A program made the translations under genes and the position numbers. DNA of 41,647 nt from Orenia metallireducens. GTDB taxonomy: Bacteria > Bacillota > Halanaerobiia > Halobacteroidales > Halobacteroidaceae. This document shows positions 1 to 41,647 of this stretch, piece by piece (the first letter of the stretch is position 1; each line of letters opens with the position of its first letter). The DNA lies in contig NZ_PVNB01000034.1 of the NCBI RefSeq assembly GCF_003001995.1, forward strand, positions 1-41,647, in the 5' to 3' direction. The notes under the pieces were generated by a model, which was not told where the DNA came from, ran no database searches, and saw only the letters and a program-made list of their open reading frames with translations.

Positions 1-90
1 GATGTCATGGAATAAAAGTAGCTCTAACAAGTTAACGATGTCATGGAACAAAACTTAAGCATTAGAAAAAGTTAACGATGTCATGACACT
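1..90. repeat. short imperfect tandem repeat at the window edge
   Basis: The decamer GATGTCATGG starts at 1 and 37, and GATGTCATGA starts at 77. The second and third copies are each preceded by AGTTAAC, giving units of 36 and 40 bases that share their ends but differ in the middle. The array may continue beyond the left edge. The sequence between copies is too short and too variable in length for a CRISPR array. Function unknown. Confidence 0.5.
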
Positions 91-192
91 AACCAACTAG
101 CCTCTAGTTTTATAAGTTCTTAGCTAATAGCAGATTTATCACGGAGGGTTTATGATTTTTAAACTCGTAGGAGAGGCCAGAAACTAGTAGCT

Positions 193-208
193 AAAGTATC
201 GCAATATA
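193..208. repeat. solo end of the GGATATTGYGACACTTTT repeat family
   Basis: AAAGTATCGCAATATA matches, with one or two differences, the right terminal motif AAAGTGTCGCAATATC of the MITE-like elements elsewhere in the window (10467-10574, 14151-14166). The partner end is not clear, so this may be a degraded copy. The rest of 1-369 holds only the edge repeat and a terminator hairpin. Confidence 0.35.
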
Positions 209-263
209 ACCATTAAACCTCATTATCATCAAAAAATCGCACCTTTTAAAATACTCAAATATA

Positions 264-293
264 AAAATAACTATGAAAATTCATAGTTATTTT
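264..293 (-). terminator. hairpin terminator after the CE7 esterase gene
   Basis: A perfect inverted repeat of AAAATAACTATGAA and its complement lies about 75 bases past the esterase stop. Its minus-strand side runs out in a T-rich stretch. It is symmetric enough to work in both directions. Confidence 0.6.
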
Positions 294-369
294 ATTTTCC
301 CAGAATTACTTTTCAAGGTAATAGATTCAATTGTTTGTTTTGATAAAATATGTAAACCTAACTCTATTA

Positions 370-1332
370 TTAAAAGATCTTCTTTAAAAATAATATCTTT
401 TCTTCCTTCTGTTGGCTAAAGCCACCATGACCATATTCAGGATAAACTTTAATTTCTTTATTAGTATCCAGATGATTATAAAGAGCAAAAGCAGTTGAAG
501 GTGGACAGATACCATCTTCTAATCCTACACTTAATAATACATCAGCCCTAATTCTACTGGCTAAATTCATTCCATCAAAATAACTTAAAGTCCTATAGAC
601 TTGATCTTCAGTTCGATGTAAACTATCATGTAATTTAAAGTAATGATATATCTCTTCATAAGGACCTTCATTATAAAGTTCTATAGCACGTCTAAAGTTA
701 GATAAATAGGGTATATCAGCCATTACAGCTTTAATCTTAGCTGAAAGAGCACCTACAGCAATAGCCAACCCTCCTCCTTGACTACCACCTTCAACAATAA
801 TTCTTTCATGATCTACCTCTTCTCTAGTCATCAAAAAATCTATAGCCCTAACAGAATCCATATAAACATAACGATAATAATAATTATCTGGATTGAGAAT
901 TCCTTTAGTCATCCAGCCAGCTGCCCCACCATTATCATAGAAATTATGATCAGGACTGTTAATATCTTGACCTCTAACATCCATTAATAGCACTCCATAG
1001 CCCATCAATGAATAATGTAATACATCACTAATCACCAAATTATTCCAGTTATAACCGTGATACATTACTATTACAGGAACTTTATTATTCTTATCTGCAG
1101 CTCTAGGCAGAATATATCTCCCATAAATCCTTGAGTTCTTGAAACCATCAAAAAACAAATCATAAACCTCTACTTCTTCAACAGGGTAATCTACTTGTTT
1201 TAAGCTTGGGTTGAGGGGCTGATCTTCTGATTCTTCAATACTTCTTTGCCAAAACTCTTCAAAATCATCCTCCTTAGTCAACTGCGGCTTATAAGATTTA
1301 AGTTCATTTAAAGGCATATCAAATAAGTTCAT
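370..1332 (-). CDS. acetyl xylan esterase / cephalosporin-C deacetylase family (CE7)
   Basis: This is a 320-residue alpha/beta-hydrolase of carbohydrate esterase family 7, which removes acetyl groups from xylo-oligosaccharides and other small acetylated molecules. It is full length for the family. The family landmarks are visible: RGQ at 120-122, the nucleophile elbow GGSQGG with Ser184, Asp273 in VGLEDGICPP, and His302 in GHGG. There is no signal peptide, so it should act in the cytoplasm on imported oligomers. The ATG at 1332 follows AAGGAAGTGA at good spacing. It lies 66 bases behind the MATE gene on the same strand and probably shares its transcript. Acetylated arabinoxylan or pectic oligomers are plausible substrates given the locus, but that is inferred from context. 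Confidence 0.9.
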   Translation of the reverse strand: MNLFDMPLNELKSYKPQLTKEDDFEEFWQRSIEESEDQPLNPSLKQVDYPVEEVEVYDLFFDGFKNSRIYGRYILPRAADKNNKVPVIVMYHGYNWNNLVISDVLHYSLMGYGVLLMDVRGQDINSPDHNFYDNGGAAGWMTKGILNPDNYYYRYVYMDSVRAIDFLMTREEVDHERIIVEGGSQGGGLAIAVGALSAKIKAVMADIPYLSNFRRAIELYNEGPYEEIYHYFKLHDSLHRTEDQVYRTLSYFDGMNLASRIRADVLLSVGLEDGICPPSTAFALYNHLDTNKEIKVYPEYGHGGFSQQKEEKILFLKKIF

Positions 1333-1398
1333 CTTATCACTTCCTTGTATTATTATTTTGAATTTATCTTATATCACAATAAAATTGATTGCTTGATA

Positions 1399-2730
1399 CT
1401 AGCCAACCAGTGACTTCTCTGCCCACTTTCTACTATTCCATCTAAATAGCATACAGACCCCTCTAATCCATTCATCTAGCATGAAAGTCGCCCACATTCC
1501 AGGAAGACCATAGCCTAAAACCACACCAAAGAAGTACCCTCCACCAACTGCAACTATCCACATAGAGATGATTGCCATAACTACAGGAAAGATTACATCT
1601 CCAGCCCCCCTTAAACCATTGATTAAGACAATGTTGAAGTTTCGACCAGGCTCTAAAAAGGCATCTACCATCAAGGTTGTTGCTCCCAACATGATAATTT
1701 CAGGGTTATCAGTATAAAAGGACATAAATGATTTTCCAAAGAAGAATAGAATAATCCCACCTATTACTGAAAAGATCATAGCAATTCTGAAATTCTTAAA
1801 ACCAGTATGATAGGCCTCTTCTATCTTATTAGCTCCTACTAGTTGCCCAATCATAATCTGGTTTGCTTGACCTATAGCCAATGAAAATAACATTGCAAAA
1901 GAGACTATTGTCCAGACATAGGTTCTCGTAATATAAGCCACTTCTCCCAAATTGACTAGAATAATTCTCATCAGTACCGTCTGGGATAAACTATAGGACA
2001 TATTCTCCATTGCTGCTGGAAAACCTACCTTAACCAATCTTTTAAGCACTTTTACAGGTTTCTCATTCAAATGTGTAAACATCTTAATTGAAAGTACCTT
2101 CTTTAATAATAACGTGAAAGCAGCAATAGTTGCACATATTCTACTGAAAGTAGTTGCAATTGCTACCCCTTTAACCCCTAAAACCGGTAGCCCAAACAAT
2201 CCAAATATAAAGACTGCATCTCCAAAGATATTTAAAATATTCATTACTACTGTTATCATCATACATTCTGTAGTATAACCATGGCTTCTTAATATAGCTG
2301 TTAGCGTATTTAATATAGCTTGGAAGAACAAAGCACCTCCTACTATCTTCATATACTCAGAGGCATACTTTATCAAATCTGCTGTAACTCCCATTTTAAT
2401 TAATATTACATCTCCAAAAGCTACCATAGCAATACTAATAACTATCCCTAGCAAAAGATTAACAACAAGGGATACAGCACTTACCTTCTCTACCTCTTCT
2501 TTCTGTCTAGCTCCAACATTTTGAGCTACTAATACTGCCGTACCTGCAGAGATTATAGCAAATATTATATTCAAATTCCCAATAATCTGATTAGATGCCC
2601 CTACAGCTCCAGCAGCTCTGTCATCAAACTGACTTAACATAAAGATATCTGCTACCCCTAATAGCATAAATAATAGAATTTCAATAAAAATAGGTCCTGC
2701 AAGTTGATATAAATTCTTTCTCTTTTCCAT
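1399..2730 (-). CDS. MATE family efflux transporter
   Basis: A 443-residue polytopic membrane protein with about twelve hydrophobic segments, the usual size for multidrug and toxic compound extrusion proteins. Family landmarks include the N-terminal PIFIEILLFMLLGVADIFML segment, the GAVGASNQI stretch after it, and an internal-repeat region with GLRGAGD near residue 370. These exporters swap Na+ or H+ for cationic drugs or metabolites. The substrate cannot be read from the sequence. The start is the ATG at 2730 with AAGGAG about 11 bases upstream. It sits between the arabinanase and esterase genes on the same strand. No operator of the LacI type lies in front of it, so it may be a passenger rather than part of the arabinan pathway. 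Confidence 0.9.
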   Translation of the reverse strand: MEKRKNLYQLAGPIFIEILLFMLLGVADIFMLSQFDDRAAGAVGASNQIIGNLNIIFAIISAGTAVLVAQNVGARQKEEVEKVSAVSLVVNLLLGIVISIAMVAFGDVILIKMGVTADLIKYASEYMKIVGGALFFQAILNTLTAILRSHGYTTECMMITVVMNILNIFGDAVFIFGLFGLPVLGVKGVAIATTFSRICATIAAFTLLLKKVLSIKMFTHLNEKPVKVLKRLVKVGFPAAMENMSYSLSQTVLMRIILVNLGEVAYITRTYVWTIVSFAMLFSLAIGQANQIMIGQLVGANKIEEAYHTGFKNFRIAMIFSVIGGIILFFFGKSFMSFYTDNPEIIMLGATTLMVDAFLEPGRNFNIVLINGLRGAGDVIFPVVMAIISMWIVAVGGGYFFGVVLGYGLPGMWATFMLDEWIRGVCMLFRWNSRKWAEKSLVG

Positions 2731-2924
2731 CTCTTATATTACTCCTTTTTATTAAATATTATATTAACTATTTGATTATATCTCTATATTAAGGCTTTTT
2801 TATTTAGTGATTTTTAACTAGATTATAATCCAAATAGTCTCTTCTTATAGGGAGATATCAAATTTTTATTTATAATTAAAACTTAATATTATTCCATAGT
2901 ATAAATGTCTAAAACTAAAGTAAA

Positions 2925-3055
2925 ACTCAATGGGATGTTGCTACACTTTCTTATTAGATAGATAGTTAGTGGTTGGCTAGTTAGGTAGTTCGATTTTCCT
3001 AACCTCTACCCACCTACCTCCTAAATATCGATTTTCTATCTATTATCTATATAAT
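2925..3055. repeat. MITE-like palindromic element, copy 1 (degenerate)
   Basis: GGGATGTTGCTACACTTTCT at 2932-2951 resembles the shared terminal motif. It is preceded by flanking sequence also found before copy 2 near 10445. The interior alternates GTTAG/TAGGTAG words with their complements CCTAACC/CCACCTACC, so it folds into an imperfect hairpin. A matching right end is not recognisable. With the terminator at 3174-3213 it accounts for most of the gap between MATE and the GH43-CBM13 gene. Confidence 0.5.
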
Positions 3056-3173
3056 TATAACAGCCTAAAATTAAACATGAAAAATCCCAACAAGATCATT
3101 ATCCTAGATTAAGATTAGAAAACTATAGGATAATACATGTTGGATAGAAGTAAATTAATAAAAATGATTTTAT

Positions 3174-3213
3174 AATCCCTTAGATAGAAATATATATTTC
3201 TATCTAAGGGATT
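3174..3213 (-). terminator. 40-base perfect palindrome, terminator of the GH43-CBM13 gene
   Basis: The 40 bases are exactly self-complementary, starting AATCCCTTAGATAGAAATAT. They lie 28 bases beyond the stop of the arabinanase. On the minus strand they are followed by an A/T-rich tract with a run of five T. The symmetry means it could also work for any opposing transcript. Confidence 0.7.
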
Positions 3214-3240
3214 AATTGTCAACTATTTGTTATAATTAGC

Positions 3241-4647
3241 TTAATAGCTAACCCAAATCAATTTCCACTGCTGATTAGTTCCTCCAAGATCTGTCCACTG
3301 AGCAACATTTCCACCATCTTCAGTAGATAAGTTATATACCTCAATAGCCTTACCACTATTTCTATTAATTAACTTGTAATATCCATTTCCAACATTAACT
3401 AATTGCCATTCTTGAGTAGCATGGGCAGTATTCTCCCATTGCTGTATATTAGCCCCATCTGCTGTATCTGCATTAGCTACTTCAAGATATTTTAAGCTAT
3501 TTCTATTCTGTAATCTATAATATCCACCGCCAATTGGATAGAGCATCCATTCTTGAGTAGCATGACCTGTATCTCCCCATTGCTGTATATTAGCTCCATC
3601 TGCTATATCTGCAGAAGCTACTTCAAGATATTTCCCACTATTTCTATTCTGTAATTTATAGAAGCCTTTTTTATAACCATCATTTAGAGTAGGCCAGCCA
3701 TTGCTCCAATATAAATTCTTGATTCTAAGTACAGGAGCACCATTATTATTGGCATCATAAGCATGATGAACTAATAAATTATTATAGACATCTTGCCCCC
3801 CATGCCCCTTATATCTACTATCACTGGCAGTAAGGACTGTTCCACCACCATCTCTCATATCAATTCCATTTCTATCAATATAAGGTCCAGTTATGTTGCT
3901 AGAACGCCCATAGACTATCTTATAATCACTCTCAACACCTTTACAACACTTATCAATTGAAGCAAATAAGTAATAATAACCATCATGATAAGTAATGTTT
4001 GCCCCTTCTAAACCAGCAGGAGTACTACCAACATACCTACTAGCGATAGAATAGATTGTTCCTGTAGGCTTCATAGTATTCTTATCAACTCTTGTGATAT
4101 GAATCCCATCAGACCAAGATCCAAAGACCAACCATGGATTATTAGAACTGTCAATGATCAGATTTGGATCTATAGCATTGTATGATGTTCCACTTTGAGA
4201 AGAAGAAATAACCATTCCGTCTTCTCGCCAATCACCTGTAGCTATACTGCTAGCTGAAACCAGACCAATAGCTGAATTTCTAGTTCCAAACTCCGAAACA
4301 GAATAATATAGCCACCATCTACCATTATAATACTCTATATCAGGTGCCCATACAGAGTTATCAGGATCATAATTTGGAGCATAATTTGCCCACCAGCTAA
4401 GATCTGAGCTGAAAATAGGAATTCCTTGTGTCCAGTTAACACCATCACCTGAATACTTTACTGGTATACCTGTACCTGTGTGAAACAGCCACCATGTATT
4501 GCCCTCTTTTGTCAAAGCAGGATCATGAGCTCCAATATCTCCAGCTAAGCTCCAATCAGCTGCCAAAGCCACAGAAGAAATTGCCATCATTAACAACATG
4601 GTCATCGCCAATAAAACATAGTGCTTCTTACCTGTACATTTAATCAT
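3241..4647 (-). CDS. secreted GH43 arabinan endo-1,5-alpha-L-arabinosidase with C-terminal CBM13 (ricin) module
   Basis: A 468-residue exported enzyme. Residues 1-30 are a signal peptide ending SSVALAA. Residues 35-320 form the five-bladed GH43 domain with the expected acidic triad: Asp42 in AHDPA (base), Asp160 in AIDPN (pKa modulator) and Glu214 in GLEGAN (acid). WAPDIEYYNGRWWLYYS near 100-116 and GHGGQDV at 281-287 are typical of endo-arabinanases of the AbnA type. Residues 326-468 carry three QxW-type beta-trefoil repeats (YYKLINRNSGK, QQW, EW/QW endings), a CBM13-like module. The ATG at 4647 has GGAGG eight bases upstream. It is not closely related to the four LamG-GH43 enzymes at 16749-27622, lacks the LacI operator, and is probably its own transcription unit. 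Confidence 0.93.
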   Translation of the reverse strand: MIKCTGKKHYVLLAMTMLLMMAISSVALAADWSLAGDIGAHDPALTKEGNTWWLFHTGTGIPVKYSGDGVNWTQGIPIFSSDLSWWANYAPNYDPDNSVWAPDIEYYNGRWWLYYSVSEFGTRNSAIGLVSASSIATGDWREDGMVISSSQSGTSYNAIDPNLIIDSSNNPWLVFGSWSDGIHITRVDKNTMKPTGTIYSIASRYVGSTPAGLEGANITYHDGYYYLFASIDKCCKGVESDYKIVYGRSSNITGPYIDRNGIDMRDGGGTVLTASDSRYKGHGGQDVYNNLLVHHAYDANNNGAPVLRIKNLYWSNGWPTLNDGYKKGFYKLQNRNSGKYLEVASADIADGANIQQWGDTGHATQEWMLYPIGGGYYRLQNRNSLKYLEVANADTADGANIQQWENTAHATQEWQLVNVGNGYYKLINRNSGKAIEVYNLSTEDGGNVAQWTDLGGTNQQWKLIWVSY

Positions 4648-4679
4648 TTAGCTAACCTCCATTAATATTAGTAGTATAC

Positions 4680-4775
4680 TATCTGCCTAAAGATCATAAC
4701 TCAAAAAGATAAGGTGATGCCTTAAATTTTATGGAGCTCCTATGACCTTGATGTCTCTCACCCCCTTTCAATAAT
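4680..4775 (-). other. possible structured leader of the GH43-CBM13 gene
   Basis: In the 330-base gap before this gene the minus strand contains a G-rich stretch (AAAGGGGGTGA), then a GGAGCTCC palindrome, then AAGGCATCACCTT, which can pair back with the first stretch. The arrangement suggests a folded 5' leader. I do not recognise it as any known riboswitch class. Nothing else was seen in 4648-4977. Confidence 0.25.
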
Positions 4776-4977
4776 AATTCCAATTAAAATCTCCTAAATA
4801 ACTCTTAGTAAAGCACTAGATTATTTAATGATTTCTATGGAATAGTAATTGCTAGAAATGAGAGTGTATCTACTAATATAACTAGAGTAAAATAATTAAA
4901 CTTAAATAGTGCTCTAATTAGCTATAATCCTTTATAATCAATAAATGTACATTATACATATAATCGACTTATCTTCT

Positions 4978-6945
4978 TTATATATTAAAATCTTCAACCA
5001 ATGTCTGTAGGCGATTAGACATACTAGCCATATTTTGAGAAGAACTAGCCACTTCTTTAGACATAGAGTCTATATTCTCTGAACTAATTATTAACTCACT
5101 ACTATTTTCTTTTAATAGCTGTACTACCGAATCAGTTTCAGTAATTTGCATGGAAGTATTCTCTATGGAAGCTCTAATTTGCTCAAAAACCTGACCTGTA
5201 TCCTGAACTATTTTCTTCCCTTCTGCAGTCTTAACTTCTACCTTCTTAATAGCTTCTAAACCAACATCAGATTTATTCTGAGTCTCTGTAATTATACTAG
5301 CAATCTTATTTGTTGCTTGAGAAGTCTCCTCAGCAAGGCTTCTAATCTCATCTGCAACTACCGCAAATCCTCGACCATGCTCGCCAGCCCTAGCTGCCTC
5401 TATTGCTGCATTTAGAGCAAGTAAATTTGTCTGTTCTGCAACATTAGTAATTAGCCCTATTATCTGACCAATCTTCTTAGAGTTATCATTTAAACTATTA
5501 ATCGTCTTCACTGCCTTAACAACCTCTTGATTAATCTCTTCCATATTATCATTTATCTTCTCTATATTGCCATCACCAACTTCAGCCTCTAAGTCAGCTT
5601 CTTTAGCCAACTCAGTCATACTATGGCTACTTGCTGAAAGTTGTTTAATACTAGCTGCCATCTCTTCTAGAGCATAGTTTGTATTCTCTATAGTTGCACT
5701 GCTCTCTTCAGCAGAGGCTGATAACTCTTGACTATAAGCTGATATATCATCTATTGCTTCTAATAAATCACCTACCATATTACTTAAATTACGCCTCATA
5801 TTATTAAGATTAGCAAATAAATTACCAATTTCATCACTTGATTTAATCTCCAAATCAGCTATATTTAAATTGCCCGAAGAGATCTTCTTAGCAAAATCCA
5901 TAGCTTGGGTAATTGGAGTAGTGATGTATTTAGCACAAGCAATAGCTATACCTACTGATAAGAGAGTTCCTATTATTGAGATAAGGATGATTACATTTCT
6001 AATTCTTCTAGCAGAGGAATTAATCTTCTCTATAGGAATTGTACTGGCTAAATATAGATTAGCCCCATCAATCTTATTTATGATCTGATAGTTATGCTTC
6101 ACAATTTGAGCTTTAGATAATACCCCTTTATCCATCTGGCTTAAATACCATTTATTTTTTATCTTATTAGTTAAGAGTTCTTCATTTTGATCTTTTAAAA
6201 TAACCCCATCTTTATTAATTAAAGATGCATTACCATAATCACCTAATGAAGTCTCTAAGTTATTGGCAAATAAATCAAGGGTAATACCTATTACCAAATA
6301 ACCTATTATCTCTTCTTGCGAATCACTCCTATACATTGGGAGATTTAGTAATAATAAAGGCTCTTCTTCAATATACTTTAAGTCACCAAAATCCAAATTT
6401 TTATATTGATCAGCAGCTAAGCTTCTACCAATATATTTTCTAGCTAGCTTCCTATCACTTAATGAATCTATTCTAGAATCAGCAATAACTATACCTTCTT
6501 TACTTGTCAAATAAGCCCATTTTGAATATTCAATCTGTTCTAAGGCTGCTTTGAGCTGCTTACCTGTCTTATATACAAAGGAATCATTAAATAAGAACCC
6601 CTTAAAGGTAAGCTGACCAGTATCTGTCATTAGCTTAGCATCCTCTGATAAATCCTTATCTTTAAAACCATCAGCCATCTTGACAAAAATGCTAACCATA
6701 TCATCCTTTAATAAAGGCATCATCACCTTATCTAACCTTGCTATAAAGTCAGTAATATTGCTCTTCTGATAATAATTGATAGTAGTAATCTGCTTATTAA
6801 CCTGCTCTAAGATCACCCCTTCAGTATACTCTTTAATCGTAAAAGTAACTAAGAACATGACAAATACTATTATACAGATAATAATCAATGATATCTTCCA
6901 TTTCAAATTCAAGTTTTTTAACTTAGTCTTTAAATTCTCCAACAT
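4978..6945 (-). CDS. methyl-accepting chemotaxis protein
   Basis: A transmembrane chemoreceptor of 655 residues from the chosen start. TM1 is at about 18-37, an extracytoplasmic Cache-like sensor domain at about 40-310, TM2 at 317-340 and HAMP at 341-395. The cytoplasmic signalling coiled coil follows, with its highly conserved tip ([20 protein letters not shown]) around 507-526. It should pass ligand binding to CheA/CheW. An ATG 21 bases further upstream is in frame, but only the ATG at 6945 has a Shine-Dalgarno sequence (AGGGGG, nine bases away), so 6945 is preferred. Its position beside the arabinan genes makes a sugar or sugar-binding-protein attractant conceivable; the sensor domain does not reveal the ligand. 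Confidence 0.93.
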
Positions 6946-7053
6946 AAGTCCCATCCCCCTAACCATCGAGAATTGGTCGCTATTTAAGATAAAAAATTAA
7001 GTTATAATTCCTAGATAATCCAATCCTTTAAATGATAAATATAAAAACTGCTA

Positions 7054-7263
7054 CTACCTCATTAGACCGATAACAATCAGTATTAAGCCCCCCATTTCCA
7101 ATGATCTTGCTATAGTAGTTATGTGAAATGTAATACATTTTATTAAAATAATACCAATAAACAACAAGAAAAGAACCCTCAAATAGAGTTTTGTAAATAA
7201 GTATAGAACAAATCCTCCTGAAAATCTATCCCTAAGCATTCTAGAAACAATAAGATTTGTCAT
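7054..7263 (-). CDS. doubtful small hydrophobic ORF
   Basis: From the ATG at 7263 this would encode about 69 residues with two strongly hydrophobic stretches (FLLFIGIILIKC and GGLILIVIGLM). A TTG at 7278 would add five residues. Neither start has a convincing Shine-Dalgarno sequence. I do not recognise the product. It lies in the gap between the LamG lipoprotein and the chemoreceptor. It could be a real small membrane protein or chance in AT-rich DNA. Confidence 0.25.
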   Translation of the reverse strand: MTNLIVSRMLRDRFSGGFVLYLFTKLYLRVLFLLFIGIILIKCITFHITTIARSLEMGGLILIVIGLMR

Positions 7264-7412
7264 CACTGTAAATATCAAAAAATAATTAGATAATCATTAA
7301 CAACAACAAGTAACCTCAACTATAATTTAAATAGTAAAAAATTATTATGTTATTCAAAGCATAGCTCTGCTATAAGCTCCCTCCAATTAAAGTTAGCTAC
7401 CAAATATATAAT

Positions 7413-7451
7413 CAAGAGGTTGTTTGTTAAAGTTAACAAAACAACCTCTTG
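7413..7451 (-). terminator. hairpin terminator after the LamG lipoprotein gene
   Basis: CAAGAGGTTGTT and TGTTAA pair with TTAACA and AACAACCTCTTG, giving an 18-pair stem with a single bulge about 30 bases beyond the stop at 7481. It probably ends the porin-lipoprotein transcript. Confidence 0.6.
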
Positions 7452-7480
7452 AAACTTATTATTTATTATTTACTAGAAGC

Positions 7481-8704
7481 CTAGTATGTGCCGTTATATA
7501 ACTCATTAATTCCATCAGCAGATAAAGCTCCCTTATAAATTACAAATTCATCAAACTGTGCACTTAAGTTCGTATCAGCTGCAAAATTGGATTTTCCGAT
7601 ATAGTTACCAGTAGTCTCTCCAAACACCTTATCAGTTGCATTGTCATTTCTAACACGTTCCTTACCATTAATATACATAACAAGTGATTTCCCAGAACGA
7701 GTTAAGGCTACATGTTGCCACTCACCATCAGCTACAATATATGGAGCACCAACTGCATCTACCTTACTTCCAGAAAGATCAACATATGTTGAAGGCTCAT
7801 TAGCAGCCATAAATAGACTAGATGCTTCAGGTTTACCAAAGTCAAATATTCTAGACCAGTCTTTTAATTTATGAACGTTTATCCAAGTTGCAATAGTAAA
7901 GTCACCAACTCCATTAAGAATTCCATCAGGAAGATCCACAAAACCATTATTTCCATCAAGCTCTACTGCGTTACCATTTACTCCATCAACTATAGAAACT
8001 CCACCTTCTAAGGTTCCATCATTTCCATTTTCTGAAGAATCTGTTGCAGTCTCATCATCAAATGTATATTTAGCTACTAAAGTAATCTTAGTATATTTAG
8101 CAACAAGAACATCAGTTACAATTGTATTATCATCATCTTTAACAGCTACAGCTTTTATTGTTTGACCAGGGACAACCTTAATTGGTGCTGAATATACATT
8201 ATTCTCTGCTATTATATCATCAGCATCATTATCATTAGGAGTATCATCATCAGCAGCAACAGTTTCAGCAACTGTATAGTAAATAGTATAACCATTTCTG
8301 TAGCTTAGTTTAACATCTTTACCTTCCTCAGAAATTGCACCTGGAGCTCGGTCAACTACTGGCATATAAAGAGTTCCTTCAAAATCTAAATTATTTACAG
8401 ATTCAGTAGCTGTAAGTGGATCACCATCAAAACGATAACCATATTTAGATGCTTGTATAGTAACATCACCTTTAACAACCGCTGACCACTTACCAGCAGC
8501 TGTTGACACTGTACCATTTGTATCCCCTGAGATAGAAATGGTTACACCAGATACCGGTTCCTGAACACCATCTAGATTTTCTGCTGTAACTTCTCCATAT
8601 ATTTTATACTCATCTTTAGAAACTACCCCATCATCACTGCATGCTCCTAGCACTAAAGAAAATGTAAGTAATAAAGCGAATAAAGTTAATTTTTTCAAAG
8701 ACAT
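7481..8704 (-). CDS. LamG-domain lipoprotein, probable surface glycan-binding protein
   Basis: A 407-residue lipoprotein with no catalytic domain. The signal peptide ends in the lipobox LGAC (Cys22). Residues about 33-110 resemble a carboxypeptidase-regulatory-like beta sandwich (VSGVTISISG, AAGKWSAVV). About 125-205 resemble the chitobiase C-terminal type domain (GYTIYYTV, IKVVPGQTIKAVAV). Residues 208-407 are a LamG/concanavalin-like jelly roll. That LamG closely parallels the one at the start of the secreted GH51 (shared DSSxNGNDG, LPDxIL and RIFDFG). ATG 8704 follows AAAGGAGG. It lies 167 bases behind the porin gene and is probably cotranscribed with it. A role in holding arabinan near the porin is an inference from this pairing. 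Confidence 0.8.
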   Translation of the reverse strand: MSLKKLTLFALLLTFSLVLGACSDDGVVSKDEYKIYGEVTAENLDGVQEPVSGVTISISGDTNGTVSTAAGKWSAVVKGDVTIQASKYGYRFDGDPLTATESVNNLDFEGTLYMPVVDRAPGAISEEGKDVKLSYRNGYTIYYTVAETVAADDDTPNDNDADDIIAENNVYSAPIKVVPGQTIKAVAVKDDDNTIVTDVLVAKYTKITLVAKYTFDDETATDSSENGNDGTLEGGVSIVDGVNGNAVELDGNNGFVDLPDGILNGVGDFTIATWINVHKLKDWSRIFDFGKPEASSLFMAANEPSTYVDLSGSKVDAVGAPYIVADGEWQHVALTRSGKSLVMYINGKERVRNDNATDKVFGETTGNYIGKSNFAADTNLSAQFDEFVIYKGALSADGINELYNGTY

Positions 8705-8871
8705 ATCTCTTCCTCCTTTAATATTTTATCTCAAATTAGTTTATCTTCTTAAAATAGCGTTAACTATTTCTTTACCTACCGAAAGAATCATTTCACCTTA
8801 AGTTATTACCTTTTTCCCTCAGCAGCTTAGTTATATAAGCTATCATCTAATAACTATACATCCAATGAATT

Positions 8872-9804
8872 TTACCAGAAATTATATCTTAGAGCTGTCA
8901 TAAAGAATAATTCTTGATATGCTTTACCATTAAATCCATCATTAACATCAAACTCGTGGAATACATTAGCCTCTGCTTCCCAAATAAAATTCTTGCTTAC
9001 TGGTCTATTAATAAATACTCCAAGCTTAGCTTGGTTTGCATAGTCTCCTGCAGCATTATCCCAACGTCTTACTTCAGAATAAGAATTCATGAAGATCTTT
9101 GTTTGAGGGAAGTATTTAGCATAGTTTAATAATCCTCTAATTTCATCGCGATCATCAAGTCCTTCGAAATTTTCTTCTTCAAAACCTTCTCCTATAAATA
9201 TACCTACTCCAAGAGTTCCTCCTGCTATATCATATTTATATTGAGCTTCAATTTCAGCCCAATCATTTACATAGTCTATCTTGTCTCTCTGTGCATACTC
9301 ATATAATGCTCTGGTAAATATTCTTGATTTATTACTTAGATTATAGGTCATATTAACTTCTGGCTTAATTGTATCCCAACTATCATAATTAACAGTTTCG
9401 AAACCTCTTCCTTGAGAGAAGATTAGTTGTCCACCATAAGTTCCCCAAGCAGTATTCTTCTGATAACCTGGTCTAAATTCAAAACCTGTCTCTCCACCAT
9501 GATTTCCCGATAAATCCCCATCACCATAGATTAAACCATCATCGTTACTACCAGCTGCTGTAGCTTCATATACATGCATCTTCCATGATTTAACACCTAA
9601 TTGAAAGTTCCCCCAATCATCTCCTTTAAAGAACCCATCAAAGTTAATCCAGTTTATAAAACCAAGCTTATCTCCATTGCTCCATTCTCTATTCACTGAT
9701 TCTGCAGCTGTTCTAAAGGTACCATGGACAGCTGCCATAGCTCCTGTTGATAATAATGTTGATAATGTTAAGATTAGCGCCAACAATAATATAGTTTTTT
9801 TCAC
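8872..9804 (-). CDS. outer-membrane beta-barrel porin (OmpG/KdgM-like)
   Basis: A 310-residue exported protein: signal peptide 1-24 (ending STGAMA), then a chain of alternating hydrophobic/polar amphipathic segments rich in Tyr, Trp, Gly and Asn. The C-terminus is TALRYNFW; a terminal aromatic residue on the last strand is the recognition signal for outer-membrane barrel assembly. Length and style fit oligosaccharide porins of the OmpG/KdgM sort, though family assignment from reading alone is tentative. It starts at a GTG with AAAGGAGAG upstream. Three LacI-type operators lie upstream (9962, 10244, 10306). It implies a diderm cell and is the likely entry for arabino-oligosaccharides through the outer membrane. 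Confidence 0.75.
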   Translation of the reverse strand: MKKTILLLALILTLSTLLSTGAMAAVHGTFRTAAESVNREWSNGDKLGFINWINFDGFFKGDDWGNFQLGVKSWKMHVYEATAAGSNDDGLIYGDGDLSGNHGGETGFEFRPGYQKNTAWGTYGGQLIFSQGRGFETVNYDSWDTIKPEVNMTYNLSNKSRIFTRALYEYAQRDKIDYVNDWAEIEAQYKYDIAGGTLGVGIFIGEGFEEENFEGLDDRDEIRGLLNYAKYFPQTKIFMNSYSEVRRWDNAAGDYANQAKLGVFINRPVSKNFIWEAEANVFHEFDVNDGFNGKAYQELFFMTALRYNFW

Positions 9805-9956
9805 TATAATCTCTCCTTTTATAATAGATTTAAGAATGAAATTCCTTACTTACCCCATTTAAAGAACTTCATAATAATACATTTGATTCCATTAAATAAT
9901 GAATATTAAGAAATTTCAGAATAAATCGACATTTTGCTAAGCTTATGGACTCAAAG

Positions 9957-9982
9957 GATATTTCTAATCGATTAGAAATATC
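9957..9982. promoter_or_regulatory. LacI-type operator within a 26-base perfect palindrome, porin leader
   Basis: The core TTCTAATCGATTAGAA (9962-9977) is a fully symmetric version of the operator found throughout the locus. Symmetry extends five bases further on each side. It lies about 155 bases upstream of the porin start and downstream of the leader hairpin, so it may act as an auxiliary operator or a roadblock. Confidence 0.75.
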
Positions 9983-10058
9983 TTAAAAAAATTTTAAAAG
10001 ATGTCCTTATAAGGAAAACCATCACTAAGAAGTAATTTTATCCTTATTAACATAACAA

Positions 10059-10108
10059 AATACCCATTTCTTGACACAGATAGCTCGTCAAATTAAAATA
10101 TGGGTATT
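10059..10108 (-). terminator. terminator-like hairpin in the porin leader (AATACCC family)
   Basis: AATACCCAT and ATGGGTATT form the outer stem, and TTGAC/GTCAA form a smaller inner one. On the minus strand the stem is followed by TTGTTATG. It stands between the operators at 10244-10321 and the porin start, so it could attenuate read-through into the porin gene. It is preceded by TATAAGTTTATAA, like the hairpin at 35953-36007. Confidence 0.55.
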
Positions 10109-10243
10109 ATAAACTTATAATCTTATTATCCTTATTATGCCATTGTAATTGAACAAGTAACTTATCTTCACCCCCTTGTAGAGAAATATCAAAATCCTTC
10201 TAGCCTAAAATCAGCTTCCTTATATTAGTTATATTTTACTTTT

Positions 10244-10259
10244 TTCTAACCGTTTAGAA
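10244..10259. promoter_or_regulatory. LacI-type operator, porin unit, site 1
   Basis: TTCTAACCGTTTAGAA matches the locus consensus. It is 47 bases from the next site, centre to centre about 62, allowing cooperative binding or looping. Confidence 0.8.
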
Positions 10260-10305
10260 TGAGCAGAAAAATTTTTGGTTCAAATTCACCCACTAAAAAC
10301 AAATT

Positions 10306-10321
10306 TTCTAACCGATTAGAA
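10306..10321. promoter_or_regulatory. LacI-type operator, porin unit, site 2
   Basis: TTCTAACCGATTAGAA is an exact consensus copy. The promoter of the porin-lipoprotein unit is expected around sites 1 and 2, but I could not pick a -35/-10 pair with confidence. The rest of 9805-10632 holds the leader, hairpin and MITE-like copy 2. Confidence 0.85.
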
Positions 10322-10460
10322 CAACTTACTAACTTATATAAAAATTATATACTAATAGTTTTATAATGTCAAGCATAAATAAAAGATTATATGGAGAAAT
10401 TTTATTAAATAATATCTAAGAACCACTTTTACTATATATCAAAGTCTAAAGTGAAAATTA

Positions 10461-10578
10461 ATGAGTATATTGCGACACTTTTTCTTTGGTGGTTAGGAGT
10501 TAGAAATTTAGGTAGTTAAGCAGTTCCTAACCACCTACCCACCTGTCTACCTAATAAAAAAAGTGTCGCAATATCTCT
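10461..10578. repeat. MITE-like palindromic element, copy 2 (both ends intact)
   Basis: ATATTGCGACACTTTTT (10467-10483) is exactly repeated in inverse at 10558-10574. Inside, GGTGGTTAGGA pairs with TCCTAACCACC. The whole element is about 110 bases and has no coding potential. It lies about 55 bases beyond the stop of the secreted GH51, where it may also serve as that gene's terminator. Confidence 0.7.
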
Positions 10579-10632
10579 ATATAAAATCATATTTGAATTT
10601 TATTCTAAGATTGTTTGTCTATAAATCACACT

Positions 10633-13600
10633 TTACTTGGTCTTAATCCGTAAGACTGTAACTGAATTTTTATCAAAATTATACTCAAAGCTTCTAGCTA
10701 CACCTGTCAACTCTACAGTAATAGGTGAGACCTTTTTAGGATTTTCAAAGGAGTTCTCATCTGTTGGCTTATCAGAAGTCAAGATAGTAGCAGTAGCAGT
10801 ACCGATGATATCTTCAGCTCCTTTTAATACTATCTTAGTAGTTAATATTCTATCTGAACTATTAACTACCTTTAGGATAATATCACCAGTCTCCTTATCC
10901 TGACTGCTGACATAATAAAGAGGACCAGAATTGACGTCATCAATGATGTCATGGATCAGCTCACCATCTAAGTAGGTACGGATTCTATTACCAGCTAATT
11001 CAATTCTAATATCATACCATTTCTTCTTTTCAATGGTCTTCATAGAGCTCTTACCGATGATCTCACCTCTACCCTTAGACACCTTTTCTAAGGCACTATG
11101 ACTATTACCCCAGCCTCCCAAATTAAGTCGATAATAATTATTCTCATCCTTAATTCCAAAGTAAACAATCACACCTTCATTTCCACTTATCTTACGAGCT
11201 TTCAATTTTAAGGTATAGTTAGTCCAATTAGTATTACCAGCATAGGAAGCAGTATTAGACTTACGACTAGTCTGCTTATAAAGACCATCTTCTACCTTCC
11301 AATCTCCATCAAATACTTTCCAATTAGCATCATTACTATTAAAATCATCACTAAATAACACTTTACCATCACTAGTAATTTCGATCTGATCAAATTCTAC
11401 TTTAGTTTCCCAGCTACCAAGTCCAATTAAACCTGTAATATCTTCACTCTCTTCTTTATATTCACTTAGATTTGTAGCTAAAGTAATATCACCTACATTC
11501 TGACTAAATATCTTCTGTACATAATAGCTAGGTGTACCAAAGACATCTGATTTATTGAACCAGATTAAATCAGGAGCCCATTGAGTACCATTAACATTAT
11601 TAAATAATGGTGCATAAGCAGCCATCACTACCACATCTGAATTTCTTTCCAGACCAGTCATAAAAGCTGCTTCTGCTATAGCAGCCTCAAGGTTGTTTCT
11701 TCTACCAGCTCCATGGGCAGCATATTCACCTACAAACACCTGTGGCATACTGCGATCATAACTGTCATATCGATCAGCATTATCTAAAAACCACTCTGGT
11801 GGCATGTACATATGCTCATCTACAATGTCAGCAGGTTGAGTCTTTAACCAATCCCATGCTCGAGCATAATTATAATCAAAAGCCATTGGTCCACTAGAAG
11901 TTATCAACTTTATTTCTGGATACTTAGCCTTAAGAACCTCATGGAACTTCTCATATCTCTCATAATATTCAGGTCCCCAGTTTTCATTTCCAACTCCTAA
12001 ATATTTTAAGTTAAAGGGTTCAGGATGACCATTTTCAGCCCTTTTAGCCCCCCACTTACTGGTTACTGGACCATTAGCATATTCGATTAAATCTAAAGCA
12101 TCTTGAATCCAATGCTCAATCTCATCCATATCCTCCAATTCTGCTCCTCGAGCTTGACAAGATAATCCAGCAGGCAAGATTGGCAGGGGTTCTGCACCTA
12201 AATCCTCGCTTAATTGGAAGTATTCATGATAGCCTAAACCATTAGATTGATAATATCCCCATAAATTATACTTAACCTTTCTTTCTGCAAGGTCACCAAT
12301 TGTTTCCTTCCAATGATAAGCATTATCTAAATCAATTCCTTCAACTATACATCCGCCAGGGAACCGGAAGAAGCTTGGATTTATTTCATCAAGCATCTTA
12401 ACTAAATCTGGTCTTAATCCATTCTCTCTATTTTTCCAAGTATCCTCTGGGAAGAGAGAGACCATATCCATGAAAACAGTTCCTGTATCAGAGGCGGTAA
12501 CTACCAATTTAGCAGATTCAATACTCTTGTCTGCCTTAATTCTAGCAGTATACTTTTTCCAATCATCTTTAGAGATATTTTTAATCTGAGTCTGTCCATA
12601 AATAGTTCCAGCTTTATCTTCAAGACTAACATTAATTGTACCATTAAAATTATCATTAGCATGAGCATACATTGAGAAGTTATATTCTTTACCTTCTTCA
12701 ACTAAAATCCCCCAATAACCTGCATTGCTAATACCAACACCATCACCAGATTCTTTGATATTCAATTCAAGATAGTGTTGATTATTTTCATTCAATGGTT
12801 CATTATCATCTACTGATAATTTTCCTTTACCTGAACCCTTAGTAACTAAAGACCACCCTTCTAGGCTTTTGTCGTATTCAAGGGAACGATTTTTAATCTG
12901 CTCAGCATATAATCCTCCATCAGCTCCATAGTTTATATCCTCAAAGAATGCTCCATATAAGATAGGACTAATCTCGACTCCCTCTTGGTCAACATCAACT
13001 TCTAAAGTATAAGGTGTATGACCAGTTTCTAAAACTGTTACCATAAACTCTTTAATAGCATTTACACCTTTTTTGCTAATTGTCGCCTGTAATGATACAT
13101 TTATATCCCCTGCTCCTGCTTGAGGACGAGTTACCCTTCCATCTGTTGCTATTATTTCAGAATTGCTTGAAGTCCAGCTAATCTCTGTTCCACTATCACC
13201 TGCTACTGGTAACTTTAGATTATGGGTTATAGCATCTAACTTTCCTAAATCAAGCTTTGCCTTATCCTTCTCTACAGCATCCTCGGCACTGAAGGCCTCT
13301 TCTCTTAAAGCTACTATCTCTGCTTGACTTAAGGCACGATTATAAATACGAAAGTCATCTATCTCTCCAGAGAAATAAGGATCTAGATCATATTGTGACT
13401 TCCCGATATAGTTTGCTGTAGTTGTGCCTAAATCAGTTGGATTGACAGTAATCTTTCCTGTAGCTACTTTCTTTCCATCTTCATAGATTATTCCTTGATC
13501 CCCAGCTAATACAGCTACAAGATGCTTCCACTCTCCTAGTTCATTGATAGGACTACTCTTAATCACAACCTCTTCATTTCTATTTCCTCCACCTGCTGTT

Positions 13601-14058
13601 AAGGCAAAGCGCGCATCTTGTAATGAAGAGTTAGGCGTTAAGAACATATACGCATCTGTGCCTATACCAAAGTCAAAAATTCTCTGCCAAGGTCTTACTT
13701 GCTCCTGTTTAATCCAAGTAGAGATAGTGATATCCTTAATACCTGTCAAGATATCATCAGGTAGTTGAACATAAGCATCTCTTCCATTTAAAGTTATGGC
13801 ACCATCTATATTCCCCGCAGACCAACTATTATCACCTTTTGCAATACCATCATTACCATTTCCCGATGAATCTTTAACAGTCTCACCTGTTTTCTCATCA
13901 AATTTGTACCATAATATCATCTCTTGATTGACAGCTTTAGATTCTTCTTTATCTCCACCACCAAAAAGGTCATCAAAAAACCAGAATGCTGATGCATTTA
14001 AACTCATACTAGTAATTAGTATAGTAAGAAGGAACATTATCAATAACTTTTTTCTCAT
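10633..14058 (-). CDS. large secreted GH51 alpha-L-arabinofuranosidase with LamG, Ig-like and CBM modules
   Basis: From the preferred start it is 1141 residues, far longer than the roughly 500 of a plain GH51. In order: signal peptide (1-25, ending LNASA), LamG (about 48-255), degenerate Ig-like domain (about 260-345), then a GH51 core from about 355 that contains a CBM4/9-like insertion (about 395-535). The catalytic barrel has acid/base Glu692 in GVGNENWG and nucleophile Glu778 in VGEYAAHG. A LamG/3-keto-disaccharide-hydrolase-like domain (about 890-1060) sits inside the C-terminal beta domain, which resumes with GDIILKVVN. A TTG 15 bases upstream is in frame, but GGGAG lies eight bases before the ATG at 14058, which is chosen. 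It should strip arabinofuranosyl side groups from arabinan or arabinoxylan outside the cytoplasm. Confidence 0.9.
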   Translation of the reverse strand: MRKKLLIMFLLTILITSMSLNASAFWFFDDLFGGGDKEESKAVNQEMILWYKFDEKTGETVKDSSGNGNDGIAKGDNSWSAGNIDGAITLNGRDAYVQLPDDILTGIKDITISTWIKQEQVRPWQRIFDFGIGTDAYMFLTPNSSLQDARFALTAGGGNRNEEVVIKSSPINELGEWKHLVAVLAGDQGIIYEDGKKVATGKITVNPTDLGTTTANYIGKSQYDLDPYFSGEIDDFRIYNRALSQAEIVALREEAFSAEDAVEKDKAKLDLGKLDAITHNLKLPVAGDSGTEISWTSSNSEIIATDGRVTRPQAGAGDINVSLQATISKKGVNAIKEFMVTVLETGHTPYTLEVDVDQEGVEISPILYGAFFEDINYGADGGLYAEQIKNRSLEYDKSLEGWSLVTKGSGKGKLSVDDNEPLNENNQHYLELNIKESGDGVGISNAGYWGILVEEGKEYNFSMYAHANDNFNGTINVSLEDKAGTIYGQTQIKNISKDDWKKYTARIKADKSIESAKLVVTASDTGTVFMDMVSLFPEDTWKNRENGLRPDLVKMLDEINPSFFRFPGGCIVEGIDLDNAYHWKETIGDLAERKVKYNLWGYYQSNGLGYHEYFQLSEDLGAEPLPILPAGLSCQARGAELEDMDEIEHWIQDALDLIEYANGPVTSKWGAKRAENGHPEPFNLKYLGVGNENWGPEYYERYEKFHEVLKAKYPEIKLITSSGPMAFDYNYARAWDWLKTQPADIVDEHMYMPPEWFLDNADRYDSYDRSMPQVFVGEYAAHGAGRRNNLEAAIAEAAFMTGLERNSDVVVMAAYAPLFNNVNGTQWAPDLIWFNKSDVFGTPSYYVQKIFSQNVGDITLATNLSEYKEESEDITGLIGLGSWETKVEFDQIEITSDGKVLFSDDFNSNDANWKVFDGDWKVEDGLYKQTSRKSNTASYAGNTNWTNYTLKLKARKISGNEGVIVYFGIKDENNYYRLNLGGWGNSHSALEKVSKGRGEIIGKSSMKTIEKKKWYDIRIELAGNRIRTYLDGELIHDIIDDVNSGPLYYVSSQDKETGDIILKVVNSSDRILTTKIVLKGAEDIIGTATATILTSDKPTDENSFENPKKVSPITVELTGVARSFEYNFDKNSVTVLRIKTK

Positions 14059-14077
14059 AATCCACTCTCCCAATTAT

Positions 14078-14168
14078 TTGAAGTTAGGTAGTTTGGAGAT
14101 AGATAGTTAGGTCAAACCTAACCCTCCAACCACCTATCCGCCTAACACTCAAAGTGTCGCAATATCCC
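14078..14168. repeat. MITE-like palindromic element, copy 3 (one end lost)
   Basis: The right end AAAGTGTCGCAATATCC (14151-14167) matches copy 2. The interior has GTTAGGTAGTTTGGA and its imperfect complement CCTCCAACCACCTAT. The left terminal motif is missing where the element runs up to the ribosome binding site of the secreted GH51 gene. Confidence 0.55.
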
Positions 14169-14227
14169 CATAAAAGCACACCATTTATATCAAGATTAAA
14201 CTAGCACACCCCATTAAAAATATATAC

Positions 14228-16627
14228 TTAACAATAAATTTTATATATTTCAACCTTATCGATAGCAGGTGCCAAGCTAGTCTCATTAGCGAAGGTTATT
14301 GTATTCTCTCCAGCTTTTAGCCTTATATCAATCACAACTGTACAATAATTGTTCCACGTAAAGGTATTGCGGAAATAGACCTTCTGTGTCTTCTCTCCAT
14401 TTACATTGATTTCTGCTGCTCGATCTACTATATCGACATTATACATATGACCACCTAACTTTTGGGCATTGGCATAGTGTATCAGCAGCTTATAGTTTCC
14501 AGCTTCAGTAACCTTGATTTGATTGAAGATAAGCTTATTCTCTGCTCCTGCTCCAATTCCACTTACATATTTGCCACCTGAGGCATATCGGCTCTCTTTG
14601 ATTACTGCTGTTCCAGATAAAGTATTAATATTAGATTCAGCTTCAAAGCTCGCAATAGCTTCTTGGCTATGCAATTTAATCGCTTCAATAGCAAGCTGCT
14701 TATCTGCAAAGGAAACTAGATTAATTCCAGCTTGGAGGAATATAGTTAGATACTTATTATCTTTAGAAGACAGATTAGTTATTTCTAAATCATTAACTTT
14801 TAAAGTTATAGCTTCACTATTATTTGAGCTAGCACCATAGTCTAATTCTATAGTATAGTAAGCATCAGCTTGAACACTGATAACAAAGGAGTTGTCACCT
14901 TCATCAAAAGTAAATCTCTCTAGATAAGCTATTCTAGCAGAATTTGTATCAGCATCTAAGCCCAGATAAGTTAGATCAATCTTATCCAAATCCACTGATA
15001 GCTTAGCTCTACTCATAGCTTTATCAGCCTTAGCAAAGGTAATAGTATGATTACCTTTCTCTAAATAGAGTTCAACAGATTTTCTAGCTTCATATTTCCA
15101 AGCAATAGTTGGAGGATACACCACCTTACTCCACTGTCTATCATCAACCTGCACTAACTGTTCAGCTATATCTCCATGCCCATTACCATAGAAGATATCC
15201 ATTAGATAATTTCCTGTATGAGGAACCTCAACACTAAATTCAACTCTACTACTATCTCTTCTAATATCACCTACCCGATGACCTTTAGAGTTATAATTGT
15301 CCGTAGGATTATAGAGATTATTACCATCAAAATAGCCTCCGGCAAAGATACTGGCATTAGTTATTTTCCCTTCCTCTGCTTGATAACTCTGCTTCCATGA
15401 CTTCTGATAGTCAGTACTTTTATTATCTCTATCAGCAGTTATTATTAGCTGATAGGCTGATGATATCTCCACCTTAGGCACTTTTATAGCAACTTTACCA
15501 TCTACTATCTTATAATCTCCTGCTAACTCAAAACTTGGTCCAATAGATGCACCTTTTTGACCTGTCCACTCAGCAGATAAAATCTCAATATATACATCAT
15601 TATCAAAAGAGTCTATATCCTCAAATCCATCAATAACTATATCAATATCACCATTTACCCCACCTAATAATAGCCTAGCTTCCTCTTTTTCACTATCTAA
15701 AGTAGCTATACCTTGCAAACCTGCCTTATTCCTATTAGGGGGAGTTACCTTGACTGTATGACCTGTCATATCACTATACCACTTGTATAACCACCAAGCA
15801 CCAGTAACTTTATTATTCTCGACCACTAGATCATCTAAAGAGCCTGCATCATGCCAATAAGCTAAGCAAGCATCGACCTTAGTATCTTCAAAACGAGCCA
15901 ACCATTGAATCAATTGACCTGGTACCGACAGATCCATAAAGGTTCCATACTCATTAATAGCAATCTCTCTTGGTGCAATTCCTAAGGTATCTTCAATCTT
16001 ACGATAAGAGTTATAATGATCATACCACTCTGAATAAAAATGATTATCCAATTCATGCCAAGTCACCACATCAGGCAAACAATCATTGCCCTGAGCAAAA
16101 GCCATAAAATCAGCATAGAAGCCTTCATCATAATAGGAGTTATTGGGACCAGCAATTAAAGCCTCCTTATCAATGGAACGAATTCTTTGATAGACAAGCT
16201 TCCAATCATTAAAGAAATCTTCTTTCTTGTTATGTATGTTATACCAGATAGCATCAGGCTCATTAAAAGGAACATAGGCAAAGATTTCACGATTTGAGTT
16301 AGCAGCTACCTTTTTAGCAATAAGCTCTACCTTCTCTAAATAATCTTCAATGTCCGCCTCATCATAAGGCCACTTAGGGTAAACATCCTGCATATAGATT
16401 TGAATCTGTTTACCACCAGATTTTTTATAGATATCTGCTATCTCTAGAGCATCACCATTAGGATGTTGTAGACCTTCAGGTGCTTTTTGGGCAGCAACCT
16501 GAATCTTTAAAGGAGCTAAAGTATTATAATTTGGGATACCTTTATCACCTAAGCCATATAAAAAACCAATTCCTCCATATCTGATCTCTCCAGTATCTTC
16601 GCTTAAATCCACCTTCAACTTGTGCAA
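14228..16627 (-). CDS. clan GH-A-like glycoside hydrolase (GH39-like?) with two CBM6/35-like modules
   Basis: A 799-residue protein that I cannot place in a family with certainty. The N-terminal 300 residues look like a (beta/alpha)8 glycosidase: Glu123 in PFNEPD suits the acid/base after strand 4, and Glu226 in AINEYG suits the nucleophile after strand 7. A small beta domain follows to about 395. Regions about 415-555 (SYQAEEG, VEVPHTGNYLMDIFYGNG, KGNHTITFAKAD) and about 665-799 (SFEAES, EAGNYKLLIHYAN, AGENTITFANE) look like CBM6/35 jelly rolls. The TTG start at 16627 follows AGAAGGTG. No signal peptide is visible there, which is odd for a protein with binding modules between two secreted enzymes. 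GH39-type arabinobiosidases are one precedent for an enzyme of this clan acting on arabinan; this is a suggestion only. Confidence 0.7.
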   Translation of the reverse strand: MHKLKVDLSEDTGEIRYGGIGFLYGLGDKGIPNYNTLAPLKIQVAAQKAPEGLQHPNGDALEIADIYKKSGGKQIQIYMQDVYPKWPYDEADIEDYLEKVELIAKKVAANSNREIFAYVPFNEPDAIWYNIHNKKEDFFNDWKLVYQRIRSIDKEALIAGPNNSYYDEGFYADFMAFAQGNDCLPDVVTWHELDNHFYSEWYDHYNSYRKIEDTLGIAPREIAINEYGTFMDLSVPGQLIQWLARFEDTKVDACLAYWHDAGSLDDLVVENNKVTGAWWLYKWYSDMTGHTVKVTPPNRNKAGLQGIATLDSEKEEARLLLGGVNGDIDIVIDGFEDIDSFDNDVYIEILSAEWTGQKGASIGPSFELAGDYKIVDGKVAIKVPKVEISSAYQLIITADRDNKSTDYQKSWKQSYQAEEGKITNASIFAGGYFDGNNLYNPTDNYNSKGHRVGDIRRDSSRVEFSVEVPHTGNYLMDIFYGNGHGDIAEQLVQVDDRQWSKVVYPPTIAWKYEARKSVELYLEKGNHTITFAKADKAMSRAKLSVDLDKIDLTYLGLDADTNSARIAYLERFTFDEGDNSFVISVQADAYYTIELDYGASSNNSEAITLKVNDLEITNLSSKDNKYLTIFLQAGINLVSFADKQLAIEAIKLHSQEAIASFEAESNINTLSGTAVIKESRYASGGKYVSGIGAGAENKLIFNQIKVTEAGNYKLLIHYANAQKLGGHMYNVDIVDRAAEINVNGEKTQKVYFRNTFTWNNYCTVVIDIRLKAGENTITFANETSLAPAIDKVEIYKIYC

Positions 16628-16672
16628 ACTTACACACCTTCTTTCTATATTATTAATCCCTTAAAATATAAC

Positions 16673-16725
16673 AATACCCACTTTCGTCATCCATTAATCT
16701 AAATAAGATGCTAATCATGGGTATT
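16673..16725 (-). terminator. AATACCC-family hairpin between GH43-D and the GH-A gene
   Basis: AATACCCA and TGGGTATT enclose a 37-base middle in which CATC/GATG can pair. On the minus strand GTTATATTTT follows. It is preceded by TATAAGAGTATAATAAT, resembling the motif before the leader hairpins at 10059 and 35953. It may partly terminate the GH43 transcript. Confidence 0.5.
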
Positions 16726-16748
16726 ATTATACTCTTATACTTCTATTA

Positions 16749-19565
16749 TTACTTCACTAAGCTGTTTACTTTCTCAGCAGATAGAGACTTATTGTAGATA
16801 CGTAAATCATCTATCATTCCTTTAAATGGAGTATCCCACCAGTTAACTCCTAAAGTAAATAGAGTTTTTGCATTAGTAAAGACATTAGGGAAATCTTGAC
16901 CTGCAAACCTCTGCTCTCCATTTACATATACCTTAATATCACCTTCATCAACAGTAATAGCGATATGGCTCCATTTCTTTGCATCAATAGTCATACCTGT
17001 AACAGCATCATACCAATCTTCTCCAGACCAGAGCATAGTCTCTTCAGCAGGACCATTAGGTACAAAGCTGAACCATTGATTAGCTGCCTGAGCTCCAAAG
17101 AAGGTTGTCGTAAATTGAGTAATCTTCTTAGGATTTAACCAGAAAGCTACACTATAATTATTGTCTCTAATTAGACCATCTGCTAAACGAATACCAGATT
17201 TACCATTAAAGACAGCAGCTTCTCCTTTGATACCTTCACTATAGTCTATTGATCCCCCATTTTTAGCAGTGATTTTATTACCAATCACTTTACCTTGCTC
17301 AAAATTACCAGTTGTATCCTCTAAATTCTCATCAAAGGTATAATGAGCTACTAAACCATCCTCATCAGCAACAGGTTCCTTGGCTACTACTTCTTCTTTT
17401 GCTTTAACCTTTACATCACCTGGAAGTTGACTTCCCCAAATAGAGATTCCTTCATCAGATAAAGCACTAAAGGTCATTACATACTCTTTTAATCCATCAT
17501 CCCACTGCTTTAAGAAGACTCCGTAGTAAGTGTCACCATCAATAGTTATATTAACTTGATAGTCACCAACCTTCTCCCAAGTTCCTTCAACTGCTCCAGA
17601 GATAGTACCATCAGCATTAAGCTTGATATTCTCTGATAGATGGATATCTCCACCTGAAACTCCAAAGGTTGATTGAATATCGTTCTGATGATTAATATAT
17701 TGATATACACCTAAGACTTCTTCCTTTGAATATGCTTCTACAGTCTCTCCAGCATAACGGTGAGGAACAATTACTGGCCATCCTTTAGAGTTCATTAGAA
17801 GCTGATGTACTCTTAAGCTATGCATCTCTCCCATTTCTGGAAAACGAGTATGGAAGATAATAAACATTTTATCAAGCTCTTCATCATAATAAGCTGCATT
17901 ATGTCCAGGAGATAGATAACCTAGATCTGATTCAACAAATTTGAAGTTACCAACTAATTTAGCCCCATAAGGCTCAGCATTTCTCCAGTTACGTCCATCA
18001 ATACCCTTTTTGATAAAGTCAACCATATCATTTCCTTGTGGATCTGTATAAGGTCCATCAGGGTTTTTAGAACGCATTACTCTAATATTATATCCTCCAT
18101 CAGAAGCTAGAGTTCCAAAGGAAACGAATAGATAATAATATCCTGTCTCTTCACTATATTGAATTTGAGGTCCTTCCATTGGCATATGATTTCCACCAGC
18201 AAGCCTCTTACCATACCCTTGCCCTGGCTTAGGATAACCAGTCTTAGGATCCATCTCTAAGATATACATTCCTCCAGAATAAGAACCATAGTCCATCCAT
18301 AACTTACCGTCAGCATCAAAGAAGACATGAGGATCAATTACACCAGGATGGATAGAATTATCATACTTCTCTCCTGCCTCTTCACTGTACTCTCCATTCT
18401 CATACTTCTTAATTAACATACCTTGATACTTATAAGGTCCTTCTATATCATCAGCAATAGCTAAGGCAATAGCTGATCTAGGAGACTCCCAATGAGCTGT
18501 ACTAAAGTACATATAGTACTTACCATTAAGCTTTAGTATACTTTTAGCCCAAGTAGTTTCAGCATCTGGCTCTGGCCACTCTAAAGCCTCTTTAAATTCT
18601 TTTTCTACATTAGGTACAACAGGATTACTGTTACTCCAACCATTACCTACAGCTTCCCACTTCATTAAATCCTTAGATTTAGCAACACCTAAATGAGAAC
18701 CAAAGACATAATAAGTCCCATTCTCCTTAACCATCATTGGGTCATGGACTGCTACATTTCTAAATTGTGGTCCTTTGATAACTATCTCCTTAGCTCCATC
18801 AGCAAGCTCTTTTACTTTATCTGCTGAGATAGCTTGATTATAGATACGTAAATCATCAATCATACCCTTAAAAGGAGTATCCCAATAGTTAACTCCTAGT
18901 GCAAAGACACTATCTTCATCAGTAAAGATATCAGGGAAACCTGCATCAGAAAATCTCTCTTGTCCATTAAGATAAATGTTAAGCTTACCATTGTCTACTG
19001 TAAAAGCTACATGGACCCATTCTTGTTTGGCTATCTTCATATAAGTACTACCATCATACCAAGGGTCATTTCCAGACCAAAGCATAGTCTCTTCACCTGG
19101 CCCTGATGGTACAAAACTGATCCATTTCTGTTTATCTGACTCATCAACTGAACCAGCAAAAAAAGTTGTTGTAAAGGCTGTGATCTCTTCAGGCTTTAAC
19201 CAAAAGGATACACTATAACTGTTATCTGTAATCAATCCCTTTGATAAGCGAAGACCTGACTTACCATCAAATATAGCAGCTTGACCTCTCATCCCTTCAC
19301 CATAGGTAATTGAGCCACCACGCTTAGCATCAATCCGCTTACCAACAATCTTAGCTTCTCCAAAATTATCAAGTTCATCTACTAAACTTTCATTAAAAGT
19401 ATAATGAGCAATCAAACCATCCTCATTAGCAACAGGTTCTTTATAATCACCTGGCTCTTCTACTGGCTCAGATGACATAGCAAGTACATTTGTAGATGAT
19501 ACAATTGCTAACAATAACATCATCGGTACTACAAGTGATAGTATAGACTTCAATCTTTTTCTCAT
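16749..19565 (-). CDS. secreted LamG-GH43-LamG arabinanase (GH43-D)
   Basis: 938 residues: signal peptide 1-29 (ending TNVLA), LamG about 46-258, GH43 about 268-625, the C-terminal beta-barrel domain of the Abn2-type arabinanases about 630-715, and a second LamG about 728-938. The triad is Asp275 (VHDP), Asp411 (VIDPH) and Glu464 (PMEG), with the GHN motif near 560. Where most GH43 enzymes and paralogues B and C have WAPD, this one reads TTWAKS. Its catalytic part pairs with GH43-A, but its first LamG is closer to that of GH43-B (shared QKWIS, SGNDPWYD, DEDSVFAL). The ATG at 19565 has GGAGG upstream. It is the fourth and last of the array in transcription order. Confidence 0.92.
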   Translation of the reverse strand: MRKRLKSILSLVVPMMLLLAIVSSTNVLAMSSEPVEEPGDYKEPVANEDGLIAHYTFNESLVDELDNFGEAKIVGKRIDAKRGGSITYGEGMRGQAAIFDGKSGLRLSKGLITDNSYSVSFWLKPEEITAFTTTFFAGSVDESDKQKWISFVPSGPGEETMLWSGNDPWYDGSTYMKIAKQEWVHVAFTVDNGKLNIYLNGQERFSDAGFPDIFTDEDSVFALGVNYWDTPFKGMIDDLRIYNQAISADKVKELADGAKEIVIKGPQFRNVAVHDPMMVKENGTYYVFGSHLGVAKSKDLMKWEAVGNGWSNSNPVVPNVEKEFKEALEWPEPDAETTWAKSILKLNGKYYMYFSTAHWESPRSAIALAIADDIEGPYKYQGMLIKKYENGEYSEEAGEKYDNSIHPGVIDPHVFFDADGKLWMDYGSYSGGMYILEMDPKTGYPKPGQGYGKRLAGGNHMPMEGPQIQYSEETGYYYLFVSFGTLASDGGYNIRVMRSKNPDGPYTDPQGNDMVDFIKKGIDGRNWRNAEPYGAKLVGNFKFVESDLGYLSPGHNAAYYDEELDKMFIIFHTRFPEMGEMHSLRVHQLLMNSKGWPVIVPHRYAGETVEAYSKEEVLGVYQYINHQNDIQSTFGVSGGDIHLSENIKLNADGTISGAVEGTWEKVGDYQVNITIDGDTYYGVFLKQWDDGLKEYVMTFSALSDEGISIWGSQLPGDVKVKAKEEVVAKEPVADEDGLVAHYTFDENLEDTTGNFEQGKVIGNKITAKNGGSIDYSEGIKGEAAVFNGKSGIRLADGLIRDNNYSVAFWLNPKKITQFTTTFFGAQAANQWFSFVPNGPAEETMLWSGEDWYDAVTGMTIDAKKWSHIAITVDEGDIKVYVNGEQRFAGQDFPNVFTNAKTLFTLGVNWWDTPFKGMIDDLRIYNKSLSAEKVNSLVK

Positions 19566-19614
19566 ATTTCTTCCTCCCTTTCAATACTTTAAATTTTATT
19601 ATAGTAAAATTCAA

Positions 19615-19639
19615 GAGGTTATTTTAGAAAAATAATCTC
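19615..19639 (-). other. small intercistronic hairpin before GH43-D
   Basis: GAGGTTATTTT pairs with AAAATAATCTC with one mismatch and a three-base loop; on the minus strand TTGAATTTTA follows. It could be a weak terminator or an mRNA-stabilising structure. Confidence 0.4.
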
Positions 19640-19703
19640 ATAATAATCCCCCTAAATTCATTAACCTTTATAATCAATTCAACAATTAATATTGTTCATT
19701 AGT

Positions 19704-22076
19704 TTACTCTACAATCTGACTTCCCCAGATTGAAACTCCCTCTGCAGATAACGCAGTAAAGGTCATTACATTCTGCTTATTTGCTTCATCCCATTGTCGC
19801 AAGAAAACACCATTATAAGTTACGCCATCTATTGTCAACTTAACATCATGGTCTCCATTAAGTTCCCAGCTACCACTAGCATTTCCAAAGATTGTTCCAT
19901 CCTCATTAAGCTCGATAATAATAGAATACTTTATATCAGCTGTAATATCTTTACCATGCTTAATAAACTTATATCTACCAGCTATATCCTCTACAGAATA
20001 TTCTTCGATAGTCTCTTCTGCATATCTGTGAGGAGCCACTACAGGCCAACCGTCACTATTTATGAACATCTGATGAACCCTAACTTGGTGTGCTTCACCT
20101 TGACCTGGGAATCTAGTGTGGAAGAAAATATAGTGCTTTCCACTTTCCTGATTATAATAAGCACTATTATGACCTGGCGATACATACCCCAAATGATCTG
20201 TTGCTGGCTCCATCTCTTCTTTAAGAAATACAAAATTCCCCATCAGTTTAATACCATAAGGTTCAATAGCCTCATCATCAAATGAAGTACCAGCTGGTCC
20301 ATGAGCATCAATCATCTCTTGACCCTTGGCATCATAATAAGGGCCATCAGGATTTTTAGAACGAGCAACTCTAATATTATAACCACCATCTGCAGCAAGA
20401 CCACCATAGCTTAGGAATAGATAATAATAATCTGACTCTGGACTATAGAGTACATAAGGAGCTTCAATCCTACTATGATTTCCTCCTAATAACTTCTTAC
20501 CATAGCCTTGGTCAGCATGAGGCTTACCTGTTGCTGGATCAAGCTCTAAAATAAAGATTCCACCTGAGTAAGAGCCATAGACCATCCACAGCTTCCCTTC
20601 CTTATCAAAGAAAACATCAGGGTCAACAGTATTTGGATGGATAGTAGCATCATAAATAGTCCCATCCTCACTAGTTTCATCCCACATTCCAGATTTTAAA
20701 AAGATACCTTTATCCTGATAAGGCCCTTCTACATTATCAGCTACAGCTAGACCAAGAGCAGACCTTGGAGAGCCACCTTCACACATATTATAGTACATAT
20801 AATACCTACCATCTTCGAGCTGAATCACGTCAGGTGCCCAAAGAGTCTCAGTCTGTGCCCAGTCAAGCCCTTCACTTAACTCTTCTGTCACATTTGGAAT
20901 CAAAGGGTTATTATCATGGACATGATCACTATACTGCTCCCAGTTAATTAAATCCTTAGAATAAGCAGAAGCTAAATGAGAACCAAAGACCCAATAAGTA
21001 CTATCAGCTTTAATTACTGAAGGGTCATGAACTGACACACCATTAGAGTCAATAGGTACTACAATATTATTTGATACTTCTAATTTAGAAGTCCCTTCAG
21101 CCAGCTTAGCTATCTTATCAGCAGATATAGCTGCATCATAGATACGTAAGTCATCTATCATCCCTTTAAAGGGATCATTCCAATAATTAACTCCCAAACT
21201 AAAGATAGAATCTTCACCAGTAAATACATCAGGAAAATCTCTACCTACAAACATTTCTTCCCCATTTAGATAGACCTTTACCGTGCCATTATCTACTGTA
21301 AAGGCTACATGGCTCCATTGATTTACAGGAATTATTAAAGGGGTATAGGCATTATACCAATTCTCTCCAGACCAGAGCATTGTATGAGCTTCTGTTGGAC
21401 CTTTTGGTACTAGACTAACCCATTGACTTGATTCCTTATCTGCCGGAATAGCTCCAAAGAAAGTTGTTGCTAAGTCTCTAATCTGGTCTGGTTTCAACCA
21501 AACAGAGACACTATAACTATTATCAGTAATTAGCTTATCTGGCAAACGAACACCAGACTTACCATCAAATACTGCAGCCTGCCCATTGATCCCCTTACTA
21601 TAAGTGATACTTCCACCACTTTCACCAATTGATGAACCAATTTCTGTACCTGCTGTAAAATTATCAGTTATATCTGCTAAACTAGCCTCAAAATTAAAAT
21701 GGGCTACTAAGCTATCAATCTCAGAATTAGATGCAAATGTATCAAAAGTTATTTTCTGATCTGTATCACCCATGATAACACTATTATTCTCTTCTTCAGC
21801 TCCAACTGTAGCAACGACTTCATAAGTACCTTCTGCTAATTTAAATTCAGCCACCGAAGCACTTTTACTAGCAATTGTTTTCCCATCTTTTTTAATAATG
21901 ATATCAGCTACTATCAAATGACCTTTATCATTTTGGATACTCACTGTTAAATTATTTGTACCTAATATTACATCTGCTTCATCACCACCACTACCACCAC
22001 TGCTACAAGCCCCTAAAATGTTAACAATCACTAGTAATAAAACAAGAATCAAAGACTTGTCTTTTGAAAAATTCAT
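19704..22076 (-). CDS. lipoprotein LamG-GH43 arabinanase (GH43-C)
   Basis: About 790 residues and the only lipid-anchored member of the array. The lipobox LGAC gives Cys24, followed by a Ser/Gly-rich linker. Residues about 42-112 are a small beta sandwich (LTVSIQNDKGHLIVADIIIKK) not present in the other three. LamG is at about 122-330, GH43 about 345-700, and the Abn2-type C-terminal domain follows to the end. The triad is Asp351, Asp486 and Glu538, with a normal WAPD motif near 413. The catalytic half is very close to GH43-B, whereas the LamG and linker are closest to GH43-A (PADxxxSSQW, SGENWY, AISADKIAKLAEG). A TTG three bases upstream is in frame; the ATG at 22076 is better spaced from GGAGGGG. 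Confidence 0.92.
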   Translation of the reverse strand: MNFSKDKSLILVLLLVIVNILGACSSGGSGGDEADVILGTNNLTVSIQNDKGHLIVADIIIKKDGKTIASKSASVAEFKLAEGTYEVVATVGAEEENNSVIMGDTDQKITFDTFASNSEIDSLVAHFNFEASLADITDNFTAGTEIGSSIGESGGSITYSKGINGQAAVFDGKSGVRLPDKLITDNSYSVSVWLKPDQIRDLATTFFGAIPADKESSQWVSLVPKGPTEAHTMLWSGENWYNAYTPLIIPVNQWSHVAFTVDNGTVKVYLNGEEMFVGRDFPDVFTGEDSIFSLGVNYWNDPFKGMIDDLRIYDAAISADKIAKLAEGTSKLEVSNNIVVPIDSNGVSVHDPSVIKADSTYWVFGSHLASAYSKDLINWEQYSDHVHDNNPLIPNVTEELSEGLDWAQTETLWAPDVIQLEDGRYYMYYNMCEGGSPRSALGLAVADNVEGPYQDKGIFLKSGMWDETSEDGTIYDATIHPNTVDPDVFFDKEGKLWMVYGSYSGGIFILELDPATGKPHADQGYGKKLLGGNHSRIEAPYVLYSPESDYYYLFLSYGGLAADGGYNIRVARSKNPDGPYYDAKGQEMIDAHGPAGTSFDDEAIEPYGIKLMGNFVFLKEEMEPATDHLGYVSPGHNSAYYNQESGKHYIFFHTRFPGQGEAHQVRVHQMFINSDGWPVVAPHRYAEETIEEYSVEDIAGRYKFIKHGKDITADIKYSIIIELNEDGTIFGNASGSWELNGDHDVKLTIDGVTYNGVFLRQWDEANKQNVMTFTALSAEGVSIWGSQIVE

Positions 22077-22162
22077 CAAACCCCTCCATCAGGATAGTAA
22101 TAATACCTCTTAATTTATAGTCATCCAGCTTTAGGTCGAAATTTAAAAATACCACTATAGAA

Positions 22163-22485
22163 GGATATTGTGACATTTTTATCTCAGTGTACAGTTTACA
22201 GTGTACGATTGAGAATTAAGGTCTTTAAAAGCGAAAAGAATTATTGTTTGAACGAAGCAATTATTATCAAGTAATTATAGTTACAGCATAATCTATGAAT
22301 TAGAAGTACTATATCTCTTAATTTCAATAAATTTTGATTGCGTAGTGAGTTTTAATTCTTTTCTAGACCTTTTGGTTACTTTTAGGGCAATGCTAAAAGT
22401 AACTCGGGAAAAAAGCTAATAAGCTTTCCCGAAAAATGTTTTAATAATTTTGCTCACTTTTTAAGAGCAAAAGTGTCACAATCCC
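22163..22485. mobile_element. non-coding MITE-like element, copy 4 (about 323 bp)
   Basis: The ends GGATATTGTGACATTTTT (22163-22180) and AAAAGTGTCACAATCC (22469-22484) are inverted copies of one another. The interior has no ORF. Near one end are two adjacent hairpins: GTTACTTTTAG/CTAAAAGTAAC, and CGGGAAA pairing with TTTCCCG. It is homologous along its length to copy 5 (39043-39368), which lies in the opposite orientation. It fills most of the gap between GH43-B and GH43-C and must be transcribed through if they form one operon. Confidence 0.7.
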
Positions 22486-22557
22486 CCCTAAAAATCGCTT
22501 ATCCACGAAAAATATTATCACTATTCCTTTGATGAATAATTTATCTATATAGATAAA

Positions 22558-24705
22558 TTATTCATCTAGATGGCTTCCCCAAATTGAAACTCCACCTTGA
22601 GATAAGGCACTAAAAGTCATTACATCTTCTTCCAAACCATCATCCCACTGTTCTAAGAATACACCATTATAAGTTGAACCATCTACTGTTAATTTAACAT
22701 TATAACCTTCACTAAGTTCCCAGTAACCATCAACCTCGCCAGAAATGGTACCATCCTCATTAAGCTTAATAATAACAGATTCTTTTATATCTGCTGTGAT
22801 ATCTTTACCATGATTAACAAGTTCATATTGACCAATAACATCCTCTACAGTATATTCTCCAATAGTCTCTTCTCTATATCTATGAGGCGCAACTACAAGC
22901 CAACCTTCACTATTTATAAACATCTGATGTACTCTAAGTTGATGACCTTCACCTTGACCTGGAAATCTAGTGTGGAAGAGAATGTAATGTTTTCCGCTTT
23001 CTTGATCATAATAAGCACTATTATGACCAGGTGATACATACCCTAACTCGTGCTTTGCTAGTTCTCCCAGTTGATGGTGGAATACAAAGTTACCCATTAA
23101 CTTAACACCATAAGGTGAGATAGCAGCATCATCAAAGAAGGTACCCCTTGAGCCATGAGAATCGATCATATCTTGGCCTTTCGCATCATAGTAAGGTCCA
23201 TCAGGATTCTTAGAACGGGCTATTCTAATATTATAACCACCATCAGCACCTAGTCCACCATAGCTTAAGAACAGATAATAATAATCTGCTTCTGGGCTAT
23301 ATAATATATAAGGTGCTTCAATTCTACTGTGATTTCCTCCTAATAGCTTCTTACCATAACCTTGATCAGCATAAGGCTTACCTGTTGTTGGGTCAAGTTC
23401 TAAAATAAAGATTCCTCCTGAGTAAGAACCATAAACCATCCGCAGCTTCCCTTCCTTATCATAGAAGACATCAGGGTCAACAGTATTTGGATGGATAGTA
23501 GCATCATAAATTTCACCATCTGCACCTGCTTCTCCCCACATTCCAGATTTTAAGAAGATGCCTTTATCCTGATAAGGACCTTCTATCTTATCTGATACAG
23601 CTAGACCAAGAGCTGATCTTGGAGAATCACCTTTGCACATATTATAGTACATGTAATACTTTCCATCTTCTAACTGAATTACATCAGGTGCCCAGAAAGT
23701 GTCAGTCTGTGCCCATTCAAGCCCTTCACTCATCTCTTCTGTCACATTTGGAATCAGTGGATTACCATTGTGGACATGATCACTATACTGTTTCCAGTTA
23801 ATTAAATCCTTAGAATAAGCAGAAGCTAAATGAGAACCAAAGACCCAATAAGTACCATCAGCCTTGATTACTGAAGGGTCATGAACCGATACACCATTAG
23901 GGTCTAATGGTACTTTAATCATATCTGGTGCTTCTAACTCAGCAGCTCCTTTAGCAAGCTCTGCTATTCTATTCTCATCTATAACCACATCATAAATACG
24001 TAATTCATCGATCATTCCTTTAAAAGGAGTATCCCAATAGTTAACCGCTAGAGCAAAAACAGAATCTTCATCAGTAAAGATATCAGGAAAATCTCTTCCT
24101 GCAAATAACTCTTTCCCATTTAGATATACCTTTACCTTGCCATTATCTACTGTAAAGGCTACATGAGTCCATTGCTTTTTAGGTATTGTTAAAGGAGTAT
24201 CGGCATCATACCATGGATCATTCCCAGACCAAAGCATTGTCCTACCTACTGGACCTTTTGGTTGAAGACTAATCCACTTTTGTCTACCAGTCTCTTCTTC
24301 ATTTATACCACCAAAAAAGGTTGTTGTAAAATCTGTAATTGCTCTAGGATTCAACCACATGGATACACTATAACTATTATCTGTAATCAATCCTTTAGGC
24401 AAGCGAACACCTGATTTACCATCAAATACAGCAGCTTGGTTTCTCATACCTTTACTATAAGTAATTGAACCGCTATCGTTACTAGTAACAAGCTTACCAA
24501 CAACTTCACCCTCTCCAAAATTACTGGTTGCATCTTTTAAATTTTTGTCAAAGGTATAATATGCTACTAAACCATCTTCATTAGCAACTGGTTCTATATA
24601 CTCAGTTTCTTCTACTGGCTTAGCTGACATAGCAAATACAACTGTAGAAGATACAACTGTTAATAATAATAGAAATGACAAGATCAGATTTATTTTCTTT
24701 CTCAC
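22558..24705 (-). CDS. secreted LamG-GH43 arabinanase (GH43-B)
   Basis: 715 residues: signal peptide 1-25 (ending TVVFA), LamG about 42-255, GH43 about 270-620, and the C-terminal beta-barrel domain about 630-715. The triad is Asp276 (VHDP), Asp410 (VDPD) and Glu463 (RIEAP), with WAPD at 338-341 and SPGHNS near 558. The expected role is endo-cleavage of alpha-1,5-arabinan outside the cytoplasm. It has a GTG start with AAAGGAGG seven bases upstream. The catalytic region is nearly interchangeable with GH43-C, while the mature N-terminus (EPVANEDGL) and the LamG track GH43-D. There is no second LamG. Confidence 0.93.
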   Translation of the reverse strand: MRKKINLILSFLLLLTVVSSTVVFAMSAKPVEETEYIEPVANEDGLVAYYTFDKNLKDATSNFGEGEVVGKLVTSNDSGSITYSKGMRNQAAVFDGKSGVRLPKGLITDNSYSVSMWLNPRAITDFTTTFFGGINEEETGRQKWISLQPKGPVGRTMLWSGNDPWYDADTPLTIPKKQWTHVAFTVDNGKVKVYLNGKELFAGRDFPDIFTDEDSVFALAVNYWDTPFKGMIDELRIYDVVIDENRIAELAKGAAELEAPDMIKVPLDPNGVSVHDPSVIKADGTYWVFGSHLASAYSKDLINWKQYSDHVHNGNPLIPNVTEEMSEGLEWAQTDTFWAPDVIQLEDGKYYMYYNMCKGDSPRSALGLAVSDKIEGPYQDKGIFLKSGMWGEAGADGEIYDATIHPNTVDPDVFYDKEGKLRMVYGSYSGGIFILELDPTTGKPYADQGYGKKLLGGNHSRIEAPYILYSPEADYYYLFLSYGGLGADGGYNIRIARSKNPDGPYYDAKGQDMIDSHGSRGTFFDDAAISPYGVKLMGNFVFHHQLGELAKHELGYVSPGHNSAYYDQESGKHYILFHTRFPGQGEGHQLRVHQMFINSEGWLVVAPHRYREETIGEYTVEDVIGQYELVNHGKDITADIKESVIIKLNEDGTISGEVDGYWELSEGYNVKLTVDGSTYNGVFLEQWDDGLEEDVMTFSALSQGGVSIWGSHLDE

Positions 24706-24742
24706 ATTAACTCCTCCTTTTAGATAGTTTAGTAATAAAAAT

Positions 24743-24789
24743 ATTTAGGAGGTTATTATAAAGATAGTTTAATAATAACCTCCCTAAAT
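24743..24789 (-). other. intercistronic hairpin between GH43-A and GH43-B
   Basis: ATTTAGGAGGTTATTA pairs with TAATAACCTCCCTAAAT with one extra base. On the minus strand it is followed by ATTTTTATT. It looks like a terminator and could lower expression of the genes behind GH43-A, or protect 3' ends after processing. Confidence 0.5.
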
Positions 24790-24811
24790 TAACACCTAGC
24801 AAAAATTATCT

Positions 24812-27622
24812 CTATAAACCTTTAGCAAGCTCTTTAACAGTATTTTTAGAGATAGCCTTGTCATAGATACGTAAATCATCGATCATACCTTTAAATGGAG
24901 CATCCCACCAGTTAACAGCTAAAGCAAATTTGGTATCATCTCCACTAAAGACCTTAGGAAAACCTCTACCAGAGAATTCCTGGCTACCATTTATATAAAC
25001 CTTAGCTTCACCATTCTTTACAGTAATTGCTACATGACTCCATTTATCAGTATCAATCTGCATACCAGCAGCAGCATCATACCACTTTGTTCCAGACCAC
25101 AGCATAGTATCTCCTGTAGGACCATTTGGTACAATACTGATCCATTGCTCCTGAGTTTGAGCACCAAAGAAAGTCGTCACATACTGTTTAATCTCTTTAG
25201 GATTTAACCAGAGTGAAACACTATAGCTATTATCAGTAATCAATCCATCTGGTAAACGAATACCTGATTTACCATCAAATACAGCAGCGTGATCAATTAC
25301 ACCATCACTGTAAGTAATTGTACCACTACCTTTAGCATCAATAGTATTTCCAACAACATTACCTGCTGCAAAGCTACCAATTGTATCTTCTAAACTCTCA
25401 TTAAATGTATAGTGTGCTATTAAGCCACCCTCTATATCTACATTAATATCCTCACTAACATCATTTTTGGCTGTTTCATCTTCAGAGGATATATCACCTA
25501 CAGCCTCAGTTCCCCAAATAGAGATACCTTCATTAGATAAAGCACTGAAGGTCATTACATTCTTTTTAAGTCCTCTATCCCATTGCTTTAAGAAGACTCC
25601 ATGGTAAGTTGCACCGTCAATAGTTAGATCAACTGTATAATCACCTGTCAGCTGCCAAGTCCCTGCAACTGCTCCAGAGATAGTTCCATCTGCAGCCAAT
25701 TTGATATTCTCTGATAGATTTATATCTCCACCAGGATTTCCAAAGGTTGCTTGGATATCGTGTCCATGATTTACATATTGATAGATTCCTGTTACCTCTT
25801 CTTTAGAGTATTTAGCAACAGTTTCTCCTTTATAGCTCTGTGGAGTAATTACAGGCCATCCTTTAGAGTTAATTAACATTTGATGGACTCTAACCTGATG
25901 GATTCCACCTTGACCTGGGTAACGGGTGTGGAAGATAACATACATCTTGCCAGTCTCTTCATCATAATAAGCTGAGTTATGTCCAGGAGAAAGATAACCT
26001 AGCTTTGACTCAACAAAGGCAAAGTTACCAATCATTTTTGCCCCATAAGGCTCAGCATTAGCCCAATTACTTCCATCCACATTTATAAGATCTGCCATAT
26101 CATTTCCTTGAGGATCGAAGTATGGTCCATCTGGATTCTTAGAACGAGCCACTCGGATATTATATCCACCATCTGGAGCTAAGGTACCAAAGGAAAGGAA
26201 TAGATAATAGTATTCAGTCTTTGGATTATAAAGAATATAAGATCCTTCCATAGGATTATGATTTCCACCTGTGATTCTCTTACCATAAGTATTATCTGAT
26301 TTTGGATATCCAGTTTCAGGATCCATTTCTAGCATAAAGATTCCACCTGCATAAGATCCATAAAGCATCCATAGCTTACCTTCAGCATCGAAGAAGACAT
26401 GAGGATCAATTGCATTTGGATGAATATTAGGATCATGAGAAACTCCCTCTACGTTTATTTCTCCTTCATTATAGGACTTAATTATCATCCTATCATATTT
26501 ATAAGGTCCTTCAATATCATCAGCAACAGCTAACCCGATAGCTGATCTTGTTGCACCCCAAGCACTAGAGCTAAAATATAGATAATATTTGCCATTGAGC
26601 TTGATAGGACTTTTAGCCCAAGTACTTACAGCATCCTCTGGATCTGGCCATTCTAAAGCCTCTTTTAGTTCTTTAGTTGGATTAGGAATAATAGGATTAT
26701 CTGGAGTAAAACCATTCCCTATTGCTGTCCAACTAATTAAATCCTCAGACTTAGCTGCACCCAAATGAGAACCGAAGATATAGTAGGTACCATCTTCTTC
26801 GATTATCATCGGATCATGGACAGATACACTATTAGGATCTATTGGTACTATAACCTCATCTGGTACTTCTAACTCAGCTGCTCCTTCAGCAAGCTTAGCT
26901 ATCTTATCTGCTGAAATAGCTTCATCATAAATACGTAAGTCATCTATCATCCCTTCAAAAGGTTTATCCCAATAGTTAACTCCTAAAGCAAAGACAGCTT
27001 CTTTGTTAGTAAAGAGATCAGGAAAATCTTTTCCTGCAAATTGCTCTTGACCATTTAAATAGACCTTCATTTTACCATTATCTACTGTGAAGGCTACATG
27101 AGTCCATTGCTCTGTTGGAATTGTTAGATTAGTTGCTGCATCATACCAATTCTCCCCAGACCAGATCATTGTACGTCCTGCTGGTCCTTGTGGTACTAGA
27201 CTAATCCATTGGCTTGATGCATCATCTGCTGGTACTGCTCCAAAAAAGGTAGTCGTATAATCTGTAATCTCCTTTGGATTTAGCCAGATAGATACACTAT
27301 AGCTATTATCTCTAATCAATCCATCTGCTAAACGAAGACCTGATTGACCATCAAATACAGCAGCTTGACCTTTAATTCCATCATCATAAGTAATTGAGCC
27401 ACCGCTATTATCAATACGATCTCCAGTAACTTTCCCTTCTACGAAATTATTAGTTTTATCCTCTAAATTACCATCAAAAGTAAAGTGAGCTATTAATCCT
27501 CCTCCAGCTTCTGTTTCTACTGGAGCTGATGACATAGCTTCTACATTTATGGAAAAAGCAATAGAGAATGATAATAGACATAGTAATATGGATAATAAAT
27601 CTATATTTAATCTTTTTTTCAC
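24812..27622 (-). CDS. secreted LamG-GH43-LamG arabinanase (GH43-A), first gene of the array
   Basis: 936 residues: signal peptide 1-29 (ending INVEA), LamG about 42-250, GH43 about 265-620, C-terminal beta-barrel about 625-708, an acidic linker, and a second LamG about 731-936. The triad is Asp270 (VHDP), Asp406 (AIDPH) and Glu459 (PMEG), and His548 in SPGHNS matches the conserved His near the metal in Abn2-type enzymes. Like GH43-D it has STWAKS in place of WAPD. The GTG start follows GGGAGG. It is the lead gene of the second regulated unit: two operators and a -10 box lie about 290 bases upstream, and a strong terminator-like hairpin stands just before the ribosome binding site. Confidence 0.93.
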   Translation of the reverse strand: MKKRLNIDLLSILLCLLSFSIAFSINVEAMSSAPVETEAGGGLIAHFTFDGNLEDKTNNFVEGKVTGDRIDNSGGSITYDDGIKGQAAVFDGQSGLRLADGLIRDNSYSVSIWLNPKEITDYTTTFFGAVPADDASSQWISLVPQGPAGRTMIWSGENWYDAATNLTIPTEQWTHVAFTVDNGKMKVYLNGQEQFAGKDFPDLFTNKEAVFALGVNYWDKPFEGMIDDLRIYDEAISADKIAKLAEGAAELEVPDEVIVPIDPNSVSVHDPMIIEEDGTYYIFGSHLGAAKSEDLISWTAIGNGFTPDNPIIPNPTKELKEALEWPDPEDAVSTWAKSPIKLNGKYYLYFSSSAWGATRSAIGLAVADDIEGPYKYDRMIIKSYNEGEINVEGVSHDPNIHPNAIDPHVFFDAEGKLWMLYGSYAGGIFMLEMDPETGYPKSDNTYGKRITGGNHNPMEGSYILYNPKTEYYYLFLSFGTLAPDGGYNIRVARSKNPDGPYFDPQGNDMADLINVDGSNWANAEPYGAKMIGNFAFVESKLGYLSPGHNSAYYDEETGKMYVIFHTRYPGQGGIHQVRVHQMLINSKGWPVITPQSYKGETVAKYSKEEVTGIYQYVNHGHDIQATFGNPGGDINLSENIKLAADGTISGAVAGTWQLTGDYTVDLTIDGATYHGVFLKQWDRGLKKNVMTFSALSNEGISIWGTEAVGDISSEDETAKNDVSEDINVDIEGGLIAHYTFNESLEDTIGSFAAGNVVGNTIDAKGSGTITYSDGVIDHAAVFDGKSGIRLPDGLITDNSYSVSLWLNPKEIKQYVTTFFGAQTQEQWISIVPNGPTGDTMLWSGTKWYDAAAGMQIDTDKWSHVAITVKNGEAKVYINGSQEFSGRGFPKVFSGDDTKFALAVNWWDAPFKGMIDDLRIYDKAISKNTVKELAKGL

Positions 27623-27646
27623 ATAAATTACCTCCCTTATTAAAAA

Positions 27647-27697
27647 AAGCCTATTTCATATAATCATTTAAGAGCTAATGATATTGATAATAGGCTT
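27647..27697 (-). terminator. leader terminator-like hairpin just upstream of GH43-A
   Basis: AAGCCTATT/AATAGGCTT form the outer stem, with an imperfect inner stem (TCATATAATCATT/TAATGATATTGA). On the minus strand a run of seven T follows at once, then the GGGAGG of GH43-A. Since the promoter lies about 220 bases before it and no gene is between, it is placed to stop transcription before the array starts. Confidence 0.65.
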
Positions 27698-27890
27698 ATA
27701 GGTTTATAGTGTTATACCTTATTTAATTGTCTTTAATCTGTAATGAAACAAATTGAAAGTTAAAAACTAACTCAAATAATTAAGAAAGATTTCTTTTAAA
27801 TTCATAATATTCGCAAAATTATTTAAAATCTATTTATAACTTATATAAAACCTGTAGAAACTGCTATATATTTTCAAATATTGGAATGTT

Positions 27891-27906
27891 TTCTAACCGA
27901 TTAGAA
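27891..27906. promoter_or_regulatory. LacI-type operator, GH43 array, downstream site
   Basis: TTCTAACCGATTAGAA is an exact consensus copy. It begins about 13 bases past the -10 box, where a bound repressor would block escape of polymerase. Confidence 0.88.
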
Positions 27907-27918
27907 CCTTATTAAAAT

Positions 27919-27948
27919 ATTATAGAACTTATTCTAATCGGTTAAGAA
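27919..27948 (-). promoter_or_regulatory. promoter and upstream operator of the GH43 array
   Basis: A TATAAT box lies at 27924-27919 on the minus strand. The imperfect operator TTCTTAACCGATTAGAA (27948-27932) covers the place of the -35 box, which is itself weak. The -10 is thus bracketed by two operators, a classic repression layout. Confidence 0.7.
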
Positions 27949-27955
27949 ATCTATC

Positions 27956-27975
27956 AAATCAGATTAATCTGATTT
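27956..27975 (-). terminator. short palindrome after the intracellular GH51 gene
   Basis: A perfect 20-base palindrome, AAATCAGATTAATCTGATTT, begins six bases beyond the stop of the GH51 gene. It lacks a good T-run and is a possible weak terminator of the importer operon. Confidence 0.4.
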
Positions 27976-27981
27976 ATTTAA

Positions 27982-29463
27982 TTAAGATAATGTCAATAAA
28001 ACTACTGATTTTGAAGGTAATACAGCTTCAACTCCACAATCAGTTAACTTCGCATTTGTAAATTCAGCAGGTTTAACTACTTCTGGATTTTCAAAAGTAT
28101 TATGAGCATCTATTGTATCTGCAGTTAACACTCTTCCACTTACATTAGATAGATTAAGTTCAGCTGCAATCAAGTTAATATCAACCTTAATATCTTTATT
28201 AGGATTTAAGTTACAAAGAGTAATATTGACATTCCCTTCAGCATCTCTAGAAGCAGTTATACTAACTGCTGGTATCTTCTCTTCACCATACTCATAGTCT
28301 TCACATTCTAAATCTAAAGCTAATAAAGTAGCATCTTGATGAACTTTATTCATTTCAAAGACATGATAAGTTGGAGTTAAGATCATCTGCTCTTCATCAG
28401 TTAAGATCATAGCTTGTAGTACATTAACTGTTTGGGCAATATTCGCCATCTGTACTCGATCACAATGATCATGGAATATATTGAAAGTTACACCAGCGAT
28501 TAAAGCATCGCGGATTGTATTTTGTTGATATAAGAATCCTGGGTTTGTTCCCTCTTCAACTTGGTACCATCCACCCCACTCATCTACAATTAAAGCTACT
28601 TTCTTTTCAGGATCATACTTATCCATGATTGTAGTATGTCTCTCGATCAATTCATTCATGTATAATGTCTTTTGCATAGTTTCAAACCATTCATCCTCTT
28701 CATATCCTGTAGCTTTCTTTTTGTTCTCCCAACCACCTGGATGAACATAGTAGTGTAAGCTTAAACCACTCATGAAGTCCTTAGCTTCTCTCATTAAAAC
28801 CTCAGTCCAATTATAGTCATCGATATTTGCTCCACCAGCAATCTTATAAAGCTTATTATCACCATAATCACGAGCAAAGGTTTGGTAACGACGGTACAGA
28901 TCAGCATAATACTCAGGGCGCATAAATCCTCCCCATCCCCAGTTCTCATTACCGATACCAAAATAAGTTAAATCCCAAGGCTCTTCTCTTCCATTCTCTT
29001 TTCTCCAATCAGCCATAGGTGATTTACCATCAAAGGTCATATATTCTACCCATTGCTGCATCTCTTGTACAGTACCACTAGCTACGTTACCGCAGATATA
29101 TGGTTCTGTTTCAAGTTGATCACATAAGTCAAAGAATTCATGGGTTCCAAAGTGATTGTTCTCTACTACTCCGCCCCATAAAGTATTGATTACCTTAGGA
29201 CGGTCTTCTCTTGGTCCAATCCCATCTTTCCAATGATATTCACTAGCAAAGCATCCTCCTGGCCATCTAAGAACAGGAATATCGATATTTTTTAAAGCCT
29301 CAACTACATCATTTCTAATCCCTCTAGTATTTGGAATATCAGAATCTTCACCAACCCAGATTCCTTTATAAACACATCTTCCTAAATGTTCTGCAAAGTG
29401 ACCATAAATATTCTTATTAATCTTTCCTTTTTTAACATCTAAATTTAAAAATGCTTTATTCAT
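27982..29463 (-). CDS. abfA: intracellular GH51 alpha-N-arabinofuranosidase
   Basis: About 493 residues, the normal length of bacterial AbfA, with no signal peptide. The opening ([17 protein letters not shown]) and the [13 protein letters not shown] stretch are hallmarks of the family. The acid/base is Glu173 in GIGNENWG and the nucleophile Glu295 in IVDEWGGW. It releases L-arabinose from the non-reducing ends of imported arabino-oligosaccharides. The ATG at 29463 has AAGGTGG nine bases upstream; a TTG two codons earlier is too close to it. It lies 45 bases behind the second ATPase gene of the importer and is the last gene of that unit, which ties the importer to arabinose-containing oligomers. 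Confidence 0.95.
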
Positions 29464-29508
29464 AATCAATAACCACCTTCCAACTTTTAATAAAATTTAT
29501 TAGAATTT

Positions 29509-30594
29509 TTATTTATTATCTTCATCTTTCTTATTATCATCCACCTTATCATCATCTTCCATCTTCTTGATAAGGTCATCATATCCGTACAACCTCAACT
29601 CTTTAGCAAAATGGCATGCAACATAATGTTCAGAATCTTCATCCATTTTCCTCAATGGAGGTTCTTCATTTCTACAAATATCATAAGCATATGGACATCT
29701 AGGAGCCAAATTACATCCCTTTGGCGGATTAGATGGGTCTGGTACTGATCCTTCTAGTCTAACCCTCTTCTTCTTAGATCTAGGATCTCCCTCAGGTATA
29801 GAACCTAATAATGCCTCAGTATAAGGGTGAAGAGGTTTTTGATAAAGATCATCTGATTTAGCAATCTCCACAATCTTGCCAAGGTACATAACTATAACTC
29901 TATCACTAATATGTTCTACTACACCCAAGTTGTGAGCTATAAATAGATAAGTCAACCCTAGCTCTTTCTGCAAATCAGATAATAAATTTAGAACCTGAGC
30001 TTGAACCGAAACATCTAAAGCTGAAACCGGTTCATCACAGACGATAATCTTAGGATTTAGTGCAAGAGCACGAGCAATTCCAATTCTCTGTTTCTGACCA
30101 CCACTAAACTCATGAGGGTAACGATTCATTTGATAATCGCTTAATCCTACTCTTCTTAATAATTGCCTTACCCTTTCAGTTCTTTCTGCTTTAGTACCAA
30201 TCTTTTGGACCCGTAAAGGCTCAGCAACTATATCACGAACTGACATTCTAGGATTAAGGGAAGAACTTGGATCCTGAAAAATCATCTGAATATCTCTTCT
30301 AAGCTCATTTAAGGTAGCATCATCTGCTGTTAGAATATCGATTACTTCACCATCAGCTTTGTAATACTTCACACTACCAGCAGTAGGAGTAGTCAATTTC
30401 AAAAGGCAGGCACCAGTTGTAGATTTCCCACAACCACTCTCTCCTACTATTCCAATTGTTTCTCCTCTTTTAACACTAAAGCTTACACCATCTACTGCTT
30501 TTACATTCCCCACAACCTTCTTCAAAAGACCTTTCTTAATAGGAAAGTACTTCTTTAGATTTTCAACTTCGAGTATTATATCATTATTCTTCAT
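29509..30594 (-). CDS. Opp/Dpp-type ABC transporter ATPase, second subunit (DppF/OppF-like)
   Basis: 361 residues. Walker A is GESGCGKST, the signature FSGGQKQR, and Walker B IIVCDEPVSALD. The oligopeptide/dipeptide-type C-terminal extension (HPYTEALLGSIPEGDP) carries the cysteine motif CNLAPRCPYAYDIC...C, known in some relatives to hold an iron-sulfur cluster. The C-terminus is a lysine/aspartate-rich tail. The start overlaps the end of the previous ATPase gene by 11 bases, so the two are translationally coupled. It works as a heterodimer with that protein on the inner face of the membrane. Confidence 0.93.
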   Translation of the reverse strand: MKNNDIILEVENLKKYFPIKKGLLKKVVGNVKAVDGVSFSVKRGETIGIVGESGCGKSTTGACLLKLTTPTAGSVKYYKADGEVIDILTADDATLNELRRDIQMIFQDPSSSLNPRMSVRDIVAEPLRVQKIGTKAERTERVRQLLRRVGLSDYQMNRYPHEFSGGQKQRIGIARALALNPKIIVCDEPVSALDVSVQAQVLNLLSDLQKELGLTYLFIAHNLGVVEHISDRVIVMYLGKIVEIAKSDDLYQKPLHPYTEALLGSIPEGDPRSKKKRVRLEGSVPDPSNPPKGCNLAPRCPYAYDICRNEEPPLRKMDEDSEHYVACHFAKELRLYGYDDLIKKMEDDDKVDDNKKDEDNK

Positions 30595-31600
30595 TCATAC
30601 TACCCCCTTCCTTTTCAGAAAGCCAACATTTTACTGAATGCTCTTCATTTATGTCAAATGTTGGAGGCATCTTCTCTCTACAAATATCCATCGCGTGTGG
30701 ACAACGAGGAGCAAAATAGCACCCCTTAGGGAGCTCAGTAAGATTAGGAACAGTACCTTCGATTGGAACTAACTCTTCTTTATTTCCTATCTTTGGTATA
30801 GAACTCAATAACCCCTTAGTATAAGGATGCTTAGGATTATAAAAAATTTCATCTACACTTGCTGTCTCTACTACCTTTCCTGTATACATAACCATTACCC
30901 TATCAGCAATCTCACCAATTACATCAAGGTCATGGGTAATAAACATAATGGCAGTATTAAATTCATCCTGTAAGTCTTGCATCAAATCAAGAATCTGAGC
31001 TTCTACAGTTACATCTAAGGCTGTAGTTGGCTCATCAGCAATTAAGAACTTCGGATTACAAGATAACGCCATTGCAATCATTGCTCTTTGACGCATTCCA
31101 CCACTTAATTCAAAGGGATATTCATCAACCCGCTTCTCTGGAGCAGGAATCCCCACCTTTCTAATCATTTCAATAGCTATCTCTCTAGCCTCTTCCTTGC
31201 TTACACCTTGATGTAAACGAACAGCCTCTATAATTTGAGAACCAATTGTATAAACTGGATTCAATGATGTCATCGGCTCTTGGAAGATCATCGCCATCTC
31301 ATTTCCACGCAGACTTCTCATCTCTTTACTACGCGGAGAAAGTGAAGTAATGTCAACAACCTCATCTAAACCATAATACTTAATGCTACTTCCAGGTTCA
31401 AGCTTGCCCTTTGGCTTAGGAACTAGGTTCATAATTGATTTAGATGTCATACTCTTACCACAACCACTCTCTCCAACTACTCCTAGGGTCTCACCTTCAT
31501 AGATTTCAAAATCAACATCATCAACGGCCTTAACTACACCTTCATGGGTATAAAAATAGGTTCTTAGGTTTTTAACCTCTAATATCTTCTTTTTATCCAT
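30584..31600 (-). CDS. Opp/Dpp-type ABC transporter ATPase, first subunit (DppD/OppD-like)
   Basis: 338 residues from the ATG at 31600, which has GGGGAG about nine bases upstream; a GTG six codons earlier is in frame but would place the ribosome site inside the gene. Walker A is GESGCGKSM, the signature ELSGGMRQR, and Walker B FLIADEPTTALD. The family C-terminal extension HPYTKGLLSSIP is followed by CYFAPRCPHAMDIC. It pairs with the ATPase encoded behind it to power the two permeases. Confidence 0.93.
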   Translation of the reverse strand: MDKKKILEVKNLRTYFYTHEGVVKAVDDVDFEIYEGETLGVVGESGCGKSMTSKSIMNLVPKPKGKLEPGSSIKYYGLDEVVDITSLSPRSKEMRSLRGNEMAMIFQEPMTSLNPVYTIGSQIIEAVRLHQGVSKEEAREIAIEMIRKVGIPAPEKRVDEYPFELSGGMRQRAMIAMALSCNPKFLIADEPTTALDVTVEAQILDLMQDLQDEFNTAIMFITHDLDVIGEIADRVMVMYTGKVVETASVDEIFYNPKHPYTKGLLSSIPKIGNKEELVPIEGTVPNLTELPKGCYFAPRCPHAMDICREKMPPTFDINEEHSVKCWLSEKEGGSMNEE

Positions 31601-31632
31601 AATTCTAACTCCCCTCACTTTCTACACAAGGT

Positions 31633-32766
31633 TTAATGATAAGGATCTGCTGCATCTCTTACCCCATCTCCTACAAAGTTAAATGCTAAAACTGTAACTA
31701 TTATAAAGCCTGCTGGTATAAAGAGCCAAGGATAGTCAGCTAAAGCTCTTATATTCTGAGCATCCATCAACAATACTCCCCAACTGATAGCAGGTGGACG
31801 AAGACCAAGACCTAGGAAACTTAAAGTTGTTTCACCTAAAATCATTGCAGGTATTGCCATAGTAACATTTACCAGAATAAAGCTCATACAATTTGGCAAT
31901 AGATGCCTAAAAATAATTGTACCTCCTTTGGCTCCAAAAGAGTGAGCAGCTTTAACAAAATCCTCTTCTTTAAGAGCAAAAACCTGTCCTCTGATTGTAC
32001 GAGCCAAACCTGTCCATCCTATAATCGATAGAATTAATGTAATAGCAAAATAAGTTTGAAGTACCGACCAATCTGGAGGAAGTGCTGCTGATAAAGCTAA
32101 CCAGAAAGGAATTGGTGGAATAGACATTATAAATTCAATTATTCGCTGTATGATATTATCAATTGTCCCTCCAAAATAACCTGATATACCTCCAATCATA
32201 AGTCCTAAAGCAAGAGTAATAGCAACCCCAACAAAACCAACTGATAAGGAGATCCTAGCACCATATAAAGTACGAGAGAACAAATCTCTTCCTAAACCAT
32301 CAGTTCCAAATAAGAACATAGCACCTTCATCAACACCTAAAAGATGAATATTAGTTTTAAATAGTCCTAATAATTTATAAGGATGTCCTTTAGTAAAAAA
32401 TTTCACTGAATGTTTTTTACTTTCATCTATTTTATAAATCTTAGCTAAAGTTAATGGGTCACGCTCGCCTTTAAGCCCATAAACAAAGGGTTTTTGTAAA
32501 CCATCTTCTCCTATAATATGGATTCGTTGTGGAGCAACATTTGTGTACTCAGTAAAACGTTGATTAGGATCATAAGTTGAAAGAAAGCCAGCAAATATCG
32601 CAGATAGATACAATAAGATTAAAAATCCCATTGAAAACATTGCAACCTTATGCTTTTTAAAGTCACGCCAGATAAGTTCAAATTGCGAAGCTGGCTTCTT
32701 ACGCTCAAGATCAGTATTATCTACTGAAACATCTTCATTTATTTTAATATTACTTTCATTTTCCAT
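31633..32766 (-). CDS. Opp/Dpp-type ABC transporter permease (DppC-like)
   Basis: 377 residues with an N-terminal cytoplasmic tail, TM1 at about 40-60 and five further membrane segments from about 165. The cytoplasmic loop KAAHSFGAKGGTIIFRHLLPN is the ATPase-contacting EAA motif. It is longer than the usual 300 or so because of an extracytoplasmic insertion of about 100 residues after TM1, a form I associate with saccharide-type members of this family. It lies 13 bases behind the other permease gene. With that protein it forms the membrane channel. Confidence 0.92.
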   Translation of the reverse strand: MENESNIKINEDVSVDNTDLERKKPASQFELIWRDFKKHKVAMFSMGFLILLYLSAIFAGFLSTYDPNQRFTEYTNVAPQRIHIIGEDGLQKPFVYGLKGERDPLTLAKIYKIDESKKHSVKFFTKGHPYKLLGLFKTNIHLLGVDEGAMFLFGTDGLGRDLFSRTLYGARISLSVGFVGVAITLALGLMIGGISGYFGGTIDNIIQRIIEFIMSIPPIPFWLALSAALPPDWSVLQTYFAITLILSIIGWTGLARTIRGQVFALKEEDFVKAAHSFGAKGGTIIFRHLLPNCMSFILVNVTMAIPAMILGETTLSFLGLGLRPPAISWGVLLMDAQNIRALADYPWLFIPAGFIIVTVLAFNFVGDGVRDAADPYH

Positions 32767-32779
32767 ATACTACAACCTC

Positions 32780-33763
32780 CTATTCATAACGGATTCGAGG
32801 ATCAACTATCGCTAATAGAATATCTGAAATTAAAGTTCCGATAATGGTTAAGGAACTCAATAGCATCATAATTGTACCTGCTAAATACATATCCTGAGTT
32901 TTAAGTGCATCAAGAAGCTTTGGACCAAGAGTTGGTAATCCCAATACAATTCCAGCAAGGGTTCCTCCAGAAATAAGCCCTGGTAACATCCATCCGATTG
33001 TACTAACAAAGGGATTGATAGCTATTCTAGCCACATGCTTTACAATAACAATATATTCAGATAAACCTTTTGCTCTTGCTGTTTGAACATAAGCTTTACG
33101 TAATTCATCTAGCATCTGCCCTCTCATAATACGGATAAGTCCAGCCATACCTCCTGTTCCTACTACAACAACGGGTACCCAAAGATGCTTTAACATATCG
33201 ATAAATTTACCGAAGCTCCAAGGTTCTCCCATGTATTCCATTGAAAAAAGACCACTAAGATCTGCTCCGAAAAATTTAACACCTATAAACATTAAGAATA
33301 ATGCCAATAAGAAATTAGGTATTGCTACCCCTATAAAACCAATAAAGGTAAAGACATAGTCAAAGACAGAATATTGGCGTACTGCTGAATAAATACCTAT
33401 CGGAACGGCTAAACTCCAAGTAAATAAAACAGTTGCTAAAGAAAGTAAGATTGTAAACCCTATTCTCTCTTTAATTATCTTTGCAACTGGTTGCTGAGCT
33501 TTAAAGGACATTCCAAAATCTCCACGGGGAAAACCACTAATCCATTTAAAGTATTGAACATAAGTTGGTTGACCTAAGCCATAACGCTGCTTAATAGCCT
33601 CAACTCTATCTTGTGTTACTTCCCCACCTAATCTTTGCTGTTCTGCTATATAAGTCTCTAAATAACTTCCAGGTGGTAACTTAATTACTATAAAAGTAAC
33701 AATAGAGATTGCAATCAATAACGGAATTGCCATTAGACATCTTCTGATTATATAGTTTAACAA
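32780..33763 (-). CDS. Opp/Dpp-type ABC transporter permease (DppB-like)
   Basis: 327 residues, six membrane segments, beginning with the typical LNYIIRRCLMAIPLLIAIS. The EAA loop is AYVQTARAKGLSEYIVIVKH, and the C-terminus is DPRIRYE. It starts at TTG, with GGGAGGAGA at proper spacing. It is separated from the binding-protein gene by 103 bases containing a hairpin. Confidence 0.92.
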   Translation of the reverse strand: MLNYIIRRCLMAIPLLIAISIVTFIVIKLPPGSYLETYIAEQQRLGGEVTQDRVEAIKQRYGLGQPTYVQYFKWISGFPRGDFGMSFKAQQPVAKIIKERIGFTILLSLATVLFTWSLAVPIGIYSAVRQYSVFDYVFTFIGFIGVAIPNFLLALFLMFIGVKFFGADLSGLFSMEYMGEPWSFGKFIDMLKHLWVPVVVVGTGGMAGLIRIMRGQMLDELRKAYVQTARAKGLSEYIVIVKHVARIAINPFVSTIGWMLPGLISGGTLAGIVLGLPTLGPKLLDALKTQDMYLAGTIMMLLSSLTIIGTLISDILLAIVDPRIRYE

Positions 33764-33790
33764 TGAAATCTCCTCCCTATCATTTTCTAA

Positions 33791-33830
33791 AAATCACATT
33801 CATCCGACAGATGTCGAATGAATATGATTT
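33791..33830 (-). other. intercistronic hairpin between binding protein and permease genes
   Basis: A 19-pair stem with two mismatches (AAATCACATTCATCCGACA against its counterpart) and a two-base loop. Such hairpins behind binding-protein genes often protect the upstream message or terminate part of the transcripts, giving more binding protein than permease. Confidence 0.6.
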
Positions 33831-33866
33831 CTGAAATTATATTTTCTTAATCAACTTTTTTGTAGC

Positions 33867-35915
33867 TTATTGATTTCTTCTTGCTGCATCTTTCCAGTAG
33901 AATTGCTCAACATAAGCATTCTTAGTTGCTGCTACAGAAGGGTTATCTCCAACTCTACGTACATTACCAAGTCCTTTATTAGAGATTCCTACGTGTCCAG
34001 CCATACCAACAGTTCCAATTGATGGCACTTGCTCAGCAACCATATCTCCAATCTTAGTTAAAAGTTCTTTCTGTTTTTCTTCGTTAACATGAGGAATCAT
34101 TTGTCCCCAAGTATACCAATCAATTGCATATTGAGGTGGTTTAGTAGCATCTGCACCTTCAGGAATATCTCTAACTGTTCCATCAAATGGGTTATAATAA
34201 TTAAACCAGTTACCCCATTCATAATGTGTCTGGATAGCAGGGTTATATTGATCCCAAGGTGGTCTAGAACCTGTCATAAACTGAGTCAAGATTTGACTCT
34301 TACCATTTCCTAGTTGTTGCCATAAAGATCCTTCTTCTAGTGTTTTAAGGTTAACTTTAATACCTATATTTTCCCAATAATCACGAGCTAATTGAGAAGT
34401 TTCAACTGCTACAGATCTACTGGAATTCGCTGTTAGATTAAGGATTAATATCTCTCCATCAGGTCTTTCTCTATATCCGTCACCATCATTATCCTTTAAT
34501 CCAATCTCATCTAACCATTGCTTAGCTGTTTCTGGATCATATTGAGCATAAGATTGAGCCCATTCCTCTTTATATACCGGTACAGTACCAGGTGTATAAG
34601 CTAACTGTCGAGGAGTTCCCTGACCTAAGAATACCAATTCGTTGATCTCTTCTCTATTAATTGCTATAGAAAGAGCTTGGCGGAACTTCTTATTCGCTAA
34701 GATCTTAGCCATAACTGGATCATCTTGATATTGATGTTGAACTCCAAGAGTAACTCTATTTGCCCAAATTGATTTTCCTATCCAAGCATCATATCCTCCA
34801 GATTCTTCATTAGCCTTGAAAGTAGGATAATCCTTTAAAGAAAGGAAAGCACTTGCATAATCGATATTTCCAGAAAGTATCTTTAACTTACGTGTTTCTG
34901 CATCTGGTGTAATAATTGTTTTGATCTTATCAATATAAGGCAATTGGTTACCTTCTGAGTCAACCTTCCAATAATAAGGGTTACGCTCATATACTCTACC
35001 AGTGGTAGTTATCTCTTTTACTACCCAAGCAGAAAGTCTTGGTCTTCCAACAGGCTTAGGATCAGTAAAGATTGCTGAGTTTTGTTCATTAAATAATTGA
35101 ACCCATGAACCATATCCTTCTTTCTCAGCCATTTCAACTACATCAGGGTTATATTTAACATGATATTGCTTTAAATAGTGAGCTGGTATAAAGAAGTCCA
35201 TACCTCGATACCAATAACCATTTATCCAATCAATAAATCCATAATAAGGAATTTTGAAATTAAACTCTAAAGTATAATCATCTAAAGCACTTACTTTCAT
35301 AGGCTCTCCACCTGGAGCTAACCAAGCTGGGAATATAGGACTGATCTCCTTATTCTGCATAACATCTTCAAACCAGAATACAAAATCATGAACAGTCAAT
35401 GGTTCTCCATCTGACCATTTCACCCCTTTACGTAAATAAAGAGTTAATTTCTTACCACCATCAGTAAACTTCCAATCTTTAACGAAGTTTCCGATAGTTT
35501 CTAGATGATCTAAGTCTTTATTGTGTGTAAGTGGAGCCTCTGAATTAAGCTGTCCAGGAATACCTAAACTATCAGTGTTAAACTGTGTTAACTGAAGAGT
35601 ACCCCCATATAAACCGACCTCATCTTCTGGATCAACTACCATAGGCTCTTCTGGTAATCTTTCATCTACAGGTGGTAATTCACCTGCTTCCACTTTAGCA
35701 TGTAACATTGGAGCTTCACCATATTTGCCAACTTTAACAGGTGCTCCTGTTGCTCCTTGACCAGTAGAATTATCAGCTTTATCTTGAGTCTTTTCTGCTG
35801 TTTTAGATGTCTCTACCTTCTCGTTATTAGCAGATTGGTCACTTCCACTACAACCTACTAGAGTTACTACTAAAACCAGCATTAAAATTAATATAGTACT
35901 TCTGAATTTAAACAT
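33867..35915 (-). CDS. family 5 extracellular solute-binding lipoprotein, probable arabino-oligosaccharide receptor
   Basis: 682 residues from the ATG at 35915, chosen because AAAGGAGG lies just upstream; the reading frame extends 17 codons further but without a ribosome site. The lipobox LVGC gives Cys22, followed by a Ser/Asn/Lys linker. The rest is the periplasmic-type peptide/nickel binding fold (KLTLYLRKGVKWSDGEPLTV, FRQALSIAINREEIN). Binding proteins of this class also serve sugars such as mannan, xyloglucan or cello-oligomers in Thermotoga-like bacteria. The cluster with arabinofuranosidase and arabinanases argues for arabino-oligosaccharides here. It is the first gene of the importer unit, behind three LacI-type operators. 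Confidence 0.9.
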   Translation of the reverse strand: MFKFRSTILILMLVLVVTLVGCSGSDQSANNEKVETSKTAEKTQDKADNSTGQGATGAPVKVGKYGEAPMLHAKVEAGELPPVDERLPEEPMVVDPEDEVGLYGGTLQLTQFNTDSLGIPGQLNSEAPLTHNKDLDHLETIGNFVKDWKFTDGGKKLTLYLRKGVKWSDGEPLTVHDFVFWFEDVMQNKEISPIFPAWLAPGGEPMKVSALDDYTLEFNFKIPYYGFIDWINGYWYRGMDFFIPAHYLKQYHVKYNPDVVEMAEKEGYGSWVQLFNEQNSAIFTDPKPVGRPRLSAWVVKEITTTGRVYERNPYYWKVDSEGNQLPYIDKIKTIITPDAETRKLKILSGNIDYASAFLSLKDYPTFKANEESGGYDAWIGKSIWANRVTLGVQHQYQDDPVMAKILANKKFRQALSIAINREEINELVFLGQGTPRQLAYTPGTVPVYKEEWAQSYAQYDPETAKQWLDEIGLKDNDGDGYRERPDGEILILNLTANSSRSVAVETSQLARDYWENIGIKVNLKTLEEGSLWQQLGNGKSQILTQFMTGSRPPWDQYNPAIQTHYEWGNWFNYYNPFDGTVRDIPEGADATKPPQYAIDWYTWGQMIPHVNEEKQKELLTKIGDMVAEQVPSIGTVGMAGHVGISNKGLGNVRRVGDNPSVAATKNAYVEQFYWKDAARRNQ

Positions 35916-35952
35916 TATATTCCTCCTTTGTATTAAAATCTCGATAAACAAA

Positions 35953-36007
35953 AATACCCATTTCAAAATATTATCTAATTATAAATTAGATAATATTTGC
36001 GGGTATT
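35953..36007 (-). terminator. terminator-like hairpin in the leader of the importer operon (AATACCC family)
   Basis: The outer stem is AATACCC/GGGTATT; the inner stem is a perfect 15-pair AAATATTATCTAATT with a three-base loop. On the minus strand TTTTTGTTT follows, so it has the full shape of an intrinsic terminator. It stands about 30 bases before the Shine-Dalgarno sequence of the binding-protein gene and over 250 bases after the promoter. It is preceded by TATAAGTTTATAAGTCTATAA. Confidence 0.65.
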
Positions 36008-36261
36008 ATTATAGACTTATAAACTTATATTTTCTGATTATATTATAACTTATTTAAGTACCTTTTTCCACAGTTAGCTCAAAAGAGGGTGATTTAATCT
36101 TAAACACAGTAATTTAATGTAATAACTTATGATATCTCAACAAATTATCATTTCTTATTTCAGCTTATAGTTTTAAAGAATAATTTATTTGAGTTTTTAT
36201 CTTCTTATAATAATTACAAAATTCACCGCTTATACTAAGTAGTTTTTATTATCTTCTAAAA

Positions 36262-36290
36262 ATTATAGGATACTACTTCACAATAACCAA
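36262..36290 (-). promoter_or_regulatory. candidate promoter of the importer operon
   Basis: On the minus strand TTGGTT is followed after 17 bases by TATAAT. A second TATAAT lies at 36298-36293, directly downstream of the nearest operator, with a weak -35 inside that operator. Either could be used; the second fits repression better. Confidence 0.45.
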
Positions 36291-36307
36291 AAATTATAAC
36301 GCCTCTT

Positions 36308-36323
36308 TTCTAACCGTTTAGAA
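36308..36323. promoter_or_regulatory. LacI-type operator, importer operon, site 1
   Basis: TTCTAACCGTTTAGAA overlaps the -35 region for the TATAAT at 36293-36298. Confidence 0.87.
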
Positions 36324-36339
36324 AAAGGTTAAAAAATAT

Positions 36340-36355
36340 TTCTAACCGTTTAGAT
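36340..36355. promoter_or_regulatory. LacI-type operator, importer operon, site 2
   Basis: TTCTAACCGTTTAGAT differs from site 1 only at the last base. The 32-base step to sites 1 and 33-base step to site 3 is about three helical turns, so the three sites face the same side of the DNA. Confidence 0.85.
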
Positions 36356-36372
36356 TACCTCTAAAAAAATAT

Positions 36373-36388
36373 TTCTAACCGATTAGAA
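36373..36388. promoter_or_regulatory. LacI-type operator, importer operon, site 3
   Basis: TTCTAACCGATTAGAA is an exact consensus copy and the outermost of the three phased sites. Confidence 0.87.
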
Positions 36389-36538
36389 GATGTTTGTTAC
36401 CTTAATTATATACCTAATCTTCATTAATGTCAATCAATAAAACTAATTTTATTGATGATTAAAAGTATTTAAAAGGGGATAACTCACTTATACTAGTAAT
36501 TACACCTTAAAATTATATTTTTAGGCTAATAAAACTCT

Positions 36539-36576
36539 TAACTAATTTTGTGGTAGCGTTACCACAAAATTAGTTA
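36539..36576 (-). terminator. 17-pair perfect hairpin after the regulator gene
   Basis: TAACTAATTTTGTGGTA pairs perfectly with its complement around the loop GCGT. On the minus strand AAGAGTTTTATTAG follows. It is probably the terminator of the lacI-type gene. The core TGGTAGCGTTACCA also looks like a LacI/CcpA-family operator, so an operator role is not excluded. A smaller hairpin, GTTGATAA/TTATCAAC, lies at 36609-36634. Confidence 0.6.
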
Positions 36577-36673
36577 GAAAAGCTTAAATACAGCAAAAAT
36601 AGAAAGGGGTTGATAACAAAACCAATTATCAACTACAGACGGTATAATGCTATTATCTATTCTAGTAATCAGC

Positions 36674-37672
36674 TCAAGTAGATTCCCTTTTAACTAGCTT
36701 GGGTAACACACTCTTATGCTGTGGTGCTTCTTTAGAGCCCTTGATTCTATCAAATAACATATCTATAGCAAGTTTAGACATCTCCTCTTTAGGTAAAGCC
36801 ATAGTAGTCAGATTCGGTCTAACATAAGTAGCTACACTGTCATCAAAACCAATAATGGCTATATCTTCTGGTATACTCATCTTAAGCTCATTCAACTTAT
36901 CTATAACTCCTGTCCCCATTACATCATTATACACAAAAATAGCCGTTAATTCAGGACTTCTCTTGATTAATTTTTCAGTAAGCCTAAATCCTTCTCCCCT
37001 AGAAAATTCACTTCCTAATTCTATATAGTCTTCATTTATATCTATTTGAAATTCCTCTAAAGCCTTTTTATAACCAATAAGCCTGTCTTCAGTTGTCTTA
37101 CTATCTTCAACCCCAATAAAACCGATATGCATATGTCCTGCATCAATTAGATGTTTAGTGGCAATAACTCCTCCATCTACATCATTTATTGTAACAGTAT
37201 CAATCTCATCTATTATTCTACCTCCAGCCAATCCAACTACAGCGATACCTTCAGAATTTATTGTTTCAATAAAATCACTTTCAGTAATCTCCCAAGTTAA
37301 AGTAGTAATAATTCCATCAACTCTGTTCTCTAATAAGTTCTTCATATATAACTCTACTCTATCAGTCTTGCTTTCTGTATTACACAAATAAACACTATAT
37401 CCTCTTTCAAAAGCCATATCTTCAACACTCTTGGCTATTTGAGAAAAGAAATTATTGTCAATAGATGGAACCAGATGAGCCAGAGTATTTGTCTCCTTTC
37501 TAGAAAGAGCCCTCGCTATCCTATTAGGTCTATAATTTAACTCTTTTATAGCCAGTTCAACTCTTTTGGTCAACTTATCACTGACATTAACACCTGAGTC
37601 AGTATTGATAACAGCAGAAACTGTAGCAACTGAAACACCTGCAAGCTTTGCAACATCTTTCATAGTAGCCAT
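36674..37672 (-). CDS. LacI-family transcriptional regulator of the arabinan locus
   Basis: 332 residues. Residues 1-57 form the helix-turn-helix and hinge helix (MKDVAKLAGVSVATVSAVIN, then RPNRIARALS). Residues 60-332 form the periplasmic-binding-like sugar domain (SIDNNFFSQIAKSVEDMAFE, DGIITTL, GFDDS). The length is typical. It is expected to repress by binding the TTCTAACCGNTTAGAA sites at the importer, GH43 and porin units, and to let go on binding a sugar such as L-arabinose or an arabino-oligomer; the ligand is not visible. An operator over its own start site implies autorepression. ATG 37672 follows GGGGG. The downstream neighbour is the importer operon it likely controls. Confidence 0.92.
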   Translation of the reverse strand: MATMKDVAKLAGVSVATVSAVINTDSGVNVSDKLTKRVELAIKELNYRPNRIARALSRKETNTLAHLVPSIDNNFFSQIAKSVEDMAFERGYSVYLCNTESKTDRVELYMKNLLENRVDGIITTLTWEITESDFIETINSEGIAVVGLAGGRIIDEIDTVTINDVDGGVIATKHLIDAGHMHIGFIGVEDSKTTEDRLIGYKKALEEFQIDINEDYIELGSEFSRGEGFRLTEKLIKRSPELTAIFVYNDVMGTGVIDKLNELKMSIPEDIAIIGFDDSVATYVRPNLTTMALPKEEMSKLAIDMLFDRIKGSKEAPQHKSVLPKLVKREST

Positions 37673-37747
37673 TTATTAATCCCCCTAATCTTATAAACTA
37701 TTTTAAATTATAATGAATACTATCTATTTATATAATAATTAATTATA

Positions 37748-37763
37748 TTCTAACCGGTTAAGA
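37748..37763. promoter_or_regulatory. LacI-type operator at the regulator's own promoter
   Basis: TTCTAACCGGTTAAGA is a slightly degenerate consensus copy. It starts four bases past the -10 box and so covers the probable transcription start. Confidence 0.8.
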
Positions 37764-37766
37764 TTA

Positions 37767-37796
37767 ATTATAACTCTATATAATACCCCCTGTCAA
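37767..37796 (-). promoter_or_regulatory. promoter of the LacI-family regulator gene
   Basis: On the minus strand a perfect TTGACA is followed after 18 bases by a perfect TATAAT. It is the best promoter in the window and lies about 95 bases before the regulator start. The remaining part of 37673-37971 shows nothing further. Confidence 0.8.
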
Positions 37797-37971
37797 GTAA
37801 TTACAAATATGAAGATTATTTTCTTAAAATATCTTTTCTAAAAAATAAAATAAACTTACTTATCTTATTTATAAAACTAGTGGGATTTATAGATTCTTTA
37901 ACTAAGTATTATTACTTATAAACTACCTTTATCTCTACTGTTTCTTTTACTTACTCAAAGATAATATAAGA

Positions 37972-39003
37972 TTAATCAATATAAAAACTATAAATACTCT
38001 TTGCCGTATAAATCTTCTCTGGTGTATAGGTCTTAGTCGCTAAGCTATCAACATTAATTGCATCTGGGTAATCTTGAGTCTCTAAGCAGAGAGCTAAATG
38101 CTTTCTGGCTTCTTGACCACTATTTAATACTCCTTGATCCTCTCTTTTTATCTGATTTCCAGCATAAAAGACTAATACTGGTTGATCTGTCGAAACACTT
38201 AATACTCTTCCTGACTCTTTATCCTTTAATGTTACAGAGTTTTCTCCTTCTTCTAAAACATAAGGATGGTCATAACCACCTGTAAATTTAAGCTGTTGAT
38301 AATCTGCTGCAATCTCTTGACCTACTTCTTTAAATTCTCTAAAATCAAAAGGAGTTCCCTCTACCTCTCTAATCTCTCCTGTAGGCATTGACTGTTCATC
38401 TAAGACTAAAAATTTCTCAGATTTTATCATCAATTCATGATTTAAAATATCAGTCTTAGCCTCTCCTGATAGATTGAAATAGCTATGATTTGTTAAGTTA
38501 ATAATAGTCTCTCTATCTGGTCTAGCTTGATACTCTATTTCTAAGGTATCACCTACTAATAAATATCTAACTACAAATTCTACATCTGCTGGAAAGCCTT
38601 CTTCCAAATGAGGACTGAAATAACTTAGCTCTAGTCCATTTTCTAGCTCTGTTACCTCCCAAATCCGCTTATCAAGACCAGTTCCACCATGTAGGTTATT
38701 TTCATTTTCATTGGCAGCTAATTGATAGACCTCTCCATTAAGCTTAAATTCTGCATTGCTTATTCTGCCAGCATGTCTACCGATAATAGCTCCAAAGTAA
38801 GGTGACTTAGTTAGATAGTCCTCTAAATTATCATAACCTAATACCACATTCTCCATCTTACCATTTTTGTCTGGAGCATAGATCTTTGTAATAATCCCTC
38901 CATAGTTAAGTACATTAACCTGTAATTTTTCATTCTTTAAGATATATTCGATTACTTCTTCACCAGTTGCTAATTTACCAAAGCTCTTTTTTGTTATCTC
39001 CAT
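37972..39003 (-). CDS. galM: aldose 1-epimerase (mutarotase)
   Basis: 343 residues, full length. It interconverts alpha and beta anomers of aldoses in the cytoplasm. The conserved substrate pocket is present: NLHGGTGLDKRIW at 103-115, His173 in NLTNHSYFNLSGE, and the catalytic Glu308 in LCLETQDYPDAIN. The ATG at 39003 has AAGGAG upstream. The gene lies just upstream of the regulator, 299 bases away. In an arabinan pathway it would speed the equilibrium of L-arabinose released by retaining arabinofuranosidases, though galactose or glucose are equally possible substrates. Confidence 0.93.
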   Translation of the reverse strand: MEITKKSFGKLATGEEVIEYILKNEKLQVNVLNYGGIITKIYAPDKNGKMENVVLGYDNLEDYLTKSPYFGAIIGRHAGRISNAEFKLNGEVYQLAANENENNLHGGTGLDKRIWEVTELENGLELSYFSPHLEEGFPADVEFVVRYLLVGDTLEIEYQARPDRETIINLTNHSYFNLSGEAKTDILNHELMIKSEKFLVLDEQSMPTGEIREVEGTPFDFREFKEVGQEIAADYQQLKFTGGYDHPYVLEEGENSVTLKDKESGRVLSVSTDQPVLVFYAGNQIKREDQGVLNSGQEARKHLALCLETQDYPDAINVDSLATKTYTPEKIYTAKSIYSFYID

Positions 39004-39042
39004 CTGATCATCTCCTTAGCTACATGATTTTTATTGCTTAAT

Positions 39043-39368
39043 AGATATATCAAGATACTCTATACTTTAAAAAGTAAGCAAAATCATTAAAATATTTTTC
39101 GGGAAAGCTTATCAGCTTTTTCCCGAGTAACTTTTAGCATTGCCCTAAAAGTCACCAAAAAGTCTAGAAGAAAATTAAACTCTCTCAGCAATCACAGTCT
39201 TAATTATTATTAATATTAGACTCTCTCTAGTTAAGATTTTGATTAACTTTAAATTTTAATTCAATTTTTGCTTCGTTCAAACAATAATTTTCTTCGGTAT
39301 AAAAATCTTTAAAGCCCTTTAACTGTCAACCGTACACTGTACACTGAGATAAAAGTGTCCTAATATCC
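39043..39368. mobile_element. non-coding MITE-like element, copy 5 (about 326 bp), inverted relative to copy 4
   Basis: One end, AAAAGTGTCCTAATATCC (39351-39368), matches the family terminus. The other (around 39043-39060) is degenerate. Reading it in reverse aligns it with copy 4 over its whole length; the 44 bases from 39067 differ at about three positions. It carries the same two hairpins (CGGGAAA/TTTCCCG and CTTTTAG/CTAAAAG). It fills the gap between transketolase and galM. Confidence 0.7.
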
Positions 39369-39395
39369 TTTTATTACATCATTTTTTCTACAAAA

Positions 39396-39437
39396 TAAGA
39401 ATCCATAATACTCTGCTTTAAAGTATATGGATTCTTA
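39396..39437 (-). terminator. hairpin terminator of transketolase
   Basis: TAAGAATCCATA and TATGGATTCTTA form a 12-pair stem about 33 bases past the stop. A T-rich stretch follows on the minus strand. Confidence 0.65.
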
Positions 39438-39469
39438 TCAGAATTACTATATTGTACTAAACCTTATTT

Positions 39470-41440
39470 TTATAACTTAGCTAAGATTTTTTCTGCTACA
39501 TCTTCAGCTGTGAAACCAAAGTGCTTAGCTACTTGCTCACCAGGACCACTAGCACCAAAGGTTTCCATGCTAATTGTCATATCTTGAGGTCTTAAGAATT
39601 GATACCAACCTTGAGCAACCCCTACTTCCATTGCTACTCTTAATTCAGTATCTCCTAAAACTTCTTCAACATACTCTGTTCCAGAAGCTGCAAAGTTACT
39701 TCTTTCAGGTACAGAAACAATTTTAGCCTCTTTACCTTCTTTAGCTAATAATTCTGCTGTTTCTACTGCTAAAGAAACCTCACTACCGCAAGCAATTAAA
39801 GTTACATCAGCATTGTCAGCATCCTTAACCACATATCCACCTTTGTAGAATCCCTCAATTCCTCCTACCTTATCAAGGTGAGGTAAGTTCTGTCTAGTTA
39901 AGACTAACACTGTAGGTCCATCAGTTTTTTCCATTGCTGCAACCCAAGCTGCTTTGACCTCTTCTTCATCAGCTGGTCTAAATACTTGTAAGTTAGGAAT
40001 TAATCTTAAAGCTTCTGTATGCTCAATTGGTTGATGGGTTGGTCCATCTTCACCAACATAGATTGAATCATGAGTAAAGACATAAACTACTGGCTGCTTC
40101 ATTAAAGCTGCCATTCTAATTGCAGGTCTTAAGTAATCTGAGAATACATGGAAGGTTGAAACAAAGGGTCTTAATCCACCATGTAGTGAGATACCATTTG
40201 CAATAGCACCCATCGCATGCTCTCTTACACCAAAACGGAAGTTACGACCATTATAATTATCCTTTTGTATCTCAGCATATTTATCTAAATAAGTCTTATT
40301 AGATGGTGCTAAATCTGCAGAACCACCAACTAAGTAAGGTACCTCGTCAGCAACTTTTTGTAAAGTAGCCCCAGAAGAACTTCTAGTAGCAATTGGAGCC
40401 TCTATCTCAAAGTTAGAGATTACTTCTTTAAAGTTAGCAGGCAATTCTAAGTTTTGAGCTTGATCCCACTCTGCTTTTAACTCTGGGTTAGCTTCTGCCC
40501 ACTTAGCAAAAGTAGCTTTCCACTCTTCTTCTAGCTTTGCTAACTCTTCAGCTCTTTTTGCTCTAGCTTCTGCTACCTCCTCTGACACGTAGAATTTCTG
40601 GTCAGCAGGTAAACCTATATTCTCTTTTAATCCTTGAATCTCTTCATCACCTAATGGAGCACCATGAGCTGCACTTGTTCCTTCTTTAGTAGGTGCACCG
40701 CAAGCAATCTTAGTGTGAGCTACGATCAAAGTTGGCTTATCTGTTACTTTCTTACCTTCTTCAATTGCTGCTCTTAAAGCATCGATATCATGTCCATCTA
40801 CAGCATCAATCACGTGCCAATCATAAGATTTAAATCTAGCTGGAACATTCTCAGTGAAAGTAATGTCAGTACTACCACCAATTGAGATTTCATTATCATC
40901 ATAAATAGCAATTAATCTTCCTAAGCCTAAATGCCCTGCTAAAGATGCTGCCTCTGAAGTAATACCTTCCATCATACACCCATCACCTAGTAAAGTATAT
41001 GTATAATGATCTACGATTGAAAATTCATCGGTATTGTATTTTTCAGCCATCATTCGCTCTGCTACTGCCATTCCCACTGCATTAGCAAAACCTTGCCCTA
41101 AAGGTCCAGTAGTTGTATCTACACCTGGTACATCTTCATATTCAGGATGTCCTGGAGTCTTAGAACCAAATTGTCTAAAGTTCTTTAAATCCTCTAAGGA
41201 TAAATCATAACCAGAAATGTGTAATAAAGAATAAATCAAAGCTGATCCATGCCCTGCAGATAAAACAAAACGGTCACGGTCTGCCCAAGTTGGATTAGCT
41301 GGATTGTGCTTCATCACCTCTTGGTAAAGTAAAGCTCCTATATCTGCACATCCTAAAGGTAACCCAGGATGACCAGAGTTTGCTGCTTGCACTGCATCAG
41401 CCGATAAACCTCTAACTGTATTAGCTATTTGCTTTAACAT
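39470..41440 (-). CDS. tkt: transketolase
   Basis: 656 residues, full length. It transfers two-carbon units between sugar phosphates in the pentose phosphate pathway, using thiamine diphosphate. Visible landmarks are NSGHPGLPLG at 21-30, AGHGSALIY at 62-70, GPLGQGFANAVG at 112-123, the cofactor motif GDGCMMEG at 152-159 with DDNEIS at 181-186, and FGVREHAMGAIANG near 410-423. The ATG at 41440 follows AAGGAGGG. It lies 108 bases behind the transaldolase-type gene. Together they form the non-oxidative branch that would receive xylulose 5-phosphate from arabinose. No LacI-type operator is near, so it may be constitutive. Confidence 0.97.
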   Translation of the reverse strand: MLKQIANTVRGLSADAVQAANSGHPGLPLGCADIGALLYQEVMKHNPANPTWADRDRFVLSAGHGSALIYSLLHISGYDLSLEDLKNFRQFGSKTPGHPEYEDVPGVDTTTGPLGQGFANAVGMAVAERMMAEKYNTDEFSIVDHYTYTLLGDGCMMEGITSEAASLAGHLGLGRLIAIYDDNEISIGGSTDITFTENVPARFKSYDWHVIDAVDGHDIDALRAAIEEGKKVTDKPTLIVAHTKIACGAPTKEGTSAAHGAPLGDEEIQGLKENIGLPADQKFYVSEEVAEARAKRAEELAKLEEEWKATFAKWAEANPELKAEWDQAQNLELPANFKEVISNFEIEAPIATRSSSGATLQKVADEVPYLVGGSADLAPSNKTYLDKYAEIQKDNYNGRNFRFGVREHAMGAIANGISLHGGLRPFVSTFHVFSDYLRPAIRMAALMKQPVVYVFTHDSIYVGEDGPTHQPIEHTEALRLIPNLQVFRPADEEEVKAAWVAAMEKTDGPTVLVLTRQNLPHLDKVGGIEGFYKGGYVVKDADNADVTLIACGSEVSLAVETAELLAKEGKEAKIVSVPERSNFAASGTEYVEEVLGDTELRVAMEVGVAQGWYQFLRPQDMTISMETFGASGPGEQVAKHFGFTAEDVAEKILAKL

Positions 41441-41462
41441 AATTGCCCTCCTTATAATTTAG

Positions 41463-41541
41463 TGTAAGTGTCGGTGTGAGGGTGAGTATTTTTATCAATT
41501 TCTTTTTTCCTTAACTCACACCCACACTAGTCACTCACACT
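41463..41541. repeat. imperfect G-rich/C-rich palindrome between transaldolase and transketolase genes
   Basis: The left arm is built of GTGT/GAGG/GTGAG words (41463-41486) and the right arm of CTCAC/ACCC/ACACT words (41516-41541). They pair imperfectly over about 25 bases with a T-rich loop. It resembles in style the interiors of MITE-like copies 1-3 but lacks their ends. Confidence 0.5.
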
Positions 41542-41548
41542 ATTTTAA

Positions 41549-41647
41549 TTATCCTTGTGCTTTTTCCCAATCTGCTAAGAAGCTTTCGATTCCTTTATCA
41601 GTTAATGGATGATTTGACATCTTTTCAATTACTCCATAAGGAATTGT
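41549..41647 (-). CDS. fsa: transaldolase / fructose-6-phosphate aldolase family protein, C-terminal fragment
   Basis: Only the last 32 codons and the stop are in the window; the 5' part lies beyond the right edge. The end [20 protein letters not shown], then WEKAQG, matches the C-terminus of the short (about 215-residue) TalC/FSA family. These enzymes cleave or transfer dihydroxyacetone units between sugar phosphates. Its place directly before transketolase fits pentose phosphate metabolism. Whether it is a true transaldolase or an aldolase cannot be told from this fragment. Confidence 0.8.

Follow-up and report, generated by a model that had tools for sequence, protein, structure and literature searches.

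The arabinan locus of Orenia metallireducens raises the question of whether a Firmicute can carry, among its genes for arabinan breakdown and import, a dedicated outer-membrane entry for the products. The window, which is the whole 41,647-nt stretch of contig NZ_PVNB01000034.1 analysed here, codes on its minus strand for a small porin candidate and a lipoprotein, organized as follows:

8872 to 9804, minus strand: porin candidate, 310 aa, GTG start, signal peptide MKKTILLLALILTLSTLLSTGAMAA, C-terminal ...ALRYNFW
9813 to 9818, minus strand: ribosome binding site of the porin gene, AAGGAG
7481 to 8704, minus strand: LamG lipoprotein, 407 aa, lipobox LVLGAC with Cys22, then SDDG; follows the porin gene
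8712 to 8717, minus strand: ribosome binding site of the lipoprotein gene, AGGAGG
7412 to 7452, minus strand: 14-bp perfect inverted repeat with a weak T-run, downstream of the lipoprotein gene

The inverted repeat is probably the end of a two-gene unit. A sequence-only reading had described a porin candidate with a signal peptide and a terminal Phe-Trp, Gram-positive-style translation signals, and a non-catalytic LamG lipoprotein after the porin, and each of these is borne out. In the lipoprotein, the lipobox is followed by a CarboxypepD_reg-like and an Fn3_assoc/CHB_HEX_C-like domain, both small all-beta modules, and by a C-terminal Laminin_G_3 (LamG_3) domain, and the domain scan finds no catalytic domain. 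We consider that the unit probably codes for a dedicated outer-membrane porin for arabino-oligosaccharides and a sugar-binding lipoprotein, which together would serve arabinan uptake through an Opp-type importer.

The genes around the unit include exported and intracellular arabinan enzymes, an ABC importer, and a regulator:

3241 to 4647, minus strand: exported AbnA-like endo-arabinanase of GH43, carrying a ricin-type lectin domain
4978 to 6966, minus strand: chemoreceptor
10633 to 14073, minus strand: exported LamG-GH51 arabinofuranosidase
14228 to 16627, minus strand: protein of 799 aa, CBM13-like and CBM35 domains, signal peptide not recognised
16749 to 27622, minus strand: four exported LamG-GH43 arabinanase-type enzymes, one of them a lipoprotein (CSSGGSGGDEAD)
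27982 to 29469, minus strand: intracellular GH51 arabinofuranosidase
29509 to 33763, minus strand: Opp/Dpp-type ABC importer, four genes (two permeases and two ATPases)
33867 to 35966, minus strand: SBP_bac_5 (SBP5) solute-binding lipoprotein of the importer
36674 to 37672, minus strand: LacI-family regulator, with its own promoter (37796-37767) and its own operator (37763-37748)

A MATE pump and an AXE1 esterase are also encoded on the minus strand of the window.

By gene content, the host is a diderm with an outer membrane. One genome cluster codes for BamA (Omp85, with three POTRA domains), three Skp-like proteins, LpxD, two LptF/G-like permeases, and TamB; Pfam confirms one of the three Skp-like proteins as OmpH and one of the two permeases, and the cluster is similar to an envelope locus known to be conserved in Halanaerobiales (PMC5007114). 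The first reading had supposed a diderm Firmicute and pointed to BamA, Lol, and LPS genes as the ones to look for; BamA, LpxD, and LptF/G are found, but Pfam LolA (PF03548) is not found in this genome at E ≤ 1e-3. LolA is reported in every Halanaerobiales genome analysed in that study (PMC5007114). The missing LolA match, the Firmicute-like translation signals, the Opp importer, and LacI control would all suit an arabinan locus of monoderm type, with a mistaken porin call and a lipoprotein of the usual plasma-membrane kind. This is hardly credible, and we reject it because BamA, OmpH/Skp, LpxD, LptF/G, and TamB are clustered in the same genome; the genome also codes for LamB-family porins, and LPS outer membranes have been published for Halanaerobiales (PMC5007114).

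The porin candidate has no family match in Pfam (E ≤ 1), NCBIfam, or PDB sequence searches. Membership of LamB (PF02264) is rejected on the lack of a Pfam match at E ≤ 1, in contrast to LamB proteins elsewhere in the genome, which match that profile at ∼1e-86. Membership of Porin_4 or KdgM is ruled out in the same way, and an hhalign comparison with the Porin_4 protein of the genome yields an alignment limited to the signal peptide and the first strand (probability 35%). The protein is also not an OmpM, having no SLH match, or a SusC, being 310 aa long and without a plug.

The porin candidate is likely a transmembrane beta-barrel, as judged from residue alternation and from modelling. About 12 to 14 strands are predicted, and on a home-made alternation score it ranks 10th of 177 signal-peptide open reading frames from the fetched loci, next to BamA, TamB, LamB, and Porin_4 proteins; its one homologue, described below, scores less well (22nd of 177). 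The AF2 secondary structure is nearly all strands, at pLDDT values of 43 and 48 in two runs with a two-row alignment. The Foldseek top list for the model consists mostly of outer-membrane barrels, but with no E value below 0.001 and with low TM-scores, and as none is significant the list is not used as proof. The barrel-like pattern noted at the outset thus stands on the home-made score, but not as a fold, given models of such low confidence. That low confidence and the absent family match could instead point to a beta-rich protein of the outer membrane or periplasm that forms no channel, such as a soluble protein that binds sugar or a barrel on which arabinanases are anchored or displayed, and the porin gene does adjoin genes for exported LamG enzymes. 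Such a role is quite unlikely, however, in view of the barrel-type alternation, the C-terminal signature common to the BamA, LamB, and Porin_4 proteins of this genome, and the strands that span nearly the whole chain of the AF2 model, low as its pLDDT is. For the favoured outer-membrane porin, channel activity and substrate specificity are presumed.

The region upstream of the porin gene ties the unit to the rest of the locus, and contains these features:

10344 to 10372, minus strand: porin-unit promoter, perfect sigma-A type, TTGACA-17-TATAAT
10306 to 10321, unstranded: operator TTCTAACCGATTAGAA, immediately downstream of the -10 box of the porin-unit promoter
10244 to 10259, unstranded: operator TTCTAACCGTTTAGAA
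10059 to 10127, minus strand: leader element, tandem 8-nt repeats (WATAAGNY), then a hairpin AATACCCAT...ATGGGTATTTT
9962 to 9977, unstranded: operator TTCTAATCGATTAGAA, the core of a 26-nt perfect palindrome (9957-9982) within the porin mRNA leader

The LacI-type operator pattern TTCTAANCGNTTAGAA is present nine times in the window (six exact copies, one with 1 mismatch, and two with 2 mismatches), with one further and dubious 3-mismatch site, and three of the nine, as had been counted before, belong to the porin unit, where the sites at 9962, 10244, and 10306 are all exact. There are eight exact copies in the whole 4.1-Mb genome, six of which lie in the window that makes up 1% of it (binomial 3e-11), and their owner is likely the LacI-family regulator of the locus. 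Perfect TTGACA-(16-18)-TATAAT promoters number just three on either strand of the window, one each at the regulator, the importer operon, and the porin unit, and all three are directly followed by operators; the importer operon promoter (36433-36405, before SBP5) carries three. Operators and a perfect promoter at the start of the porin gene would put the porin and the lipoprotein under the cluster's own switch, and this promoter is predicted to be independent of the upstream GH51 gene.

A repeat-plus-hairpin element similar to that in the porin leader also lies ahead of SBP5 (36028-36008) and ahead of the SBP5 gene of G005, a genome from another genus of the same family. In its strict form, the motif has 39 occurrences across 880 kb of fetched sequence versus 5 for a reversed control (36 of the 39 are intergenic and 35 are oriented toward the next gene), and unusually stable structure follows it in 44% of cases versus 8% in the background, with overlapping repeats tallied separately and the gene sample biased toward the importers and porins around which loci were picked. 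An Rfam scan of the window gives no match; the element may serve in attenuation or as a site of processing.

Only one of 60 related genomes, G005, has a homologue of the porin, with 38% identity. Weaker matches in G003 and G035 are set aside, as they are limited to about residues 1 to 76 of longer proteins, a stretch that takes in the signal peptide, and no relatives are found in the genome-contig collection or in plasmids. The G005 gene order is LacI, SBP5, DppBCDF, GH51, porin, GH43, GH43, GH43, with the LacI 72% identical to the window regulator and the GH51 next to the porin 78% identical to the intracellular GH51 of the window, and the importer operon has a similar promoter-operator layout, with two operators, ahead of SBP5. 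Such an independent linkage of the porin to arabinan import in a second genus is the strongest functional evidence available; operators, promoters, and synteny in two genera together indicate that the porin gene is co-regulated with an importer and depolymerases for one substrate. The homologous importer loci of G025, G035, and G045 have no porin, so the porin would not be essential for arabinan import across the class.

These findings bear on whether the protein could be a general, non-specific diffusion porin that is merely induced alongside the arabinan genes and does not discriminate among substrates. Its size and simple architecture resemble those of general porins, the gene is single-copy and small, and the same genome codes for general porins from other families. 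However, across the 60 related genomes its sole relative lies within the same arabinan operon, an arrangement not expected of a general porin, and control by substrate-specific operators does not favour such a role either; we regard this reading as fairly unlikely.

Within the genome, the LamG domain closest to that of the lipoprotein is the one in the neighbouring exported GH51 (10633-14073; 36% identity), which makes an arabinan-related ligand the natural guess, and the lipoprotein is likely an arabinan binder, presumably located at the cell surface. No full-length homologue is found in the 20 relatives searched, and there are no relatives among viral contigs. The matches in G005 are only to LamG domains of enzymes, and the lipoprotein is absent from the G005 locus beside the homologous porin. 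By these distributions the porin appears to be a lineage-restricted part, and the lipoprotein more local still.

After processing, the LamG lipoprotein begins with C-S-D-D-G, an acidic pattern that it has in common with glycan-enzyme lipoproteins. A pair of neighbouring acidic residues lies within roughly ten positions after the lipid cysteine in 13 of 17 enzyme, binder, and other non-SBP lipoproteins versus 2 of 13 solute-binding lipoproteins of importers (Fisher 0.0025; permutation p 0.007 for net acidity), in a sample of partly related sequences that were sorted by eye after viewing, with a few lipoproteins of unclear function omitted. Bacteroidetes surface lipoproteins have an acidic export tag, which the pattern recalls, and a role in marking surface export is offered here as a lead.

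The dedicated uptake unit would then operate as follows. When an inducer is present, presumably arabino-oligosaccharides or arabinose, the LacI-type regulator would leave its operators, and the porin/lipoprotein unit would be transcribed along with the importer operon. Outside the cell, the exported LamG-GH43 and LamG-GH51 enzymes would cleave arabinan, with the LamG lipoprotein, probably at the surface, retaining the polymer or its oligomers close to the membrane. Short arabino-oligosaccharides would enter the periplasm by passive diffusion through the porin, to be bound by SBP5 and imported by the Opp-type ABC transporter, and the intracellular GH51 would free arabinose from them.

Porins also accompany other glycan loci of this genome, which was examined by family search and through targeted stretches around sugar importers, such that the number of porin-bearing loci is a lower bound. 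A galactan-type locus in C12 brings together galactose genes, a GH2 enzyme, and a CUT1 importer with a porin of the LamB family (E 1e-86), whose gene is directly followed by that of a GH53 lipoprotein; the N-terminal domains of this lipoprotein have only marginal homology to those of the LamG lipoprotein (E 0.06). C12 further contains a CBM48-LamB fusion with amylase-type lipoproteins after it, in an order shared with G001, G002, and G003. Elsewhere, a Porin_4 protein is encoded near two sugar-binding proteins (C24), and a 452-aa barrel-like protein follows another Opp importer (C28); in another genome of the class (G032), a LamB fused to an SLH domain adjoins a sugar importer. As in the window, the LamB-GH53 and CBM48-LamB loci have the porin gene directly before the gene or genes for exported lipoproteins acting on the same glycan, and the galactan locus, like the arabinan locus, has an ABC importer. 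The porins at the galactan and amylase loci are of the LamB family, however, and their partner lipoproteins are mostly enzymes, whereas the window combines an unclassified porin with a pure binder. Gene order thus suggests that a porin and an exported lipoprotein for each glycan locus are a habit of the group, and the arabinan unit would be one case of it. More tentatively, and with the odds against it, the porin may found a new family of arabino-oligosaccharide-specific outer-membrane porins in diderm Firmicutes, within a wider Halanaerobiales scheme of per-locus porins, surface lipoproteins with an acidic post-cysteine export tag, and a repeat-plus-hairpin mRNA leader shared by uptake genes.

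In Proteobacteria, maltodextrin is taken up by LamB-MalEFGK and oligogalacturonide by KdgM-TogMNAB, each of which combines a dedicated, induced porin with an ABC importer and extracellular depolymerases. The arabinan unit follows the same logic but differs in that its porin is outside both Pfam families, it has a LamG lipoprotein in addition, its importer is of the Opp/SBP5 type, and it belongs to a diderm Firmicute. What is new, or unclassified, is the porin family; the uptake logic is already known. The initial proposal of a distinct uptake design is therefore too strong, as the LamB/Mal or KdgM/Tog logic applies and is repeated with LamB-family porins at other loci, although the tie to arabinan, through a regulated promoter and synteny, holds. 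Its contrast with Bacteroidetes SusCD loci is upheld. The arabinan unit would share with those loci a single regulator over an outer-membrane port, enzymes at the surface, and a lipoprotein that binds glycan there, but here an Opp-type ABC importer is present, none of the window genes scanned matches SusC, SusD, or another family of TonB-dependent receptors, and the port would be a passive porin.

Among diderm Firmicutes, the characterised nutrient porin is OmpM (PMC10628300). In Veillonella parvula, the best studied of them, the general diffusion porins are reported to be OmpM paralogues alone, and the uptake of nutrients to be linked with tethering of the outer membrane (PMC10628300). The genome described here indicates that Halanaerobiales-type diderms also use dedicated porins in individual glycan loci, among them relatives of LamB and members of at least one unclassified family, which is relevant to the workings and evolution of outer-membrane uptake beyond Proteobacteria and Bacteroidetes, and provides concrete genes for testing. 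The window porin is like OmpM in being a putative outer-membrane nutrient channel in the same broad group, but it has no SLH domain, stalk, or tether, and whereas OmpM is encoded in an envelope cluster, the window porin lies in a catabolic locus and appears to be regulated with it.

Tandem copies of an 8-nt repeat, WATAAGNY, lie upstream of uptake and export genes both in the window and in loci fetched from the host genome and its relatives; many of these arrays are followed by a hairpin that resembles a terminator.

Window 10127-10059, 36028-36008 and 27715-27687: leader element with WATAAGNY repeats
Fetched loci L006:18677, L065:3376, L056:11929, L084:13948 and L068:13046: leader element with WATAAGNY repeats

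Across 880 kb of fetched sequence, from loci picked around importers and porins, the leader motif has 39 matches versus 5 with a reversed control, with overlapping repeats scored separately. Of the matches, 36 are intergenic and 35 are oriented like the next gene. A search of the window against Rfam gave no match.

A second structured element separates the exported LamG-GH51 gene from the porin promoter.

Window 10463-10580: long hairpin whose ends read ATATTGCGACACTTTTT

It has a predicted folding energy of -48.9 kcal/mol (z -7.4), and its AAAGTGTCGCAATAT end occurs at least 8 further times in the fetched loci, with differing interiors; it is perhaps a miniature mobile element.

The arabinan operator also recurs outside the window. 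A group of copies at L023:8669-12984 (host contig C9) accompanies a locus with two GH51 genes, a CUT1 importer and a GH43 gene, which likely belongs to the same regulon as the window or a related one. An exact copy at L024:11983 (host contig C10:47982) lies ∼70 bp upstream of two beta-lactamase-like serine hydrolase genes that have no obvious arabinan link. On the same contig, a gene for a barrel protein directly follows an ABC importer of the branched-chain amino-acid type.

L024:4665-6038: short Omp85-type barrel protein

LamB porins with added N-terminal domains are encoded at several of the fetched loci.

L084:9577-11226, L085:9809-11512, L086:9261-10925 and L087:10129-11745: LamB porin with N-terminal domain
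L088:2284-3960 (genome G032): SLH domain-LamB barrel fusion, beside a sugar ABC importer

The N-terminal domain of the L084 porin, the one tested of the four, matches AMPK/CBM48 glycogen-binding profiles. Several lipoprotein genes follow each of these four porins, and those tested (L084, L085, and L086) contain amylase domains. Among lipoproteins of L006, L007, L059, L084 to L087, and the window, enzymes and binders carry acidic residues directly after the lipid cysteine (CSSDD type), and importer solute-binding lipoproteins mostly start with CGG or have Lys; the acidic residues could possibly act as a surface-export signal in this group. The G032 fusion is organized similarly to OmpM, the SLH-tethered porin of diderm Firmicutes, but with a LamB pore.
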